Assembly: GCA_937888775.1 (NCBI GenBank) | Contig: CALAQT010000149.1 | Span: 21,709 to 85,708 of the forward strand | Direction of reading: 5' to 3' | DNA: 64,000 bases | Source of the DNA: an uncultured Actinomycetes bacterium | GTDB taxonomy: Bacteria > Actinomycetota > Thermoleophilia > Solirubrobacterales > Solirubrobacteraceae | Shown: piece after piece, positions 1-64,000 of the stretch | Layout of the letters: each line of letters opens with the position of its first letter | How positions within the stretch are numbered: position 1 is the stretch's first letter | Notes under the pieces: model-generated | Database searches by the model: none | What the model saw: only the letters and a program-made list of their open reading frames with translations | What the model was told of the DNA's origin: nothing | Made by a program: the position numbers and the translations under genes

Positions 1-85
1 CGCGACAGATGCGCACCGTGGCACAAGCGCTGCCGCCGATCGGCACCCTGTTAGTCGCGCTCTAGATCAGGCGGCGGCATCTCGG

Positions 86-1048
86 CTACGATGCGGTGCT
101 CACCGTTACGGCATCCATACAGCTCACAACGCGAGAGAGGTCGATGTCGACCGAGGATGTTGAGCCCAAGGCGGCGACACCGGCCGCGCACCCCGAGGTG
201 AGGACCTCCATCCACGACCACTTGCTCAGAAGCCCATGGACGATTCCGGCAAGACAGGCATCGCCCGCTCCGACGTCGTTGACCGCCGATTGGGGCGTCA
301 CAGTGGCACGCAACCCGCGGCCGTCGCACCAGGCGACGGCGCCGCTGCTTCCCATCGTGATGATTACGTTACGCGCGCCATGCTCACATAGTTCGCGCGC
401 AGCCGTCAGCGCATCGCCGGGTGTGACCTGACGCTGGAGTACCGACCCGGCCTCGTCAAGGTTGATTTTCACCAGGTAGGGGTGAGCCGCCAACGTCGCC
501 GCCAACGGCGGTCCACCGCAGTCAACAACGGTTCGGACGTGGGATGAGACAGCGAGAGCGCATAGCTGGGTGTAGAAATCCTGTGGCAGTCCTAGCGGAA
601 GGCTGCCGGATAAGACGAGCAACTGGGCGTCAGAAATATGACTACGAGAGCGCGCTATCAGCGCTACGTCGAGGTCGTCATCAGCGGCTTCTCCTGCACC
701 GCGGACGATGGTGGCGTGCCCGGTTCGGAGGTCGACGAGGACGGTCGAGCACCTTGTCTCGCGGCTGGAGGGAATAACGTCACAGTCAATGGATGAAGGC
801 ACGCGGGAGCGAAGCCACTGACCGACAGGCCCGCCGAGCGGCAGGACGAGCGTTACCCGGTGACCGAATCTCGCCAGAGCACGAGCCACGTTCACCGCTT
901 TGCCGTCAGCTTCATAGATGACTTGCGAGGCGGTCAGCACACTCGCCGACAAATCGATCCGGTCGACGAAGTAGGTCAACTCGAGCGCCGGATTGGGACA
1001 TACCACCAAGACGGCTCCTGGTCGAGAGCCGGGATCAGGGCGCGTCAC
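86..1048 (-). CDS. PfkB-family sugar kinase (1-phosphofructokinase/tagatose-6-P kinase type)
   Basis: A 320-residue cytosolic ribokinase-fold kinase that should phosphorylate a sugar phosphate with ATP. The N-terminus has the CPNPALELTY pattern typical of FruK/LacC-type kinases. A glycine-rich substrate region follows (EADGKAVNVARALARFG, about residues 46-62). Near residue 260 is the PfkB signature VNDVGAGDACLAG, whose Asp is the catalytic base. Length is normal for the family. It starts with GTG and overlaps the stop of the upstream deoC gene by four bases (GTGA), so the two are translationally coupled. Pairing with deoxyribose-phosphate aldolase suggests sugar or nucleoside catabolism. The exact substrate cannot be read from sequence; 1-phosphofructokinase is the nearest family name. 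Confidence 0.88.
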   Translation of the reverse strand: MTRPDPGSRPGAVLVVCPNPALELTYFVDRIDLSASVLTASQVIYEADGKAVNVARALARFGHRVTLVLPLGGPVGQWLRSRVPSSIDCDVIPSSRETRCSTVLVDLRTGHATIVRGAGEAADDDLDVALIARSRSHISDAQLLVLSGSLPLGLPQDFYTQLCALAVSSHVRTVVDCGGPPLAATLAAHPYLVKINLDEAGSVLQRQVTPGDALTAARELCEHGARNVIITMGSSGAVAWCDGRGLRATVTPQSAVNDVGAGDACLAGIVHGLLSKWSWMEVLTSGCAAGVAALGSTSSVDIDLSRVVSCMDAVTVSTAS

Positions 1049-1728
1049 TGCGAGGGCGATGCCACCTCGACATCCAACTCGCTCAGGATGGAGATGCCCG
1101 CACTGGCTCCGAGTCGGTCCGCTCCCGCGGCGATGAGTGCCAAGGCGTCAGCGAGGGTCCTGATCCCTCCGGCCGCTTTGATGTGGGCGTGGTCTCCGAT
1201 GACGGACCGTATCCTGCGCACCTGCTCGACGGTGGCACCGCCCGCCTGGTTGAACCCTGTCGAAGTCTTGACAAAATCAGCGCCGGCGTCCACACAGATG
1301 CGGGACGCGGCTTCAATTTCTGTGTCGGTCAGGATGGCGGCTTCGATAATCACTTTGAGTACCAGCCCTTCGGCACGTCGCCGCACCTCCGCGACATCCT
1401 TCGCGGCGGCATCTTTGGATCCGTCCTTGAGGAGGCCAATGTTGAGCACCATGTCGATCTCGACTGCTCCGTCGAGGATAGCTAGCTCAGTCTCCCTGGC
1501 TTTGGTGGCACTGATGTTGGCGCCCAGAGGAAAACCGACGACGGAGCATACCGAGACAGTGGACCCCTCTAATTCTTGGCGCGCGAGGGACACGCGGGTC
1601 GGATTCACGCACACGGTAGCGAATCCGTACTCCCTTGCCTCCTGGCAGAGGCGGACGATGTCGGTCGCCGTGACCTCTGGTTTGAGCAGGGTGTGGTCGA
1701 TACGCGCTGCGAGTTGCTGAGCGTTCAC
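1045..1728 (-). CDS. deoC: Deoxyribose-phosphate aldolase
   Basis: A 227-residue TIM-barrel aldolase that splits 2-deoxyribose-5-phosphate into glyceraldehyde-3-phosphate and acetaldehyde. Family blocks are visible: IDHTLLKPEVT near the start, VCVNPTRV and VVGFPLGA before the middle, EIDMVLNIG, then LKVIIEAAILTD with the Schiff-base lysine region, DFVKTSTGF, and IKAAGGIRT. The open frame runs about 110 codons further upstream, but that part has no family similarity. I chose the GTG at 1728 because AGGAGA lies a few bases before it and the protein then has the usual length. It is the first gene of a two-gene unit with the PfkB kinase. Confidence 0.92.
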   Translation of the reverse strand: MNAQQLAARIDHTLLKPEVTATDIVRLCQEAREYGFATVCVNPTRVSLARQELEGSTVSVCSVVGFPLGANISATKARETELAILDGAVEIDMVLNIGLLKDGSKDAAAKDVAEVRRRAEGLVLKVIIEAAILTDTEIEAASRICVDAGADFVKTSTGFNQAGGATVEQVRRIRSVIGDHAHIKAAGGIRTLADALALIAAGADRLGASAGISILSELDVEVASPSQ

Positions 1729-2721
1729 GAGCGTTCTCCTAAGGCCCGATGCGTCGTGATGGTACCGCTCCTCATGGTCGCCGTCCACGGGCAGCCAAAC
1801 TGCATTGTCAGTCAGCCAATACGTTACCTCGGCGACACCCTTCCGATCGGCATTGTCGTTCCGATGCTGGGATGTTGGAGAAGAGCAGATGCAGGCGGTG
1901 TTCGACCATGGTAGTTCACAGTCTTCACCGCAGCCGGTACGACCGCGAGCAACGTCTATCGTCGTGTCCATCTTGTCACGTGAAGATGCCGAGCGAGTAG
2001 CTACGCTGGGCAATGAGGAAGGTTGTCGATGATGTGCGCGTCCTCGTCGGTCAGACATCCGGACGCGCCGCTGCCGAGTGCGCTACAGGAAGAACTCTCG
2101 TTGACCATATCGATGGCGAGGCGCGTCGGGTGTGGGTGCCGATTATCCGGTGCGAGACGATGCGCGCCACCCCACCAACCACCACGCTCTGCACGCGGGC
2201 GGTGCCGGTCCAGCTGCCGCCCGCGAGGAACCACAAGCCGGTGGCTCTCCCTAAACTCCGCAATCGTTTCGCATGCGCCATCCACATCACCGTGTTGGCC
2301 ATCACCCCGCTCAGTGTGGGGTTATAACGTGGATCACCAGGCGGCTCCAGCTAAGCCCCGAGGCCGGACGCGTAACGGTGACGCCCAGCGGGGACGGTGG
2401 TACCCGTATCGGTGCCCCGAACGTCTGTTCCCGACCACCACTGAGGAGCCCCGCGACATGCCGTCCGCCCCCGATCCCAACCTCACCGCTGACGCCGCCT
2501 TCGGTGTCGCCCATGCCAGGGCCTACAGCTCGTCGATACTCCCTCGGCCCACGAGTTCCCCGCCCACCTGATTGGGGCGACGATGCCGCGTCAATGTTGT
2601 CGCTGAACCTCCCCGGGTTTTGTAGAGACAACTTTACCGGGGCGGTTCAGGTGCGCTCGCCCGGACTCCTCGTGTCGAGGCGCCTTCGTACGGCCTGAAG
2701 CTCTCCAGCGAACACTAAAGG
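1729..2721. other. Gene-poor stretch of about 1 kb
   Basis: I find no convincing gene here. Open frames on both strands are low-complexity, mutually overlapping and match no family I recognise. The part next to 1728 must hold the deoC promoter, but I cannot point to clear -35/-10 boxes. The only structured element is the inverted repeat at 2604-2649, listed separately. Confidence 0.5.
2604..2649. repeat. 13-bp inverted repeat resembling abutted IS3-type ends
   Basis: Arms TGAACCTCCCCGG (2604-2616) and CCGGGGCGGTTCA (2637-2649) pair at 12 of 13 positions, with a 20-base loop. TGAACC(G/T)CCCCGG followed by GTTTTGTAGAGACA resembles the terminal repeats of IS3-family elements. No transposase is left between or beside the arms. 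It may be the scar of two facing ends, a miniature element, or simply a stable hairpin. Confidence 0.45.
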
Positions 2722-3234
2722 TCAGTCTGGTAGAACGCCGTCTGCTATAGCAGCCAGTTGCTGGAGTACCGGCGTCTGCGTGGTGCCGGTGAGCCCGCGT
2801 CCACCAGCCTGTACGCCTTCCGCGGCTGCACCTCGTGCTGCTGCTTTGACGGCTGCCGCCAGGCTCTCACCCTTTGCGGCGCGAACTGCGTGTTCCTGCG
2901 CCTGACCCTGTGTCGCGTCAGCTCGGACCTTCTCTTGGTTCGCCTGCTGCTGGGCCTGCTGCGTTTGTTGCCGTTGCACTTGGGTTCCAAAGATCGCCCC
3001 TGCAGCGGCGAAGGCGATCGCCTCAACCGACCCGAAGACGAAGACTATGCGGTCCCAGTTTGTGTCGGCACGATTGCCAATAGTCCAGATCACTAGCCCA
3101 ATGAACAGGCCTAGGACCCCAATTCCGACCCACAGCGCTGGACTCTTCCACGACGCGATCGCCGTAGCACCGCTTCCTCCTTGTCCCGAAGTCGGGTTGG
3201 CAGGCTGCGACCCACCTTGGTCTTGAGATGTCAT
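2722..3234 (-). CDS. Small membrane protein with a Gln/Ala-rich coiled coil
   Basis: A 170-residue protein that I cannot place in a family. The first 28 residues are Gly/Ser/Gln-rich. Two hydrophobic segments follow (about residues 33-51 and 64-82: VGIGVLGLFIGLVIWTIG and IVFVFGSVEAIAFAAAGAI). A long Gln/Ala/Arg helix comes next, likely a coiled coil. The likely topology is two membrane helices with a cytoplasmic helical tail. The ATG at 3234 is preceded by GAGGAGCTAA, a strong ribosome binding site. It lies just downstream of another small membrane protein on the same strand and both diverge from the patatin-like gene, so a joint membrane-related role is possible but unproven. Confidence 0.65.
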   Translation of the reverse strand: MTSQDQGGSQPANPTSGQGGSGATAIASWKSPALWVGIGVLGLFIGLVIWTIGNRADTNWDRIVFVFGSVEAIAFAAAGAIFGTQVQRQQTQQAQQQANQEKVRADATQGQAQEHAVRAAKGESLAAAVKAAARGAAAEGVQAGGRGLTGTTQTPVLQQLAAIADGVLPD

Positions 3235-3288
3235 TTAGCTCCTCCTCAACTCGGTTGTTGCGCAGTCTCTGCGCGTATTGCCACTGAG

Positions 3289-3582
3289 TCAATGGCTGAC
3301 GCTAATCTCCGCAGGTGGCGCAAGTGCCGCGCTCAAGAGGCCGCCGACGAGCCCGTAGATGCCAAGCGTCACCCAGGTTGCTTGGTGCGAACCGCCCGGC
3401 AAGGCGACAACACCGCTCCATGCGAAGAAGCTCACAAGCAGCCCGAACAGGGCTCCGACTGCAGCCTGAACGCCTAACACGAGTCCGGCCAGCCGTGGCT
3501 CTAGGGCGAGATCTACTGAGACGCCGGATAGCCGAACTCGTGGCGACTCGTTCCGCCAGCCGCGTCGCTCGGACATTGCCAT
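3289..3582 (-). CDS. Small two-helix membrane protein
   Basis: A 97-residue hypothetical protein. After a basic N-terminus there are two strongly hydrophobic stretches, GLVLGVQAAVGALFGLLVSFF (listed as residues about 33-53) and LGIYGLVGGLLSAAL (about 73-87), joined by a short loop with a GGSHQ turn. The open frame extends upstream across the start of the divergent phospholipase gene, but that part is low-complexity shadow sequence. I therefore chose the ATG at 3582; the ATG at 3576 is an alternative. No strong Shine-Dalgarno sequence is visible. It is likely co-transcribed with the coiled-coil membrane protein 54 bases downstream. Confidence 0.5.
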   Translation of the reverse strand: MAMSERRGWRNESPRVRLSGVSVDLALEPRLAGLVLGVQAAVGALFGLLVSFFAWSGVVALPGGSHQATWVTLGIYGLVGGLLSAALAPPAEISVSH

Positions 3583-3626
3583 CGGGAGCCGGCCTCTTAG
3601 AGCACGACGGCGGCGTGTAGAGCCCC

Positions 3627-3644
3627 GGCCCCCCTCAGGGGGCC
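3627..3644. promoter_or_regulatory. GC-rich hairpin in the divergent intergenic region
   Basis: GGCCCCC (3627-3633) and GGGGGCC (3638-3644) form a perfect 7-bp stem with a CTCA loop, 19 bases upstream of the GTG at 3664. There is no T-run, so it is not a classical terminator. It could be an operator or a leader hairpin. Confidence 0.35.
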
Positions 3645-3663
3645 AGGGCGAAGGAAGGGATGT

Positions 3664-6600
3664 GTGCCGAACGTGATCGAACTTGCGATCCAGAGCACTA
3701 AACTCGCACCTTGGGTGTCGGGCCTCCGCAGCGACGCTCCAGGTACCGAGGTGGCGCCGATGGCTGACGACGAGGTAGCGACCGAGCGAGAGGCTGCGCC
3801 GGTCGAGGTGTCGTACTGCGAGTACGAACGCGAGGTGCGCTTCGCTGTGGTGCTCTACGGCGGCGTGTCGCTGGCCATCTACATCAACGGCATCGTCCAG
3901 GAGTTGCTCCACCTGGTCCGGGCGACGGCGCCTAGCGTACCCACCAGCGCCATGGAAGCCGCGACGACGGCACTGGTCGACAGACCCCAGGGAACGGAAA
4001 GGGTCTACCGCCGCCTCGGCCAGTTCCTGACGCTGCGCGGGGTCGACCGTTCGGCGCCAATGGACCGCGATCACTCGGGCCCGATCAGGACGCGCTTCGT
4101 CGTCGACATCCTCTCGGGCAGCTCAGCGGGCGGCATCAACGGCGTGGCGCTCGCCAAAGCCTTGGCGACTGGGGCCTCCGACATGGACCGCATCAAGCGG
4201 CTCTGGATCTGCAAGGGCGACATCGGCTTACTTGTCAACGATGCCGCCTCGGCGGCGAGCATCAGGGGGCTGCCTCCGCAGGATCCACCGTTGTCGCTGC
4301 TCAACGGCGAACTGATGGCGTTCGAGCTACTCGAAGCGTTCCACGCTATGGACGCGCTGGAGACGGCGGAGGCTGCAGGCACTGAATCGTGCCTCGTCGA
4401 CGAGCTCGACTGCTGGGTAACGGCTACCGACCTGTACGGGCTCATGTTGCCTATCAGGCTCGACGGCGAGGTCGTCCAGGAGCCGCGCTTCAAGAACGTG
4501 TTCCGGCTCCTTTACCGCTCCAGCCACGCCAGCGGCGACGGCACCATGTCAACCGACTTCTCGCGCAGGGACAACCCCTTCATGGCATTCGCGGCGCGCT
4601 GCAGCTCATCTTTTCCCTTCGCCTTCGAGCCCATGCAGCTCGACGCCATCAAACCCATCATGCTCATGAGCCAGTTCGGGGGTGCGTACAACGGGGACCC
4701 CGCGGACATCGGCGTCCGATTCGAGCGGTTCTATCGGGACTACAAAGGGATCGGTGACGTCCCATTCGCCGAGCGCTCGTTCGGGGACGGCGGTATCCTC
4801 GATAACCGTCCCTTCACCTGGGCAACCTCGACGCTCACCCGCCGCAGGGCGGACGTTCCCGTCGACCGGCACCTCATCTACCTCGAGCCGGCGCCCGACG
4901 CGGCGCGAGCCGTGTCGCCGGTGCCGCCCCACGCGCTGAAGGTAGTCGCCGAGTCGGTAGCACTGCCGCGCGAGGACAGCATCCGCGACGACATCGCCCG
5001 CCTACGTGCGCGCAACGAGGCCCTGGAGTGGATGAGCAAGGGCCTCGAGGTGATCGACCTGGTCGCTCCTAACAGGCTCCCCGTTCTCCCAAACTGGGCG
5101 ACGGCAACACTGAAAGAGCTCGTGGACGCCAGGGGCTTGCAATGGGCGGCATACCACGAGCTTCATATCGCGGACGTCCTCGAGGACCTCTCCGAGCTTA
5201 TTGCGCGCCTCTTCAACGTCGACGCGGCAGCCGAGGCGCAGGCGGCGGTCCGCGTGCTCATCGAAACCTGGTTCGGCCTCGTCTACGAGACATTCACCGC
5301 CACCGACGGCCGCCCTACGCAATCTTCCTTCTTGCTCCATTACGACCTCGGCTACCGCCTCCGCCGCGTCGCCTTCCTCGACGACCGCATCGACCACCTC
5401 CTCTCCGCGCCTGACGATGCTCTGGCTGCGGCTCTCGGAACGCAAGCACCCCTCGGTGCGGTCGATGCCTGGGATTTCGACTTCCGCGCCGCACTCCGCA
5501 CGCTCAAGCCCGAACTCAACAACGTGCTCATCGACCTGCGTCGGGCCGGGAGGGTGTTGCGGTCCACCCCCGGGACCGACACCGTCTCGCAGTCGGCCAT
5601 CCCCGTCGAGACTGTCGACGCGGTGAGGACAACCCTCGGCATTACCAGTGCGGTCGCGCTTGCGGAGGCTGTGTTCGCAGGCACCCGCACGTCCACCGAG
5701 GCGGAGGCGAAGGCCGCGGCGCTCCTAAAGAATGATGCGGCATTGGCGTCGCTCAGCAACCTCGCCCGCGCCGTGGACACCGCCCTGTCCGCTCCGCTGC
5801 AAGCGGCCGCGGCTCGGCTCGCCGAGGCGCTCACGCCAAGTGCAGGAGCGTCGCCTGGAGAAGTCTTGGCGAAAAGCGCGATGCGGGTTTATCGCGACGC
5901 TTACGAGGACTACGACGCAGTGATCCTTCCGTTCGTCCACTCCGGCGTGGGAGAGGCGGGACGGGTCCAGATCATGCGCGTCAGCCCCGCGTCGGCGCGC
6001 ATCCTCGTTGACGAAAAAGACCGAGGGGACAAGCTGGCGGGCGTCCAATTCGGGCACTTCGGCGGCTTCTTTGCCGAAAGGTGGCGCCGCAACGACATGA
6101 TGTGGGGACGGCTGGACGGCGCGGAGCGCCTCATCGAGGGGCTCGTGCCCACCGCGACTGGCGACAACGACCGGGAGGCGCTCGTGGCGGCGATCGTCAA
6201 GGAGGCACAGATCGCCATCCTCGAGGACGAAAAGGCCGGCGAGTTCCTCGGCTGGCCCGAGCGTGGTGCCGATCTTTGGGATCGCATCCACAGGAGCTGG
6301 ACTGTGGACCTCACTCTCGACCAGGGAGCCGTACGGGGTGACGCCAGGCGCGGCCTCGCGGTCACACGCCACCTTCTTCAAGGAATCGCCGCGGGCGCAC
6401 CGAGCGGCACCCCGCCATCTGTGCCCGCCAAGGTCGCCCTGGGGTTGGCCGCGCGAGCGACGGCGCTGGTCGGAGCAAGCACGCCCCGCACGATCTCGGT
6501 GGCGCTCACGGTGGCGCTGACCGTGGCACTAATGGTCGCCGTAGCGGCCGGCATCGTGGTGTGGAGTGGCGTTTGGGTGGCCGTGCTCGCAATGGCACTT

Positions 6601-6690
6601 ATGACCTTCGTCGTGCTGATCATCCTGCTGCTCTTCATACGCGGCAAGGTGTACGAGGCGCTCGAACCCAGGCGCCGCACCAGGCTCTGA
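3664..6690 (+). CDS. Large patatin-like phospholipase with C-terminal membrane segments
   Basis: A 1008-residue protein with an N-terminal patatin domain, expected to hydrolyse acyl esters of lipids by a Ser-Asp dyad. The oxyanion region VVLYGGVSLAIYINGI is at about residues 62-77, the nucleophile motif GSSAG at 152-156, and the second catalytic element FGDGGILDNRP with the Asp at about 375. The long middle is helical and matches the extended patatin-related proteins of actinobacteria (TIGR03607-like, from memory). Two hydrophobic segments near residues 940-990 suggest that the tail sits in the membrane. The GTG at 3664 follows AAGGAAGGGA. An ATG at 3760 (MADDEV) is a plausible later start. 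It diverges from two small membrane proteins. Confidence 0.85.
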   Translation: MPNVIELAIQSTKLAPWVSGLRSDAPGTEVAPMADDEVATEREAAPVEVSYCEYEREVRFAVVLYGGVSLAIYINGIVQELLHLVRATAPSVPTSAMEAATTALVDRPQGTERVYRRLGQFLTLRGVDRSAPMDRDHSGPIRTRFVVDILSGSSAGGINGVALAKALATGASDMDRIKRLWICKGDIGLLVNDAASAASIRGLPPQDPPLSLLNGELMAFELLEAFHAMDALETAEAAGTESCLVDELDCWVTATDLYGLMLPIRLDGEVVQEPRFKNVFRLLYRSSHASGDGTMSTDFSRRDNPFMAFAARCSSSFPFAFEPMQLDAIKPIMLMSQFGGAYNGDPADIGVRFERFYRDYKGIGDVPFAERSFGDGGILDNRPFTWATSTLTRRRADVPVDRHLIYLEPAPDAARAVSPVPPHALKVVAESVALPREDSIRDDIARLRARNEALEWMSKGLEVIDLVAPNRLPVLPNWATATLKELVDARGLQWAAYHELHIADVLEDLSELIARLFNVDAAAEAQAAVRVLIETWFGLVYETFTATDGRPTQSSFLLHYDLGYRLRRVAFLDDRIDHLLSAPDDALAAALGTQAPLGAVDAWDFDFRAALRTLKPELNNVLIDLRRAGRVLRSTPGTDTVSQSAIPVETVDAVRTTLGITSAVALAEAVFAGTRTSTEAEAKAAALLKNDAALASLSNLARAVDTALSAPLQAAAARLAEALTPSAGASPGEVLAKSAMRVYRDAYEDYDAVILPFVHSGVGEAGRVQIMRVSPASARILVDEKDRGDKLAGVQFGHFGGFFAERWRRNDMMWGRLDGAERLIEGLVPTATGDNDREALVAAIVKEAQIAILEDEKAGEFLGWPERGADLWDRIHRSWTVDLTLDQGAVRGDARRGLAVTRHLLQGIAAGAPSGTPPSVPAKVALGLAARATALVGASTPRTISVALTVALTVALMVAVAAGIVVWSGVWVAVLAMALMTFVVLIILLLFIRGKVYEALEPRRRTRL

Positions 6691-6909
6691 CGGTGGATCC
6701 TCCCGCAGTTCCCACGCCGGCTGCGAAGTCCTTTGGATGCACGACTGCGGCTCGCCCAAGCCGAGACGGTCCGTAGCGATCGAGCAAACGCCCTTGGCCA
6801 ATGATTCCTCGGTCAGCCACAGCGCCAGTCCGTCGCGGTTGCCCCGTCGAACGCTGTGCATCGGCGTCAGGTGGCCCGTTCACGGTCACTGCGCTTGGCC
6901 ACTTGCTAA

Positions 6910-7911
6910 GAGCTTGCGCCAATAGGTGATTGAGTCGGATGACTCAGTTGAGTCGTCTGGATGCCTGTCTCGGCCCTGAAAGTACATGCAGGACATGGAC
7001 TTTCCGATGATTGGGAGATCTCAACCAACCCCGTCAAGGGAAGCGTCCATGCCTGCGATCCAATCATGCTTCATCGAGCCCCTCTGGGACCAGTTCTTCG
7101 CCCTCCTGCCGAGCCGGCCGGGGAGCCACACGCTGGGCTGCCACCGCCCCCGGGTCTCCGACCGCCTCGTCTTCGACAAGCTCCTCCAGGTGGCCGTATT
7201 CGGCTGCGCCTACTGGCGCATCGCTGACGCCACCTGTTCGGCCACCACCCTGCGCCGTCGTCGCGACGAGTGGATCGGCCTCGGGGTGATGGAGCAGCTG
7301 GCCCAGATCGCCGAGGCGGGCTACGACCGGCTCATCGGTTTGCAGCTCGAGGACATCGTCGTGGACGGCTGCATCACCAAGGCGCCCTGCGGTGGAGAGA
7401 TGGCCGGGCGGAGCCCGGTCGATCGTGGCAAGCAGGGAACCAAGCGCTCGATTCTCGTGGACGGAGCAGGGATTCCCCTCGGTGTCGTCCAGGCACCGGC
7501 CAATCGGAATGACTCACCGTTGCTCGCGTCCACGCTGGACACGCTTGCCGATCGTGCCCTGCCACCCGGAGAGACCACCGTGCACCTCGACCGTGGCTAC
7601 GACTCGGGCAAGACCCGCACCGAGCTCGATCGCCGCGGCATGGTGTCGTGCATTGCCAAGCTGGGCAAGCCGGCGCCGCTGCGAGCAACCTCGCGCTGGG
7701 TCGTGGAGCGGACCAACGCCTGGCACAACGCGTTCAAGAAGCTGGCCTGGTGCACCGAACGCCGCGGCGCGGTGATCCGTTTCTACGTCGCCCTGGCCAA
7801 CGCCATCATCATCGTCCGCCGCTTGGTCCGCGAGGCGTGGAAACGCTACCGCTGGGACACTCGTCCGAGGCGCTGCCCATGAACGCGCCAATCACCTATT
7901 GGCGCAGGCTC
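6910..7911 (+). mobile_element. Complete IS5-family insertion sequence, 1002 bp
   Basis: Terminal inverted repeats of 23 bp lie at 6910-6932 and 7889-7911 and match at 22 positions (shared core TGCGCCAATAGGTGATTG). They are flanked by a TAA at 6907-6909 and 7912-7914. A 3-bp TNA duplication is usual for the IS1031/ISL2 side of the IS5 family. One intact transposase gene fills the element. It landed immediately beside a tRNA-Pro-like sequence. The almost perfect ends and the intact gene suggest a recent insertion. Confidence 0.92.
7049..7882 (+). CDS. IS5-family DDE transposase
   Basis: A 277-residue transposase that should catalyse cut-and-paste movement of the surrounding element. The DDE triad is visible: Asp106 in VVDGCITKAP, Asp181 in HLDRGYDSG and Glu220 in RWVVERTNAW, followed by the FKKLAWCTERR helix typical of the family. 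The frame is open 21 codons further upstream, but the ATG at 7049 has AAGGGAAG just before it and gives the normal family start (PAIQSCFIEPLWDQFFALLP). There is no frameshift, so it is probably functional. Confidence 0.93.
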   Translation: MPAIQSCFIEPLWDQFFALLPSRPGSHTLGCHRPRVSDRLVFDKLLQVAVFGCAYWRIADATCSATTLRRRRDEWIGLGVMEQLAQIAEAGYDRLIGLQLEDIVVDGCITKAPCGGEMAGRSPVDRGKQGTKRSILVDGAGIPLGVVQAPANRNDSPLLASTLDTLADRALPPGETTVHLDRGYDSGKTRTELDRRGMVSCIAKLGKPAPLRATSRWVVERTNAWHNAFKKLAWCTERRGAVIRFYVALANAIIIVRRLVREAWKRYRWDTRPRRCP

Positions 7912-7915
7912 TAAG

Positions 7916-7989
7916 TCGGGGGCGGCGGGACTCGAACCCCACTACTTCCCGGTCCCAACCAGGCGCGCTACTGTCTGCGCCACGCCCCG
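7916..7989 (-). pseudogene. Degenerate tRNA-Pro-like sequence
   Basis: Read on the minus strand this begins CGGGGCG, has a D-arm with GCGC/GCGC arms and an anticodon arm CCTGG/CCGGG around TTGGGA. It also has the TTCGAGT loop and ends CGCCCCCGA. It looks like tRNA-Pro(GGG) with faults: the anticodon loop has six instead of seven bases, the first acceptor pair is C-C, and the outer two T-stem pairs do not match. I call it a tRNA pseudogene or a remnant att-type copy rather than a working tRNA. The IS5 element ends four bases away. Confidence 0.5.
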
Positions 7990-8005
7990 ATGGCGTCGCG
8001 TCGCG

Positions 8006-8597
8006 GTGCCCAGGCGGAGTTGCGTGTATGTGCGGACCGACGCCATCGCCATCGAGATCGTCACCACGCTGCTGATCGGTGACGGCCCTCTCGACCTAGA
8101 GAAGGCAAGGCGCGAGTTCAACCATGCGTGGCAATGGATCCGACCACTCAAGCAGTTGGCGGGTCACCTCGAGATCGACGAGCCTACGTCGCAGGCAGTT
8201 GCAGCCGGCGTCAAAAGCGATTGAGGCGTTTGACGCCGATGTCGCGCTCGCTGCTACGGCACAGCTCCTTCAAGTTGCGTACGCGCTGGCAAAGCGCCTT
8301 CACAAGACAGTGAACGGCGTGGTTGTCTTCATCTGCTTGGATGGCATCGCCGAGGACATCCCCGTCCGCGAGGGGCTGGGCCCGGCAGGCCAGTTCGGTC
8401 GCTGGCCGCTGTTTGCCATCGACGTGCATCTGCTCATCAACCAGTCCTGCGCAGGGCTGGTGTGGGATGTGCCGAACATGCAGATGCTCGGAGGCGGCGG
8501 CGACACTCCGCTTCGCCGCGAGGTCATCGAGGAGGCGCTGGTCTACGAGCTCCAATACGCCCGCTCGGCACGCCGACCAGCCTCTAAGCTGCTCTGA
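8006..8597 (+). pseudogene. Hypothetical protein, apparently frameshifted
   Basis: Two overlapping frames together read like one protein. The first (8006-8224, GTG start) gives a helical N-terminus (TDAIAIEIVTTLLIGDGPLD, then REFNHAWQWIRPLKQLAG). The second continues from about 8205 with AIEAFDADVALAATAQLLQV, then VNGVVVFICLDGIAEDIPV, and ends at 8597. The change of frame falls near an AAAA run at about 8211. I recognise no family. It could be a decayed gene or a single-base sequencing error. It sits just downstream of the tRNA-like remnant and IS5. Confidence 0.4.
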
Positions 8598-8840
8598 CCT
8601 TTCGAAAAATCGCTCCACCGCGCGGCGTCGAGCATGTTGCATTTAGCGATAGATGCCGAAGTGATCGGGGTTCAACGCGAGTGAAGCCTGAGCGTCAAGA
8701 CCGATCCTCTGGTTGGCGTGCGCGGTTTCGGCCCCAGGCAGCCGTCGCTGATGCTTGCCGGCGCGTGGCGTGTAACGGCGCCCATCGCAGCGCTGACACC
8801 CGTCAATGCGCAATTGCCACATGGGATCGTTACAACCGGG

Positions 8841-9023
8841 TCAGTGGCCCAGGATCGTGAGGACCGCGACCGCGAGCACCACCACGACCGTCAATGCGAA
8901 CACCCACCTCGCCGGACCGCGAACGAGCAGCCGTACACCCAGGAAGCGCAGGCGCACCTCCATGTCACCGCGAGTGGAGGCGCGTTCAGGCGTTTGACCG
9001 GGATCCGGGTTCGGGATGGGCAT
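8841..9023 (-). CDS. Short single-pass membrane protein
   Basis: A 60-residue hypothetical protein. A polar Pro-rich start (PIPNPDPGQTPERASTRGD) is followed by a basic amphipathic stretch and one C-terminal hydrophobic helix (WVFALTVVVVLAVAVLTIL). GAGGTG precedes the ATG at 9023. An internal ATG at residue 21 could also start it. Function unknown; the tail-anchored form is all that can be said. Confidence 0.5.
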   Translation of the reverse strand: MPIPNPDPGQTPERASTRGDMEVRLRFLGVRLLVRGPARWVFALTVVVVLAVAVLTILGH

Positions 9024-9235
9024 GGAGGCACCTCACGAGGTGCGCCGCCCCTGTCGGCCTCCAGCGGCTCGGATGAGCGTTCCCGCCCCGTGGCCCTGCA
9101 GAGGGCTCGATCCCGGCGTCGGGCGCTGGTTGTCGTTCTGTCCATCGTACCGGATCCGTCGACCACCCCGAGCACCCCCTCTGCCGCGCTGTGAGCGCGG
9201 TCCAACCTGGTCCCCGCTTCAGTTGGCCAGGGTCC

Positions 9236-9241
9236 TACGAT
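9236..9241 (+). promoter_or_regulatory. -10 box of a leaderless promoter
   Basis: TACGAT ends seven bases before the ATG at 9249, so transcription would start on or next to the start codon. No good -35 box is visible. The same arrangement is seen before 29853 and 46908. Confidence 0.45.
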
Positions 9242-9248
9242 GGCCGCC

Positions 9249-10049
9249 ATGGTCACCGAAGGACAGGGTTCTGACGAGGCCGCCCGTGAGGACTCGGCTG
9301 AAATGACTCTTGGGGCGGTGCACTTCGATGGACTGAGCCCTACCGACTTTGAAGAATTCTGTTTCGACCTCCTGGCTGATACCGGCTTCGTTGACCTTGA
9401 CTGGCGGAAGGGCACGCCCATGGCCTCGTCGCCAGCCGATCGTGGCCGTGACATCGTGGCCCATCTCGAACGCGAGGATGTGGACGGCTACACGTACAGA
9501 GAAACCTGGTTTGTCGACTGCAAGCACTACAAGAGAGGAGTTCCACCAGAGGCACTTCACGGCACCATCACGTGGGCACAGGCAGAGCGGCCTTCCGTCG
9601 TCCTGTTTATCGCTTCTGGGTATCTGACGAATGGAGCCAAGGACTGGATTGCAACCTTGAAACAGTCATCAAACCCACCCTTCCGGATCCGCGTGTGGGA
9701 GATGCCACAAATTCGGCGTCTCCTTGTGGACCACATGGACATCGCGTTCAAACACGATGTCGAGACGTCTTCCCTGAGGCGAGTGTCAGAACTCCTGGCG
9801 GCCGAATCCGAGTTGACCGACAAGCTGTGGTATGGCCGTAAGCCCGCCGACGATCAACCCGTCCCAGCCGATTGGAAGCCTGAGATCGTGAGCGGCATGC
9901 GCGCCGCTCAGCGTCGAATGGAAGAGCAGTACGGCAAAGACGAACTCCTGTTGCACGTGAAGGACCAGTTCGCCTGGGGAATGCTTTCGGGCAAGGTCTC
10001 AGCGATCCGATGGGTGCTCGGTGAGGACTGGGACATGCTGGACAGCTGA
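9249..10049 (+). CDS. Mrr-like restriction endonuclease-fold protein
   Basis: A 266-residue protein with an N-terminal nuclease domain of the restriction-endonuclease/Mrr_cat type. FEEFCFDLLADTGF (about residues 34-47) is the family's first helix. RGRDIVAH supplies Asp68, and WFVDCKHYK supplies the D-x-K pair (Asp90, Lys92), as in Mrr, where the motif is usually Q/ExK. The segment ITWAQAERPSVVLFIASGYL matches the following strand. The rest (residues 170-266) is helical and unassigned. The frame is open from 9240, but that ATG overlaps a -10 box, so I place the start at 9249. It probably cuts foreign or modified DNA; no methylase is adjacent. Confidence 0.75.
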   Translation: MVTEGQGSDEAAREDSAEMTLGAVHFDGLSPTDFEEFCFDLLADTGFVDLDWRKGTPMASSPADRGRDIVAHLEREDVDGYTYRETWFVDCKHYKRGVPPEALHGTITWAQAERPSVVLFIASGYLTNGAKDWIATLKQSSNPPFRIRVWEMPQIRRLLVDHMDIAFKHDVETSSLRRVSELLAAESELTDKLWYGRKPADDQPVPADWKPEIVSGMRAAQRRMEEQYGKDELLLHVKDQFAWGMLSGKVSAIRWVLGEDWDMLDS

Positions 10050-10237
10050 CGTGCCGGCACTCACTCCCGAGAGACTCCCGCAAAACCCGGAAGTTGACGG
10101 GTGACCACCAGACCGCGGCAGAAACACCCCCTCAGCGCGTCAGAGATCGCGGCTGACACCGGTCAGCCGGGTGGCTCTGGACAGGCAGGCCGATCGACGA
10201 TCTGAGGAGCGATCACCACCGCGGGAGGTGAGACGGG

Positions 10238-10447
10238 TCAGCGCGAGCCGGGGCGCTCCGCGATGTCGAGCCATTTCTCAAGGTCCTTCCGGTGCTCGGC
10301 GTGCTCTGCCTTCTTGGCCTCGGAGCCGGGGTTCTCGTCGCACGTGCACAGCTCGCGGCGGCTGCTGAACCCTACCGGCCAGTTCTCGCGAGCCTCGGAC
10401 GGCAACTCGGAGTAGCGCACCTGCAGGCAGCGCGGATCGTGACCCAT
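10238..10447 (-). CDS. Small hypothetical protein with Cys residues
   Basis: A 69-residue frame with protein-like composition: a polar start with one Cys, a CTC motif in the middle, and a charged helix (EAKKAEHAEHRKDLEKWLDI) near the end. The ATG at 10447 has no clear ribosome binding site. I recognise no family and the frame could be spurious. Confidence 0.3.
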   Translation of the reverse strand: MGHDPRCLQVRYSELPSEARENWPVGFSSRRELCTCDENPGSEAKKAEHAEHRKDLEKWLDIAERPGSR

Positions 10448-10564
10448 GGTCGGACATGGTAGCTGCGGGCGCTTGGCGGCTCGGCGCTCGGCCGAAAGCC
10501 GCGGACTACTACCGGGGTGTCGAGGCTCTGGACGCGCCGCAGCCAGAGCGCGCATCATCGCTCC

Positions 10565-10774
10565 ATGACGGGCATAGAACTATTCGCAGCCGGGTCGCAG
10601 ATACTTCAAATGCTCCAAGGGCGCGAGCAGCAAGAACTTCAATTAGCCCTCGCGACGCTTCAAGATCCAGGGGCATCGAAGGCCAACCGCGCGTGGGCGC
10701 AACAGTTGATTCGTCAGCGGGTGGACGAGGTTCGACGTAACCCCCAACCCCGACGCGGAGGCTTCACCGGATAA
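10565..10774 (+). CDS. Small helical hypothetical protein
   Basis: A 69-residue, Gln- and Leu-rich protein, likely all helical (ELFAAGSQILQMLQGREQQE, then ANRAWAQQLIRQRVDEVRR) with a basic Gly/Arg tail. The ATG at 10565 is chosen because the in-frame part upstream is low-quality sequence. Function unknown. It lies between other small frames in the accessory region. Confidence 0.4.
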   Translation: MTGIELFAAGSQILQMLQGREQQELQLALATLQDPGASKANRAWAQQLIRQRVDEVRRNPQPRRGGFTG

Positions 10775-10822
10775 GAGCGCGCTACGAGGACGAGCCGCGT
10801 GCAGTGTGCGGCGCGGCCCGCC

Positions 10823-11131
10823 CTACGCGCCGGAGGACGTATAGGCGAAGGCGCTCGGCCGAGCCAGGTAGGCTTGGGCCTGGGTGTCTGTCGATCGCCT
10901 ACCCCATAACTCCGCGTCGATTGGTTCAGGCAGATCTGGCGTAACGTCGGCGGCCGTGACCGGAGCGCCAACGCCAGTGTCGACCCACTCCGAGCCTTGT
11001 AAGAGTTCGGGCAGACTCAGCTGGACAGTTGCCTCGAGGGCTAGTGCTCTCATGAGGTGGTCCTGCTCTCGGCGCTCGCCGTCTGGGCGCCGCAGCCCTC
11101 TCTGGGACTCAGGTGCCGGCTCACCCTCCAT
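10823..11131 (-). CDS. Hypothetical acidic protein
   Basis: A 102-residue frame from the ATG at 11131 (an upstream start at 11200 is possible). The middle reads LMRALALEATVQLSLPELLQ, a plausible helix, followed by a Pro/Asp-rich segment. No motif is recognisable and there is no strong ribosome binding site. Coding status is uncertain. Confidence 0.28.
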   Translation of the reverse strand: MEGEPAPESQRGLRRPDGERREQDHLMRALALEATVQLSLPELLQGSEWVDTGVGAPVTAADVTPDLPEPIDAELWGRRSTDTQAQAYLARPSAFAYTSSGA

Positions 11132-11450
11132 GGCTGTGGGCGCCCTCCAAGGTACGGTAGAAGTGGCAGCATTATGCAACAGGGGCTGCTCCGAATCCAT
11201 AGCCGGGTTTCCCTGTTTGACCTATCGGGACGGGAACGGGACAGGCCGACGAATCGCGATGATGGGTGAATTGGCTACCGCTGACAGGGATGACTGCGAG
11301 GGTTACTCGCGAAGGGCCCCAGGCCAACGGCGTGTGCAGGAGCTTGGCGATCTCCATGCAGGTGCCATTGGAGGCTCCTTGCTCACACTACGTTGCGCGA
11401 ACCCGGGCACGGTACCGAAGAGCAAACGAAACATGCACGGGATGTCGGGC
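11132..11450. other. No gene recognised
   Basis: Frames on both strands are short and low-quality. The sequence leads into a transposase remnant, so it may be the eroded body of an old insertion sequence. Confidence 0.35.
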
Positions 11451-11572
11451 TTAGTCGGAGCGCATGGCGATGCCGCGCCACTGCTTGAGCTTGCTGAAGC
11501 AGCGTTCGACGACGTTGCGGCCACGGTAGCGTTCCTGCTGTCGCGGTGCCCTGGTGGGGCGGCCGCTCCCTA
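11451..11572 (-). pseudogene. C-terminal remnant of an IS5-type transposase
   Basis: About 40 codons ending at the TAA at 11451-11453 read RYRGRNVVERCFSKLKQWRG, then IAMRSD. The RNVVERCF..LKQWRGIA block is the conserved end of transposases of the IS5 group, with the Glu of the DDE triad. It is unlike the complete IS5 element at 6910. The N-terminal part is missing and the usual tail after IAMRSD is cut short by a stop, so it is a dead fragment. Confidence 0.7.
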
Positions 11573-11723
11573 CGTTTCGAGTTCGCTTGATCGGCCCGAC
11601 TTCATCTGAATTGGGGTCGATTTCGCTGTACGAGAATCCGAGCGTAAGATGGGATTTCTATCGCCGGATCGCGCGTGACAGCCAGTGACACTCGGAGATC
11701 CGGCGATCGCTTGGAGGAACTCC

Positions 11724-12605
11724 ATGACCTCGCAGGAGCCGCCGCCCCAAGGCCCTCCCTCAGGGCCGCCGTCCCAACCACCGGGACCGCCGAACCTACC
11801 GCTCGGATATCCGGCTCCCCCATCAGATCGCGCCGCGCCGCAGACCCACCGGTCGGCATGGGAGGAGGCGGGATTCGCGGCCACCGCAGCCGGCGGCGTC
11901 ATCGCCTCGGTCGGGGCGTTTAGTCAAGGTACGGGGCTGGGTCTCATAGCCCTCACCGTAGATGCTGCATTCCTAGCCCTCTTCCTCTGGCGACGGGGTA
12001 CAGCTTGGCAGTGGATCGCAACTGCTGCATTCACGTCAGCCACCTTGCTGGTCTTGGGAGCGCTCGCCTTTCGCTTCGGTTGGAGCAGTCGAACCTCCAC
12101 GGCCCCGACGGCGACCATCCCTGCTCTGCCCAGCGGGACGCCGAGCCTTTACGTGGACCCTACGCGGAGTCTCTCGCTGGTGACGAAAGCTGAGCTTACG
12201 GGTTCGAATGGGACTTGGAGTTCGAGAACCTTGGTTCAACCTGGCGCCCTTGTTTCTGTTCTCGTATCGCTCAATAACGTCGGCAACCACCAAGTCGGCG
12301 GAGCGATAGTCCACCCCGGCGTGTTGCCCGCTGGGCTAAATCTCGTGCCGGGCAGCGTAACGCTGATAAATGGCAACTACCCGACCGGTTTCCCGTATTC
12401 ATCTGACAGCGCGTTTCGGGACGGCTTCGGAATCGGAAACTACAACCCGGGCATAGATGCCTTCTTTCTGTTCAGGGTTCGAATCGACACCAGCGGGTTT
12501 CCGTGCGGTTTAACCACGCTTGTGGAGAACGCGACCGTCTCGGCGAACGGTGTTCCAACATTTAGCGGAGAGGCCGCGACCCTGGTCGTAACCACACCCT
12601 GTTAA
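11724..12605 (+). CDS. Membrane protein with extracellular DUF11-like repeat domain
   Basis: A 293-residue protein. Residues 1-45 are Pro-rich (PPPQGPPSGPPSQPPGPP). Three hydrophobic segments follow, two of them ALTVDAAFLALFLW and TAAFTSATLLVLGALAFRFG. The C-terminal 160 residues look like one conserved-repeat (DUF11-type) beta domain: GALVSVLVSLNNVG, then HPGVLPAGLNLVPGSVTLIN. That domain is normally displayed outside the cell. GGAGGAACTCC precedes the ATG at 11724, which decides the start over an in-frame codon at 11685. It converges with the HEPN gene on the other strand. Role unknown, perhaps a surface protein. Confidence 0.7.
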   Translation: MTSQEPPPQGPPSGPPSQPPGPPNLPLGYPAPPSDRAAPQTHRSAWEEAGFAATAAGGVIASVGAFSQGTGLGLIALTVDAAFLALFLWRRGTAWQWIATAAFTSATLLVLGALAFRFGWSSRTSTAPTATIPALPSGTPSLYVDPTRSLSLVTKAELTGSNGTWSSRTLVQPGALVSVLVSLNNVGNHQVGGAIVHPGVLPAGLNLVPGSVTLINGNYPTGFPYSSDSAFRDGFGIGNYNPGIDAFFLFRVRIDTSGFPCGLTTLVENATVSANGVPTFSGEAATLVVTTPC

Positions 12606-12627
12606 CCCAACGCCGCCCTTGGTCCAC

Positions 12628-13413
12628 TCATTGGCCATTTGAGTGAGGCGGCTCCACCGCGTAGAAGGCGGTGACACTGGCGTCGACGCCCGTCTGGTGC
12701 CGGTGGTATCTCCCAGTGGACGTCATCTGAATGACGATGATGCTGGACTCAGCAACGTGCTGCTCCTGGACGCTCCAAGTGAGGGTCGCCTCGCCACCAG
12801 CTTGGCGATCTAGCTCAGGCCCTTGGGCAGCTTGCGCGTTCAGAGTCCACGTCAGCTCCCGATCTTGAGGGTCCCACCCAATGCAGCGAAATGTCAAAAG
12901 GTCGCCTACCTGAAGTCGCGCTGGGACGACGACGACAACTCCATTGAGAGCGAGGGAGTTACCTAGCGAGTCAGTGACCGACTCGATGCGCGGATACCAA
13001 CTCATGTCAGGTGCCCTTTCACTTCGCCAGAGCGTAAGCACGTTTCGGAACTCTCCCGCGATGCCTGAAAGCAGATCCCTTTCGAACGGAAGTAGGGTGC
13101 GACTGTGCATCGGGGCGTTTCGAAAGTCCTCCAGCCGGCCCATGTAGACCTTGAACCTTGACTGGTCCTTGAAGATTGGTTTGAACTGATCCCACCGTCG
13201 AAGCACGATCTCTTGCAAGTCCCAAAGATGCGTGTAAGCCAGTAGATCCTCGTCCACCACTGCACCGTTACGACGCTTGCCCTCTTCTACTCTGCGCTCC
13301 TCCAAGGTCGGCAAGTCGACGCCGGGTACGTCGCACCATTCGTCCCCGAGGACTCCGCGAATTGCCTCACGGAGAACGGACTCGACCACGTTGACTGCCT
13401 GGCTGGGCTCCAT
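12628..13413 (-). CDS. Swt1-type HEPN-domain protein (predicted RNase)
   Basis: A 261-residue protein whose N-terminal half fits the Swt1-type HEPN domain: helices VVESVLREAIRGVLGDEWC, LLAYTHLWDLQEIVLRRW, then DFRNAPMHSRTL. The R-N-x3-H signature of active HEPN RNases is intact (Arg98, Asn99, His103). The C-terminal half is beta-rich (VVVVPARLQVGDLLTFRCIG, then ELTWTLNAQAAQG) and looks like an immunoglobulin-like or ligand-binding domain. The frame is open 61 codons upstream; I chose the ATG at 13413 (EPSQAVNVVES) because the extension has no protein-like quality. HEPN RNases commonly act in toxin or anti-phage systems. The partner, if any, is unclear. Confidence 0.68.
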   Translation of the reverse strand: MEPSQAVNVVESVLREAIRGVLGDEWCDVPGVDLPTLEERRVEEGKRRNGAVVDEDLLAYTHLWDLQEIVLRRWDQFKPIFKDQSRFKVYMGRLEDFRNAPMHSRTLLPFERDLLSGIAGEFRNVLTLWRSERAPDMSWYPRIESVTDSLGNSLALNGVVVVVPARLQVGDLLTFRCIGWDPQDRELTWTLNAQAAQGPELDRQAGGEATLTWSVQEQHVAESSIIVIQMTSTGRYHRHQTGVDASVTAFYAVEPPHSNGQ

Positions 13414-13631
13414 TTCTGCGTAAGCGTACCCGCGACGACGTACACGGCCATCCCGGCCCACGGAGCCACCATCGGGCCGCTCAGTGTCGGGTTGCCACGT
13501 GGTTGGCCAGATGCTCCCGGCGACCCGACGCGGGCCCTGGTTCACTACCGGCCCCCACCTCAACATCGTCGTGGCGAGCGCGGAGGTCGCCCTCATGGAT
13601 CAGCTCAAGGCGCCCATCGACAGCTGGAGCC

Positions 13632-13980
13632 TCATTGCCCGGGTCGGCTCGATTGGCGCAGCCACACGGTGAGTTGATCGGGCAGGACAGGGGGCCTCAG
13701 ATCACGCGCTTCGTACACCGCGGTGATGTGCTCCCGGGGTATGGGGAGTCCAAGTTCCCGGTTCGCGTTCTGCAGCATGATCGCTGTCTTGACCGCCCAG
13801 AAGGCCAGGGTCCGCTGCTGACCACGGAGATCGGCACCCCGAGGCGGTGCAGGGACAGCATCGGCCGCATCATCAGCTTCGTCTCGTCCTCGAGACGGCT
13901 CATCCAGCTGGTGTTGCACTCCTGACACACCGTCGGCAACCGCAAACGCAAGCTCTGCTTGGTATCGACGCGCACCCGCT
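13632..13980 (-). pseudogene. Frameshifted, N-truncated HNH-type nuclease gene
   Basis: Two frames join into one protein: VCQECNTSWMSRLEDETKLM, MRPMLSLHRLGVPISVVSS, then after a change of frame near 13815-13830 QQRTLAFWAVKTAIMLQNAN to the stop at 13632. It parallels the intact protein at 30847 (VVCASCNSGWMSRLESRAKP, LLRPMILG, IALAGWTAMKAYVLEYA). The first Cys pair and KEHIFP block of that protein are missing here. The 5' end runs into the 3' end of the DprA-like gene. It is therefore a decayed paralogue. Confidence 0.6.
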
Positions 13981-13988
13981 TCGGGTCG

Positions 13989-16900
13989 TCAAGGAGCTTC
14001 AGCCAGCCGCTTGTCGATCTCTTCGATTGTTCGCGCCACACGACTCATGACCGCTGCGCACTCCTGCCGTTCCCGAGCCACCCCCTTGTTGTTGCGCCGT
14101 GAGAAGGCGTTGCGGAGCGCGTGCAGATGGTGCGAGCCATCCTGGAGCAGGTTTCGCACCCCGCTAACGAGTGGTGATCGCACGGCCGCGAGATCGGCCC
14201 GGCACAAACGCGCCGTCACACGGTCCAGCGACCTCTCCGCAGCAATGATTTCCTCGATATCGGACCTGGAACCCGAGAGATGTTTCGTTACGCGCAGCAT
14301 CGACGACGAGAGTGCGTCGATGTGCGGTCTGCAAACCCAGGTCAGGTCAGCCCGGATAGCCTCCGGACCCGCAATGCTGCCAATCCAGCGGCGAGCCACC
14401 AGCCCCACGGACGCCAGCCGCTCGTCTTCTGGAAGCGCCTCGTCTGTGACGATCTCCTCGCGTGCAAAGGTCACAGGTTCGCGCTCCGCCAGACTGAGCG
14501 TCACCCGCTCCACATCGGCCTCCACGTGGAAAATCCCCGGGAGCAGACTCGGAATCGAAAGAGCCCGAAGGTCTACTTCGACGTTCGCTGGCTGGGCAGA
14601 GACGGTCATGGCGTGCGCGCTGCGCTCAATGTGCACTCCGACGAGTCCAAAGATCCCCGCAAGCAGCCGAATGGTCATCCCGAGCTCGGCTTGAGTCGGG
14701 ACAACCGCACGACGCGCAGCAGCGAGCGCAGGATCAGGATGGGTAAAGATCCATGGCAGGATCGCGAGTTGCAAGGCGAGCACGGTCTCAAAGAGGCCGG
14801 CGAAGCGTTCGGCGAACTCTGCGTCCGTCAGTGTGATGGTCGACTCGCTGACCTGCACGTGGTCCCGGGTGGTGCGCTCAGTCAGCTGTATGCCATGGTC
14901 TAGCACCACGATGCCGGCATGAGCATTCGCGTTTCGGATGAGCATCTCGGCAGGCTCATGCCACGGGCTGCCGAGGCGAAGGAGCTCTTGCACAACCTCG
15001 CCCGCTTGGACGCCGAGGGCGACGTTGTGCGCGTACGATGCGTGATCTCTACCGCGAGTGGCTCGTGCAGCAATGACCAGCACGCCACCAAGATCGCGCA
15101 GTGGCCCCTCCATCAATGTCTTGTACACGCCGGTCAGCACCTCCGCCTGGAGGCGGCGGCCCTCGGTGCCCTCAGGCAAGGACAGAAGGACGTCCACCTG
15201 ATCGTTAAGTGTCCGGAGCGCGGAGCTGACCCTCTCGATGAGCTCGGCCTTGTCATCGAGCCAATCTGGCGCCGAGGCATCAGCCTGGTCCAGTACGCCC
15301 CGGGCGAGCAGGGCACGCGCTTCTACGAGCACGCTGTCCACGATAGGGACCGGCAACACCGTAGCCGGCAACAGCACGATGGCATCGGCGTCGGTTAGAT
15401 CTGCGACGCCGGGAATACCGGAGAGAGCGGTACGCACCAGGCCGGCTGCATCCCAGATGGTCGCCGGCTGGTTTCTGACGCCCTCCCAGGCCACGGCAGC
15501 CATGTCGATGGCGTGGCCCAACCTCCACCCATCTGAGGCGACCATGGATTTCGACCGATGGAGAACCTCGACCAAGAGACCGGCGGTGCGATTGGCGCGG
15601 TTCAGTACGTGCTGGCCGTCCTTTTCGCGCTCGCGCGCCTCGTCAACGTCCGCCGCGATGAGCGAACGCAACATCGCCGCGTGGCCAGCCACCATTGAGC
15701 CGAGGGTGCGGACAAGGATGTGATGCGCGCCCCGGTAGTCAAGGGGGGGGAGCACGCCCATGAGCACCGCTACAGCGGTGGTGGCGGTGTCAATGCTGGT
15801 GATTATCCGCGTGAGTGCTTCGACACACTCTCTCTCGTCGGCATCCCAGCTTGTGTGTGGCGCATCGTCCTTGATCGGAGCAAGGATGGCTGGGATATCA
15901 ATGCGTGCGCGGTCCAAGATTGTGTGGCCGTAATCCGCTGGCGACATTCCGACTCCGCTCTTGGTGAAGCGCGGCTCATCGAGGTGCGCTGCGCGCACCC
16001 GGTCTTGCAGACGACTGATGGCACCTTTGAATGCCGATCTCCGACTCTCGGTCGTTGGGTCCACTGCATCAGGAGCAAGCGAGGCACCGCAGCGGGTGCA
16101 GTTCCTGCTCCGACGAACGAGAGTGGCCTGCCCACATGACTCGCACTCGATCAGTGCGAAGGGCACCGCATACCGGATGACGCCGGTGTCATCGGTTGGC
16201 GCATCCGGCTCATCCTCTAGTGCTCCACCGCAATCGATGCACTCACGGATTTGGCCTTCTGGGTAGCGCGCTGTCAGACCGCAGGTTTGGCAGCGCTTGT
16301 AATGCTCGGGAACCAACGCCGTCGTCTGGCCAGCGTCGCTCTTCAGCAGAGCGAGTTGTTCTCCGTGGAACGTGGGCGACTTGACCTGCTCCGTGAGACG
16401 GGTACGCAGCTCGCTGCGCGTCCGCACAGCAATGCCACCTTGGTCAAGAAGCCGACGATTGCCAGCCGGAGCATCGGTGCCGAAGTCGAGAACCAGAAGC
16501 GGGCGTCCAACTCGCAGCGCCTGTATACCGGCGTCGAGTGTGCCACCGCGGTCGCGGGCTTCGATCACGACGAGCGCTTGGGATGCCGCCACGATCACCT
16601 TGTTGCGCGTCATAGCGGCCCACGAGGTCCACGCCTGCGTCGGCGAGAACTGCGACACCGCGAGCACATGCTCCTCGTCGAAAGGAAGGCCTTTGAAGAC
16701 GCGCTTCGGTTTGAAGTGGAGGACTCCTTCGGCCAGGACGATCACGGTCACGCCTCCCGCGCGGAGTGCGGCGAGATGTGTCTCGGTGTCCACTCCGCGG
16801 GCGTAGCCGGACACTACGGCGAACCCGGCACTGGCCACCTCTTCGCCGCAGGCAGCCGCGGCCTCGAGCCCTCTCGGTGAGGCGTCACGAGAGCCGCACA

Positions 16901-17129
16901 TTCCCACTGCCGGACGTGCCAGCAGACCGCGGCCTCCCCAGGTGAAAAGAACCGGTGGTGCGCCATGCTGCGGGCGTAGCCCCTCGGGGTACCCCTCACT
17001 GTCCGGCAGCAACGCGTCGTAGCCGCCCCTGATCAGCTGGTCGAGAACTTCGGGGTCGCACCCAGCATGCTCCTGGTTCCTTGCCGGTTTTAGACCGAGC
17101 GCAGCACGCAGACGGCTCTCACGCGTCAT
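13989..17129 (-). CDS. DprA-like (SLOG/Rossmann) protein with two zinc ribbons and a long helical tail
   Basis: A 1046-residue protein, about three times the usual DprA length. Residues 45-245 form a DprA/Smf-type Rossmann domain: GMCGSRDASPRG (76-87), VSGYARGVDTETH (106-118), NKVIVAASQALVVIEA (176-191) and RDRGGTLDAGIQAL. Two four-Cys zinc ribbons follow (C280/C283/C297/C300 and C329/C332/C344/C347). The remaining 700 residues are mostly helical with no domain I recognise. The start overlaps the stop of the upstream phosphoribosyltransferase gene by 11 bases. True DprA loads RecA on single-stranded DNA during transformation. The extended tail and this partner instead suggest a nucleotide- or DNA-sensing conflict system. 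Confidence 0.75.
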   Translation of the reverse strand: MTRESRLRAALGLKPARNQEHAGCDPEVLDQLIRGGYDALLPDSEGYPEGLRPQHGAPPVLFTWGGRGLLARPAVGMCGSRDASPRGLEAAAACGEEVASAGFAVVSGYARGVDTETHLAALRAGGVTVIVLAEGVLHFKPKRVFKGLPFDEEHVLAVSQFSPTQAWTSWAAMTRNKVIVAASQALVVIEARDRGGTLDAGIQALRVGRPLLVLDFGTDAPAGNRRLLDQGGIAVRTRSELRTRLTEQVKSPTFHGEQLALLKSDAGQTTALVPEHYKRCQTCGLTARYPEGQIRECIDCGGALEDEPDAPTDDTGVIRYAVPFALIECESCGQATLVRRSRNCTRCGASLAPDAVDPTTESRRSAFKGAISRLQDRVRAAHLDEPRFTKSGVGMSPADYGHTILDRARIDIPAILAPIKDDAPHTSWDADERECVEALTRIITSIDTATTAVAVLMGVLPPLDYRGAHHILVRTLGSMVAGHAAMLRSLIAADVDEAREREKDGQHVLNRANRTAGLLVEVLHRSKSMVASDGWRLGHAIDMAAVAWEGVRNQPATIWDAAGLVRTALSGIPGVADLTDADAIVLLPATVLPVPIVDSVLVEARALLARGVLDQADASAPDWLDDKAELIERVSSALRTLNDQVDVLLSLPEGTEGRRLQAEVLTGVYKTLMEGPLRDLGGVLVIAARATRGRDHASYAHNVALGVQAGEVVQELLRLGSPWHEPAEMLIRNANAHAGIVVLDHGIQLTERTTRDHVQVSESTITLTDAEFAERFAGLFETVLALQLAILPWIFTHPDPALAAARRAVVPTQAELGMTIRLLAGIFGLVGVHIERSAHAMTVSAQPANVEVDLRALSIPSLLPGIFHVEADVERVTLSLAEREPVTFAREEIVTDEALPEDERLASVGLVARRWIGSIAGPEAIRADLTWVCRPHIDALSSSMLRVTKHLSGSRSDIEEIIAAERSLDRVTARLCRADLAAVRSPLVSGVRNLLQDGSHHLHALRNAFSRRNNKGVARERQECAAVMSRVARTIEEIDKRLAEAP

Positions 17130-17943
17130 TGCGAGCCTGCTTCTTCAACGTCTTCGCTCCGACCAGGCCGCAGACAGCCACGGCGCCGGCACGGCGCGCT
17201 GCGTTCGCAACCGCCGCCATTGTCCGTCCGCTCATCAGCACATCGTCCACGATGAGAACCGGCCGGCCGCGGACAACCGAGTTGACGGTGAATTCGTTGG
17301 AGAGGTCGTCCGACTCTCCAATCGCTTTGGCCTCCGGACGCGTCACTCGGCGCGCTCCAGTGCGCTCAAACGGGATCCCCAGGTCGGCTGCAACAGCTCT
17401 GGCAAGTTGCTCGCTGAAGCTCTCGTTCAGAGCGTCATGACCCGGGATGGAGAGGACAGCGTCACAACCGCTGAGCAAAGGATGACGTCGAACTACGCTC
17501 ACTAACTCTCGAGTCAGGTCATCGAGCGCGCCAGGGGCCTTCTTGTATTTGGCGCGCGACACGAGCTCCCCCGCCTTGGTGTTCTTCCACTGCATCGGAT
17601 CCGGGTCAGAGTCGGGATCCTTGTAGTAGTCGAGGGCAATGGCGATGTTGACCCCCGAGGGCGGCCGGATGGTGACGACCTTTTCCAGCAGCTCTAGGCA
17701 GTCCCGCTCTCGCGTAGATGGCAGCGCGTTGAGGGAGTATCGGTAAGTCCACCTCGCGTTTTGGAGTCCCTTGATGGGCAGGCGGTGGATCCCTCGCGAA
17801 CTCAGCACGGTCTCCACCTGCGTGGACACGTAGTCGGGGCAGTCGAGGTAGAGCCGAAGCTCGCCTGTCTTCTGATGCTGACGGAGCTGGTGCCATTGGA
17901 GGCGCTCAGCGTGAGCCCGGAATGGATGGAGGGTGATCCGCAT
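17119..17943 (-). CDS. Phosphoribosyltransferase-family protein
   Basis: A 274-residue protein with a C-terminal type I PRTase fold. The PRPP-binding loop VLIVDDVLMSGRTM (229-242) is canonical, preceded by VLSIPGHDALNESFSEQLAR and followed by GAVAVCGLVGAKTLKKQ. The organisation resembles ComF-type PRTases, but the N-terminal 140 residues lack the ComF zinc finger and are unassigned. It lies immediately upstream of, and overlaps, the DprA-like gene. The pair is thus a coupled two-gene operon. In transformation ComF and DprA act together. Here the large accessory domains make a defence or nucleotide-signalling role at least as likely. Confidence 0.78.
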   Translation of the reverse strand: MRITLHPFRAHAERLQWHQLRQHQKTGELRLYLDCPDYVSTQVETVLSSRGIHRLPIKGLQNARWTYRYSLNALPSTRERDCLELLEKVVTIRPPSGVNIAIALDYYKDPDSDPDPMQWKNTKAGELVSRAKYKKAPGALDDLTRELVSVVRRHPLLSGCDAVLSIPGHDALNESFSEQLARAVAADLGIPFERTGARRVTRPEAKAIGESDDLSNEFTVNSVVRGRPVLIVDDVLMSGRTMAAVANAARRAGAVAVCGLVGAKTLKKQARNDA

Positions 17944-18215
17944 AGCGAACCCATGTTCGGTGACGATACAGCACTGCCAGGCCCGGCGTGGCCGGCTGCC
18001 TCAATCCTACGAGGCGGGTGGGATTGGTGTTACCGACGCCTATCTCGGAGCAACCGCAGCCGCGGTCGCTCCTCGCGGAAAAACCCCCCAGAGACGAGCG
18101 GTCGCCTGCGACGAGGTGTCGGCTTCGTGACGGGCTACCTCAGCCGATGCGCACCCCGCCTCCGACGCACTACAAGCCGCCACCGAGCGCCGCGGCGCCG
18201 GTGTCTGAACAACGC

Positions 18216-18243
18216 TTGACATTCGCATAACATTTGTTATGAT
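18216..18243 (+). promoter_or_regulatory. Strong promoter overlapped by a palindrome
   Basis: TTGACA (18216-18221) and TATGAT (18238-18243) are separated by 16 bases, an almost consensus promoter. CATAACA (18226-18232) and TGTTATG (18235-18241) form a perfect 7-bp inverted repeat with a TT centre that covers the spacer and most of the -10 box. This is a good candidate operator for the ribbon-helix-helix-like product that follows. The predicted start of transcription is about four bases before the ATG at 18254. Confidence 0.7.
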
Positions 18244-18253
18244 CTCCGCCAGG

Positions 18254-18721
18254 ATGACTAACGCTGCCGTCTACTTCCGTGCTCACGACGATCTCCGGGA
18301 GGCGCTGGAGGCGTTCCGCCTGGAGAGGGGCGTGACGCTAAGCGCCGCAGTGGTCGAGCTCTTAGCGCTTGGGCTCGAGGCTCATTCGGACGGGCCCTCC
18401 GTGAGTGACCTACAGCGCCAGGTTCTCCAACTCCAAGCGGAGCTCGCCAAGCGAGACGCCGACGTTGCGACCGCGCGCGGCGAGCTTCAGCACCTTCGGC
18501 TCGGTTACCACGCCCTCGAGGAGCACCTCAAACGAGCTGACGTCGGAACCTGTCCGACCTGCCGCGCGCCAACTAGCGGTTACGAGTTCGTTGTCACAAG
18601 GCGATGCTCAGCGTGCAATGGGGCGCTCTCCGGTGCACCACCGGCGCGTGACTCCGCCGCCCTGTGGCTCATCGCCGGAATCGCAGTTGCCCTGCTCGCT
18701 TACGCGGCCGTTCAGCAATAA
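18254..18721 (+). CDS. Ribbon-helix-helix-like protein with coiled coil, zinc ribbon and membrane tail
   Basis: A 155-residue protein. The N-terminus (NAAVYFRAHDDLREALEAFR, then LSAAVVELLALGLEAH) looks like a ribbon-helix-helix DNA-binding domain. A coiled coil follows (VSDLQRQVLQLQAELAKRDA), then a zinc ribbon with CPTC and CSAC, and a C-terminal membrane helix (ALWLIAGIAVALLAYAAV). An ATG at 18239 lies inside the -10 box, so the ATG at 18254 is the start, giving a nearly leaderless message. The next small gene also has a Cys pair and a membrane helix, so they probably work together. Self-repression through the palindrome is likely. Confidence 0.68.
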   Translation: MTNAAVYFRAHDDLREALEAFRLERGVTLSAAVVELLALGLEAHSDGPSVSDLQRQVLQLQAELAKRDADVATARGELQHLRLGYHALEEHLKRADVGTCPTCRAPTSGYEFVVTRRCSACNGALSGAPPARDSAALWLIAGIAVALLAYAAVQQ

Positions 18722-18737
18722 CACCCAAGGAGAAAGC

Positions 18738-18914
18738 ATGATGTTCTGCCCGCAATGCGGCGAAATCATCGTCGAGACCGTACTCGGGCGCGAAGCTGAC
18801 AAGGTCATCCACCGCTACACGAGGCACGATCCCGTCGCTGGCCTCGTTTTCAGCGTGATCGCGTCGGTGATCATTGCGAGCGCGGTCACCGCTGCCTGGA
18901 AGGCGCTGAGATGA
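18738..18914 (+). CDS. Small zinc-ribbon membrane protein
   Basis: A 58-residue protein: MMFCPQCGEIIVETVLGREA at the start with one CxxC pair, then a C-terminal hydrophobic helix (AGLVFSVIASVIIASAV). AAGGAGA lies seven bases before the ATG. It follows the ribbon-helix-helix-like gene by 16 bases and shares its layout of Cys pair plus membrane tail, so they form one transcription unit. Function unknown. A shared zinc site between the two proteins is possible, since each Cys pair here stands alone. Confidence 0.65.
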   Translation: MMFCPQCGEIIVETVLGREADKVIHRYTRHDPVAGLVFSVIASVIIASAVTAAWKALR

Positions 18915-19553
18915 ACGGTCGTCACTTGGCGAAGTCCTCACGAGTCAGGATGCCGGCGCTCCGCCCCGCCTTAGTCGCTCAATTCGGGTCGGGGTTCGGC
19001 GAGACGCTGAAGCCACGCTGGGAGCAGCTGCTCCCAGTTCGAGTCTAGGCGCCCCGACTTCCGGCAGATCCCCCTGCTTTCAACCGATTCGGGTTCCCTC
19101 GCTTGTGCCCAGCGCCAGTAATCGACGAGTTTGGCGAGGGCCTGACCGTGCCGACGACGCGGACGCCGTCACTGCCTGGGGTCGGGACAACGGGAGACGA
19201 CTTCAGCCCACTCAAGGTTGCGATGTGGTTGGCTGCCCCGCCCCCGGGCCGATCAGCTACTACATCACGGCGTATTCGCCACTGCAAGTAATCCGGTCCG
19301 CAGGCCGTGCCCCGGACGCTCGCTTCAGCCCCCGCCCCGCGTAGTTACAGCCAGCATTGGCCGATACGGGCGCCATTTTGGCGCCAGCGTCGGCGACCTG
19401 TGGCGTCACGCCGTGGCCCGCCCCATCAGGACGGAGCCGAAATCCGTATTCAAAACGACCCGCCACGGCCCAGCCTGGCAAGGTACGTCACGACGACTAT
19501 CGCTCTCGAAAAGCGGTGTGGTGAAAGCCACCGGCCCGGCGCGACGCCCGAAA
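18915..19553. other. No gene recognised
   Basis: About 640 bases with only short, Pro/Arg-rich shadow frames on both strands and no RNA gene or repeat that I can see. It separates the zinc-ribbon pair from the integrase scar and may be eroded mobile-element DNA. Confidence 0.4.
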
Positions 19554-20209
19554 TCAGTTAGTGTCGGTTTTGTCGCTATCGAGCGACCGCCACGGTCCAC
19601 CGCGGGCACCTCCCAGGACGGTCGCGAGGCGCTCGGCGGCGGCCGCCTGGAGACCCGGGAGCACGTGGCTGTAGGTGTCGAGGGTGATGCCGACGGTGGC
19701 ATGTCCAAGGCGCTCGCTGACGACCTTTGGATGCTCCTCTGGGCCAGCATGAGGGTCGCCATCGTGTGGCGCAGGTCGTGGCGTTGATGGTCGCCAGGTG
19801 GAGCCGCAAGTAGCTCGCGGCCCCATTGCAGGGCAGCGCCGGCAGCGGCAGCACCATGGCGACGGTGGGCAAGGGCGCCGTACCCCCAGAGGTACTGACC
19901 TACGAGCATGCGGATCAGTGCGCTCGGCGAACTCATCCGCTCGGCGAGGAGATCCTGGACTTCGGTAGAGGTGAAGCTCGACGCAAGCTGATCCCACGGG
20001 ACCGCGCTGAACAGCGCGGTTTCCAGACCGAGCGCCCGGACCCTCAAGTCGTCGGATCCCGCGGCGGCCACGGCCTCGTCGTACAGCGCGTTGCCGAGGT
20101 CGAGGATCTCCGTGCCGTAGCGCAGCGGGTCAGATGCCGTTGCATCGCGCACCGCCGGATCCAGGACCAGAGGCACTGGGGCTGGGCTCCCAGCCGAGCG
20201 CACGTCCAT
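19554..20209 (-). pseudogene. Tyrosine-integrase C-terminal remnant fused to an unrelated N-terminal fragment
   Basis: Starting from the ATG at 20209 the first 130 codons read as an unrecognised helical protein (RYGTEILDLGNALYDEAVAA, then VPWDQLASSF). The frame then enters the integrase box HDLRHTMATLMLAQ. One base is missing after that: in the next frame the sequence continues EEHPKVVSERLGHATVGITL, DTYSHVLPGLQ to the stop at 19554. Both the HxLRH box and the Tyr nucleophile region (DTYSHV) are recognisable. The catalytic domain's first half is gone. It is a dead integrase tail joined by deletion to another gene. Confidence 0.65.
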
Positions 20210-20450
20210 CGCGCATACATCGTACGTCTGTTCGCTCAGCCGGAAGGTCGGGGAGCGCTCAGATGGGACGGGCCGAGCGGTCCGTGAGGTCGATGCCCCG
20301 CATAAACTCCGCGGGCGTGGCACTGTCCTCGCCTCGCTCGACCGCCAGAAGTAGCCAGCGGTGGGACCCGGGTGGACGCTGGCACTGGGGCGGACGAATG
20401 AATCCCTCGCCGTCTCACTATGCTAGTCGGCACGTGACAGGCACTCGCGT

Positions 20451-20933
20451 GTGACCGCTGTGGCTATCTCGACAGCGGCGAATCCGATCCTTGCCGACGT
20501 CAAGGCCGCAGACGTCGAACTCGCAATCGGCATCGCCTTATTCGGCGCGCTTGTCGTGATCTTGAGCGTATTGCTCGCGCGTCGATTGCAGAACAAGGAC
20601 GCTGGGCGTGAACGGCGCCGGCGGACCAAGGCGCTACTCAAGCCCGTACTCTTGGACCTGCAGTCGGCTATCGCCTCGCTCACCCAGGTCGCGAACGGGC
20701 ACCTGGCAGCAGCCTCGCTCCTGACGGACGACGGGTACCAGGCACGCGCCGACGCAGCGTGCGATGTGCTCGAGCCGGATCAGGTCAAAGCCCTGCGCGC
20801 CGGCCTGAGCCAGCTCAGTAAGGTGATCCGCGATCGCAACGACGCCAACGGGTCGATGACAGCCGGCGCGGCTCGGCTGCTGCGGAAGCGGCTGGAGAGC
20901 GTTGTCCAGGCGCTCGAGGCATCGACGAAGTAA
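20451..20933 (+). CDS. Membrane-anchored helical hypothetical protein
   Basis: A 160-residue protein with one N-terminal membrane helix (ELAIGIALFGALVVILSVLL, about residues 23-42) and a cytoplasmic helical domain (LKPVLLDLQSAIASLTQVAN, then ARLLRKRLESVVQALEAS). It starts with GTG. Its TAA shares a base with the ATG of the next gene (TAATG), so the two are translated together. No family recognised. Confidence 0.62.
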   Translation: MTAVAISTAANPILADVKAADVELAIGIALFGALVVILSVLLARRLQNKDAGRERRRRTKALLKPVLLDLQSAIASLTQVANGHLAAASLLTDDGYQARADAACDVLEPDQVKALRAGLSQLSKVIRDRNDANGSMTAGAARLLRKRLESVVQALEASTK

Positions 20934-21265
20934 TGACCAAACTGGTGATCTGGACGGCCCCTGACGGACGACAACCCCAGTACGACAATGTCGAGGACCG
21001 GAACGACCCCCACTTGGCGAGATCTCTCTACGAGGCTGTCGCCGATATCTTGGAAGGCCAGCCCTTTGCACTCCTCGTCACCCAGAGCGGGGTCTGGGCC
21101 TGGCCATCCCACGGAGGCATGCTCTGGCTGTTCTTCGGCTTCAACCGGATCGCATCGGAGGACGTCATCTACCTGCTTCACTCCGCAATTCTCGACGTGG
21201 AGTCCGATGATCCACTTGAGGGCGACATCGCAGTCGCGGAACAGCGATGGCTGGCCCTTAAATAG
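20933..21265 (+). CDS. Hypothetical protein, second gene of a coupled pair
   Basis: A 110-residue soluble protein with Trp-rich sequence (LVIWTAPDG, FALLVTQSGVWAWPSHGGML, WLFFGFNRIASEDVIYLLH). Its composition is clearly protein-like, but I recognise no family. It is coupled to the membrane protein upstream and is followed 24 bases later by an XRE-type regulator with its own promoter. The three may form a small accessory module. Confidence 0.6.
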   Translation: MTKLVIWTAPDGRQPQYDNVEDRNDPHLARSLYEAVADILEGQPFALLVTQSGVWAWPSHGGMLWLFFGFNRIASEDVIYLLHSAILDVESDDPLEGDIAVAEQRWLALK

Positions 21266-21280
21266 CGGTTCCGCTATACT
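21262..21280 (+). promoter_or_regulatory. Promoter and operator-like palindrome before the XRE gene
   Basis: ATAGCGG (21262-21268) and CCGCTAT (21271-21277) form a perfect 7-bp inverted repeat with a TT centre. TATACT (21275-21280) is a good -10 box overlapping the right arm, nine bases before the ATG at 21290. The geometry is the same as at 18226-18243. Binding of the XRE protein here would block its own transcription. Confidence 0.55.
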
Positions 21281-21289
21281 GGACGGGCC

Positions 21290-21916
21290 ATGCGAAGCAG
21301 ATACCAGCGGGCCGTCCCGAGCGAGACGCGGGAGGGGCCGCTCCCGGAGAACGCCGTCGACGCCGCCACGGCTATCGATCAGCTACGAGCGCGCCTGGTA
21401 GCCAGGTACCCCGGCTTCGAGGACCGAGTCCCCTGGGTACGGCGAATGAGCCGTCTCGCCGCCCACCGGCGGTCGCTCGGCTTGACCCAGACCGACGTGG
21501 CGCGCCTCATGGACGTGCCACAGTCTGTCGTGGGCAGGCTCGAGAGTGGGGCGACCGACCCCCAGGTCTCCACCTGGGAGCGCTACCTCGATGCCCTCGG
21601 CCTCAAGGCACCGGTGGTTCAACCCGCCATCTCGGTGGTCAGTGAATCCGATGCCGGACCTGTCCGCACCCGCGTGAGCGCCCGGAGAACCTCAGATCTG
21701 TCTGCCGCCGTCCAAACTCCCGGTGAGGTTTTCGTCAGGGAGGCGCTCCAGCATTCTCTTGAGCGAGGGCTGGCCGCTGTCACCCGAGAAGCCGACGTGA
21801 CACTCCGCGCCGACACCCAAGAGCAGTTGATCGCGAGGGCCCTCGAGAAGGGGGCGGAGATCGCCCTCTCCACCCTGGAGGAGGACCTAGAGTTGGATGT
21901 CGAGCTCGGCCTTTAG
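21290..21916 (+). CDS. XRE-family helix-turn-helix regulator with C-terminal helical domain
   Basis: A 208-residue DNA-binding protein. Residues 45-105 are a lambda-repressor-type helix-turn-helix: RLAAHRRSLGLTQTDVARLM, DVPQSVVGRLESGATDPQVS, TWERYLDALG. The C-terminal half is helical and acidic (FVREALQHSLERGLAAVTRE, ending EEDLELDVELGL) and may mediate oligomerisation or bind a toxin partner. A palindrome over its own -10 box suggests autorepression. The two upstream genes are candidate partners; no classical toxin family is visible among them. Confidence 0.78.
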   Translation: MRSRYQRAVPSETREGPLPENAVDAATAIDQLRARLVARYPGFEDRVPWVRRMSRLAAHRRSLGLTQTDVARLMDVPQSVVGRLESGATDPQVSTWERYLDALGLKAPVVQPAISVVSESDAGPVRTRVSARRTSDLSAAVQTPGEVFVREALQHSLERGLAAVTREADVTLRADTQEQLIARALEKGAEIALSTLEEDLELDVELGL

Positions 21917-22053
21917 AGCGCACGTCTGTGTCGGGGTAGCAGCACGAAGTGCTGCACCGCGGACCGGGAATTGGCGCGCAAGAGGCGCCTGGCGGGTTGG
22001 GCTGGTCTGCGGTATATTTTTGGGAACTGTCAGCCGAGCACTCAGGGGATGCC

Positions 22054-22230
22054 ATGTCTGGTCACCCGCCACCCACAGATTACGCGCATCACCAGCAAAT
22101 ACAGGATGAGAACCGGCTCAAGGAGTTGGCGAACTGGCAGCAAGAGCAGCAGCGGCGTGCTGAGGCGGAGGCGCAACGCCATCGTGACGCGGAGATTCGT
22201 CGCCGGGCTGATCAAACGAATCAGCGATAA
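22054..22230 (+). CDS. Small charged helical protein
   Basis: A 58-residue protein, His/Pro-rich at the start and then one long charged helix (NRLKELANWQQEQQRRAEAE, AQRHRDAEIRRRADQ). CAGGGGATGCC precedes the ATG. No family recognised. The sequence is simple enough that the coding call stays moderate. Confidence 0.42.
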   Translation: MSGHPPPTDYAHHQQIQDENRLKELANWQQEQQRRAEAEAQRHRDAEIRRRADQTNQR

Positions 22231-22518
22231 GCAACCGCTCCCATTGTGCGGAGCAGAGCATGCTTTCGCACCAAACGTTCCGCCCAACCGCCGACCCCGG
22301 AAAACGCGCGTGCGTGTGGGCCGTCCGTGAGTCCCGGCGCCTTGGACGACCTCTCCCTGGTTCTCAGGTTCGTGCAGCGTCCGGTACGGCGACCGTGGAT
22401 GCGGGAGGAAGTTGGGGTGTACGTTGTCGCCGCCTGAACCCCTGATCTAGTGAGGGTGATGACGTACCTGCGGCAGCGGGGGTGAGAAGCCGACTGACGC
22501 GGCCGCGCTCGCCAGCCA

Positions 22519-22938
22519 TCACGGCGTCACGGTTTCGATATGAGGGAAGAGGCAGGCCGGATCCCCAAGTCCACTGAGTTTGAGTCGCACCTCACTCTTG
22601 GGTCCACCCTCCGCCCACGCCACTACGGTGATCTCGATCTCGTGGTCGGGGGTGTCCTTTACGGGAGTGGTGAGCCAACTCCGGCCGAGCACCTGCATCG
22701 GTCCCTCGAGCGGTCGGCGGGTTATTTGGCGAGCCTCACTCACACTCACCTGGGCGTGGCCATCGGGGGCCATTGTGATCGTCTTGCGCTTGTTGCTCAA
22801 CCAGGTTAGATCCAGCGGCAACTGGACCCACGATTGCATTGGTCGCACCGTAGTGATCTGCGCGCGACACGTAGCATCCCGCCTACTAGAGAGGTTGCGT
22901 ACCGTCACTGCCTTGATGAAGATCAAGTCGTCTGGCAT
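22519..22938 (-). CDS. Hypothetical beta-rich protein, probably N-terminally truncated
   Basis: From the ATG at 22938 a 139-residue frame reads like the second half of a larger protein: LIFIKAVTVRNLSSRRDATC, WVQLPLDLTWLSNKRKTITM, then HEIEITVVAWAEGGPKSEVR. Alternating hydrophobic residues suggest an immunoglobulin-like beta fold. The frame continues upstream to 23079, but that part is low quality. I recognise no family. It may be a fragment left by rearrangement. Confidence 0.42.
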   Translation of the reverse strand: MPDDLIFIKAVTVRNLSSRRDATCRAQITTVRPMQSWVQLPLDLTWLSNKRKTITMAPDGHAQVSVSEARQITRRPLEGPMQVLGRSWLTTPVKDTPDHEIEITVVAWAEGGPKSEVRLKLSGLGDPACLFPHIETVTP

Positions 22939-23325
22939 CCCCCCAAGGAGCCCCGTGAGGGCCGACTTTCCTGTCGCTCCCACTCCGGCCCGTTGCCGCC
23001 GGTGGGCGGTTGCGTGGTTGGGCGGCGGTGCACCGAAACAGCGTAGCTGCCATCGCCAGGGAAGGGATTCCGGTCCCACGTCGACCAGCGGGCGGCGAGC
23101 TCCAAGCCAGCCTCGACCGCGGTGAGCTGTAAGGCTGGCGCCGGGCGGCTGCGGTCCACGGTTCTACTGGATCATCACTCTTGATGACCACCGTGCAACC
23201 AATGCTAGGCATGCTGCACCGCGCCGCAAGAAATCTACGCGGCCAACGTTTCATACATCGAGACCACTGGCGCTGGCGGGGAGTGGTTCTCCGAAGGCAC
23301 TGGTCCCGTCAGAGTGAGGACCTCC
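22939..23325. other. No gene recognised
   Basis: Only shadow frames are present. The right part must hold the promoter of the secreted peptidase gene, but I see no clear -35/-10 pair. Confidence 0.4.
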
Positions 23326-24390
23326 ATGCCGTTCGTCCACCGCCGTCCCCGTCATTCCTCCGAACGTTTCCGGACCGCCCTCCTGGCTGCGCTCGGCCTC
23401 GCCGCGCTGCTCAGTCAGTCCGTGGCGACGGTCCGAGCGGCGGACCAAGCGTCGCCGCCGCCGCCGCAGGTCAACCCGCCAGGCGGGTGCTACTCCCAGG
23501 TCTCTCGGGATCCGACGGGGGCCGCCGCTTCCTGCGTTAGTGCCGCGTGCGCCTCGGCAGCAACGCTTCCCGTCCCGCCCGCACTGCTTAGCCTAGCCTG
23601 CTCACCGAGCATCGCCAGCTCTTCGGTTGGACAGGAGGTTGCCGCGTACGGCGCGCCGCCTGGCTACGATGTCAGTGATAACTACGCCAAGGCGTTCGTG
23701 GTCGCACAGCACGCGGCTCCGGAATTGATTCAACACATGACAACCAGGATCACCTCGTACATCCAACCACCCTCCGTGCGGTTTGCCGAGAGCTCGTCGT
23801 CAAACTGGGGCGGGTATGTTCAGAACGGTCCGAGTGCGGGGATCGAGCAGGTTCAGGGGCGATTCTCTGTAACCAGTGAGCCTAGCGGTGCGGACCAGAT
23901 GGCTTCCTGGCTCGGCATCGGCGGGTGGAACGGTCAGAACCTGATCCAGACCGGCGTGGACGATAACAACCATATGACCTGGGTGGAGATGCTTCCACAG
24001 AGCCCCGTTTACCTCTTCGGCGTGAATGACGGAGATTACCTGTACGGCTTGATTTCGTACGACCACGGCACCGGTAAATGGTATGTCGAGATTGACGATG
24101 AAACCACCGGTAACTACTGGGTCAATGAGTACAGCTACAGCCCCGATCAAACCTCCGCAGAGTGGATCGTCGAGGATGCCGGTGGTACACAGGCCGTCCC
24201 GAACCAATGCTGTTATTACTTTTGGGCCTCGGAGTTCACGGACGGCTCGGACAACACCAATTCGCCGCAGGCGATGAACAGTCCATCGGGCACCCTGACG
24301 CGCGTGGTTCTCAACTACCCGTATGGCGGACACCTGTATCCAAGCGGTGTCGGAAGCGATGGAGAGACGTTCGATGTCACTCAGGGGTAA
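23326..24390 (+). CDS. Secreted glutamic peptidase, family G1 (eqolisin)
   Basis: A 354-residue exported peptidase that should cleave proteins at acid pH. Residues 1-39 are a signal peptide (basic start, then ALLAALGLAALLSQSVATVRA). A propeptide-like region follows. The G1 domain starts at about residue 155: SSSNWGGYVQNG, then ASWLGIGGWNGQNLIQTGVD with Gln208, and SAEWIVEDAG with Glu279. These match the catalytic Gln and Glu of eqolisins. The ATG at 23326 has GAGGA six bases upstream; a GTG at 23314 is in frame. G1 peptidases are common in fungi and in some acid-soil bacteria. Its stop lies inside the following lipoprotein gene. Confidence 0.85.
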   Translation: MPFVHRRPRHSSERFRTALLAALGLAALLSQSVATVRAADQASPPPPQVNPPGGCYSQVSRDPTGAAASCVSAACASAATLPVPPALLSLACSPSIASSSVGQEVAAYGAPPGYDVSDNYAKAFVVAQHAAPELIQHMTTRITSYIQPPSVRFAESSSSNWGGYVQNGPSAGIEQVQGRFSVTSEPSGADQMASWLGIGGWNGQNLIQTGVDDNNHMTWVEMLPQSPVYLFGVNDGDYLYGLISYDHGTGKWYVEIDDETTGNYWVNEYSYSPDQTSAEWIVEDAGGTQAVPNQCCYYFWASEFTDGSDNTNSPQAMNSPSGTLTRVVLNYPYGGHLYPSGVGSDGETFDVTQG

Positions 24391-24946
24391 CGCTGGTCGA
24401 ATGGCCGCGGCGGCCGTCTTCACCCTCGCCGCCAGCGGCTGCTCTACTCAGTCACCGTCGCTCCCCGCTGTGACCCCGACGACGGCTCACGATGCCGGCG
24501 CGATTTCGAATGCAGCACTGATCAAGGTAGACGGGTATGCCCTCGATACGGGCGTCCCCGTCCCGAGCGGCGCGGCCAGTCAGCTCGCTGGCTACCCGGT
24601 GCTCACGGTGCGTGGCAAAGGCTCGTCCCAGATCATGTTGCTCAAGGCGCATGCTATCGGCGTTCCGGCCACCATGTTGCTGACGTACCGGACTGGCGGC
24701 TTGACCATCGCGCTCAGTGAGCGGCCAAGCACCGGTCACCCTTCGCTCGCCGGGTATGCATCGGCGTACCATCTGGCGGTGAGCGTTCTCCCCTCTGGTG
24801 TGGAAGTCCTTTATGTGCACACCTCCGCCGGTGCCATCGCCCAGGTGTTATGGGTCTCGAGCGGTATCCTCTTGAGTGCCGTGTTCTCGTCCGGGACGAC
24901 GGACCAAACCGCAGGCGCCTTTGTCGGCTCCGTCGCCGTCGGATAG
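24374..24946 (+). CDS. Putative lipoprotein coupled to the G1 peptidase
   Basis: A 190-residue exported protein. Residues 1-22 form a lipoprotein signal with lipobox LAASGC, so the mature N-terminus would be a lipid-modified Cys on the outer face of the membrane. The rest is a compact beta-rich domain (GYPVLTVRGKGSSQIMLLKA, LAVSVLPSGVEVLYVHTSAG) without a family name. The ATG at 24374 overlaps the end of the peptidase gene by 17 bases, with GGAGAG as binding site. The tight overlap suggests that it helps, anchors or inhibits the peptidase; this is inference. Confidence 0.7.
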   Translation: MSLRGNAGRMAAAAVFTLAASGCSTQSPSLPAVTPTTAHDAGAISNAALIKVDGYALDTGVPVPSGAASQLAGYPVLTVRGKGSSQIMLLKAHAIGVPATMLLTYRTGGLTIALSERPSTGHPSLAGYASAYHLAVSVLPSGVEVLYVHTSAGAIAQVLWVSSGILLSAVFSSGTTDQTAGAFVGSVAVG

Positions 24947-25067
24947 CCTTTGTCCTGCATTGACGAGCGGGTCCAGATCGGGTTGGCGCTCTCCCGCGAT
25001 GGACTACTAAGAGTGGTCGCCATATCATGAGCACCATGACGCGGACTTCCACGGCGGTGACCGGACT

Positions 25068-26454
25068 GAGATATTGTCAATAGTCGTGGATCGCTGCGAC
25101 GTGATCACGCGGCGTTCCTCTGGTCTTCGCGCTCAACTTTGATCCCGTCCACGAAGGTGGCGCCAGCGCGAACGAGCGCCACCAGGTGGGGTGCGTTGAC
25201 GCAGCGCCAGCGAGCCTGGGCGGCGTCGAGTAGCTTGTAGGCCATCGCGAGTCCCGCAGCCCGGCTGCCGGCTCCCTTGGTCTTGCGCGTGCGCAGCCGC
25301 ACCGTCGCGATCGTCGACTCGATGGCGTTGGTGGTGCGGAGATGGATCCAGTGCTCCGCGGGAAAGTCGTAGTGGGTCAGCAACACCTCCCTGTCTTTCA
25401 GCAGCTTCCCGGTGGCCTTCGGGTACTTGGCACCGTAGTTTTCGACGAACCGGTCCACGGCGAGGTCGGCCGCCTCCTTGTGCTCGGCGTTCATCACGTC
25501 GTGGAGCGCCGCCTTCACCTTGGGCTGGATGCTCTTGGGGACGGCGTCGAGGATGTTGGCGATTTTGTGCACCCAGCAGCGCTGCTCTCGGGTCTCCGGG
25601 TAGACCTCGCGCAGCGCCGCCCAGAAGCCCAATGCTCCGTCGCCAATCCCCACCCGCGGTGCGCGCATCCCGCGCCGCTTGAGATCACGGAGAACCTCGG
25701 CCCACGAGGCTTCGAACTCGCGAAACCCATCGCCGACCGCGACGAGTTCCTTGCGCCCATCAGCACGAACGCCGATTAGCACGAGGCAGCAGAGGCGATC
25801 CTCCTCGAGCCGGATGTTGAAGTGCACCCCGTCCGCCCACATGTACACGTAGTCCACGCCGCTGAGATCACGACGGTTGAACTGCTCCCGATCCTCGCTC
25901 CATTCACGTGTCAGGCGTTGCACTGCGGACGCACTCAGGCCGGCCTCCGTGCCGAAGAACTCCGCGAGCGCGGGAACGAAGTCCTTGGTGGAGACGCCGC
26001 GCAGATACAGCAGGGGCAGCACCTCGGACACTTTGGGTGAGCGTCGCGCCCACGGCGGCAGGATTGCACTGGTGAACCGGCGTCCCTCACGTCGATCATC
26101 GACTCGCGGCGCCTCGATCTGCAGCCCACCAGCTGCGGTGACCACGGTCCGCTTCTGCCCAACGCCGTTGCGAACCACGAGCGCCTTGCCCTCGCCGTCC
26201 CGTTCGCCAGCGTGGGCATCCAGGTACTCCGCCACCTCGGCGTTCAGTGCGGTGAGCAGCATTCGCCGCGCGCCCTCGCGCACGATCGCATCCAGATCGG
26301 TCGTGACCGCTTCCCGGTCGGCCTGATCAGACAGTATCCTCAACATTGGCGTGCCCTCTGTTGGACGGCTCGCGCCGCCCTCGGTCTTCAACAAACCGGA
26401 GGGTACGCCACGCTCTTCATCTCGCTCCTCATCCACAACTTCCGGTTATATCTC
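25068..26454 (-). mobile_element. IS256-family insertion sequence
   Basis: One full-length IS256-type transposase is bounded by imperfect inverted ends, both starting GAGATAT and sharing AGT(C/T)GTGGAT about 15 bases further in. The left end starts at 25068 and the right end finishes at 26454. No target-site duplication is visible. The right end faces a second, inverted copy of the same terminal motif six bases away (26461-26471), so the insertion history is not simple. Confidence 0.72.
25105..26346 (-). CDS. IS256-family (mutator-type) transposase
   Basis: A 413-residue DDE transposase. The acidic triad is in place: Asp172 in YMWADGVHFN, Asp236 in VGIGDGALGFW and Glu343 in RTTNAIESTIATVRLRT. 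The RCWVHKIANILD helix after the second Asp is typical of the family. The frame is open 30 codons upstream, but LRILSDQADREAVTTDLDAI is the usual family start and the ATG at 26346 has AGAGGG before it. It is unbroken and probably active. Elements of this family excise as circles before reinsertion. Confidence 0.92.
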   Translation of the reverse strand: MLRILSDQADREAVTTDLDAIVREGARRMLLTALNAEVAEYLDAHAGERDGEGKALVVRNGVGQKRTVVTAAGGLQIEAPRVDDRREGRRFTSAILPPWARRSPKVSEVLPLLYLRGVSTKDFVPALAEFFGTEAGLSASAVQRLTREWSEDREQFNRRDLSGVDYVYMWADGVHFNIRLEEDRLCCLVLIGVRADGRKELVAVGDGFREFEASWAEVLRDLKRRGMRAPRVGIGDGALGFWAALREVYPETREQRCWVHKIANILDAVPKSIQPKVKAALHDVMNAEHKEAADLAVDRFVENYGAKYPKATGKLLKDREVLLTHYDFPAEHWIHLRTTNAIESTIATVRLRTRKTKGAGSRAAGLAMAYKLLDAAQARWRCVNAPHLVALVRAGATFVDGIKVEREDQRNAA

Positions 26455-26471
26455 CATCGCGAGATATAACC
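26444..26471. repeat. Facing IS256 terminal repeats with 6-bp spacer
   Basis: GGTTATATCTC (26444-26454) and GAGATATAACC (26461-26471) are a perfect 11-bp inverted repeat around CATCGC. The first arm is the right end of the IS256 element. The second looks like the outer end of another copy whose body is absent. Facing ends with a short spacer resemble a circle junction. Confidence 0.65.
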
Positions 26472-26546
26472 GAGTGGGTTGTGGGTAGGCCTGTGCCTAA
26501 AGCCGCCGTGGTTGCCGGCGCTCATGAGGCACCGATATCCCTGTGG

Positions 26547-27869
26547 TCAGGCAGATCCGAAACGCAGCGCCTCGCGCTGAATATCCGCAAGCACGTTGTC
26601 CGAGAGCGTCAATCCAAATCGCTTGAAGACCTCGCCGGCCGCCATCCGGCCGAGTTCGCGGTAGTCGGTGAGCAACTCAGCCGTAGTGTAGGTTCGGTCT
26701 TCGAGCGGAAACTCAAAGCTGTGCGCCTCGGTCACCGCGTCTCGAGTGGTACGCCGGGCTGGGTTTTCGAACCAAAGGCGCCGACCGCGGAGGCCTCGCA
26801 GCGCGATCGTGATGACGGTTCCCTCCCAAGATTCCACCGTGGACGCCAGGCGACCGGCGAACTCAAAGACCTCGGTCGCCCTGCCAATCGTGTCGGTCAC
26901 GCCGAGCAGTGGACCGAGCGCCGCGATCCCCTCGGGTGGGCGCCAGTGGAAAACACGCTGCGTGGCGTCCGTCCAATCCTCATGAATCCCCGCCAGGTAA
27001 TGGAACTGGCCACTCTCAAACAACCGCCACGACTCCAGGTAGTACTCAACCTCGGTCTCACCCCGAAGACAGTCCATAGCAGGCACCAGCCCGGATGGCT
27101 CCAAGTGGGGAAAATCCCACCCGCGTATCGACACATGCGCCTGCCTGATCGCCGGCTCGAGTTGTTCGAAGGGAATGCGCCGACGCAGGAATGCATTCGG
27201 CCGAAGGGTGATTTCCCAGTGTCCACGTGAGCGAATCTTGTCCGCGAGTGGCGTGGAGGATTCATTCACCAGTTGGCGATCAAACTGCACGCCGGCGGAG
27301 GGTCCTTGCGGCAGTTCGGTCGGCAAGCCAACGCGCCGAGAGCGACGCAGGAAACGCTCCACCCCGCGGTCGGTGGCGAGATCCAGCAACTCTCGGAGTT
27401 CTACCTGCGACGGTAGCTCTGAGGTTTCCGGCTTGCCGCGCGAGCGCACATAGATGCGGCCCTTGATCAGGTCTTCCTTGTAATCGTAGTCGCAGAGCAC
27501 GGGAACTTCTTCAAACTCGGCGATATACAAGACGACGTACGTCGCACCTCTGACGACGATTCGCTCGAGCTCGATGGTGACAAACGGTGCAACGTACTTC
27601 TTGATTTTGGCCGTGACATCGTCATGGACCCAGGTCGCCAACTCGTCGTCGGATAACCCCACGGGGAAGATCTGCTTGCGCTCTTCGTTGACGCCGATGA
27701 CGATGTGTCCACCACCGCGACGGTTGGCCATACCGATCGCCGCACGAATGATGCGAGCAAAGATCCAATCGATGGTTCGTGGAACGCGGCACGGAGGTTT
27801 GAACTCGATCCCTGAAGCCTCGTGGCCCAGGTCAAAGATCCGGTCGAGATCATCGGGCGTTAGCGACAT
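26547..27869 (-). CDS. AlbA_2/Schlafen-type (divergent AAA-4) domain protein
   Basis: A 440-residue protein. The N-terminal 150 residues match the AlbA_2/Slfn domain: EASGIEFKPPCRVPRTIDW with the ExK pair, IGMANRRGGGHIVIGVNEER, and GKIYVR-like IKGRIYVRSRGKPE at the end. The domain is found in putative transcription regulators, in Schlafen nucleases and in some anti-phage proteins. The C-terminal 290 residues are unassigned, with a WESWRL-like YYLESWRLFESGQFHYLAGI region. The ATG at 27869 is the first in frame. No obvious partner gene is adjacent; IS256 lies just downstream. Confidence 0.72.
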   Translation of the reverse strand: MSLTPDDLDRIFDLGHEASGIEFKPPCRVPRTIDWIFARIIRAAIGMANRRGGGHIVIGVNEERKQIFPVGLSDDELATWVHDDVTAKIKKYVAPFVTIELERIVVRGATYVVLYIAEFEEVPVLCDYDYKEDLIKGRIYVRSRGKPETSELPSQVELRELLDLATDRGVERFLRRSRRVGLPTELPQGPSAGVQFDRQLVNESSTPLADKIRSRGHWEITLRPNAFLRRRIPFEQLEPAIRQAHVSIRGWDFPHLEPSGLVPAMDCLRGETEVEYYLESWRLFESGQFHYLAGIHEDWTDATQRVFHWRPPEGIAALGPLLGVTDTIGRATEVFEFAGRLASTVESWEGTVITIALRGLRGRRLWFENPARRTTRDAVTEAHSFEFPLEDRTYTTAELLTDYRELGRMAAGEVFKRFGLTLSDNVLADIQREALRFGSA

Positions 27870-27951
27870 TGATAGCTAGACTAGTACCTCAGGCGTCACG
27901 CTGGCCCGCGGCGACGAGCGAGTCAAGCCGTCCCTCAATTGAGGGTGCGGG

Positions 27952-28398
27952 ATGGACAGGAGATCGCGGCGAATCGCCAGCCCCCACATGGACATTCTCG
28001 GGCACTGCGCCGGCCGCATCGTGGTCGGCCGCGGGCGGCCGGAGTCAGAGTTCGATCCGGAGCTCGTCTTCGCCGCCTGCGAGGCCTTTGGCGTTGCCGT
28101 CGAGATCAACTCGCGCCCGGAGCGGCTCGACCCCCCGAAGCGGTTGCTGCGTGTCGCTCACGAGATGGGGTGCCGATTCAGCATCGACACCGACGCCCAC
28201 GCGCCGGGTCAGCTCGAGTGGCCGATCAACGGCTGCGAGCGCTCCGCACTCTGCGGCAACCAACCCGGGTCGATCGTCAATACACTCGACGCGGAGTCGC
28301 TACTGGACTGGACGCAAGACCACGCACGCCGTGGAGAGCGGGAGACGAGACTCGAACTCGCGACATCGACCTTGGAAGGGTCGCGCTCTAGCAACTGA
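27952..28398 (+). pseudogene. C-terminal fragment of a PHP-domain phosphoesterase
   Basis: From about 27985 the frame reads PHMDILGHCAGRIVVGRGRP, then VFAACEAFGVAVEINSRPER and FSIDTDAHAPGQLEWPINGC. This is the metal-binding second half of a PHP-type phosphoesterase (His in ILGHC, Asp/His in DTDAH). Roughly the first two thirds of such a protein are missing upstream. The frame has no stop before the tRNA-Gly gene on the other strand and reads through it antisense, ending at 28398. It is a 5'-truncated remnant. Confidence 0.65.
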
Positions 28399-28409
28399 GC
28401 TACTCCCGC
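28337..28409 (-). tRNA. tRNA-Gly (anticodon TCC)
   Basis: Read on the minus strand all arms pair: acceptor GCGGGAG/CTCCCGC, D-arm GCTC/GAGC, anticodon stem CGACC/GGTCG around CTTCCAA (anticodon TCC), and T-stem GCGAG/CTCGT with loop TTCGAGT. The length is 73 with T as the discriminator; CCA is not encoded. This is a normal, intact tRNA and a possible integration site for mobile elements, given the truncated genes on both sides. Confidence 0.93.
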
Positions 28410-28691
28410 TTGACACACGATTTGGAAGGAATGGTGTCAAACAACCATTGACCCATAAGGACTTTCGCGCACGGATGACCGAAGACACCAAAACCTCGGG
28501 GTGCTCGATACGAGCTGAATAACCGCCCTGGCGCGGGAGGGGCACCCCGTCCTGCGCCCTCCCTCCCCGCTGTCGAGACCAATCCCATAGGAGCGCCTTC
28601 GTAGGCTAAAGCTACACCTCCTCGCCTGGGGCGGCTCAGCAGAAGCGTCCCTGATGGCTGGCACTGCGAAATTCCGTACTCGCGAAGGATT

Positions 28692-29386
28692 TTGGCGGAT
28701 CTGTCTGTCCAGGTCCGGGCTGAATTCCCGGGTGATTGGGCAGCAAAAGTGGTCTGCGATGCCGCGAGCGCCTTGGCTAGCGCGCCCAGTGCACCTGACA
28801 CATTTGTTGCGTCCTTGTGTGACGATGGAGACAACCTGGGCCAGTGGCGAGGTTACGCCGATCAAGGCAAGGGCTTCGCGATCGGCTTTGATCGCGAAGC
28901 CCTTGCCTGCTCGCGCAACCCCAGGGCTTCCATTTGGTCCGACTGATGTACACGCGGGATGAACAGATCGGTCAACTTGAGACGGCACTGCGGGATAGCA
29001 TTCCCATCGTCGCCAAATGGGGCGCTGATCCTCGAACAGCGCCGCCCGCGATCGATCAGCTGCTCTCGCTTGGAATCGGCTTCACGGTCGCAACCTGGTC
29101 CATCAAGAATCCGGCATTCAGGGATGAACGGGAATGGCGCCTGGTTCGCGTGGCCATATCAGGTCTCTGGGAGCCACAAGACAGGACGCGAACGATCAGG
29201 GGCATCGAGGTGCCCTACGAAGCAATGGCGCTGACCGATGCGTCTACCAGCTCGACTCCCATGACCGAGGTTGTCCTCGGACCGACCCAAGACACGTCCG
29301 ACGAAGCCGCAATCCGCCAGTTGCTTGACCGCAACGGTTTCGAGGCTGTGCCGATTCGCCGGTCTGACATCCCGCTGCGCGGCTAG
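28692..29386 (+). pseudogene. Broken DUF2971-family gene
   Basis: Two frames together give a DUF2971-type protein: FVASLCDDGDNLGQWRGYAD, QGKGFAIGFDREALACSRNP, then after a frameshift at about 28918-28930 GFHLVRLMYTRDEQIGQLET and AFRDEREWRLVRVAISGLWE to the stop at 29386. The usual N-terminus of the family is not found upstream. DUF2971 proteins are frequent in defence and mobile regions; their function is unknown. A perfect inverted repeat at 28865-28908 lies just before the frameshift. Confidence 0.65.
28865..28908. repeat. Perfect 19-bp inverted repeat, 6-base loop
   Basis: Positions 28865-28883 and 28890-28908 are exact reverse complements (core CAAGGGCTTCGCGATC) around the loop GGCTTT. 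It lies inside the coding part of the broken DUF2971 gene (QGKGFAIGFDREALA), so it is not a normal terminator. Confidence 0.85.
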
Positions 29387-29535
29387 ATCGGACCGGCGTA
29401 CGCGCAGCCTCGAATGCCCGTCTCTGCGAGCCCTGCCTTGGTTGCCGGCCACTGGACCGACGGCGAGTATCAGTCGGACCTCGCCCAGGTCCTAACGTTG
29501 AACCTCGCAGCTGCCGAAGCCTAGTGCGTACGGGT

Positions 29536-29560
29536 GGGAGGGAGCATATCGCTCCCTCCC
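29536..29560 (-). terminator. Strong hairpin downstream of the 35-residue peptide gene
   Basis: GGGAGGGAGC (29536-29545) and GCTCCCTCCC (29551-29560) pair perfectly across ATATC. It lies 40 bases beyond the stop of the minus-strand peptide gene and 150 bases beyond the plus-strand DUF2971 remnant. There is no T-run, so it could be a terminator of the high-GC type or an RNA-stabilising stem. Confidence 0.45.
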
Positions 29561-29599
29561 AATGCGTGGGATCGCTGGTTATGCCCCAGCCCGTTTGGA

Positions 29600-29707
29600 C
29601 TAACCCCACAGGCCGAGGTTGGCGCCGCGCTGCAGAAACTGTTTCGCAGCCGCAATAACGCCGAATGCGCTCATCACGAGCATTAGCCACTCAACGAACA
29701 TTTGCAT
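29600..29707 (-). CDS. 35-residue membrane peptide with perfect Shine-Dalgarno sequence
   Basis: The minus strand carries GAGGAGGTGAT followed by an ATG at 29707 and a 35-codon frame: MQMFVEWLMLVMSAFGVIAA, then AKQFLQRGANLGLWG. The middle is a single hydrophobic helix and the tail is basic and glycine-rich. The binding site is the best in the neighbourhood, which argues for real translation. The shape fits a small membrane-acting toxin or a membrane-bound accessory peptide. A strong hairpin lies downstream. Too short for family assignment. Confidence 0.55.
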   Translation of the reverse strand: MQMFVEWLMLVMSAFGVIAAAKQFLQRGANLGLWG

Positions 29708-29840
29708 CTCTTCATCACCTCCTCTTTCGTATGGACCCCGGTACATCACCAAGATGATCCAACGCCGCTCCGCGGCCAGCCGCCCAAGACGGGTACCCCG
29801 TGCCTACCCGTTTGGCGCCGCGAACGTGAACATGGGGCGA

Positions 29841-29846
29841 TACGAT
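29841..29846 (+). promoter_or_regulatory. -10 box of a leaderless promoter
   Basis: TACGAT ends six bases before the ATG at 29853, which places the start of transcription at the start codon. No -35 box at the standard distance is obvious. Confidence 0.42.
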
Positions 29847-29852
29847 CGTTGC

Positions 29853-30836
29853 ATGCACCGGGAATCCCAACTCGCAAAAGCCCTGGCCACAGCCCTCTCG
29901 AGGCGCGGCCTAACGGTCGGTCCGCGCCGATTGGAGCGATGGACGGCGGACGGACTCGGTCCACTCCCCGATGCCACCTTCGGTGACCAGGTTGACCACT
30001 ATTCAGTTCTAGCCGACCTCGCGCGGTCTGGACGGTATGCCGATCCGGTGGCGCTACGCTTGGCATCCCGCGGCCGGGCCTGCCCACGGCTGAGGAAAGC
30101 CCTACTGAGACGTATGGGCTTCGAGCCCACGAGCCAGCCCCCGGCCATCCCTGCGGTGGATGTGAGCGGCGACCTGTCGAGTGAGGCTGCGGCCGATCCC
30201 TTATTCGAATACGTCGAGGATCTTGCGCGGCTCGCCCGAACTCCGGCGGCCGATAGTCCGCCGCTCATGACAAAAACGATTGCCCTGTTCGAACAGAACG
30301 CGGCCCGCCACGCGTCACGGCTGAATGAGACCCCTGATCAAATCCTGCATTCGTGTTTCGTGAATATCGCATGGCAGATGGCTGGGGGCGATGTTTACAA
30401 CGTCGAAGCGATGGCAGCGGTGGCCAACCTAGATCCCGCCGAACTCGGCGAGCCCCTGGGTGGTTTCATGGAGTCCGTACGCATTGACCCGGCGGCACGC
30501 GAGGAGATGTACCGGACAATGCCACTCCAGCGCATTGCGGACATCGCGTCGTGGATGCTGCGGTATGCACCTATTGTCCTCCACACCGCCGGGGTGGCGC
30601 AGTTCTCTGACGATGACATCGCAGAGTTGTGCACCATGTTCGCGCCATGGGCGGCGTACTTCTTCGGCATGATCGCCCCGCGCCTGACCGAGCTTGGACT
30701 CGATCCCGGCGCAGTGCCGGACGTTGTCTGGGACCTCGCAGGAGTGCCGCGAGACGTCGCCGGGCCCGCGGTCAACCTGACGGGTCGGAAGCTGGCGCCT
30801 GCCGGCAGCGATGATAAGCCAATTCATCAAGCCTGA
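29853..30836 (+). CDS. Hypothetical helical protein with possible N-terminal DNA-binding helices
   Basis: A 327-residue protein. The N-terminus (QLAKALATALSRRGLTVGPR, RLERWTADGLGPLP) resembles the winged-helix start of MerR-like proteins, where a W-x3-G-LP motif is common. The rest is helical (ALFEQNAARHASRLNETPDQ, then LQRIADIASWMLRYAPIVLH) with no known domain. Upstream in-frame codons exist, but the ATG at 29853 is favoured because a TACGAT box sits just before it. The next gene, an HNH-type protein, starts ten bases after its stop, so they form one unit. Confidence 0.6.
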   Translation: MHRESQLAKALATALSRRGLTVGPRRLERWTADGLGPLPDATFGDQVDHYSVLADLARSGRYADPVALRLASRGRACPRLRKALLRRMGFEPTSQPPAIPAVDVSGDLSSEAAADPLFEYVEDLARLARTPAADSPPLMTKTIALFEQNAARHASRLNETPDQILHSCFVNIAWQMAGGDVYNVEAMAAVANLDPAELGEPLGGFMESVRIDPAAREEMYRTMPLQRIADIASWMLRYAPIVLHTAGVAQFSDDDIAELCTMFAPWAAYFFGMIAPRLTELGLDPGAVPDVVWDLAGVPRDVAGPAVNLTGRKLAPAGSDDKPIHQA

Positions 30837-30846
30837 TCGCCAGCCA

Positions 30847-31617
30847 ATGGCAACCACGATCTCTCAAGACTGCATATTCTGTACCGGCACCGGCCTTACC
30901 AAAGAGCACATCTTCCCGCGCTGGCTCGTCGACGTGCTGACACCCGCCGTCGTAGGAACGGAAATCAGTGTAGAGCGGACACGACAATGGGCCGATCGGG
31001 CGGAGCAGCAGCGATGGACAGCCCCAGACGTCGCGTCCGCCACTGCTCGCGTGGTTTGCGCGTCCTGCAACAGTGGGTGGATGAGTAGGCTCGAAAGCCG
31101 CGCGAAGCCCTTATTGAGGCCGATGATTCTTGGCAACCCCACAACCCTTGACCCTGCTGAACAAATAGCCCTGGCAGGGTGGACGGCCATGAAGGCGTAC
31201 GTCCTCGAGTACGCAATGGGCGACGTTATCGTGGCGACGCCTGATGAGAGGCGAGCGCTTATGGATCACGGGTATCCGCGCGGTGCCGCACCGGTGCGGC
31301 TCGGAGCGGTTGAGCGCGACGGACTGCCCAACTCAGTGCGACGCGTCGTCTACAACGTCGGATCCAACGGCCTCCAACAAGGTCTGGCGGTTTGTACGAC
31401 CTTCACCCTCGGCTGTGCGGTCCTCCAAGTGTGCCACGGCCTCGGAATAGCCATTGACTGGACAACAGCGAGCCGTCCAAATCCGGATCACTTGCCGCTG
31501 TATCCGCCGTGCGCCAGCGCCGCGTGGCCGCCGGCGCAAGTCTTAACGGCGGCCACGCTGCTTGACTGGGAGAGACCACTTCCGGCACCTGCTCCGGAGT
31601 GGCTCGCGCAGGGATAG
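30847..31617 (+). CDS. HNH-type nuclease-like protein
   Basis: A 256-residue protein with a zinc-finger HNH-like core: CIFCTGTGLTKEHIFPRWLV near the start, then VVCASCNSGWMSRLESRAKP at about residues 69-88. CxxC, EH and CxxCN are the usual metal and catalytic elements of HNH endonucleases. The rest (IALAGWTAMKAYVLEYAMGD and beyond) is unassigned. The ATG at 30847 follows the upstream stop by ten bases; a start at 30811 would overlap it. A decayed relative lies at 13632-13980, so the family has been present at least twice. Confidence 0.72.
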   Translation: MATTISQDCIFCTGTGLTKEHIFPRWLVDVLTPAVVGTEISVERTRQWADRAEQQRWTAPDVASATARVVCASCNSGWMSRLESRAKPLLRPMILGNPTTLDPAEQIALAGWTAMKAYVLEYAMGDVIVATPDERRALMDHGYPRGAAPVRLGAVERDGLPNSVRRVVYNVGSNGLQQGLAVCTTFTLGCAVLQVCHGLGIAIDWTTASRPNPDHLPLYPPCASAAWPPAQVLTAATLLDWERPLPAPAPEWLAQG

Positions 31618-31628
31618 CGCCTGGGAGA

Positions 31629-31805
31629 CTAACTGCTTGTTCCCTGGGTCAACCAGTCGGGGTTGAACCGCCCGGCGGCCAGCAGCTTGCTCTGCAGGTC
31701 TTGCGCACGGTCTCTCACGCCGTTGCGGCCGCTTGCGTGAGCAACCTGCAACGCCTCCGCGATCGCCTCACGAGCGGCATAGACAGCCCAATTCTGTCTA
31801 TCCAT
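31629..31805 (-). CDS. Small helical hypothetical protein
   Basis: A 58-residue protein-like frame (DRQNWAVYAAREAIAEALQV, AHASGRNGVRDRAQDLQSKL, LAAGRFNPDWLTQG). It converges on the HNH gene with 11 bases between stops. There is no strong ribosome binding site before the ATG at 31805. Unknown function. Confidence 0.42.
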   Translation of the reverse strand: MDRQNWAVYAAREAIAEALQVAHASGRNGVRDRAQDLQSKLLAAGRFNPDWLTQGTSS

Positions 31806-31979
31806 CCGCACGATCTCGGCTGGAGCTGCTCGACCTTCTCTGAGATCCAGAACCGCCGACGGGCGGCCGGGCGGGCAACCCTCGGAAGGGCGTACCTTTG
31901 TTCGATCCCAACCGCAGAGCCGCTGGAAATTGCCCGTGGGGTAACGGCGGCGGCCTGCATATGAAGGGGTGGCAGCCGA

Positions 31980-32843
31980 ATGGCGAACGCTGTTCGGGTG
32001 ATCTCCCCCTCATGGAGCGATCGTTTGACCGAGCAGCGCGGCCCAATCCCAAGCCTGACGGGTGAGGCGGGGCTGGCGCGCGCTCCTGAAATCGTACAAC
32101 CAGTCCACGACAAGGAAGCTGCCGTCCCCGACGAGTGGCTCCGCGGCTTCGACGCCCAGAAGGTCGACGAGTACCAGGAGCGGCTCCGCGCCGATGCCGA
32201 GCTGCTCGTGGTCCTGCAGTTCGGCGGCTTCACCGGGCCTGCCTGGGACGAGCTGGCCACCACGTTCGCCGAGTACGGCTACCAGGTGGTGCGCGGCTGG
32301 CTGATCAGCGGGCACATCTACGTGCTTTGCGCTCAGCGCCGCATCGCCCTCGGCATCATGCTCGACGACCGGCGCCCAATCCCTCGCGACCACCAGATCG
32401 CCGACCTGACGCAGGACACCGTCAGCCTCGCCATCGAGAAGTTCCGCGAGAAGGTCCTCATCCCGCGAAAGTGGTCGCCCGCCGGTGGGGCCAGCCTCAA
32501 GACGTACTTCATCGGCCAGGCGCTCTTCCAGTTCGGCAACACCTTCCGGTACTGGGCGCTCGCCGAGCGCCGCCAGGATCGCGTCGCCGCCGGCGTCGGC
32601 TTCGACCTCACTACCCACCGCGCGTCCTCGGTCGTCGTTCCCGGTGAGCGTCTCGTCCAGCGCGAGCTCATCGGCCGGTTCGCTCACTACATGGACGAGC
32701 AGACGAAGGCCATCGTCCTCCTCACCGCCGAGGGCTACGAGCAGCCGGCGATCGCCGAGATGCTGGGCATGTCCACCCGCGCGGTCGAGGGCAAGTTGTA
32801 CCGGTACCGGAAACGTTTGGAGGGTCGCGATGCCGTTGCATGA
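31980..32843 (+). CDS. Sigma-70-like (ECF-type) regulator
   Basis: A 287-residue protein. The last 50 residues form a region-4 helix-turn-helix: TKAIVLLTAEGYEQPAIAEM, LGMSTRAVEGKLYRYRKRL. A helical middle (SLAIEKFREKVLIPRKWSPA, SLKTYFIGQALFQFGNTFRY) fits region 2, where Trp and aromatic residues open the promoter. The N-terminal 120 residues are extra and unassigned. It is directly followed by an overlapping small gene with GGAGGG as binding site. A role in switching on the local accessory genes is possible. Confidence 0.7.
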   Translation: MANAVRVISPSWSDRLTEQRGPIPSLTGEAGLARAPEIVQPVHDKEAAVPDEWLRGFDAQKVDEYQERLRADAELLVVLQFGGFTGPAWDELATTFAEYGYQVVRGWLISGHIYVLCAQRRIALGIMLDDRRPIPRDHQIADLTQDTVSLAIEKFREKVLIPRKWSPAGGASLKTYFIGQALFQFGNTFRYWALAERRQDRVAAGVGFDLTTHRASSVVVPGERLVQRELIGRFAHYMDEQTKAIVLLTAEGYEQPAIAEMLGMSTRAVEGKLYRYRKRLEGRDAVA

Positions 32844-33261
32844 CAACGTAAACAGCCTCATCGAGAGGTCGTCGATGGGTAGCCCGGTCGTGCGGCGTCT
32901 CCGCGCGAAGACCCCCCGCGATGTCGTGGCGGGCATCCTCGCCGCGGTGGCGAGGATCTCGTCGTGGGATGAACGACGCGACGTGCATAACAGTGGGTAT
33001 GAACGTCATCACGCCGCACCACCAGCCGGTGGTGTGACAACCCGGGTGAGCGACGCGCACGCCCGAACTACTTCAAGAAAAGGAGGTGAATCACACATGC
33101 CGAAGCAGCAACCGCTCCGCCCTGGCAAGCCTGCGCCCATGTCGGGCATCTATCAGCGCCCCGACGGTGAGCAGGTCGTCTCAACTCAGGGACACCCGAT
33201 GCCGCCCGGTCCCAAGGGGACCACGTACAAGCCGGTGAAGCCCGCCATCCACAAGGGCTAG
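32830..33261 (+). CDS. Small protein overlapping the sigma-like gene, continuous with the YjzC-like frame
   Basis: A 143-codon frame starting at ATG 32830 with GGAGGG seven bases upstream; it overlaps the sigma-like gene by 14 bases. The start reads PLHDNVNSLIERSSMGSPVV, RRLRAKTPRDVVAGILAAVA, which is protein-like. The middle (about residues 60-88) is poor in structure. The same frame continues without a stop into the small protein at 33100. Either the whole is one protein or two products arise from one frame with an internal start. I cannot decide from sequence alone. Confidence 0.4.
   Translation: MPLHDNVNSLIERSSMGSPVVRRLRAKTPRDVVAGILAAVARISSWDERRDVHNSGYERHHAAPPAGGVTTRVSDAHARTTSRKGGESHMPKQQPLRPGKPAPMSGIYQRPDGEQVVSTQGHPMPPGPKGTTYKPVKPAIHKG
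33100..33261 (+). CDS. YjzC-like small protein with perfect Shine-Dalgarno sequence
   Basis: AAAAGGAGGTGAATC ends a few bases before the ATG at 33100. The 53-residue product reads PLRPGKPAPMSGIYQRPDGE, QVVSTQGHPMPPGPKGTTYK, which fits the small YjzC-like proteins (PG-x-APxSG-Y start, then a PPxPxxG turn). Function of that family is unknown. The exceptional binding site suggests high expression. It lies in frame at the end of the longer frame from 32830. Confidence 0.6.
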   Translation, partial: PKQQPLRPGKPAPMSGIYQRPDGEQVVSTQGHPMPPGPKGTTYKPVKPAIHKG

Positions 33262-33321
33262 CACCTCGGGCCCTCGCCCAACAGTGACGTGTCAGCGTCC
33301 AGGGCGGGGGCCCACTTTACA

Positions 33322-33540
33322 TCAGCCGCCCATCAACCAGGCCTTGGTTCCGCTCCCGAGCTTCACCAGCGCCGCCCACGAACGCTTAGCCGACTTCACG
33401 TCCGACTCAGCCACCAGCAGGTACCGGCACTCAGCGTGCGTGCCGCCGTCGGCGGTGACGTAGTTAGCCCAGCGCTTGGCAGCTTCGCGCTTGCCAAGAA
33501 CCTCCTCCGAGGTCATCTCGCCGAGCGCTTCGGAGCTACC
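33322..33540 (-). pseudogene. C-terminal remnant of a restriction/helicase subunit
   Basis: About 70 codons ending at 33322 read EVLGKREAAKRWANYVTADG, GTHAECRYLLVAESDVKSAK, RSWAALVKLGSG. The RYLLV-ESDV-A-SWAAL pattern is what I know from the very end of DEAD/DEAH restriction subunits (type III Res-like). The body is absent: upstream the frame runs into the 3' end of the nuclease gene. It marks the right edge of the Druantia-like operon and shows that another defence gene was lost here. Confidence 0.5.
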
Positions 33541-34813
33541 TAAAGGTGCTCTCCAGGTCGCGGTCAGAGCGCAAATGAAAGGATTCACTAAGAGGCGTTA
33601 GCGATGCGATCCCTAGGCCACCGCCCTCTGCTTCCAACAAGGCCCTAATGATGCGAACCCTAGTGCCCTCGGATACCTGACCATCCTCAGAGCTGCGCAA
33701 CACGATCGTGGAGCCTGACGCTAGGACGGACGAGTGGATCACCACTCCGTCCCAACTACGGGGTCCGCGCCGTGACCCGATGTCGACCTCGATGTCGCCG
33801 TAAGCCGACACTACCGGCTCCGACGTGTCAGTCCCCTCGCGCGCAGCAACATCTGTCGCGCTGTCGAGAAACACCCAATACTCGGGACACAACTGTCGAA
33901 CTGGGCAGAAGGAGCATCGCTCGACACCTGGTCGTGCCTCCGGAGGCCGTGCGCGAATAGCGTCACGAGCGGCGCCCGTTCTATCGGTGAGGGACACGGC
34001 GAAGCCATCGAGCTGAGCGCTAGTCAGCGGCGGGACATCCAGGTCCGCTCCGGGATACCGCAGTTGCAAACGCGTCGCGCTCGTCCGGCCCGGGTTGGAT
34101 TCCGCGTCCTCGCGCCATAGGAGGCTGTAGACCAAGATTTGCTCCACATGCGCCTCCGATTCGGCGCCTGTCTTGTAATCAACAATTTCACAGCCGCTGG
34201 CGGTCACGGTAAGCAGGTCGACGCGGCCGGTCCATCCAAGGCCGATGGACCGTAACGCTACCTCCGCGTGCGAACCCACGGACAGGTCGGTGCGCTCCGC
34301 TCGGTCCTGCGATCTCGGTACCGTCCCCGATCCGGCCGCCGGGAAAATCTCCGTCCGCGATAGCAGATCCTGAACCTGTCCGCGCATCAGGGGAATCCGG
34401 TTGACAAGGCTGGTCCGCACCGCCGGCAGTTGCGCGACGGCCCTTGGGTTGTCCGTCAGTACCTTGAGCCTTGCTTCCATCATCTCTCCGATGACAGCAG
34501 AGTAGCCGCCCAACGCTTTTAGTACGCCGAAAGCGTCCTCGGTCCGCAGCGAGCTACATCCGTTGGACACGAGCGCACCGACCAACTGTTCGAGCGTATC
34601 GTGAACGATGTCCCCACAAAGCGCGGCAAGATGGACGCTGGGTGGATAGCCGGAGCGCCTCCACAGAGCTGGGTACCGTGCACGCCGCAATGCCCAGCGC
34701 CGAGGGCACTCCTCGATTTCCTTGAGACTCGCGTAACTCATGAGCGCCGGTTCCTCGGGCCAGTATCCGTCGCTATCAGCGACACCAGTTTCGAGCAGAT
34801 CTCCGCCGTCCAT
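33536..34813 (-). CDS. PD-(D/E)XK nuclease of the RecB/Cas4 type with Fe-S cysteines
   Basis: A 425-residue nuclease, last gene of the Druantia-like operon. The N-terminal SYASLKEIEECPRRWALR carries Cys35-36-region cysteine, and CSFCPVRQLC supplies three more (about residues 300, 303 and 309), the four-Cys pattern of Fe-S nucleases such as AddB and Cas4. The active site is visible: His in GDIVHDTLEQL (71), Asp in GRVDLL (199), EIVDYKTG with Asp212 and Lys214, and Gln225 in the next helix. The C-terminal 110 residues are unassigned. Its ATG shares a base with the stop of the helicase gene (TGATG). It probably degrades DNA handled by the helicase. Confidence 0.85.
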   Translation of the reverse strand: MDGGDLLETGVADSDGYWPEEPALMSYASLKEIEECPRRWALRRARYPALWRRSGYPPSVHLAALCGDIVHDTLEQLVGALVSNGCSSLRTEDAFGVLKALGGYSAVIGEMMEARLKVLTDNPRAVAQLPAVRTSLVNRIPLMRGQVQDLLSRTEIFPAAGSGTVPRSQDRAERTDLSVGSHAEVALRSIGLGWTGRVDLLTVTASGCEIVDYKTGAESEAHVEQILVYSLLWREDAESNPGRTSATRLQLRYPGADLDVPPLTSAQLDGFAVSLTDRTGAARDAIRARPPEARPGVERCSFCPVRQLCPEYWVFLDSATDVAAREGTDTSEPVVSAYGDIEVDIGSRRGPRSWDGVVIHSSVLASGSTIVLRSSEDGQVSEGTRVRIIRALLEAEGGGLGIASLTPLSESFHLRSDRDLESTFR

Positions 34814-37800
34814 CAATTCAGCGCGTTGCGAACCATGAGAGTTGCCTGAGGCAGGTTCCTTGAAACCAACAACTCATCAATAGGCACCACACGCGTCGAA
34901 CCGTATTCGGCGGCATCGCGCAGTTCGCTCGTACCCAAGTAGCCCGGGGTAAGGGGCCCGTGAATGGCAACAATCAGCTCACGAGAGCCTGTCCTAACGA
35001 GAATTGGCGCTTCGATTCGCCCGATCCCGGGCACGTCGAATGGCACTCTGCGGTCTACCCGCACGCCTTCCATACCTAGCCTTAACACGTCATGAAATAG
35101 CCGATCCTCGGCCTGAGACACGCGTTCCGGTGTCAGGCCCGGATCATCGCCGAATAGCAGGTACCGAAGAAGCGTCGCACCCACATGTCGGTCGAGAAGT
35201 TCATGTTCAAATCGGTTCCCGAATCGCCTGAGGCAGCGGTAGCAGGAGCGGTCGCAGTTCGCCGGACAGTCCTCCAAAATCCGAAGTGCTCCGTCGTACA
35301 GCGAGCGGCCCATTTCCCCTATTCGCCGAGTGAAACCAGCACCGCCGGGAAGAGTGTCGTAGAGGTAGATTTCCGCCTCTCCGCCCGCTCCGCCGCCTTC
35401 CGTCAGTGCTGGCCGATGCTCGGCCTGAATCTCGTCCGTCGCGATACCTAAGGCGCGCGTCGACGCAATGGTTAGCGCCTCGCAAAGAGTGCGCAAGGCT
35501 ACGTCATTCGAGAGATATCCAGGTCGCAGCACCAGTGGTCGCTGCACCGTCATTGAGACCAACAAGATGTCGCTGAAAAAGTCTGTGCCCAATACGAGGC
35601 CACGCGTAGAGCCCCCACCAGGGCACTCGGGGTTCCGCCGGTCAGGATATGGCTTCGTGTGCGGCGCAGACACGTGCCCCACCGGATTTGCAGTTGGCTC
35701 GATCAGACCGCACCTCGTGCAATACGAATACCCTTCCTGTCGCGGACCTGTGTTGCTGACCAGGAGTCGATCGTGTCGGTAGTGGTGCCGGAGACCGTCT
35801 GCGACTTGGGTCCATTCGCCTCCCTCCGACGGACCCGAAGCGACCAACTTGGCCCTCGTAGCGTAACTCGTTGCGGGGGCATCATCCGGAGAAGTCCCCT
35901 CCGGGAGCGAATAAGGATGCGCGAAGCCTGGAGGGCGAACCCAGTTCTTGGCTTCTCCGAACGTTGCGATTCCCTTGCATGCAGGACAGTTTTGCGTGTC
36001 GCCAGCGTGCGCGCTCTCGTGCGGCACAGTCCGAGCGAAATGGCACACAGAGCACTCGAAATACCAGCGCCGATTCATCCATGCCTCTCGACGGTCGGAG
36101 GAAATTGGTGAGTAAAGTGCTCCTGACGTCCAAAGCTTGCCGTCGATCCATACCTCTTTACCCGGGGCATACTGCGTAAGCGCTGTTGCTAGTCCCTGCG
36201 AGGGTGCATATTGATAGGCGTGGCGATAGCCGGTAGACCGCTCGATGTCGAACACATGAAACGCAACCACGTCCGTCGGAAACGCGTACCTCGGCAGCGC
36301 TCCCTTGTACAAGAGTCGGTCGAGAAGGAACGTGTTCGCACGGGACGGATCTTGCCGTTCCTCGCCTGTCTCAGGCACCTGCTCGTCGCGCTCAGCGGGA
36401 TCTTCAACTGGCGGATCGCCTGGAGAAGGAGCTTCGTTCGCCTCGCCCTCGTTACCCAATGCTTCATCCACGGCTGCCAAAGTTCCGGAGACGAAGCTCT
36501 CTAATAGACGCTTACGCTCTGGGGCGGCCAGTTGTCCAGGGATCCAATCGTCAAGCTCCGCCCTCAGTTGAGGTTCCTCCGACCGCATCCACGCCTCGAA
36601 TCCACGTCGACTAAGCGGCGATTCAGCATCTAAGAAGTCCTTCACCTTGCCTAACACCTCAAACAGGTAGGCGGACTGTGCGTCGGGCCTGATGTCGGGC
36701 AATTGAGTCTGGTGGTATCGCTGCAGAAGAAAGGCCGTGACATGACGCTTGACTATCTCCTCGTTATCAAGCGTCAAGAAAGGGTCGTCCACCGCGCCGC
36801 TAATCATTCCGTCCGGCTCGCGGAAGTAGTGCTCATCGTGCGTGTCTGAACTACCGAAAGCGACGACCGTGGCTACCGAGTTTCCACGGCGTCCAGCACG
36901 GCCTGACCTCTGTTGATAGTTAGCTCTACCGGGCGGCATGTTTCTAAGCGCCACTCCGGAGAGGGCGCCGATATCAATGCCCACCTCCATCGTGGTGGTG
37001 CACGACAGAACGTCAATCGCGAACCGATCCTCTCCGGCTGACCCTGGCCCAAGGTCGATGTCCTGGAACAACAACTCGTGTTCCTCGGCCTTGGAAAACA
37101 CCTCTGCCGGGTTTGCCGCGCTCAGCTGTGCCGTGTGCTCAGCGGCGATGACGGACATTGGCGGCCTCGGCGGGATCTCCAGGGCTCTCCGTGTACTTCC
37201 CCGGTAGTAGCCCTTGCGCGCGGAAAAAACTGGATCCGCATCAGGGTCGATAGCCTCGACGGTGTCTCGGCCACAGCTAACGCAACGCGATGGGCCAGGA
37301 AACGGGCGCTGCGTGGCCCGGCATACTAAGCACGTCGCCCATCCATCCGCCACGTCCAGAGTCAGGTTTCGGGCCAGCATGCGGTGCTTTCGGTCAGGCG
37401 TTACCTCGCAAAAGGAGCGTAAGAGGGGCGGCAGCCACGTGCGCTCGAAGTCCCGCTTGATGCCACAAGCATCGAGCCACCTGCCGAGGTGGGTGAACTT
37501 CCCTGAGTGCGGGCCCACGCCCCGGGGAACGAGCCACCAGTTGGGTGGACTCATCCATGTAAACCACACGCCTGGATCCGACCATTCGTTGAGCCAGTAG
37601 CGCACAAGCGCCAACTTCTGCGCCGAGGTCTGCGCTTGCGACCCCAACTGCGGTAGCTCAGTGACTAGACGGTCGCGGATACTCGTGCGCTCCGCCAGCG
37701 ACCCCAACGCCAGCGCCTGGAGCCCGTAGTACCTCTCTAACAGTGCGTCATTCAGCGCTCGTCTGAGGGACTCGGGGGGTGGCTGGTTGGCCACCGTCAT

Positions 37801-40347
37801 CATTAGTCGAAGCATCACAGCCGGCAGCGCGGGGTCGCCGTCCCTGAGTATTTCCTCTACATCGCGCTGCGCTTGAAGAGACTCACCTGCCCTTAGCTCC
37901 GGCCGCAGCCTTACCCTGAGCCGCACGGCCCCGACCAATAACGCCAGATATACATGTTCGAGGCTCAACTCCGCCACCATGTTTTGGTCCTCGACGCTCT
38001 GCAGATCCCGCATCCCCACGACGATTAGCGGACGCAGCACGTCTCGCATGGAGTACTTCTGTAGGTTTGGCGCAAGTCGAGCAGCGATTTGGCGGGAGTC
38101 CGAAAAGGTTAGGACCTTGCGCCCACGCAATGGCGCAAAGTCTGTCCTTGGTTGACTAGGCGATTGAACCTGCAACTGACGCGTAATTAGCGCCTGGAAT
38201 GGCTCATCGCCCTTAGTTTGATGATCCTGTACGGAAGTACGGTTGAAGCCAGCGGCCAAGCCGCAGACACCACAAGGCCGAAACTCTCCGGGATGGTCGT
38301 CGTTACGAGGTGGCACCGCCGGGGCCCGGCCAAGTCGCAGAAACACCTGGCGGTTCCGCTCCCCCAGCGCTCTCGGATTCAACCGCCCCGTAATCAGATC
38401 CAGCTCGGCCGGCTCGACGTGATCGCGAAGGGGATCCTCCAGACAGAGGTCGAGGGGCTCTAACTCGTCCGCAGACCTGCCTGAGGAAGCAAAGGCGCGC
38501 CCGCGTTCAGCCCACAGGTACTGGGGGGTGGCGAGATCGTCTGTGTAGGCTCTGGCGTAAGCGGAACCGCACTGGCGGCACGTGTAGAGCTCAAACACGC
38601 GCGCGCCACACGTGCACACGTCCCGCGGCTGCGCGAAGAGCATGCCAACAGGTCCCCCCCGCTCCTCCTCCTGAAGGCCCGTACACGCTCGGTCTAGACA
38701 CGCCCAAAGACCGGCTAGACCACGAAACATGCTATGGACACGACAAGGCAGTAGGCCCGGTTCCGAATCGGATCTGCGCGCCACACTGCCCAACGCGACT
38801 AATACGGTCAATGCGACGTCAACACTCTCGGACCGGGGCGTTTCAAACACGTCTCCGGCGAGTGCGGCAAGCGGAAGTGCCTGCCGCATCGTGAGATTTA
38901 CCAATCGAGACATCGGGGGGAACTCAGCCAGTGCGTCATGAAGGGCGCGTTCGACGGGACCTTCCTCGCTCACGCCGCGATAACGCAGGAGGGGAGCAAC
39001 GGTCTCAAGCCTTTCGCTATTAGTGGTTGCGTCATAGAAAGAGCTCAACGAAATGGCTGCGAGTACTGTGGCGTCTGCCGCGGAGCCCTTTCCAGAATCG
39101 GGTCGCAAAGCCAGTTCCCCACCGATGGTCTCGAAATCCGCTGGCTGTTTACCTGAAAGCTCCGCAGCAAACACCTTGGCACGTGCGTCATCTGTGAAGC
39201 TCGCGCTGGTACATATCACCTGCACCCGATCGGGGGTCAACCCGAGTCGTGCCCGCAGGCGGCGGAGCAGTAGCCCAACCTCAGCGCCGGCCGCCCCTCG
39301 ATACAGATGTGCCTCGTCTACTACCAGCACAAACGTGTCATCCGGATGTCTTGCGAGCCAATCTCGCGTCGCATCGAAGATGGGACGCTCTAAAGGTCGC
39401 ATCAACATGTACTCCAGCATGGAGTAGTTGGTAATCAGCACATCCGGAGGCGATTCCAACACTTCATGTCTGGTGAGCAATTCGGAGTCCTCCGGAAGCG
39501 TGACCGCGCGGACAAAGCGTCCTTGCGGACCCTGCCACCGACTCCCCTTCGTTCCGTACCACGCACGCAGGTCAGCCTTCGCGGGCCACTTGCCCTTCGC
39601 TCTCAAGTGGCTAATCAGCCTTTGAGCTCGGTCGAATTCAGTCGACTCGCTGTCAGCCGCTGTCTCCAGAAGGTCAAGGTAGAACCGCTCAATCGGCAGC
39701 AGCCGCTCCTGGTCGCGCTTTGCCGTGCGGACCCCTGGGTAAAGCGTTCGGCTTGTATAGCGTGCAAAGCGTGCAGGTCTACCGCCCCACGCAGTGAACT
39801 TGGCCACCATCCGTGGATCGCCCATCATGAGGCGCAGACGGCCGAGTTGATCGTTGACCAAGGCGTTCATTGGGTACAGCAGGATCGCGCGTACACCTGG
39901 CATTCCGAACGACTCGGGGCGGTCTCTGGCTTCAACCGCCAGCTTGCCCAGTATCGGGAGGAGAAACGCCTCCGTCTTGCCGGATCCCGTACCAGTGGTC
40001 ACGACCAAACTGCGCTTCCCGCGGAGTGACGACCTCAGAGCTGCGGCTTGATGGCTGTACGGGGGGTCGAATATGAGCGGGCCATTTTCCGCATCGCTAG
40101 CCGACATCGCCTCAAATAAATCCGTTGCAGCTGAGGGAAGCTCAAGATCACGGAAAGCCTTGCCTGGTACGTACCGCGGCGTGCTCTCTAAGTACGGAAC
40201 CTGGTACGTGACACCTTCCTCATCAAGCAGGCGTTTCCGTTGCTGTACAAGAGTAGGGGCGCCAATATGGTAAGCGGCCTCAATGTATTCTCGTAGCGCC
40301 TCACGGATCTCCCCAATGGTCTCGGTGATCGTTGTCTGACTAGCCAT
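34813..40347 (-). CDS. druE: DruE-type DEAH helicase with C-terminal DUF1998 domain
   Basis: An 1844-residue ATP-driven helicase or translocase. Motif I is VTTGTGSGKTEAF (about 117-129), motif II VVDEAHLYRG (DEAH at 344-347), then TSASF. Motif VI is QRSGRAGRRGNSVATV, just past mid-protein. A Cys-rich insertion (CTCGARVFELYTCRQCGSAY) and several CxxC pairs follow the pattern of large helicases of this class. The tail is a DUF1998 domain: YDTLPGGAGFTRRI, then CPANCDRSCYRCLRRFGN. Size and layout match DruE, the helicase common to Druantia systems. The ATG at 40347 overlaps the upstream gene by eight bases; in-frame codons to 40407 lie inside that gene. Confidence 0.82.
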   Translation of the reverse strand: MASQTTITETIGEIREALREYIEAAYHIGAPTLVQQRKRLLDEEGVTYQVPYLESTPRYVPGKAFRDLELPSAATDLFEAMSASDAENGPLIFDPPYSHQAAALRSSLRGKRSLVVTTGTGSGKTEAFLLPILGKLAVEARDRPESFGMPGVRAILLYPMNALVNDQLGRLRLMMGDPRMVAKFTAWGGRPARFARYTSRTLYPGVRTAKRDQERLLPIERFYLDLLETAADSESTEFDRAQRLISHLRAKGKWPAKADLRAWYGTKGSRWQGPQGRFVRAVTLPEDSELLTRHEVLESPPDVLITNYSMLEYMLMRPLERPIFDATRDWLARHPDDTFVLVVDEAHLYRGAAGAEVGLLLRRLRARLGLTPDRVQVICTSASFTDDARAKVFAAELSGKQPADFETIGGELALRPDSGKGSAADATVLAAISLSSFYDATTNSERLETVAPLLRYRGVSEEGPVERALHDALAEFPPMSRLVNLTMRQALPLAALAGDVFETPRSESVDVALTVLVALGSVARRSDSEPGLLPCRVHSMFRGLAGLWACLDRACTGLQEEERGGPVGMLFAQPRDVCTCGARVFELYTCRQCGSAYARAYTDDLATPQYLWAERGRAFASSGRSADELEPLDLCLEDPLRDHVEPAELDLITGRLNPRALGERNRQVFLRLGRAPAVPPRNDDHPGEFRPCGVCGLAAGFNRTSVQDHQTKGDEPFQALITRQLQVQSPSQPRTDFAPLRGRKVLTFSDSRQIAARLAPNLQKYSMRDVLRPLIVVGMRDLQSVEDQNMVAELSLEHVYLALLVGAVRLRVRLRPELRAGESLQAQRDVEEILRDGDPALPAVMLRLMMTVANQPPPESLRRALNDALLERYYGLQALALGSLAERTSIRDRLVTELPQLGSQAQTSAQKLALVRYWLNEWSDPGVWFTWMSPPNWWLVPRGVGPHSGKFTHLGRWLDACGIKRDFERTWLPPLLRSFCEVTPDRKHRMLARNLTLDVADGWATCLVCRATQRPFPGPSRCVSCGRDTVEAIDPDADPVFSARKGYYRGSTRRALEIPPRPPMSVIAAEHTAQLSAANPAEVFSKAEEHELLFQDIDLGPGSAGEDRFAIDVLSCTTTMEVGIDIGALSGVALRNMPPGRANYQQRSGRAGRRGNSVATVVAFGSSDTHDEHYFREPDGMISGAVDDPFLTLDNEEIVKRHVTAFLLQRYHQTQLPDIRPDAQSAYLFEVLGKVKDFLDAESPLSRRGFEAWMRSEEPQLRAELDDWIPGQLAAPERKRLLESFVSGTLAAVDEALGNEGEANEAPSPGDPPVEDPAERDEQVPETGEERQDPSRANTFLLDRLLYKGALPRYAFPTDVVAFHVFDIERSTGYRHAYQYAPSQGLATALTQYAPGKEVWIDGKLWTSGALYSPISSDRREAWMNRRWYFECSVCHFARTVPHESAHAGDTQNCPACKGIATFGEAKNWVRPPGFAHPYSLPEGTSPDDAPATSYATRAKLVASGPSEGGEWTQVADGLRHHYRHDRLLVSNTGPRQEGYSYCTRCGLIEPTANPVGHVSAPHTKPYPDRRNPECPGGGSTRGLVLGTDFFSDILLVSMTVQRPLVLRPGYLSNDVALRTLCEALTIASTRALGIATDEIQAEHRPALTEGGGAGGEAEIYLYDTLPGGAGFTRRIGEMGRSLYDGALRILEDCPANCDRSCYRCLRRFGNRFEHELLDRHVGATLLRYLLFGDDPGLTPERVSQAEDRLFHDVLRLGMEGVRVDRRVPFDVPGIGRIEAPILVRTGSRELIVAIHGPLTPGYLGTSELRDAAEYGSTRVVPIDELLVSRNLPQATLMVRNALN

Positions 40348-41455
40348 CACCGCGCACCCCACCGCTCGGAACCTCATCCACCTGGAGCCAAAGCGACTGC
40401 GCAGCAAACTTCATTTCCTGCTCCACCTCGTTGGCGTCCATCTCGTACGCAAGCAGCGACGAGCTTCTTCCGCGCTCAAGTACTGCACCAAATAGATCCC
40501 AGCGGCGCTGGAGCCATCTGGGTAGGGGCGTCTGAACCTCGAGGACGACACGGTGGTCGTCACCGCCGGCAGGGCGCACCGTCAACCGCTGCGGATGACC
40601 CGCCAAGCTGTCCTTCGCCGCCGCTAAGCGCCACGCCTCATCACAGCCACGTCCCATATCCGGATCCAAAGGCAGGTCAACGAGTCCTCCCACGCGTCCG
40701 CCAGAAATCGCCGCATAGCACCATAGGTCTGAGCCAAACTCCTGCGGTCGTCGGGCGACAAATCTACCATTGTCGCGAGGCTCGGGAACGCGCCATCGAC
40801 CAACGTAGTAGTCGATGGGCCTACTGACGTCGAGTATCCGCACACCGGGGACATCGTCACAGCCGCCGGCCGCCACCAACTTAGCGTCGTACATCGCCTG
40901 GCACGCAGCGGCCGCACCGGGCCGCGGTGCGCGAAGCCACCAATCTTCTGGTATCTCGACCAACCCATAATCAGCCAAGAGGGCGGCCAAGTCTTCGCCG
41001 GGCCTTGGGCCAATGCGCCTTGTATGGCCTCTGTACTCCACATAACGCCAAAGTCCTTCGCCGACCAGCGGCACCGAGTCCGGACGGACTCCAATCAGCA
41101 CGCATCCACCGCCGCCGCGCTTAACAAATCCAGGCGGCCCGAGATACAACTCCCTAGCAATTGTCCGCTCGGGTCGACCGTTGTATTCAAGCAAGTCACC
41201 ATAGCCGACGAGTGCATCTAAGGTCTCTTGGACCCGTTGCTTCAAACCCTCGCGCTCTTCAACTAGATCCCCCAGCAGACCCTCAACTTCATTGAGGAGT
41301 GCCAGCGGGCGGACAGGGCATCGTAACGAGGCCGCCCGCCGTATCGCGGCCGCGTAAACTTCGCCGGACGAGATTGGGAAGGCATCGGACGATAGCCCGA
41401 GCCCTTCCACACATAGCCGCGCTGCGGCTGAGCGCTCCACGACCTCTAGAACCAC
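40340..41455 (-). CDS. Unrecognised 371-residue protein of the Druantia-like operon
   Basis: A soluble protein encoded between the 956-residue protein and the helicase and overlapping both neighbours by about ten bases. The N-terminal third is helical (LLNEVEGLLGDLVEEREGLK, QRVQETLDALVGYGDLLEYN), suggesting a winged-helix or coiled structure. The middle contains RELYLGPPGFVKRGGGGCVL and EYRGHTRRIGPRPGEDLAAL. Its position matches DruD, the gene before the helicase in type I Druantia, but I cannot claim sequence similarity. No catalytic motif is obvious. Confidence 0.6.
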   Translation of the reverse strand: MVLEVVERSAAARLCVEGLGLSSDAFPISSGEVYAAAIRRAASLRCPVRPLALLNEVEGLLGDLVEEREGLKQRVQETLDALVGYGDLLEYNGRPERTIARELYLGPPGFVKRGGGGCVLIGVRPDSVPLVGEGLWRYVEYRGHTRRIGPRPGEDLAALLADYGLVEIPEDWWLRAPRPGAAAACQAMYDAKLVAAGGCDDVPGVRILDVSRPIDYYVGRWRVPEPRDNGRFVARRPQEFGSDLWCYAAISGGRVGGLVDLPLDPDMGRGCDEAWRLAAAKDSLAGHPQRLTVRPAGGDDHRVVLEVQTPLPRWLQRRWDLFGAVLERGRSSSLLAYEMDANEVEQEMKFAAQSLWLQVDEVPSGGVRGDG

Positions 41456-44316
41456 GGAAAGCCCCTATACGGGAAGCTCGTTGCGGTGTCGAGGGATGTT
41501 CGGTGGCAGGCGAGAACGAGGAAGCGAGCTGTGCGAACCAATACCGGAAATTCCAACGCTAACGTGAGGGCACGTGTCACGCCGTCGCCCGCCCAACCAA
41601 GGGCAGTGTCAGGCCGACTCGCAAGACGCAGAACGAAACTCGCCAACCAATCGGCGTTCGACATCACCTCGCGGCGGGCGTGGATGTCTTTAAGCACCCG
41701 GGCGAGAGCATCAATTCGTGGCCCTACGCCTCCTTCGGCCAACGCAGTCGCGCGCCGCCTGAGCCCGTCGTCGACCAGGGACGAGACCCCGGCGAGCGAG
41801 ACAAGCCTATTCAATTCGGATACCGTCTCCGGTTGCTCGTCTTCAACTCTACGTTCAAACGTACCCCAGTTTGGGCCGCCGATACTCGATGCAACCGTGA
41901 TCGCCAGCCACCTAAGCGTGGCGTCTCGCTGGTGGTAGGCTAGTACATTCCCCGGCAACTGGGCGCTGGCCCACAAACGAGACACACTCATCCAGTCAAC
42001 CAAGGCTTGCGCAGATCGTGGCTTGGTCGCCAAGGCGGGGGGCTGTCTCAGTGCACCCAACTCTGTCAGGCGTCGGACCGTGGGTGCCAGAACGATGCTC
42101 GTCTGGCATTGGGCCTCCTGAGCGATGAGAAGGCCCCCGGTCCCGGACCTGTACGTGTTCTGCTTATCCAGTTGCACCGCGACCCCCACATCAGGGCGCC
42201 GAAATGAGTACGACGTGACCACCGGGTCCGCAGCCTCGAGATTATCCACCAACCGGGCGAAGTCACCATTGTGGTCCGATCCGACTGCCCATCGCAGCGG
42301 ACTAAATTCGCGCTCAGCGCGTTGCACCGCGAGTCCGAAGTCCGGATGGCTTACCTGAATAATGCAGGCAGCTGCCTCATCGACGTACCGCGATACTTGG
42401 TCGACCTCTCGAAACCCTTGGTCGAACGCCCGGCGCCATGTCTGCGAGCTGATGGGTAGGGTGAGCGCACCAATCTGCCGCTCCACCAGAGTACGACCTT
42501 TGTTTCCCTCGAGACTCACACGCAACTTGACACCTGCGCCTGGTGGGCCCAGAACGGAGACCGTCGCGTCTCCCTGCCACAGCTCACTCAGGCTCGCCCC
42601 GTAAGGGAGGACCATCAACAGCATCGGGTATCGACTCGATCCCAGCTCGCTGCTCGCAGCTGCCTCACGGACACTCATCGTTAGTGATCCTTCGACGACA
42701 CGGCCACCGCCAGCGCGCGGGCGCACGACTACACGCATCTCGTTCCGACCTACGTCAAGATCCCGAATCGTGGCGTAGCCTACGCGTCGGCCGCCCTCAG
42801 CTTGACCAACGTGCACAGAGGCAGCCGGACCTCCGTTGAGGCTGAGCTCGAACGTATCCACGTCCAAGCTTGAGGAGATTCGAATCAGAGGTTCGTCCCC
42901 GACGAGGAATTCCGCCCCGCCCTCGCCATCCCACTCAGCGGGCGCCGGACCAATCGGCATAAGGTCGAGATCGCGAACAACGGTAAGCCCCAACGCTGTT
43001 AGTTGGGCAGCACCATCGTCGTCGACGCGCGCAGGAACATCTAGCGTGTAGGCGTAGACCCCAGCGCATGCAACCTCGGTGGCTCGGAGCCCTATGAGCG
43101 ATGGGTCAATGGGGGATGTAGCAAGCAGCAAGTACGAGCGTCCTGGACGCACAGTCTTGCCGCGCACCTCTTTGACAACATCCCTTTCGACGTTGCCAAA
43201 CACCCAGGTCGGGCCCGGAGATAGAGCGCATTCCTCGGCCAAGACGTGGTTGATGGCCTCCGTTCCGTTCTCGAGTTCGAGCAACGCGACACCTCTTGCC
43301 GGCCATGCCTCAAGGACGCGCTGCTGCTCCGGGTACAAAAGTTGCCCTCGGGCCAACGGTGGGCCTTCGCTCCCCGCCACCCGACATCGACAAGACTGGA
43401 GCGCCTCCTCCAAACCAGGATAGATCTGAAGCAGGTCGGTCAAGTCTGGGAGAGCCAAGGCAACCCGCAGGCTTCCGTTCGGGCCGCGTTGGACCATGAG
43501 ATTAGGGAGTCGGGCTCCTGACAGCCGCTCTTTCGGCGATCTAATGCCAGAAGGGATTCCCCTAGATGGCCGGCGCAATCCGCGAATACGGAGATCGTTC
43601 GCGCCTCTACGAGCGTCCCTCAACCATTGCCGTGCTTGTCTATGCTTCTCGAGGTCCGCCACGATGCGGGTAAGCGTTGACCGAAGGAGCAGCTCTGAAG
43701 TCTCATGCTCGCCCAGGAGCAGCGCTGCTGCAACCAGCCCGAGCAGAGCTCTATTCTCTGCGAACTTTTGGAAACGTTTCGACCCCCCGTGAGCTCTTGA
43801 TGCGATCAAGTTCCCTAACGCGATCGGGTTGGTCCTGACCTCCGACGTTAACGAGTAGCGCAGTTCGAATAGGAGTCGGGCCAGTTGCGTCTGCAAGTCT
43901 GTGGGCAAAACCGCGTGAGTGATCGGCCACGAGATGATGGTGAACCACTCAGCCCACGCGCCGGCCGGTAGCGCTCCACCAAAACTAGCTGCGAATCTCT
44001 GAAATGCACTCCTCACAAGCGCGCGGTCACCGAACACCGACCACCCCGGCGTCTCACTGGCAAACGTCTGCCAGTATTCCTCGCCTTCGTATCGGTACCC
44101 GACCTCTGTAGCGTAGACGACCAGCGGTAGCCAGTGTTGAGTCGTCAGCTTGTTCGACGCAACAGTTGCACGGAGGAATGTGGCAACTTCTGCAATGGCT
44201 TCCGCACCTAGGTCGTGTTCCAGCGCATATATTGGCTGGCCCTGTCTCCGTACCTTGAGGGAATCGAAGTGTTGCTCAAGCTCGGCCGATATCTGAGCAA
44301 GGTCGCGGTACACCAT
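41446..44316 (-). CDS. Unrecognised 956-residue protein of the Druantia-like operon
   Basis: A large protein lying 25 bases downstream of the druA-like gene. The N-terminal 250 residues are helical with a EEYWQTFASETPGW motif that I associate, from memory only, with large proteins accompanying DUF1998 helicases (YjiT/ECs_5259 type). The middle (about 330-680) is beta-rich, with several immunoglobulin-like segments (DTFELSLNGGPAASVHVGQA, RNEMRVVVRPRAGG). The end is helical again. In type I Druantia two separate proteins (DruB, DruC) lie here, so this could be a functional replacement or a fusion. No nuclease or ATPase motif is visible. Confidence 0.62.
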   Translation of the reverse strand: MVYRDLAQISAELEQHFDSLKVRRQGQPIYALEHDLGAEAIAEVATFLRATVASNKLTTQHWLPLVVYATEVGYRYEGEEYWQTFASETPGWSVFGDRALVRSAFQRFAASFGGALPAGAWAEWFTIISWPITHAVLPTDLQTQLARLLFELRYSLTSEVRTNPIALGNLIASRAHGGSKRFQKFAENRALLGLVAAALLLGEHETSELLLRSTLTRIVADLEKHRQARQWLRDARRGANDLRIRGLRRPSRGIPSGIRSPKERLSGARLPNLMVQRGPNGSLRVALALPDLTDLLQIYPGLEEALQSCRCRVAGSEGPPLARGQLLYPEQQRVLEAWPARGVALLELENGTEAINHVLAEECALSPGPTWVFGNVERDVVKEVRGKTVRPGRSYLLLATSPIDPSLIGLRATEVACAGVYAYTLDVPARVDDDGAAQLTALGLTVVRDLDLMPIGPAPAEWDGEGGAEFLVGDEPLIRISSSLDVDTFELSLNGGPAASVHVGQAEGGRRVGYATIRDLDVGRNEMRVVVRPRAGGGRVVEGSLTMSVREAAASSELGSSRYPMLLMVLPYGASLSELWQGDATVSVLGPPGAGVKLRVSLEGNKGRTLVERQIGALTLPISSQTWRRAFDQGFREVDQVSRYVDEAAACIIQVSHPDFGLAVQRAEREFSPLRWAVGSDHNGDFARLVDNLEAADPVVTSYSFRRPDVGVAVQLDKQNTYRSGTGGLLIAQEAQCQTSIVLAPTVRRLTELGALRQPPALATKPRSAQALVDWMSVSRLWASAQLPGNVLAYHQRDATLRWLAITVASSIGGPNWGTFERRVEDEQPETVSELNRLVSLAGVSSLVDDGLRRRATALAEGGVGPRIDALARVLKDIHARREVMSNADWLASFVLRLASRPDTALGWAGDGVTRALTLALEFPVLVRTARFLVLACHRTSLDTATSFPYRGFPWF

Positions 44317-44341
44317 GCTTGCTCAGCCGAGGGGCGGAAGG

Positions 44342-45592
44342 CTATGCCCCACGCGTCCCTACCCTCGCTTTGGCTGCTGCATCTGCGACCAAGCGCCACT
44401 CAAGCAGAGGTGCCAGATCGCGCGCGTCCCAATCGCTAAAGGAGGAGTCTCTCAACGCGCGCGGCAGCATCCAGCGGCTTGTGGCGAGCTCGCCGATCTG
44501 TGCCACCGTCTTCAGGGACCCGTACAGCGGCCGATGTGATTCGCCACGCAGAATTCTCCCGGCATTGTCAGCGACATTGCAAAGAAATACCTCTCGATTG
44601 ATGCCGTGCCGAAGCATGTCTGCGTCGAACCCAAGAAGATCTAACGTTGCGCGTATGGTGCGCATACGCCAATTCGGTCCGTCGCCATACTCGTAGCCAT
44701 ATGCGTATGGATGACGTCTAAGTTTCAGGTACTTTCTCATATCCTCAAACAATTCTTGACCAACGTGGAAATGGCCCCAGCCGCCGGTAAAACCAATCGG
44801 CGAGAAGTAGCTCACGCCGTCAAGGCGCAGACGATTGTAAATTGATGATCTGCCTAAAGAGGAACTCGTCGTTACCGCAACCAAGCGCGCCTTCTTGTGC
44901 TGCCCGGATATGAGCCCTTCGGAGTCGCCGTAACGGTCGCGGAAATGTTTGACCACCTCATGCGACCGTACGAGGCACGCCACCATCTTGCCACCTAACA
45001 GCATGTTGTAAGGAGGGACCGCACCCAATACAAAGGCGTCCATGATATTGACCAGTCTCTGCTCCCTTTGCTCCGAGTTCCAGCCAATCAACGCGTCCCG
45101 CGCACGTAGATTGAAGGAGGGATCGCCGAGCGCGATTAGCCCCATTAGTTTTTGGTTGCTACGGTCCCAAACCAGGAAGCGCATGCGCCGGCCGTAGCCC
45201 CGAGAGACCGGCACACTCCAAAGAAGGCTGGCAAGACGGAAGAGGTCGGCTTCATCTGTTCCGGAGCGCACTAGTTGGAGCCGCGGCTCGATCGCCTCGG
45301 GGCGCACGTCCCGACCATCCGCAAACGCCCCCAGCAGGGAACGTCCGCGGGCTTCGAGAAAGGCTTCGTCCGCCTGGAGCCGCTCAACTCTTTGTGCGGC
45401 GTGTAGGGCGCGTATGGAATCTTTGCTTTGCGACACCGGGCTGAGAGAGCCGTCGCGCCTTGTTTCGAACCCGAGGAGAAGGAGGTGCCGCTGGAGCTTC
45501 GATCGGATGCGCCGCTCGAGCACGACTGTCGGGCTGAGCACGCGCGTCGGCCGCCGTGTCACTTGCAGTCCGAACTCTGAGAGATGGAGCAT
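44342..45592 (-). CDS. druA: DruA-type protein (DUF4338)
   Basis: A 416-residue protein and the first gene of the operon. The DUF4338 core is clear: RMRFLVWDRSNQKLMGLIAL, GDPSFNLRARDALIGWNSEQ, REQRLVNIMDAFVLGAVPPY, NMLLGGKMVACLVRS. After it come ARLVAVTTSSSLGRSSIYNR and GWGHFHVGQELFEDMRKYLK. DUF4338 is the hallmark of DruA in type I Druantia anti-phage systems described by Doron and colleagues; its activity is unknown. The ATG at 45592 has GGAGAAAGG about 16 bases upstream. Paired direct repeats at 45639-45655 may be its operator. Confidence 0.82.
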   Translation of the reverse strand: MLHLSEFGLQVTRRPTRVLSPTVVLERRIRSKLQRHLLLLGFETRRDGSLSPVSQSKDSIRALHAAQRVERLQADEAFLEARGRSLLGAFADGRDVRPEAIEPRLQLVRSGTDEADLFRLASLLWSVPVSRGYGRRMRFLVWDRSNQKLMGLIALGDPSFNLRARDALIGWNSEQREQRLVNIMDAFVLGAVPPYNMLLGGKMVACLVRSHEVVKHFRDRYGDSEGLISGQHKKARLVAVTTSSSLGRSSIYNRLRLDGVSYFSPIGFTGGWGHFHVGQELFEDMRKYLKLRRHPYAYGYEYGDGPNWRMRTIRATLDLLGFDADMLRHGINREVFLCNVADNAGRILRGESHRPLYGSLKTVAQIGELATSRWMLPRALRDSSFSDWDARDLAPLLEWRLVADAAAKARVGTRGA

Positions 45593-45638
45593 TCGATGCC
45601 GCGACTCACCTTTCTCCTTTACCGAGACCTGATGCGGT

Positions 45639-45655
45639 GTAGGTTAACGTAGGTT
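45639..45655 (-). promoter_or_regulatory. Direct repeats upstream of the druA-like gene
   Basis: GTAGGTT occurs at 45639-45645 and 45649-45655, exactly one helical turn apart, around the palindrome GTTAAC. The position, about 50 bases before the first gene of the operon, suits an operator. No regulator gene lies beside it. Confidence 0.4.
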
Positions 45656-45748
45656 GAGAACGAATTTGAACCAACCTCGTCGTGCGCGCCTTGAATGCAC
45701 GGTCTCGGACTGTCACTCCTCTCGGGCGCCGACAAGCGAGCAATCGGT

Positions 45749-46141
45749 CTAACGCTCGGTTGTCAGCATCCGCATCACCGCCTCGTAGCCGTCGGCAGCG
45801 TTTAAGTGGGCGTAGACCTGCTCGATCATCCGCAGTCCGCTGTGACCGAGCAGCCGCGCGGGCTGGTCGAACTCGTACGCAATACCGAGGGCGTACGCTT
45901 GAAGGCCCAAACGCAGAAGACGGCCATCGCCAGCATAGGAGTGCTGCGGGTCAAGGATCGTCAGGGTTGCCAGATCGTCAGCAGTCAGGGTGACTCTCCG
46001 GAACCGTTCGGATCGTGTTCCGGCCAGCCCGACCACCCAGCTCGACGCGCCATTGCCCTCGACGGTTTCGACGCGCATCGGCTCGTTGAATAGCGAGCCG
46101 GTGAGGATCTGACCCGGGTTGATCGCTGTAGAGCTTGTCAA
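45749..46141 (-). pseudogene. Fusion scar: SNF2-type helicase N-terminus joined to an integrase C-terminus
   Basis: A single 130-codon frame made of two unrelated pieces. The first 93 codons (INPGQILTGSLFNEPMRVET, GTRSERFRRVTLTADDLATL, YAGDGRLLRLGLQAYALGIA) are the N-terminal block of large SNF2-type helicases of restriction/defence loci, ending just before the ATPase domain. The frame then switches to PARLLGHSGLRMIEQVYAHL, the end of a tyrosine integrase with its nucleophilic Tyr. A deletion between a helicase gene and an integrase gene explains it. It starts with TTG and cannot be functional in either role. Confidence 0.68.
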
Positions 46142-46401
46142 GCGGTGGCCGCAGTGCGCCCGAATTCAGCGCAGGCCACCAAGGACGGCTGAGCTTGCTG
46201 GACTGGGGACGTCATGGCGGCCCGGCAAGGTGAAAGTATCGAGGGGAGCTCGGTGATCACAACAGTCAGCGTAGCGTCTTCGAGGACACCTGTCTGTCGC
46301 TGGATGGTCCCTGGATCTCCGCTAACGCGGTCGCGTCGCCGCGCGACTCGGGACATGGACGGACTACCCCAGGACGCCTACGGGCAGCTCTTAGCAGCCG
46401 G

Positions 46402-46908
46402 TTAACCGACGCGGCGCCACCACTCCGGCTCATCAGCGTCCGTCGCTCCATCCGCTGAGGGGTCGGAGGAGGCGGTGGGAACAGGGGCCGCGGCGTCCAC
46501 CGAAACCCACCGGGCGCCCGTGAACCACTGCGCCCCATCCGGTGACCAAAGGGCTCCGAGGGGCGCGACTGCACAGCCGTCTCGCCACCCGTAGCCGTCC
46601 CACCAATGGCGACCGTCGGGTGCCAGTGTGATGCTCGGGGGTTGCACCGGTGGAACGCCGGCTCGCATGGTCGCCGGGCTCGTCACATAGATGCGCAACC
46701 GACGGTCAGCTACGGCGACGAACCAAGCCAATAGCCAGCCCACGCCGGTCCAACCCAATAGGAGGTTGACGGATAAGGTCAGCGGAGCCGCGCCGCGGTG
46801 CCTGGCCACGGCGAGCAGGGTCGGTGCGAAGTACACGGCCGCCGCGGCGATCAGAGCCCATGCGACCTCGGCTCCGGCTGGGTCTGAAGGGCTCGGTACT
46901 GCGATCAT
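46402..46908 (-). CDS. Superinfection-immunity-like membrane protein with C-terminal Trp repeats
   Basis: A 168-residue protein with two hydrophobic segments in the first 70 residues (VAWALIAAAAVYFAPTLLAV and LTLSVNLLLGWTGVGWLLAW). The second, with NLLLGWTGVGW, matches the superinfection-immunity (T4 Imm-like) family found in many bacteria. The tail carries two DUF2510-like units (APDGRHWWDGYGWRDG and SPDGAQWFTGARWVSV). The ATG at 46908 lies six bases after a TAATAT box, so the message is probably leaderless. It diverges from the lipoprotein gene of the pilus region. Confidence 0.68.
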   Translation of the reverse strand: MIAVPSPSDPAGAEVAWALIAAAAVYFAPTLLAVARHRGAAPLTLSVNLLLGWTGVGWLLAWFVAVADRRLRIYVTSPATMRAGVPPVQPPSITLAPDGRHWWDGYGWRDGCAVAPLGALWSPDGAQWFTGARWVSVDAAAPVPTASSDPSADGATDADEPEWWRRVG

Positions 46909-46914
46909 GATGTG

Positions 46915-46942
46915 ATATTACACTGATGTGTGTGTTCGCATC
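46915..46942 (-). promoter_or_regulatory. Promoter of a leaderless transcript
   Basis: On the minus strand TTGATG (46942-46937) and TAATAT (46920-46915) are 16 bases apart. The -10 box ends six bases before the ATG at 46908, so transcription should begin at the start codon. Confidence 0.55.
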
Positions 46943-47093
46943 AACCACTGGTATCGAGCTCTTGTGTCCGATGGCGATACAGCCTCCCGGTTAAGAGGGT
47001 GATGAGATGCAACGCCCGCCGCTACCACGCTACCCCTCGATGCCGCCGACGCTACTTCTCAGCTTTCCCACTGGACATCGGAGGGACATTCGT

Positions 47094-47669
47094 ATGATTA
47101 TTCCTAGGGCCATGAAGGGAATGGGCACAAGACCGAAGGGTCTGGAAGGCTGCCTCGTGCTGGCCACCACGCTGGCCCTCGCAGGATGTGGCGCGCCCGC
47201 TTCGGCGAGCGCCACGAGTGCCCAAACCCGCACCGCCACGCCCTCCCCGAGTGCCGACCCCGCCAACGCAGCGGTTCTTGCCGCCTACAGCAGCGCCACC
47301 CAGGCGTTCGTCCACGCAGGGGTAACGATGAACCCGAACGACCCGCTGCTGCCCGCGACGATGACTGGGCAGGAGTTGTCAACGGTGAAGAAGAACCTAA
47401 TCATCGACCGTGCTGGCGGGATAGTCGCCCGCGGAGACATCACATCGATGCATGCGCATGTGGTGTCGAACGACGGCAGCACAGCCGTAGTGCGGGATTG
47501 CGTTTACAGCGCCTTGCTGCTCTTTGACGCCAGGACCGGAGCCTCCGCGCCCGGCTCTGCTAACGGGGCACAGAACGTAGGAATCACCGCCACCCTTGTG
47601 TACATCGACGGAGCTTGGAAGGAATCGACTCAGGATGGGAAGTTTGGATCATGCCCCGTCGGCTACTAA
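47094..47669 (+). CDS. Putative lipoprotein upstream of the tad operon
   Basis: A 191-residue exported protein. The signal ends with lipobox LALAGC, so it should be lipid-anchored outside the membrane. A Ser/Thr/Pro linker follows. The rest (ANAAVLAAYSSATQAFVHAG, then GDITSMHAHVVSNDGSTAVV) looks like an NTF2-like or similar small alpha/beta domain. GGAGGG stands eight bases before the ATG at 47094, which decides against the in-frame codon at 47007. Its stop lies inside the next gene, an exported protein, so it begins the tad-linked unit. Confidence 0.7.
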   Translation: MIIPRAMKGMGTRPKGLEGCLVLATTLALAGCGAPASASATSAQTRTATPSPSADPANAAVLAAYSSATQAFVHAGVTMNPNDPLLPATMTGQELSTVKKNLIIDRAGGIVARGDITSMHAHVVSNDGSTAVVRDCVYSALLLFDARTGASAPGSANGAQNVGITATLVYIDGAWKESTQDGKFGSCPVGY

Positions 47670-48568
47670 CGTCGCTCGCGCTTACGCTAATTAGTTTGGC
47701 AGCCAGCATTGCCTATGCGCGACCCGTTTCCGCCGACGGTGTGCCGTCCAGCGGCACGGGTAACGCCCTTGCTCAGGGAGTTACGTCGGGAGCGAACGTC
47801 TACGGAAGCGACGTCACGGTCAACGCCGGGCTCACAGAGGGCACGGGCAGCCACAACGGTGGCGCGACCGTCACGACCGGCGGCGGTGTCACATGCAGCT
47901 CACAAGCAATCGACGGCGAGTCGGCTACCAACCTTATCAATACGAACAACTCGACCAGCATCACCATAAACGGGGTTCCCGGTGCGGGCACCTGGTACCT
48001 GATCACCTGCCCCGGAACAACGCCATCGCTCGTCTTCGAGGGGGCGTCAGCGGGACAAGCGGTTGCGCCGCTGGCCCAGCCCGCGGCCCTTGCTCAGCAG
48101 GCCTTGGCGACCATGCACCTTCCCGCGCCCCGCGTCGGGATGTCCCCTCCGAATACGGCGGAGGTGGTCAACTTCCAGGACTGGCTGTGGGTTGCGACCT
48201 CGATGTGGCATCCCATCTCGGCCACGGCGTCGGCGGGGCCCGTGGCAGCGACCGCAACGGCCACTCCGCAGCGAGTCGTTTACGACATGGGGGACGGCAG
48301 CCAGGTGGTGTGCAGCGGTCCGGGCACGCCGTACAACGCAGCGGCCGCACCCGGCGACCAGTCGACGAACTGCAGCTACAGCTACGCGAGCAGTTCGGCC
48401 GGCCAGCCGAACAACATGTACACCGCGTCCGCAACCATCTACTGGCACGTGACCTGGATCGCGGTCGGCGCGTTCGGCGGCGGTGATCTCGGCGAGATAC
48501 CGGGCGACATCGCCACCACGCAGGTTGCCGTCGATGAAGTGCAGGCCCTCAACACGGCGTCGCGGTAA
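47651..48568 (+). CDS. Secreted protein of the tad-linked unit
   Basis: A 305-residue protein with a clear signal peptide (RRLLTSLALTLISLAASIAY, then ARPVSADG). The mature part is Gly/Ser/Thr-rich and beta-structured, with DMGDGSQVVCSGPGTPYNAA and a PKD-like ending (TASATIYWHVTWIAVGAFGG). Cys pairs may form disulfides outside the cell. It overlaps the preceding lipoprotein by 19 bases and the CpaB gene starts five bases after its stop, so it belongs to the pilus operon. Function unknown. Confidence 0.65.
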   Translation: MPRRLLTSLALTLISLAASIAYARPVSADGVPSSGTGNALAQGVTSGANVYGSDVTVNAGLTEGTGSHNGGATVTTGGGVTCSSQAIDGESATNLINTNNSTSITINGVPGAGTWYLITCPGTTPSLVFEGASAGQAVAPLAQPAALAQQALATMHLPAPRVGMSPPNTAEVVNFQDWLWVATSMWHPISATASAGPVAATATATPQRVVYDMGDGSQVVCSGPGTPYNAAAAPGDQSTNCSYSYASSSAGQPNNMYTASATIYWHVTWIAVGAFGGGDLGEIPGDIATTQVAVDEVQALNTASR

Positions 48569-48573
48569 CCGTC

Positions 48574-49299
48574 GTGCCAGTGACCAGCGCACCGCCCCGC
48601 CGCTTCCCCGGACGCGTGGGTGGCAACGGTGCGCGTCGGCCCGAGCCCCTGCGGCCGCCATCGATCGAACGCCGTCGCAGAACGACGGCCGCCATCGTCG
48701 CCGTCCTCTGCATCGCCGGCGGTGCTCTCGCCGGCGTGATCGCATTCAAGGCCGGCAGCGCCCGCCAGTCCGTGCTCGCCGCCACGCAGAATCTCGGCGC
48801 CGGACACATCCTCACGGCAGGCGACCTGCGTGTCGTCGACGTGTCGACCGATGGCGGCCTCAACCTCGTCCTCGCCAGCGCCGAGGCTTCGATCCTCGGT
48901 CACCCGTTGGCAGTCCCCATCGCCAGCGGCGCACCGGTGGTGAATAGCGAGGTCGGCTCTCCAGCCGCCACCGGCCCCGGTCAGGCGGTTGTGGGTGTTC
49001 TCTGCAAGGCAGGCCAGTTCCCACCGTCCCTCGCGCCGGGCGACACCGTGGAGATCATCGACACCGGTGTCGGCGGATCGGCGGGTGCCGCGAATTCCGG
49101 TTCCACATCAGGTTCGGGTACGGGCGGGACCCCGGTCGGGTTGCTCACCGCCACGGTGCTCGGCGTCGACACGCCCACGGACACGGCGACCGTCGGCACC
49201 ATCGTTTCACTGCGCGTCTCGACCGGTGATGCCCCCTCGGTGGCCCGTGCCGCCGCGGCCGGGCGCATCAGTCTGATCCTCATTCCCCCGGGCGGCTGA
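48574..49299 (+). CDS. SAF-domain protein, CpaB/RcpC-like
   Basis: A 241-residue pilus assembly protein. After a basic cytosolic start there is one membrane helix (TAAIVAVLCIAGGALAGVIA). A SAF domain follows (ATQNLGAGHILTAGDLRVVD, then ASILGHPLAVPIASGAPVVN), as in CpaB/RcpC and flagellar FlgA. The end is a second beta domain (FPPSLAPGDTVEIID and TIVSLRVSTGDAPSVARAAA). CpaB works outside the membrane during assembly of Flp pili. It starts with GTG and is followed five bases later by the CpaE-like gene. Confidence 0.8.
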   Translation: MPVTSAPPRRFPGRVGGNGARRPEPLRPPSIERRRRTTAAIVAVLCIAGGALAGVIAFKAGSARQSVLAATQNLGAGHILTAGDLRVVDVSTDGGLNLVLASAEASILGHPLAVPIASGAPVVNSEVGSPAATGPGQAVVGVLCKAGQFPPSLAPGDTVEIIDTGVGGSAGAANSGSTSGSGTGGTPVGLLTATVLGVDTPTDTATVGTIVSLRVSTGDAPSVARAAAAGRISLILIPPGG

Positions 49300-49303
49300 G
49301 GCG

Positions 49304-50146
49304 ATGGCGGTCGTGGCCATGACCTCGGTCAAGGGGGCACCTGGGGTGACCACGGCAGCCCTTGCCCTCACCAGCGCATGGCCAGTCCACCGTCGAGCGG
49401 TCCTGGTCGAGGCCGACCCGGCCGGAGGTGACATTGCGGCCCGATTCGGGATATCCCCGGATCCTGGACTGGCAAGTCTGGCGACCGGTCTCCGGCACGA
49501 GCGCTCGTCGGGCACATCAGGGACGCTGACGCAGCATGCTCAGGAGCTTCCGGGCGGTGTGCGGGTGCTCGTCGAACCGGTCTCCCGCACAGAGGCGCGA
49601 TCAGCCCTGGAGATCGTGGCCGACTCGCTGTCCGGACTCGCCGAGGCGGAGAGCGTGGACCTCATCGTGGATTGCGGCCGGTTGGAGACGGGAGATCACG
49701 TCTCCCCCACGCTCGAGTCCGGCGCCCGCACCACCGTCCCTCCGATTGCCCGACTTCTGATGCACGCCGACCTGATCCTCCTGATCACCGTCGGTGAGCT
49801 CGCCGATCTCAGTCACGTCCAAACGCTGCTCCCCCTGCTGCAGACCCGCCACGCCGGCCTCAGCATCCTTGTGCGGTCTCCTCAGGTGTGGACCAACGAG
49901 GAGATCGAACGCGAGCTGGAGGTTGACGTCGTCGGAGGGCTACCGTTTGATGCCGTCTCCGCTGACGTTCTCGCAGGTCGTCAGCACAGCCGCCGGGCGG
50001 CACGGCTCCCGTTGTTCCGGGCGGCGACCGCCATCGCCGACCGCGTCGTCAGTCAGCTCGAGGGCGCCGCCGGTCACGTCGCTCGCCATACCGTGGACGC
50101 CAGCAACGGCACGCCCCTCCTCACCGCCGAGGTCGCTGGGCCATGA
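49304..50146 (+). CDS. CpaE-like MinD/ParA-family ATPase
   Basis: A 280-residue P-loop ATPase. The deviant Walker A motif is KGAPGVTTAAL (about residues 10-20), followed by VLVEADPAGGDIAARFGI and a Walker B strand SVDLIVDCGRLE. CpaE-like proteins place the Tad machinery in the cell, usually at a pole. It ends inside the start of tadA with a four-base overlap (ATGA). The order CpaB-CpaE-TadA is standard. Confidence 0.82.
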   Translation: MAVVAMTSVKGAPGVTTAALALTSAWPVHRRAVLVEADPAGGDIAARFGISPDPGLASLATGLRHERSSGTSGTLTQHAQELPGGVRVLVEPVSRTEARSALEIVADSLSGLAEAESVDLIVDCGRLETGDHVSPTLESGARTTVPPIARLLMHADLILLITVGELADLSHVQTLLPLLQTRHAGLSILVRSPQVWTNEEIERELEVDVVGGLPFDAVSADVLAGRQHSRRAARLPLFRAATAIADRVVSQLEGAAGHVARHTVDASNGTPLLTAEVAGP

Positions 50147-51444
50147 CCAGGCGCGAGCTGACCAGACGGGCTGCGGACGACGTCTCGGCGCAGCTGGCCA
50201 GCTGGGCTCGGGAGGGCGGTGACAGCGCCCCCACCGACGAGTCGATGGCGCTCGCACGGCGCCTGGTGGACGAGTGGTTGGCGGCACACGCCCGCGCCGC
50301 GATCCGCGACGGCGGCGAGCGCCTCTCTGCCGACGATGAGACCGCGCTGGCCGCGTCGGTCCTCGACCACATCTTCGGGCTCGGCGACCTGCAGCCGTAT
50401 CTCGACGACCCCCGCGTCGAGAGCGTGTTCGTCAACGGATACGACAACGTTCACGTGCGACGCACTGGGCAGCCGGTTCTCCCCGCTGATCCCATCGGCG
50501 AGTCCGACGCCGAGCTCGAGGGCATGGTCAGACGACTGGCCGCACGCGAGGGGATGTCCGAGCGTCGCTTCGACGAAAGCTCGCCGTTCGTCAACCTCAC
50601 CCTGCGGGACGGCAGCCGCCTGCACGCGGCGATGGCCGTCTGCACTCGCCCGTCCGTCACCATCCGTCGCCACCGTCTCCTGGACGCGTCCCTCGACGAC
50701 CTCGTCGACCTCCGCATGGTCACCGACGAGATTCGCTCGCTGCTGGAGGCAGCGATCCTCGCCCAGTGCAACGTGGTGATCGCCGGCGGACCGAACGCCG
50801 GGAAGTCCTCGCTGCTGCGCACGCTGGCCTCGGCGATCCCCAGCGAGATGCGCGTCGTGACCATCGAGGACACCTACGAACTGTTCCTCGACCGCGACCG
50901 CCGTCGTCACCCCAACTGCGTGGCGCTCGAAGGTCGACCGGCGAACGTGCAGAGTGAGGGCGCGATCACGCTCGCCGACCTCGTCTATCAGGCCTTGCGC
51001 ATGGGGCCGGACGTGCTCATCGTGGGCGAGGTCCGCGGCCCCGAGGTCGTCCCCATGCTCGACGCGCTCAGCGCCGGCAACGCGGCGGGATCGATGTGCA
51101 CGGTGCACGCGCGATCGACGTTGGGAACCTTCGACCGCCTCAAGGGACTGCTCGCCCAGGCGCCGGAGCGGTACGGCGCGGAGGCGAGCGCCAGCCTCAT
51201 CGCCACCGCTGTTGACCTGGTGGTGCACATCTCGACGACCACGCAGCGCGACGGCTCAGTGCACCGCTGGGTTGACTCGGTGCAGGAGGTGCGCCACGCC
51301 GAGGGCGCCACCATCGTCAGCAACGAGGTTGCCAGCGTCGCCGCCGACGGACGGATGACCCACCTGGCCCCGCTCTCTGCTGAATTGAAGGGGCGTCTCA
51401 TCGACATCGGCTACGACCTTGCCGACTGGAGGGCGTACGCGTGA
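50143..51444 (+). CDS. tadA: Tad pilus assembly ATPase, TadA/CpaF
   Basis: A 433-residue secretion ATPase that drives pilin export and polymerisation. The N-terminal domain (FGLGDLQPYLDDPRVESVFV, SPFVNLTLRDGSRLHAAMAV) is typical. Walker A is IAGGPNAGKSSLLRTLAS (about 211-228), then VVTIEDTYELFL. Walker B with the Glu is VLIVGEVRGPEVVPMLDALS (about 291-310) and GSMCTVHARS is the His box. Overlaps of four bases with cpaE and tadB show translational coupling. Confidence 0.93.
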   Translation: MTRRELTRRAADDVSAQLASWAREGGDSAPTDESMALARRLVDEWLAAHARAAIRDGGERLSADDETALAASVLDHIFGLGDLQPYLDDPRVESVFVNGYDNVHVRRTGQPVLPADPIGESDAELEGMVRRLAAREGMSERRFDESSPFVNLTLRDGSRLHAAMAVCTRPSVTIRRHRLLDASLDDLVDLRMVTDEIRSLLEAAILAQCNVVIAGGPNAGKSSLLRTLASAIPSEMRVVTIEDTYELFLDRDRRRHPNCVALEGRPANVQSEGAITLADLVYQALRMGPDVLIVGEVRGPEVVPMLDALSAGNAAGSMCTVHARSTLGTFDRLKGLLAQAPERYGAEASASLIATAVDLVVHISTTTQRDGSVHRWVDSVQEVRHAEGATIVSNEVASVAADGRMTHLAPLSAELKGRLIDIGYDLADWRAYA

Positions 51445-52283
51445 CCGCCGTCGCCGCGCTCGCGGGCGCGTTGGTCGGCGTTGGCGTCCTCGCGCTGATC
51501 ACCTATCTGCGACCGAGCGCGTCAGCCTCGCCATCGCGGCTGCGGCGACCACGCATCGAGACAGTCGACCACGGCGTGATGCGCGTCTGCGCCGCGCTAC
51601 TCGCCGGCGTAGTCGTCGGGCTGGTGACTCACTGGCCGGTGGCGGCGGCGGCCACCCTGGTCCTCGGCATCGCGCTCCCCTCGGTGATGGGAAGCCGGCG
51701 CGAGCGGGAGATGCGCTCCGCCCGGCTCAGCGGGGTCGCGGCGTGGGCCGAGATGCTGCGCGACACACTCACCGCGGGGCTCGGCATCGAGACGGCGATC
51801 CACGCCAGCGCCCTCGCCGCGCCCCTCGCCATCCGCAGTGAGGTGGAGGTGCTCGCCGCGGAGTTGCGCGGTCCGGACCTGCTCGACGAGGCGCTGCGCC
51901 GCTTCGCCGGCCGGGTCGACAACCCCACCTGCGACCGGGTCGTCGCCGCCCTCCTCCTCCCCCGTGGCAGCAGTTCACTCAGCCAGCGCCTCTCGGCGAT
52001 CGCCGCGGCTGCCCGTGACGACGTCGACATGCGCCTGCGCGTTGACGCTGAACGCGAGGGAACCCGTTGGACCGCGCGGCTCGTGGTCCTCATAACGGCG
52101 GCGATGGCCCTCGGTCTCGCCCTGCTGAACCGCACCTACCTCCAGCCGTATGACAGCGTCGCCGGGCAACTGGTGCTGGTCTTTGTGATCCTCCTGTTCG
52201 CGGGCGGGTACGCGTGGCTCGGCCGGATTACCGGTGAGCCGCCGCCGCCACGGCTGATGGTCGGCGTCGAGGATCGGGCATGA
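51441..52283 (+). CDS. tadB: Tad pilus inner-membrane protein, TadB
   Basis: A 280-residue type II secretion F-domain protein. Membrane helices at both ends (VAALAGALVGVGVLALITYL, then AALLAGVVVGLVTHWPVAAA; near the end LVVLITAAMALGLALL and QLVLVFVILLFAGGYAWLG) enclose a cytoplasmic helical domain (AWAEMLRDTLTAGLGIETAI). TadB and TadC form the membrane platform on which TadA works. It starts with GTG overlapping the tadA stop. Confidence 0.87.
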   Translation: MTAVAALAGALVGVGVLALITYLRPSASASPSRLRRPRIETVDHGVMRVCAALLAGVVVGLVTHWPVAAAATLVLGIALPSVMGSRREREMRSARLSGVAAWAEMLRDTLTAGLGIETAIHASALAAPLAIRSEVEVLAAELRGPDLLDEALRRFAGRVDNPTCDRVVAALLLPRGSSSLSQRLSAIAAAARDDVDMRLRVDAEREGTRWTARLVVLITAAMALGLALLNRTYLQPYDSVAGQLVLVFVILLFAGGYAWLGRITGEPPPPRLMVGVEDRA

Positions 52284-53197
52284 CCGCGACCGCGTTGGCC
52301 GGTGCGCTCGTCGGTTTGGGGGTGTGGGGCCTGGTGCGGGCTCTGCATCCCGCGCGACCGTCGCTGGCCGAGGCACTGGCATCGCTCCGCCCGGTCACCG
52401 TGGCACAGCCCATCGTGACTCCGGCGGAGGCGACGTGGGGGCCGATTGCGCGGCTGGGAGCCCCAATCGTCCGACTGCTGGACCGCAGTCTCCGCTCGCC
52501 CACAAGCCTCCTCTCCGCGCGCGTTCACCGTGACCTGCTCGTCGTTCAGCGTTCGGCGCATCGCCACCTCGCTGAGAAGCTCGCCACGGCCCTGATCGGT
52601 TTCCTGACACCGACGCTCGCCGCCAGCCTGCTGACGGCCGCGGGAGCGCCGATTCCGTTCGCGCTTCCGGCAGTCGCCAGCGTCGCGCTTGGGGTGGCAG
52701 GGTTCTTCCTGCCCGACGGCGCGGTGCGCTCGGAGGCGGAGAAGCGCCGCGACGAATTCCGCGAGGCGCTCAGCGTCTTCATCGACCTGACCTCCCTCGG
52801 CCTCGCCGCGGGCAGTGGCCCGGAGGAGGCGATGGCAGAGGCGGCCCGGGTCGGCCGCGGCTGGTCGTTCGCGCAGCTCCGTCGAGCCCTTGAGGTGACC
52901 GCGTACAGCCGCGAGACCTCATGGACGGCGCTGACCCGTCTCGGCCAGGAGCTCGGCGTGCCCGAGCTCGAGGAGGTGGCATCAAGCATCGGCCTCGCCG
53001 AGGAGAAGGGCGCCCGCGTTCGCGAATCGCTCGCGGAGCGCGCAACCTCGATGCGCCGCGCCCGCCTCGCCGAGGCGGAGGGCAAGGCGCGGCGGGCGTC
53101 GCAGCGCATGAGCCTTCCTGTTGTGCTGCTTCTCGTCGGCTTCATCGTCTTCATCGCGTATCCGGCGATCGAGCGAATCGTCAGCGTAGGCCAGTAG
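52280..53197 (+). CDS. tadC: Tad pilus inner-membrane protein, TadC
   Basis: A 305-residue F-domain protein and partner of TadB. The helix FREALSVFIDLTSLGLAAGS, then GPEEAMAEAARVG, and ALTRLGQELGVPELEEVASS are the F-domain core. Hydrophobic helices lie at the start, in the middle (SVALGVAGFFLPDG) and at the end (SLPVVLLLVGFIVFIAYPAI). It overlaps tadB by four bases and is followed 15 bases later by a pilin-like gene with its own strong binding site. Confidence 0.87.
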   Translation: MTATALAGALVGLGVWGLVRALHPARPSLAEALASLRPVTVAQPIVTPAEATWGPIARLGAPIVRLLDRSLRSPTSLLSARVHRDLLVVQRSAHRHLAEKLATALIGFLTPTLAASLLTAAGAPIPFALPAVASVALGVAGFFLPDGAVRSEAEKRRDEFREALSVFIDLTSLGLAAGSGPEEAMAEAARVGRGWSFAQLRRALEVTAYSRETSWTALTRLGQELGVPELEEVASSIGLAEEKGARVRESLAERATSMRRARLAEAEGKARRASQRMSLPVVLLLVGFIVFIAYPAIERIVSVGQ

Positions 53198-53212
53198 TCA
53201 GGAGGGAATCGA

Positions 53213-53407
53213 ATGGCAGACCTCGAGGCAATCCGTGCACTGACCGCCATGTTGGCGGCGCACCTTGGAGCGTTGCGCCGCGACGAGCGCGGCTACTCAA
53301 CCGAGGCGGTGGTGGTGACCGCCGCGCTCGCAACGCTCGCCCTGGTGGTGGTTGGGATCATCGCCTACAAGGTCACCCAGCAGGCCAACGGCATCCAAAC
53401 GCACTGA
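53213..53407 (+). CDS. Flp-type pilin-like protein
   Basis: A 64-residue prepilin. The leader ends RRDERG, and the segment YSTEAVVVTAALATLALVVV, then GIIAYKV carries the Glu early in the hydrophobic helix, as in type IVb pilins. Cleavage next to the Gly would leave a 35-40-residue pilin. GGAGGG lies seven bases before the ATG, the best site in this operon, which suits an abundant structural subunit. The prepilin peptidase gene is not in the window. Confidence 0.72.
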   Translation: MADLEAIRALTAMLAAHLGALRRDERGYSTEAVVVTAALATLALVVVGIIAYKVTQQANGIQTH

Positions 53408-53410
53408 GAC

Positions 53411-53869
53411 ATGACTGCGACACCGACCAGCGGCTGCGCGCGTCCGAGACCACGCACGCCCGCGCGCCCGCATCGCAGAAGTTCTCGGGACGAAGCCGGG
53501 GCGGTATCGGCGGAACTGGTCGTGGTCACGCCGTTGCTGATGCTGCTCTTCCTTCTCGTCGTGCAATTCGCACTGTGGCAGCATGCTGCGCACATTGCCG
53601 AGGCGGCGGCACAACGTGGCGCACAGAGCGCGCGCCTGCAGGGCGGCACGGACGCACAGGGCTACGCGGACGCACAGTCCGCGACCTCCCAGCTCGGCGC
53701 GAACCTCTTGGTCAATCCGACAGTCACGGTGACCCGCGCCGGCGATGTCGTGCGCGTCGAGGTGTCGGGCACGGCGGAGCAAGTAGTGCCCTTCCTGTCC
53801 CTGCCGGTGACTGCTGTGGTCAACGGACCGGTGGAGCGCTTTACCGCACCTGGGGCGGTGGCCCCGTGA
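53411..53869 (+). CDS. TadE-like minor pilin 1
   Basis: A 152-residue protein with a basic start, a prepilin-like site (SRDEAGAVSAELVVVTPLLM) and one membrane helix. After it comes QFALWQHAAHIAEAAAQRGA, the usual TadE helix, and a periplasm-type beta domain. TadE proteins are minor pilins exported by the Tad machinery. It starts four bases after the pilin stop and ends in a GTGA overlap with the next TadE-like gene. Confidence 0.8.
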   Translation: MTATPTSGCARPRPRTPARPHRRSSRDEAGAVSAELVVVTPLLMLLFLLVVQFALWQHAAHIAEAAAQRGAQSARLQGGTDAQGYADAQSATSQLGANLLVNPTVTVTRAGDVVRVEVSGTAEQVVPFLSLPVTAVVNGPVERFTAPGAVAP

Positions 53870-54285
53870 GCCGTCGGCCCCGCAGCGCGGGCGCAGTCTC
53901 GCTCGAACTCGTGCTCGTCGCGCCGCTCTTCCTGCTGCTGCTTGACTTCGCCGTCTTCGGCGGCCGGCTCACTGAGAGCCAATCACGGGTCGACGACGCC
54001 GCTCATGCTGGCGCACGGGCCGCCTCCCTGGAGCGGACGGTGGGAGGCGCGCAGCTCGCCGCCAACCAGATCGTGGCCGCCACGCTCGGACAGAGCGACG
54101 CCAGCTGCCACACGTACCAGGTGAGTGTCGATACGAGTGGCTTTCGCGCCGGTGGGAGCGTCGCGGTGACCGTCAACTGCGACGTGCTGGTGAGCGACCT
54201 GTCCTGGCTCCCCCTTCCGGGGACACGCACGGTGTCGGGCAGCTTCGTCTCCGCGGTCGACACGTATAGGAGTTCGACCCCATGA
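53866..54285 (+). CDS. TadE-like minor pilin 2
   Basis: A 139-residue paralogue of the preceding gene, with SRRPRSAGAVSLELVLVAPL, FLLLLDFAVFGG as processing site and membrane helix. It then has SQSRVDDAAHAGARAASLER and a short beta domain. The frame is open far upstream, but the GTG at 53866 overlaps the previous stop, as elsewhere in this operon, and gives the normal TadE start. Two Cys residues in the outer domain may pair. Confidence 0.78.
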   Translation: MSRRPRSAGAVSLELVLVAPLFLLLLDFAVFGGRLTESQSRVDDAAHAGARAASLERTVGGAQLAANQIVAATLGQSDASCHTYQVSVDTSGFRAGGSVAVTVNCDVLVSDLSWLPLPGTRTVSGSFVSAVDTYRSSTP

Positions 54286-54704
54286 CCCGCCCTCGCCGCC
54301 GCGGTGAGAGCGGCCAGACGATCGCGTTCGTCGTCGGAATCACCCTGGCGCTCCTGCTCCTCATCGGACTGACCGTCGACGGCGGTCGCATCCTCTCCGC
54401 CCGCGAGCGTGCGCTCGACGAGGCGCAGGAGGCCGCCCGGGTCGGCGCGCAACAGCTTGACCAGGCCGCTCTCCACACCCGCGGCGTCGTCATCGTCAAC
54501 CAGGCGGACGCGTCCCGCGCCGTGCAGGTGTACCTCCAGGCTACGGGCGACACCGGTTCGGTCAGCGTGCAGGGCACGGATGTGCAGGTCTCCGTGCAGC
54601 ACACCCTCGGCATGGACATCCTCAGCCTCGTCGGTATCGGGACGGTCACCATCAGCGAGACAGGAATCGCGCATGCCGCGCAGGGCACGGTGGCCGGGAG
54701 ATGA
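54282..54704 (+). CDS. TadG/Rv3654c-like pilus-associated protein
   Basis: A 140-residue protein with the start RRRGESGQTIAFVVGITLAL, LLLIGLTVDGGRILSARERA, followed by LDEAQEAARVGAQQLDQ. This matches the N-terminal TadG-type (Flp pilus-assembly) helix found in the last of the TadE/TadG group. A short outer domain follows (VQVYLQATGDTGSVSVQGTD). The von Willebrand domain of full TadG is absent. ATGA overlaps connect it to both neighbours. Confidence 0.75.
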   Translation: MTRPRRRGESGQTIAFVVGITLALLLLIGLTVDGGRILSARERALDEAQEAARVGAQQLDQAALHTRGVVIVNQADASRAVQVYLQATGDTGSVSVQGTDVQVSVQHTLGMDILSLVGIGTVTISETGIAHAAQGTVAGR

Positions 54705-57514
54705 CAAGGAGCCGTCGCGCGGCAGCCGGCCTCGGAGCATTCACCGCCCTCGCCGGCCTGCTCGTCGGCGTGCCTCTGGCACTGATCCTGACCGTGGGCT
54801 GGCCTCTGCCGCACTCCTTGCCCACGGTGGACGAGGTTCGAACGCTGCTCGCGACGTCCGGTATCCCCGACGTCGTTCTCATCGACACGCTCGCCGTCAT
54901 CTGCTGGATCGCTTGGCTGGATCTCGCTCTCGCGACCGTGGTGGAGCTTGGTGCCACCATCGCGGGGCGCGCCGCGTCGCGGCCGCTCATCGCCAGGCCG
55001 TGGCAGGCGCTGGTGGCCCGGCTGATCACCACCGTCGTCGTGGCCGTGGTGGTCATCGGCAGCCGCCCGCAGAGCAGTCCGCCGCCACGCGCCGCCGCTC
55101 TTGCCGGGGCTCTCGCCGGGCGGGTGCCGAATCGACCGTCCGATGCCGTGACCGTCGGGCACAGCGTCGCTGCGCCTGCTCCGGTATCAGCGCCGACATC
55201 AGACCGCTACGTCGTGCGTCGGGGGGACACGCTGTGGGCGATCGCGGGTCAGCGGCTCCGGGACCCCCGTCGCTGGCCGGCCATCTGGCGTGACAACGCC
55301 CACCGCTCCGAACCGGGCGGACGGCGCTTCAACGATCCCGACCTGATCGTGCCGGGGTGGACGCTCGACGTACCCACCCAGCCGACCAACGCCAGCACGT
55401 CACCCGCACCACCGCAGACCTCCATCGCTGGGCCGACGCCACCCTCGGGAGCGGGCCCCGCGCCCTTGCCCAGCGGCGGCGTGAGTCTGCTGCCGTCGCC
55501 TGCGCCCTCATCCACGGAGAGACCCGTCGCGACTGTTCCACCTGCGCACCGTCCCGCCGCGCGTCCCGATTCGCGCTCCGACGTCGGCCCATCAGGGGTG
55601 ACCTTGCCCTCGGGCGGCCTGGTTGGAGGTGCCTTCGCATCCGGCGTCATCGCCGGCCTCGCCGCCGCGCGACTACACGAGAGGCGGCGGCGGCGGGTCG
55701 GCTCAGCCCCGGCCAGTGCCGTCGACCGATTGGTCGGCCCGACGGTCCGTCATCTCCGCCACGCCATCGCTCCACGCCGGGCACCTGGCGAGGACGATCA
55801 AAGGGCGAACGGCCCGGCGCCGCCTGAGGCCAGCGAGGAGGCCCCGCCGGCTTCTATCGCGGGGCCGCTCGCGGCCGGCGTCACCGGGGACGGCGACGCG
55901 CTGACGATCATCGATGTCGTCGACCTCAGCGGCCGGAGCCTCACCGGCGACGGCGCTGAGGGGGTGGGGCGCGCGCTGGTCACCGCGGCCGTCGTTGAGC
56001 CCCCGCTCGATGGCGCGAACCTGGTGGTCGTCGGACAGGCGCAACGGCTTCTCGGCGGCATGGGATCGATCCCCGGGGTCGAGGTAATCGACTCACTCCC
56101 CGGGGCGATGACGCGTCTCGACGCCGAATGCGAACGCCGCGAGCGCGTTCTGCGCTGGCAGGGGGGATCCGATTACCGCTCGATTGCGTCGTCAACGGAC
56201 CCGCTCGGGGCGCTTCTCGTCGTCATCGATGGTGCGGATGTCGACGCCGGAGCGAGCAACCTGAGAGCTATAACCGACCGAGGCCGCCGCCTCGGGATCT
56301 CGATCGCGGTGATCGGCGAGGCCCCGGGCTTCGAGCCGGTTGAGGTCGCCGCCGACGGCGTCATCGGCTCTGACACGAGAGCGCCTGTGTCGGAGCGCCT
56401 GTTCACGGTGGCGGACGCCGAGGCGAGCGAACTCCTTGCGCTCGCCAGCGCCAGCCGTGGACGAGAGTTCCAGTCCGTGCCCCCGCCGGCGGAGGCCGAC
56501 GGGATTCCCGGTAACGACGCACCGACGGTGGCGGTCACGTCTCTGGTCTCCGATCGTGCGGTTCCTGTTGACCTGCGGCTCTTCGGACCGCCGCGCGTGG
56601 TCGCCCAGGGCGCGGAGGTGACCACCGGTCTCCGCGCGGCCGCCCGCGAGTTGCTGTGCCTGCTGGCGGTTCACCGGTCGGGCCTTCGCCAGGAGGAGGC
56701 GCTCGCCGAGATGTGGCCCGACGACGAGGACGAGCATCTCGACACCTTCCGCGTCGCCGTCACCAGCACGCGCCGCCGCCTGCGCGAGCTGTGCGGAGAG
56801 GACGGTCAGTACGTAGTGCTCATGGGCAACCGCTACATCCTCGACGCAGACACGATCGACTGCGACCTTTGGCGGTTCGATGCCGCCATGGCCCTCGCAG
56901 CGCGTGAGTCTGACCCGGCGGGCCGCCGACAGGCCCTGCTCGCAGCAGCCGAGCTGGTCGCCGGCGAGCCGCTGGCCGGCGCGCCATATGAGTGGGCCGA
57001 ACCCGTACGCGAGAACCTGCGGCGCCGCGCCATCGATGGTCTCGGTGAACTCGGCGCCGTTCTCGGCGCGGAAGGCGACCTCGCCGGGGCCGTGCAGGCT
57101 CTGGAGCGGGCCCGCATCGTCGACCCGTATTGCGAAGACGTCTACCGCCGCCTCGTGGGGTACCTCGCCGACGTGGGGCGGGATGACGTGGCGCGGCGCG
57201 TGTACCGGGAGCTTGAGAAGCATCTTGCTCAACTCGGCGCCCAACCCGACGAGGAGACCGAGGCGATCATGCTGGCGCTGCCGGCTCGGGCGGCGGCGGC
57301 GCTGCCAGCCGCGCCGCCTCGGAAGGCCCCCTCCAACCCATCATCGGACGACAACGATGATGATGCGGCGGCCGATGAGGAGACGGCCTACGCGGCGCGG
57401 ACCACGATCATAGGCGGGCGTGTACGTGACGGTGACCCGGTTCATTCACGTTCTCCTGTCCGCGAAGATCAGCTTCACCTGCCGATCATCGACGTCGCGT
57501 CTGACGATTTCTGA
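54701..57514 (+). CDS. Membrane protein with LysM and BTAD domains, last gene of the tad operon
   Basis: A 937-residue multi-domain protein. Three hydrophobic segments lie in the first 125 residues. A LysM peptidoglycan-binding domain follows at about 168-225 (YVVRRGDTLWAIAGQRLRDP, then PDLIVPGWTLDVP). A Pro/Ser-rich stretch and another short hydrophobic segment (GGLVGGAFASGVIAGLAAA) come next, then a degenerate NTPase-like region (about 385-590). The end is a winged-helix/BTAD module (VDLRLFGPPRVVAQGAEVTT, LLAVHRSGLRQEEALAEMWP, ALERARIVDPYCEDVYRRLV). This order is known from actinobacterial and related Tad loci. It may link cell-wall state to pilus regulation. Confidence 0.82.
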   Translation: MTRSRRAAAGLGAFTALAGLLVGVPLALILTVGWPLPHSLPTVDEVRTLLATSGIPDVVLIDTLAVICWIAWLDLALATVVELGATIAGRAASRPLIARPWQALVARLITTVVVAVVVIGSRPQSSPPPRAAALAGALAGRVPNRPSDAVTVGHSVAAPAPVSAPTSDRYVVRRGDTLWAIAGQRLRDPRRWPAIWRDNAHRSEPGGRRFNDPDLIVPGWTLDVPTQPTNASTSPAPPQTSIAGPTPPSGAGPAPLPSGGVSLLPSPAPSSTERPVATVPPAHRPAARPDSRSDVGPSGVTLPSGGLVGGAFASGVIAGLAAARLHERRRRRVGSAPASAVDRLVGPTVRHLRHAIAPRRAPGEDDQRANGPAPPEASEEAPPASIAGPLAAGVTGDGDALTIIDVVDLSGRSLTGDGAEGVGRALVTAAVVEPPLDGANLVVVGQAQRLLGGMGSIPGVEVIDSLPGAMTRLDAECERRERVLRWQGGSDYRSIASSTDPLGALLVVIDGADVDAGASNLRAITDRGRRLGISIAVIGEAPGFEPVEVAADGVIGSDTRAPVSERLFTVADAEASELLALASASRGREFQSVPPPAEADGIPGNDAPTVAVTSLVSDRAVPVDLRLFGPPRVVAQGAEVTTGLRAAARELLCLLAVHRSGLRQEEALAEMWPDDEDEHLDTFRVAVTSTRRRLRELCGEDGQYVVLMGNRYILDADTIDCDLWRFDAAMALAARESDPAGRRQALLAAAELVAGEPLAGAPYEWAEPVRENLRRRAIDGLGELGAVLGAEGDLAGAVQALERARIVDPYCEDVYRRLVGYLADVGRDDVARRVYRELEKHLAQLGAQPDEETEAIMLALPARAAAALPAAPPRKAPSNPSSDDNDDDAAADEETAYAARTTIIGGRVRDGDPVHSRSPVREDQLHLPIIDVASDDF

Positions 57515-57570
57515 CGCCGCGCCGACTTTCGCCGCTTACCCGGACACCGTGCTTACCCGGGCGGGCAGTT

Positions 57571-59844
57571 CTAGTCGTCCGATTCACCGTCCGGCGACGA
57601 TCCTTGATCGTCAGCGATAACGGTGAGCTCGGCCGCCCCACCGGACATCGCTTGCGCGGAATCGTCTGCTTCACCGTCGGCTGGTGCGGACGAGCGTTCC
57701 GCGCGAACCTCCGGATCACCTTCGGGTCGCCAACCGGTTGCATATCGCACGGCCAGCATGAGGGTAGACAACTCGGCCGCGGTCGTCTCCGGGCCGCTCT
57801 GGAGGTCGGCCGTCACGAGTTCACTCGCTCGGTGCCGGACTACGTCCTCGGGAACCAACTTCGTGAGCCAGCTCCAGCTCAGCACCTCGGTCGTCGTAAC
57901 TGATACCGACCCCTGGGAGGCGCTTCTGATGTCTCCGCGGGCCGCCATGATGAGGGCACGCATAAAGGCGTCATCGGCGCACCTCACGCGGAGGTATTCG
58001 CGGCCGTCCTCGGTCGTCGAGAGAAGTTGGGGAAGGTCCAGCGACGTCAAATGTGCCGCGAGTTCCGTGATCGGCATCGTGATTGCACGATCGCGAATGC
58101 GGTCCGCGAATTCCTGCTCGAGCTCAACGGTCACCATCCCCTGGCCAACTCCCTTCTGGTTCCCGACGAGCTGAAGGAAGAACAGCATCGCCGACGGGTC
58201 TGGGATTGCATCGAAGACCGCGGCGACGAGAGCCGGCCTCGCCGCTTCTGGGACGCGGCGCAACAGCCGAATGACGACTCGCCCAATGGTGACACTGACC
58301 GGCTCACCGAACATGCCTGGCTGGCGGTGAGGGAGGCGCCGCATCGCAATCAGGACGCTTGGAATGGACGTGACCGCGATGTCGTCTTCGACAGCGTTGC
58401 CCTCGTCGAACTCCAGGGTCTCCAGCTCAAAGGCGAGGCGGGTCAAGGCGTCGTACAGCTCGGCCGAGGTCAGTGCCTCCAGTTGCTGTTGCAGGTGGTC
58501 GGGCTCTCCGAGAGCTCCAACGAGGGCGTCGACGATCGCTGCGGGCACCACGCCAGGTGGCAGTCGTCGCTCGAGGTAGAAGCGCAACACCGACGGATTG
58601 GCGACTCGGCGCTCTCGGCGCCAAGTGGACTGCCATTCCGGGCCGAAGTGCATGTTCTCCAGATAGCGTCGCGCAGCCGGGAAAAGGCAGCGGCAGACGG
58701 GACCAACGAGTGACTCGTCGGCCATCACCAGCTCGCCCAATGGACCGTCCTTCGGGTCATGGCCGTGTCGCCCGGCGTACGGCTGAGGATCCCGCGTCGA
58801 GGTGAGAGTATCGGCGAGGTTGACGATGGCCGTGAACGCCGCCGGCTTCAACACCCGGATGGCCTCCAATGCCAGCACGTCGGCGAGTGCGACTTCATCA
58901 CCGATCAGCCGCAGGGTCATCGGCAGGCTCTGCAAGTATCTGACGACGTGACGCGGAGTGAGGAGAAGTGGCCGGATGAGATAGGCGAAAGCGTTCTCCC
59001 AATCCGGCCGGCTGAAGGGTCCAGTGGGAGCCGTCTCTACGAGCTTGCCTATCCCAGTGAGAGCAAGCTCGGCGACGTTGACATCGATGGCGGTGGGAAC
59101 ATCGTGCGTCACCTGCACGATCTTCTCCAGATAGGCCCGCCCATACTCACGGTCCCCGCCGCCCAGACACTCTTCCATGCGTGCGCGATCGAAGGCCAGC
59201 AGATAGACGGTGTTCGGGAAATCGCCGACGAGTCGTACCAGCCGAACAACGTCGCGGACCTCGTCGGCTGCAAGGCGATCGACATCGTCAACAACAACGA
59301 CGAGGGGGCGGTCGAGCCCGCCGAGCGCCTTCTTAAGTGCGGCACGCTGCTGTAGCAGCGACGGACCCGCGCCAAGTCTCTTGATCGCATTCGTCGCGAC
59401 CTCCGCGACGGGCGTAGCGCCGACCAGCCCGGCAAGCGGTGAGAGGGTCTCGCCGTAGGCCGCCAACTGGCTGGCGACCTTCTTCAATTTCGACGGGCCC
59501 TGCTTCATCTGCTTGGAGAGCTCGCCGAAGAACGAGGTGACGAGCGCGTCCGTCCCGGAGAACATCCACGGGTTGAACTGCAACACGGTGGCGCGATCGC
59601 CGATGGCGTCAATTGTCATGTTGACGATGGATGTCTTGCCGCTTCCCCAGGGACCTACAAGGCCGATGACGTAGCCGCTGGCGGTCGGCACCGTCAACAG
59701 CTCGTCAGCGAGGGCGTGCGCGAACGTGTCCCGGCCCAACCGGTCCTGTTCGAGGGTCTCGATGGGCCAGTCCCCAAGACCGAGGGTCGGGTCCGGTGGG
59801 TCGGACGCCGGCGGCTCTGCGTGAGGCGGAGGCGCGGTGGTCAC
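57571..59844 (-). CDS. KAP-family P-loop NTPase
   Basis: A 757-residue STAND-like ATPase. The N-terminus has DWPIETLEQDRLGRDTFAHA, then Walker A GLVGPWGSGKTSIVNMT (62-78), FNPWMFSGTDALVTSFFGEL (the KAP sensor block) and Walker B LVVVVDDVDRLAADE (180-194). YLLAFDRARMEECLG completes the KAP signature. No membrane pair is obvious inside the domain. The C-terminal 400 residues are helical. The GTG at 59844 overlaps the stop of the sigma gene by four bases, so the two are one operon. KAP NTPases occur in signalling and in several anti-phage systems. Confidence 0.85.
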   Translation of the reverse strand: MTTAPPPHAEPPASDPPDPTLGLGDWPIETLEQDRLGRDTFAHALADELLTVPTASGYVIGLVGPWGSGKTSIVNMTIDAIGDRATVLQFNPWMFSGTDALVTSFFGELSKQMKQGPSKLKKVASQLAAYGETLSPLAGLVGATPVAEVATNAIKRLGAGPSLLQQRAALKKALGGLDRPLVVVVDDVDRLAADEVRDVVRLVRLVGDFPNTVYLLAFDRARMEECLGGGDREYGRAYLEKIVQVTHDVPTAIDVNVAELALTGIGKLVETAPTGPFSRPDWENAFAYLIRPLLLTPRHVVRYLQSLPMTLRLIGDEVALADVLALEAIRVLKPAAFTAIVNLADTLTSTRDPQPYAGRHGHDPKDGPLGELVMADESLVGPVCRCLFPAARRYLENMHFGPEWQSTWRRERRVANPSVLRFYLERRLPPGVVPAAIVDALVGALGEPDHLQQQLEALTSAELYDALTRLAFELETLEFDEGNAVEDDIAVTSIPSVLIAMRRLPHRQPGMFGEPVSVTIGRVVIRLLRRVPEAARPALVAAVFDAIPDPSAMLFFLQLVGNQKGVGQGMVTVELEQEFADRIRDRAITMPITELAAHLTSLDLPQLLSTTEDGREYLRVRCADDAFMRALIMAARGDIRSASQGSVSVTTTEVLSWSWLTKLVPEDVVRHRASELVTADLQSGPETTAAELSTLMLAVRYATGWRPEGDPEVRAERSSAPADGEADDSAQAMSGGAAELTVIADDQGSSPDGESDD

Positions 59845-60530
59845 ATCAGCTCTCCCCTGTGTGCTCGCAGGCGACACCGGGCTCGACTCAATCGCACGGC
59901 GATTGCGCCGGTGCTCACCGAGAACTCCGCTGCGATTTCTTTCAGGCTCCACCCATATGCCTGCATCACCAGCGCTCTGCTGTCGCTGGGGCCCAGGACT
60001 GCGATGGCGCGCTTGATCGCGTCGCGCGTGATCACGGTGTCGTCCGGCGAGGGCCCGGGGTCGCAGAGTGTCGCCTCGGCGTCGTCAAGGGCTGTCTGCG
60101 GCCGGCACAAGTGGCGCCTGGCCTTCTTGTAGGCGTTGGCGAGGTAGGGCAAGCACCAGCCAGCGAAGAGAGCTTCGAGGGTGCCGAGCGCCGGATCCCA
60201 TCGGCCCGGGGCGAGGATGTCGTCCCGCAGACGGAGCAGCACCTCGGAGACGGCCTTGGCGGCGATCTCCTCGGCGAGCGCTTCCTGCTGAAGCACCGGC
60301 TCCGGGTATAGGCGGAAGCCGGCGCGAGCGCAGCGTTGGAACACACTTCCGTTCTGAATGGCGGCGGCGAGGTCCTTCAGCGCCCCCCGCGCCAGCCTCT
60401 CCTGAAGCGCTTCCCAACGCGTGCCGGTGTAGCCGTCTTCGATCGCCTGATCGACCAGTTGTGCGGTGCTGTCCTCACCGTCAGCGGCGTGGTCCTGAGC
60501 GGAAACGTTCGATGGCTTCAGCGATCCCAC
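59841..60530 (-). CDS. Sigma-70 family (ECF-type) factor coupled to the KAP NTPase
   Basis: A 229-residue sigma factor. Region 2 is represented by EEIAAKAVSEVLLRLRDDIL and GTLEALFAGWCLPYLANAYK. Region 4 is AIAVLGPSDSRALVMQAYGW, SLKEIAAEFSVSTGAIAVRL, SRARCRLRAHRG. The coupling with the KAP gene (GTGA overlap) suggests that it controls its own operon or the neighbouring secretion genes. No anti-sigma gene is visible; the KAP protein could fill that role. The ATG at 60530 is the first in frame. Confidence 0.82.
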   Translation of the reverse strand: MGSLKPSNVSAQDHAADGEDSTAQLVDQAIEDGYTGTRWEALQERLARGALKDLAAAIQNGSVFQRCARAGFRLYPEPVLQQEALAEEIAAKAVSEVLLRLRDDILAPGRWDPALGTLEALFAGWCLPYLANAYKKARRHLCRPQTALDDAEATLCDPGPSPDDTVITRDAIKRAIAVLGPSDSRALVMQAYGWSLKEIAAEFSVSTGAIAVRLSRARCRLRAHRGELM

Positions 60531-60827
60531 ACCAAGTATCCGTCACGTAGTGGGCACCACATTACAGCCCGATCCCGGTCTGCCCCCCAAGTGGGCGACG
60601 GCAACGGAGCTGTCGACAGCGCGTCAGGAAAGCGGGGCATCGAGACGAGGATGCCACGGCCACGACCGGAGGCGACACGCGACGTGAACGCGCGGTGGAC
60701 ACGTCGTGGACAGGACAGCGCGCGTTGGCCTCGCCCCCGGCCGCCGGGCGTGTGAGTTCACGGCGTGTTCATCCCGAGTCCATCGGCCCTGGTGGCATGG
60801 CGGCCTGCACCAACCAGGAGGAGCCCG

Positions 60828-61751
60828 ATGAACCCACCCACCCAGTTGCATTCCCCCCTCGCCGACATGGAGCGAGCGTTTCGGTTGGCGACCCGCGCCC
60901 CTGCCCTGCTGGCCCTCGACGGCGCCGCGGTCGCTTCCGACCTGCCCGGCCGTTCCGTGCCGCTTGACGAGCTTCGCCAGCTTCTACTGCACGGTCAGGT
61001 GAGCTACGCGACCAAAGACAGGTCCCTGGGTCTGGTGGCCTCCCGTGCGCAGTCGGGCGACGGCCTCTGGACGGTGGGCCTCGCCGGGTTGCTGATGCCG
61101 GGACTCAAGCGTGTTGCCCGACGACTGCGGAGTGCCCCCGGAGTTGAGGCGGCGGAGGTTGGCCCGGAGGTGGTCATCGCACTACTCGAGTCCATCTCCC
61201 GCGTCGACCCGGCCGGGGACCGCATCGCCGCGCGGCTGTGCTGGGAAGTGTACCGGCGCGCCGCTCGCGCGCTGGGCGTCCGGCGTCACACAGCACGGGA
61301 GCCCGTGTGGCCAACCGACCTCCTGCCGGGTTGCGCCGTGTCGTCGACCAATCCCGAGGAGGTGATCGCACGGGCGGTCAGGGCTGGCGCCCTCACCGTC
61401 GACGACGCCGAATTGATCGCGCGCACCCGCTTGGAGTGTCAGCGCATCACCGACTTGGCCGCGTCCCTGGGGCTGCCCGCGGCCCGGCTTCAAAAGCGAC
61501 GCGCGCGAGCGGAGGCCCGGCTCACCGACATGCTCCGCCGGGAGGCGGCCGGTGACATCTCCGATGCCCACCGCTCGCGTGCCGGCGCACTCACCAGCCC
61601 TCCCAGCTCGGGCGCGGGCCCCTCCCGGTACCGGAGCCGCCCCGGCGGCCGACTGCCCGGCCTGACTGCGTCGCCGTCGGATGTCTACGCCTGGGCGCAG
61701 ATGGCGCCGACGACTGCCGGATCGAGTTTCGGCCGGATGGCCGCGGCATGA
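60828..61751 (+). CDS. Sigma/HTH-like protein at the head of the secretion-type unit
   Basis: A 307-residue soluble protein. GGAGGAG precedes the ATG at 60828, which decides against the codon at 60765. The middle contains GPEVVIALLESISRVDPAGD, RIAARLCWEVYRRAARALGV, a helical region like that of sigma-like factors. AGALTVDDAELIARTRLECQ, RITDLAASLGLPAARLQKRR, ARAEARL is a good region-4-type helix-turn-helix. The Pro/Ser-rich tail is probably disordered. It diverges from the sigma/KAP operon and couples by four bases to the membrane gene downstream. Confidence 0.65.
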   Translation: MNPPTQLHSPLADMERAFRLATRAPALLALDGAAVASDLPGRSVPLDELRQLLLHGQVSYATKDRSLGLVASRAQSGDGLWTVGLAGLLMPGLKRVARRLRSAPGVEAAEVGPEVVIALLESISRVDPAGDRIAARLCWEVYRRAARALGVRRHTAREPVWPTDLLPGCAVSSTNPEEVIARAVRAGALTVDDAELIARTRLECQRITDLAASLGLPAARLQKRRARAEARLTDMLRREAAGDISDAHRSRAGALTSPPSSGAGPSRYRSRPGGRLPGLTASPSDVYAWAQMAPTTAGSSFGRMAAA

Positions 61752-62047
61752 CTCGGGCGACTCTCCGGCTGCTGCTCGACTTCACCGTCTCGCCCAACGC
61801 GGGCGGAGGGCCGGGCGGTGGCGCGCTGCAGACGCTCATCAACTACACGGCCTACGTCCTGATCGGCGGGTGCGTTCTCGCCATCGTGATCGGTGGCGGC
61901 GCGCTCGGCTTTGGATCTTTGTCCGGCAACTACCGCGCTGGCGACCTCGGCAAGCGGAGCATCGCGGGCGGCTTCGCGGGGGCGTTGGTCATCCTCCTCG
62001 CCGCGGCGATGGTGCGCTTCGCTGAGAGCCTGGCGGGCAAGGGATGA
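61748..62047 (+). CDS. VirB2-like small membrane protein
   Basis: A 99-residue protein with two membrane helices (TLINYTAYVLIGGCVLAIVI, then GGFAGALVILLAAAMVRFAE) joined by a short basic loop, following a Gly-rich segment. Size and topology fit VirB2/TrbC-type pilins and the small conjugation membrane proteins of actinobacteria. It overlaps both neighbours by four bases. The assignment rests on topology and context, not on a signature motif. Confidence 0.6.
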   Translation: MTRATLRLLLDFTVSPNAGGGPGGGALQTLINYTAYVLIGGCVLAIVIGGGALGFGSLSGNYRAGDLGKRSIAGGFAGALVILLAAAMVRFAESLAGKG

Positions 62048-62805
62048 TCCGGCACCGCGTCTCGCACTCCGAGACCGGCGGCGGCATGCGCTCCCGCGCC
62101 GTCCTGGGCTGCGGAACAGTCGTCGCCGTCGTCATCACGCTGGGCACGGGCATCGCCCTCGGCCGTGCCACGAGCGGCCGGAACGCGCCCGCCGCCGCTG
62201 CGCCCACCCTGCCGTCACCTGGGACGGCAGCACCGTCGTATCCAAGTGCAGGGGCGACGCGGATCGTCGCTGGAGTGCCCGAGGGATTCGCCGATACGCT
62301 CAGCGGTGCGGTCGCTGCCGCCAACGCCATCCTCGGCGTGGAGGCCAGCGACCTCATGGCACACCCCGACGCTTATAGGGCCGCGTGGCGGGAGATGTGC
62401 ACTCCCACGTACTTCAGCAGCTCCGGCCGGGCCGCGGCGGAGGGGGTGCTCGCCGCTCAGGAGACGAACAACCACCTGCTCACCAATGTTGCGGCGGGTC
62501 AGCGCGTGTATGAGCGTGCATTCCCGCTCAGCGTTGTCGTCCTCACGTACACGGAAGCCGCCGCCACCGTGCGGACGTGGTCATTGGTGGTCGCCCACCC
62601 CGGCGACGGGCCAACGCTGGTGTCCTTTAACGCGGGCACGCTCCAGCTGCGCTGGTCGGCAGGCAACTGGAGGCTCGACGGGGGCAGCGCGTCGTCGTCA
62701 AGGAGCGAGGGCGCCTCGGGACCCCTTCTCCTCGACAGCGGGCCGCAGTTGCCGGGGTATCTCACCGATCCGTCGACCGACCAACCGGGGTCGACCAATG
62801 GGTAG
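62044..62805 (+). CDS. Exported or membrane-anchored protein of the secretion-type unit
   Basis: A 253-residue protein with one N-terminal hydrophobic helix (VLGCGTVVAVVITLGTGIAL) and an Ala/Pro-rich linker. The outer domain has DTLSGAVAAANAILGVEASD, WREMCTPTYFSS, AFPLSVVVLTYTEAAATVRT, WSLVVAHPGDGPTLVSF and LQLRWSAGNWRLDGG. The last part resembles the NTF2-like fold of conjugation proteins (VirB8/TcpC class). Overlaps with both neighbours place it in one operon with the VirB2- and VirB6-like genes. Confidence 0.6.
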   Translation: MIRHRVSHSETGGGMRSRAVLGCGTVVAVVITLGTGIALGRATSGRNAPAAAAPTLPSPGTAAPSYPSAGATRIVAGVPEGFADTLSGAVAAANAILGVEASDLMAHPDAYRAAWREMCTPTYFSSSGRAAAEGVLAAQETNNHLLTNVAAGQRVYERAFPLSVVVLTYTEAAATVRTWSLVVAHPGDGPTLVSFNAGTLQLRWSAGNWRLDGGSASSSRSEGASGPLLLDSGPQLPGYLTDPSTDQPGSTNG

Positions 62806-63955
62806 GAGGCTCATCGTCGTACCCGTCGTCGTCCTGGCGCTGCTCGCGCTCGCGCCCTCCGCTCGCGCGGCGTCACAACCACCGCCGCCGAGCCCCGCTT
62901 CCATCGTCGCGCCGGTACCCTCACCAACCTCGACAGGAGGTGGGACCTGCATCGTGCCGGGCCTCGACGCCGTCTGCAGCACGGTCGGCGGGCTCATTCA
63001 GGCCCTGCCCAATCCACTCGGCGCCGCAGCCGGAGCCGTCGTCGGCGCCGCCGAGAACTCCTTCAGCCACTGGCTTGCCGACGGCGCCGCCTCAGTGCTG
63101 GGCGACATCCTTCAGGCGGCCACCAACACGCTGCAGCCCGATCTCTCACCGGGCTCGTTCTTCGCCGCCCGGCTGCAGACGATGGCCCAGCTCGCCGGGG
63201 GGATTGCCCTTCTCTTCCTGCTCTTCGCCGTCGGCCAGGCGCTGCTGCGCGGCGATCCGACGCTCATCGTCTCGGCGCTGCTGGTTCGTCTGCCGATTGC
63301 CTTCGCGGTCACCGCCGCGCTGCTCTTCCTGTCCGGCACGGCGCTCGCCGTTGTCGACCAAGCCACAGCGTTCGTCATCGGCGGCAACCTCCAGCAGTCG
63401 GCCGCCCAGTTCATGACCAACCTGACCGGGGCCTTCTCGTCCGCCGACTTCGGTGGCGTGGGCCTCGCGCTTGTTGCTCTGTGCGCCCTCGGGACAATCT
63501 TCGTCGGCATCCTTCTCTACGCTGAACTGGCGATCCGCGGCGCGGTCATCTACCTCGCGCTGCTCTTCATGCCACTCGGGCTGGCGGCCTCCGTGTGGGG
63601 AAGCGCGGGGCGCGTCGCGCGTCGGCTCGCCGATGTACTGATCACGGCGATCCTTGCCAAGTTCGTCATCCTCGTCGCACTCTGGTTCGCCGCGGGTCTG
63701 CTCGCACAGGCGACATCCGGCGGCCCTGGCACGGGCTTCGGAACCTTCGTCATCGGCCTCGTCGTGCTCTTCGTCGCGGCCATGGCGCCGTTGGTGCTGC
63801 TCGGCCTCGTGGCCCACGCGGAGCACGCGGTGACCTCCATCGGCGGCACCCGCCGCGCCGCCTACGCACCCGCGCAGCGGGCGGCGTCGTTCGGTCACAC
63901 AGCGGGCCGAGCGGCGCTCCTCGCCGCCAGCGGCGGAGCCACCGGCGTTGCCATC
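62798..63955 (+). CDS. VirB6/TrbL-like polytopic membrane protein (cut by adapter at 3' end)
   Basis: The frame runs from the ATG at 62798 without a stop to the end of the window. It begins with a signal peptide (RRLIVVPVVVLALLALAPSARA listed as residues 3-24) and a short Pro-rich stretch. About six membrane helices follow, including MAQLAGGIALLFLLFAVGQA, LPIAFAVTAALLFLSGTALA, LALVALCALGTIFVGILLYA and FVIGLVVLFVAAMAPLVLLG. This topology is that of VirB6/TrbL, the channel protein of type IV secretion systems. The last codons (from 63956) come from the sequencing adapter, so the true C-terminus is missing. It overlaps the previous gene by eight bases. Confidence 0.72.
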
Positions 63956-64000
63956 AGATCGGAAGAGCGTCGTGTAGGGAAAGAGTGTAGATCTCGGTGG
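63956..64000. other. Illumina adapter sequence (artefact)
   Basis: The final 45 bases begin AGATCGGAAGAGCGTCGTGT and continue as the reverse complement of the TruSeq universal adapter. Read in frame they give SEERRVGKECRSRW and IGRASCRERV, well-known contaminant peptides. They are not part of the genome, and nothing past 63955 should be annotated. Confidence 0.97.

Follow-up and report, generated by a model that had tools for sequence, protein, structure and literature searches.

A Druantia-like operon with a 956-residue protein in place of DruB and DruC and a co-inherited, exchangeable nuclease gene behind druE

On the minus strand of the window, the whole stretch of 64,000 nucleotides that was analysed, five genes stand head to tail: druA (44342..45592; a DUF4338/PF14236 protein of 416 aa, the first gene of the operon), X956 (41446..44316; 956 aa, occupying the place of DruB and DruC), druD (40340..41455; 371 aa, GTG start), druE (34813..40347; a YprA-like SF2 helicase, 1844 aa from its ATG) and a gene for a Cas4/AddB-like PD-(D/E)XK nuclease with four cysteines (33536..34813; 425 aa, ATG at 34813). 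Reading the junctions directly, we found a 25-nt gap between the druA stop and the X956 start, a 10-nt overlap of X956 with druD, an 8-nt overlap of druD with druE, given a druE start at the ATG at 40347, and a TGATG overlap that joins the druE stop to the nuclease start. The upstream-extended druE frame, open to 40407, encodes 1864 aa. An earlier, sequence-only reading had described five minus-strand genes with overlaps or a 25-base gap, and all five lie at the positions it gave. Comparison of loci showed that the same gene order recurs in distant phyla, indicating that the arrangement is not due to chance. Two small ORFs (88 and 130 aa) also fall inside the outer limits of 33322 and 46141; neither gave a Pfam match, nothing links either to the operon, and the small ORF upstream of the operon had no PADLOC match.

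The G+C content of the operon genes is 59–62%, lower than the 64% of the stretch measured on the left and the 69% of that on the right, which would suit acquired DNA. A flanking att-like repeat was looked for around the operon and none was found. Near the operon, window positions 25105-28409 hold a Mutator-family transposase, a Schlafen AlbA_2 protein and a tRNA-Gly. A Superinfection-immunity-like (Imm_superinfect) protein is encoded immediately upstream of the operon (46402-46908), and consecutive matches to RcpC/CpaB-like (weak), T2SSE and T2SSF (weak) proteins at 48574-52283 probably mark a Flp/Tad pilus cluster adjoining it. Additionally, positions 13989-17129 encode a 1046-aa protein with an N-terminal DprA/SMF-type domain, longer than an ordinary DprA.

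The product of druA matches PADLOC DruA1 (PDLC00002) at 588.7 bits (1.6e-177) and Pfam DruA (PF14236, DUF4338) at 287 bits. The druE product matches PADLOC DruE1 (PDLC00013) at 1895.5 bits (E = 0) over residues 23-1863 of the 1864-aa frame, carries GTGSGKT and DEAH motifs with Pfam DEAD, Helicase_C and a DUF1998/MZB end, and, as a helicase, also gives weak BrxH matches in PADLOC. Thus, the DUF4338 (DruA-type) and DruE-type assignments of the sequence-only reading agree with the PADLOC and Pfam results. Of the two middle proteins that it had set aside for profile comparison, the 956-residue one matched nothing and the 371-residue one matched DruD models, best PADLOC DruD1 (PDLC00010) at 321.5 bits (1.6e-96); DruD had no Pfam or NCBIfam match at E <= 0.1. 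With E. coli DruD itself the window DruD reached an hhalign probability of 1.4% (E 0.037), a remote relation that is unproven, and E. coli DruD matches other DruD models than the window DruD does. The N-terminal domain of DruD (about residues 22-107) is predicted to be winged-helix-like. As for the DUF4338 family, a DndF domain with this annotation is described as GNAT-like in the accessible part of PMC10853773.

The last 135 residues of the window DruE contain zero lysines and hence no (D/E)xK motif. Such a string is present in the C-terminal stretch of 10 of 14 aligned DruEs, in six of these within a segment LR(D/E)xKE or LKDVKE, and an HG pair occurs there in 8 of the 14. Because the active site of Vsr enzymes uses His rather than Lys, the sequence by itself is insufficient to call the C-terminal domain of the window DruE dead. 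The DruE proteins of types I and II are given as having predicted inactivated Vsr nuclease domains in the accessible text of PMC12458937.

For X956, no matching model was found in PADLOC, Pfam or NCBIfam (Pfam and NCBIfam at E <= 0.1). DruB and DruC models were absent among the PADLOC matches listed for the operon proteins, and DruH was likewise without a PADLOC match to X956 at E <= 0.1. Compared directly, the X956 profile reached a probability of 0.2% with one E. coli DruB sequence, 0.4% with a 24-row DruC profile and 0.2% with one E. coli DruH (YjiT-family). By these profile comparisons X956 is without detectable relation to DruB or DruC, and with both of those absent, the earlier proposal that a single 956-residue protein stands in their place holds. 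The predicted fold comprises a helical N-terminal domain (about 1-246), a disordered linker, a beta-rich part with Ig-like domains (best matched at 448-746) and a helical C-terminal domain (about 750-940). Such Ig-like domains occur widely and are no proof of a role for X956. Related proteins of about 1000 aa or more occur at L003 and L097 (Leisingera plasmid), L004 (Rhizobium) and L096 (Azospirillum), the relation being clearest in L003, with the other three matching the N-terminal part of X956 only. Beside them lie NERD genes and helicase genes of the DUF1998 or DruE1-like kind, L003 and L004 also having SNF2 or similar helicases; together these loci probably form a broader family of defence loci with several helicases.

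The nuclease matches Pfam PDDEXK_1 (PF12705) at 76.1 bits (cut-off 22). Numbered on its 426-aa frame, it carries the active-site residues H72, D200, D213-x-K215, Q226 and Y230 and the cysteines C37, C301, C304 and C310. Across 36 aligned nucleases, a selection from the 120 relatives found plus the loci, C37, H72, E185, D200, K215, Q226, Y230, C301, C304 and C310 are invariant and D213 is kept at 90% or more. Judged by these residues, the RecB/Cas4-type active site (H, D, D/E-x-K, Q-x3-Y) is intact and the protein is predicted to be of the four-cysteine Fe-S type; the four Cys and intact active site noted previously recur in the aligned relatives. We take the cysteine pattern and motifs to be those of AddB/Cas4. 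The best PADLOC match, to DruK, is partial and weak (38.1 bits, residues 182-329 only, 148 residues). All nine nucleases tested match DruK models (E <= 0.001, best 1.5e-13), and Cas4 models likewise match 9/9, the Cas4 match of the window nuclease being weak. A protein search that scored the 7998 candidates with most shared words found 120 relatives, the weakest at 7e-29, which indicates a compact family at that search depth.

To describe what follows druE, we used loci gathered via X956, DruD or DruE; the window aside, none was chosen by its nuclease, and when viral contigs were scanned with the nuclease, the one contig that came back had already been collected. The count is based on 22 independent loci of the X956 type in which the druE end is complete and more than 1.3 kb of sequence follows. 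Left out were duplicates of one contig, loci lacking the druE 3' end or the following 1.3 kb, and loci with no same-strand X956 match near druE. The last group comprises L057 and L074, both without a nuclease; L059, which has the nuclease but a DruE truncated on the 5' side; L090, with a weak nuclease match of 153 bits; L003, where the slot is annotated as a NERD-helicase; and L077, L091 and L092, which matched neither of the two nuclease profiles. Kept were L093, whose contig holds only a 154-aa piece of X956, L002, a broken copy, and L089, with druE in two frames and extra genes. The Cas4/AddB-like nuclease is the next gene after druE in 11/22 loci (10/21 without the window), a putative nuclease-SF1-helicase gene takes the slot in 4/22, and neither is present in 7/22. 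The fixed membership that the sequence-only reading had assigned to the nuclease is therefore not what the loci show. In the 15/22 loci with either gene directly after druE, the gap by open frames is -177 to +77 nt, measured in L089 from the second of the two druE pieces.

The putative nuclease-helicase genes lie at L056:13481-15442, L064:19546-21519, L065:19504-21492 and L002:17217-18740. Each protein is about 650 aa long, that of the broken L002 copy being shorter, and joins a putative nuclease N-terminus to an SF1-like ATPase; the name reflects an N-terminus that looks D...ExK-like when the translation is inspected by eye. Pfam detects the ATPase part only, and Pfam/PADLOC matches are weak where scanned. 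Where DruE scores best with the E. coli form (L025, L047, L050-L053, L055, L079 and L080), 0/9 loci carry the Cas4/AddB-like nuclease in the 1.3 kb beyond druE. DruB and DruC were recognised in only two of these nine (L025, L055), which leaves two lineages as the basis for a contrast with true DruB/DruC systems.

Several neighbouring arrangements were also seen. At L090 (2942-4105) a PDDEXK_1 nuclease is joined to a DruE-like helicase that differs from the others and sits on a long branch; upstream lies a UvrD-like gene. Near X956-type operons, a gene for a GHKL ATPase (HATPase_c_3), a long DUF4338 protein of 650-690 aa, or both stand beside or instead of the short DruA (L065:6031-9675, L062:21069-22895, L007:1-2723, L060:14504-17001, L019:11405-12943 and L005:20703-22655), and look like an exchangeable sensor or accessory module. 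L002 is a Sinorhizobium plasmid copy of the operon in pieces, with an IS3 transposase inside druE.

DruE1, with any partner genes, was found at E <= 1e-250 in 9/350, 2/247, 2/246, 3/398, 2/170 and 4/164 genomes in six phylum-level draws, and DruD1 in 2/296 genomes of a seventh, each of the seven including its own centre genome in the count; a redraw of 47 genomes from one group gave 7/47. Four X956 loci lie on contigs catalogued as viral, two with the nuclease in the slot and two with the nuclease-helicase. A fifth viral contig, L074, carries DruD and DruE with no X956 on the contig and neither slot gene.

Pairwise distances of DruE and the nuclease correlate at r = 0.81 (n = 12, 0/5000 permutations), a set that includes L059 and L089, both with partial DruE; without these two the value is r = 0.82 (n = 10, 2/5000 permutations). 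Similarly, X956 and nuclease distances give r = 0.83 and X956 and DruE distances r = 0.96 (each n = 10, 0/5000 permutations). All of these correlations are uncorrected for host kinship, which could add to them. Tree and correlations drew on a different set from the 22-locus count, namely 27 rows of which 24 carried a label; it included L057, L059, L074 and L089 but not L002. In a quick DruE tree of the 27 rows, the 24 X956-kind rows form one fully supported clade, apart from E. coli and L055 (DruB/DruC-type) and with the long-branch L090 outside. The earlier suggestion of a distinct form accords with this separation from the two DruB/DruC-type DruEs tested. The first-branching row and most others carry the Cas4/AddB-like nuclease, a group made up mainly of Proteobacteria and viral contigs has either the nuclease-helicase or an empty slot, and the three chloroflexotan rows have neither gene. 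The nuclease label requires 4 changes on the tree against 8.3 when shuffled (15/5000 as low), and a three-state label 7 against 9.9 (118/5000 as low). Whether a row has either nuclease at all shows no significant clustering (6 changes against 7.5; 888/5000 as low). These statistics indicate that the kind of nuclease is inherited by lineage, with losses that look scattered. Together, the 11/4/7 division of the slot and the DruE-nuclease correlation describe a gene that is co-inherited yet exchangeable, neither a fixed member nor a chance neighbour.

Among known systems, the closest is Druantia type I (DruABCDE; E. coli), whose DruA, DruD and DruE models matched here in the same order, with DruE of the DruE1 kind. 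Type I has DruB (548 aa) and DruC (627 aa) where the window operon has X956, no nuclease gene follows druE in the two E. coli loci viewed (of 64) whereas the window operon has one, and type I DruE (E. coli, L055) groups apart from the window-type DruE. E. coli DruB has a CoiA_N match (L025:15198-16841; 1.9e-8), a lead to DruB function. Evasion of type I Druantia by a phage gene, through methylation, is cited in PMC12904381. Type III (DruH-DruE) resembles the window operon in pairing a large Ig-like protein between helical regions with a DruE helicase, and in DNA cutting, as far as the available text of PMC13192584 goes. According to the same text, type III DruE is a helicase-nuclease that engages ssDNA-containing intermediates and cuts through PLD domains fused to it, whereas the window operon has a separate nuclease gene; DruH, with three Ig-like domains, is a likely sensor, and X956 is without detectable sequence relation to it.

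PADLOC DruK (PDLC00058-60), a PD-(D/E)XK nuclease, is only distantly related to the window nuclease. The name 'DruK' does not occur in the PADLOC paper of 2021 (PMC8565338), which, at least in the accessible part, added Druantia type IV, not the window form. The nuclease-helicase link as such is not new: in 2017 a pfam12705 Cas4-like nuclease beside a YprA-like (COG1205) DUF1998 helicase was proposed as an uncharacterised defence pathway (PMC5704561). The likeness lies in that pair alone, Druantia and further genes being unnamed in the portion of that paper available. Across the literature searched, most subscription titles aside, no paper joins this nuclease, the replacement of DruB/DruC and DruA/D/E. 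The operon also resembles AddAB/RecBCD and Cas4 in having a RecB-motif, AddB/Cas4-type four-Cys nuclease working beside a helicase; it differs from AddAB/RecBCD in that the nuclease stands alone next to an SF2 helicase, its Fe-S cluster predicted. The operon is a new variant, plausibly a new type, of Druantia.

We consider it somewhat likelier right than wrong that this is a nuclease-bearing variant of type I Druantia in which the nuclease cuts strands exposed by DruE and so replaces a nuclease that type I DruE is reported to have lost. Every step past the joint inheritance of the genes is inferred. DruA, X956 and DruD would recognise the target, X956 as an Ig-like scaffold between helical ends acting as a sensor or assembly part, like that proposed for DruH in type III, and DruD helping to contact DNA through its winged-helix-like end. 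DruE would load on infection-made DNA with single-stranded parts and unwind it. The predicted Fe-S nuclease, translated right after DruE from the same message, would cut the exposed strands in the manner of AddAB and would thereby substitute for the C-terminal nuclease reported lost from type I DruE. The earlier idea that the nuclease could supply this cutting fits the loss described for type I DruE in the accessible text of PMC12458937. In some relatives the putative nuclease-helicase fusion would do the cutting instead, and the 7/22 loci with an empty slot imply that another nuclease serves there or that cutting is not always needed. Slightly short of even is the probability we give to a separate Druantia type with a core of DruA, X956 (unrelated to DruB, DruC and DruH), DruD and a nuclease-dead DruE, in which the exchangeable slot supplies the effector in trans.

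A less likely alternative, though one we take seriously, is that DruA, X956, DruD and DruE suffice for defence, with any cutting left to DruE or to host enzymes. The nuclease, often carried in the same operon, would then be an accessory separable from this core and serve repair, the clean-up of cut DNA or a wider range. In favour, the gene is missing in 7/22 loci and replaced in 4/22, the DruE tree shows no significant clustering of presence and absence of a slot nuclease, the two classical E. coli type I loci viewed (of 64) lack such a neighbour to druE, and the C-terminal domain of DruE is not proven dead. Against it, the start-stop overlap with druE, tight junctions elsewhere and long co-divergence with DruE and X956 all suggest function in the same complex or step. 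Improbable in our view is a nuclease that serves repair or the trimming of ends, as CRISPR Cas4 or AddB do, for instance to protect host DNA during defence, and is not the effector. Its general matches are to Cas4 and PDDEXK_1, and Fe-S RecB-type nucleases are often repair enzymes (RecBCD/AddAB), but no cas1 or cas2 was found among the operon proteins or in two Pfam scans that covered part of the flanking ORFs (10 proteins, then 9 of which two repeated earlier scans), and the replacement of this gene by a putative nuclease-helicase in the same slot is easier to square with a destructive step than with trimming of the Cas4 kind. Very improbable is the outcome against which the sequence-only reading had set its own proposal, a plain type I Druantia beside which the nuclease lies by chance: the 371-aa protein does match DruD models and DruE matches DruE1 over its whole length, but X956 shows no relation to DruB and DruC and the nuclease, far from sporadic, recurs in 11/22 distant loci and co-diverges with DruE.

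For classical type I Druantia, in which the helicase has by prediction lost its nuclease, no cutting enzyme was found described in the literature searched. A natural form with a stand-alone, motif-complete nuclease as the last gene makes a cutting role addressable by one point mutation, and the alternative gene in the same slot amounts to a built-in swap experiment. X956 additionally defines a family of at least 555 members that no model in PADLOC, Pfam or NCBIfam matches. Should the operon be a separate type, the nuclease would be its DNA-destroying effector, and the exchangeable slot would show Druantia keeping DNA recognition and unwinding apart from cutting.
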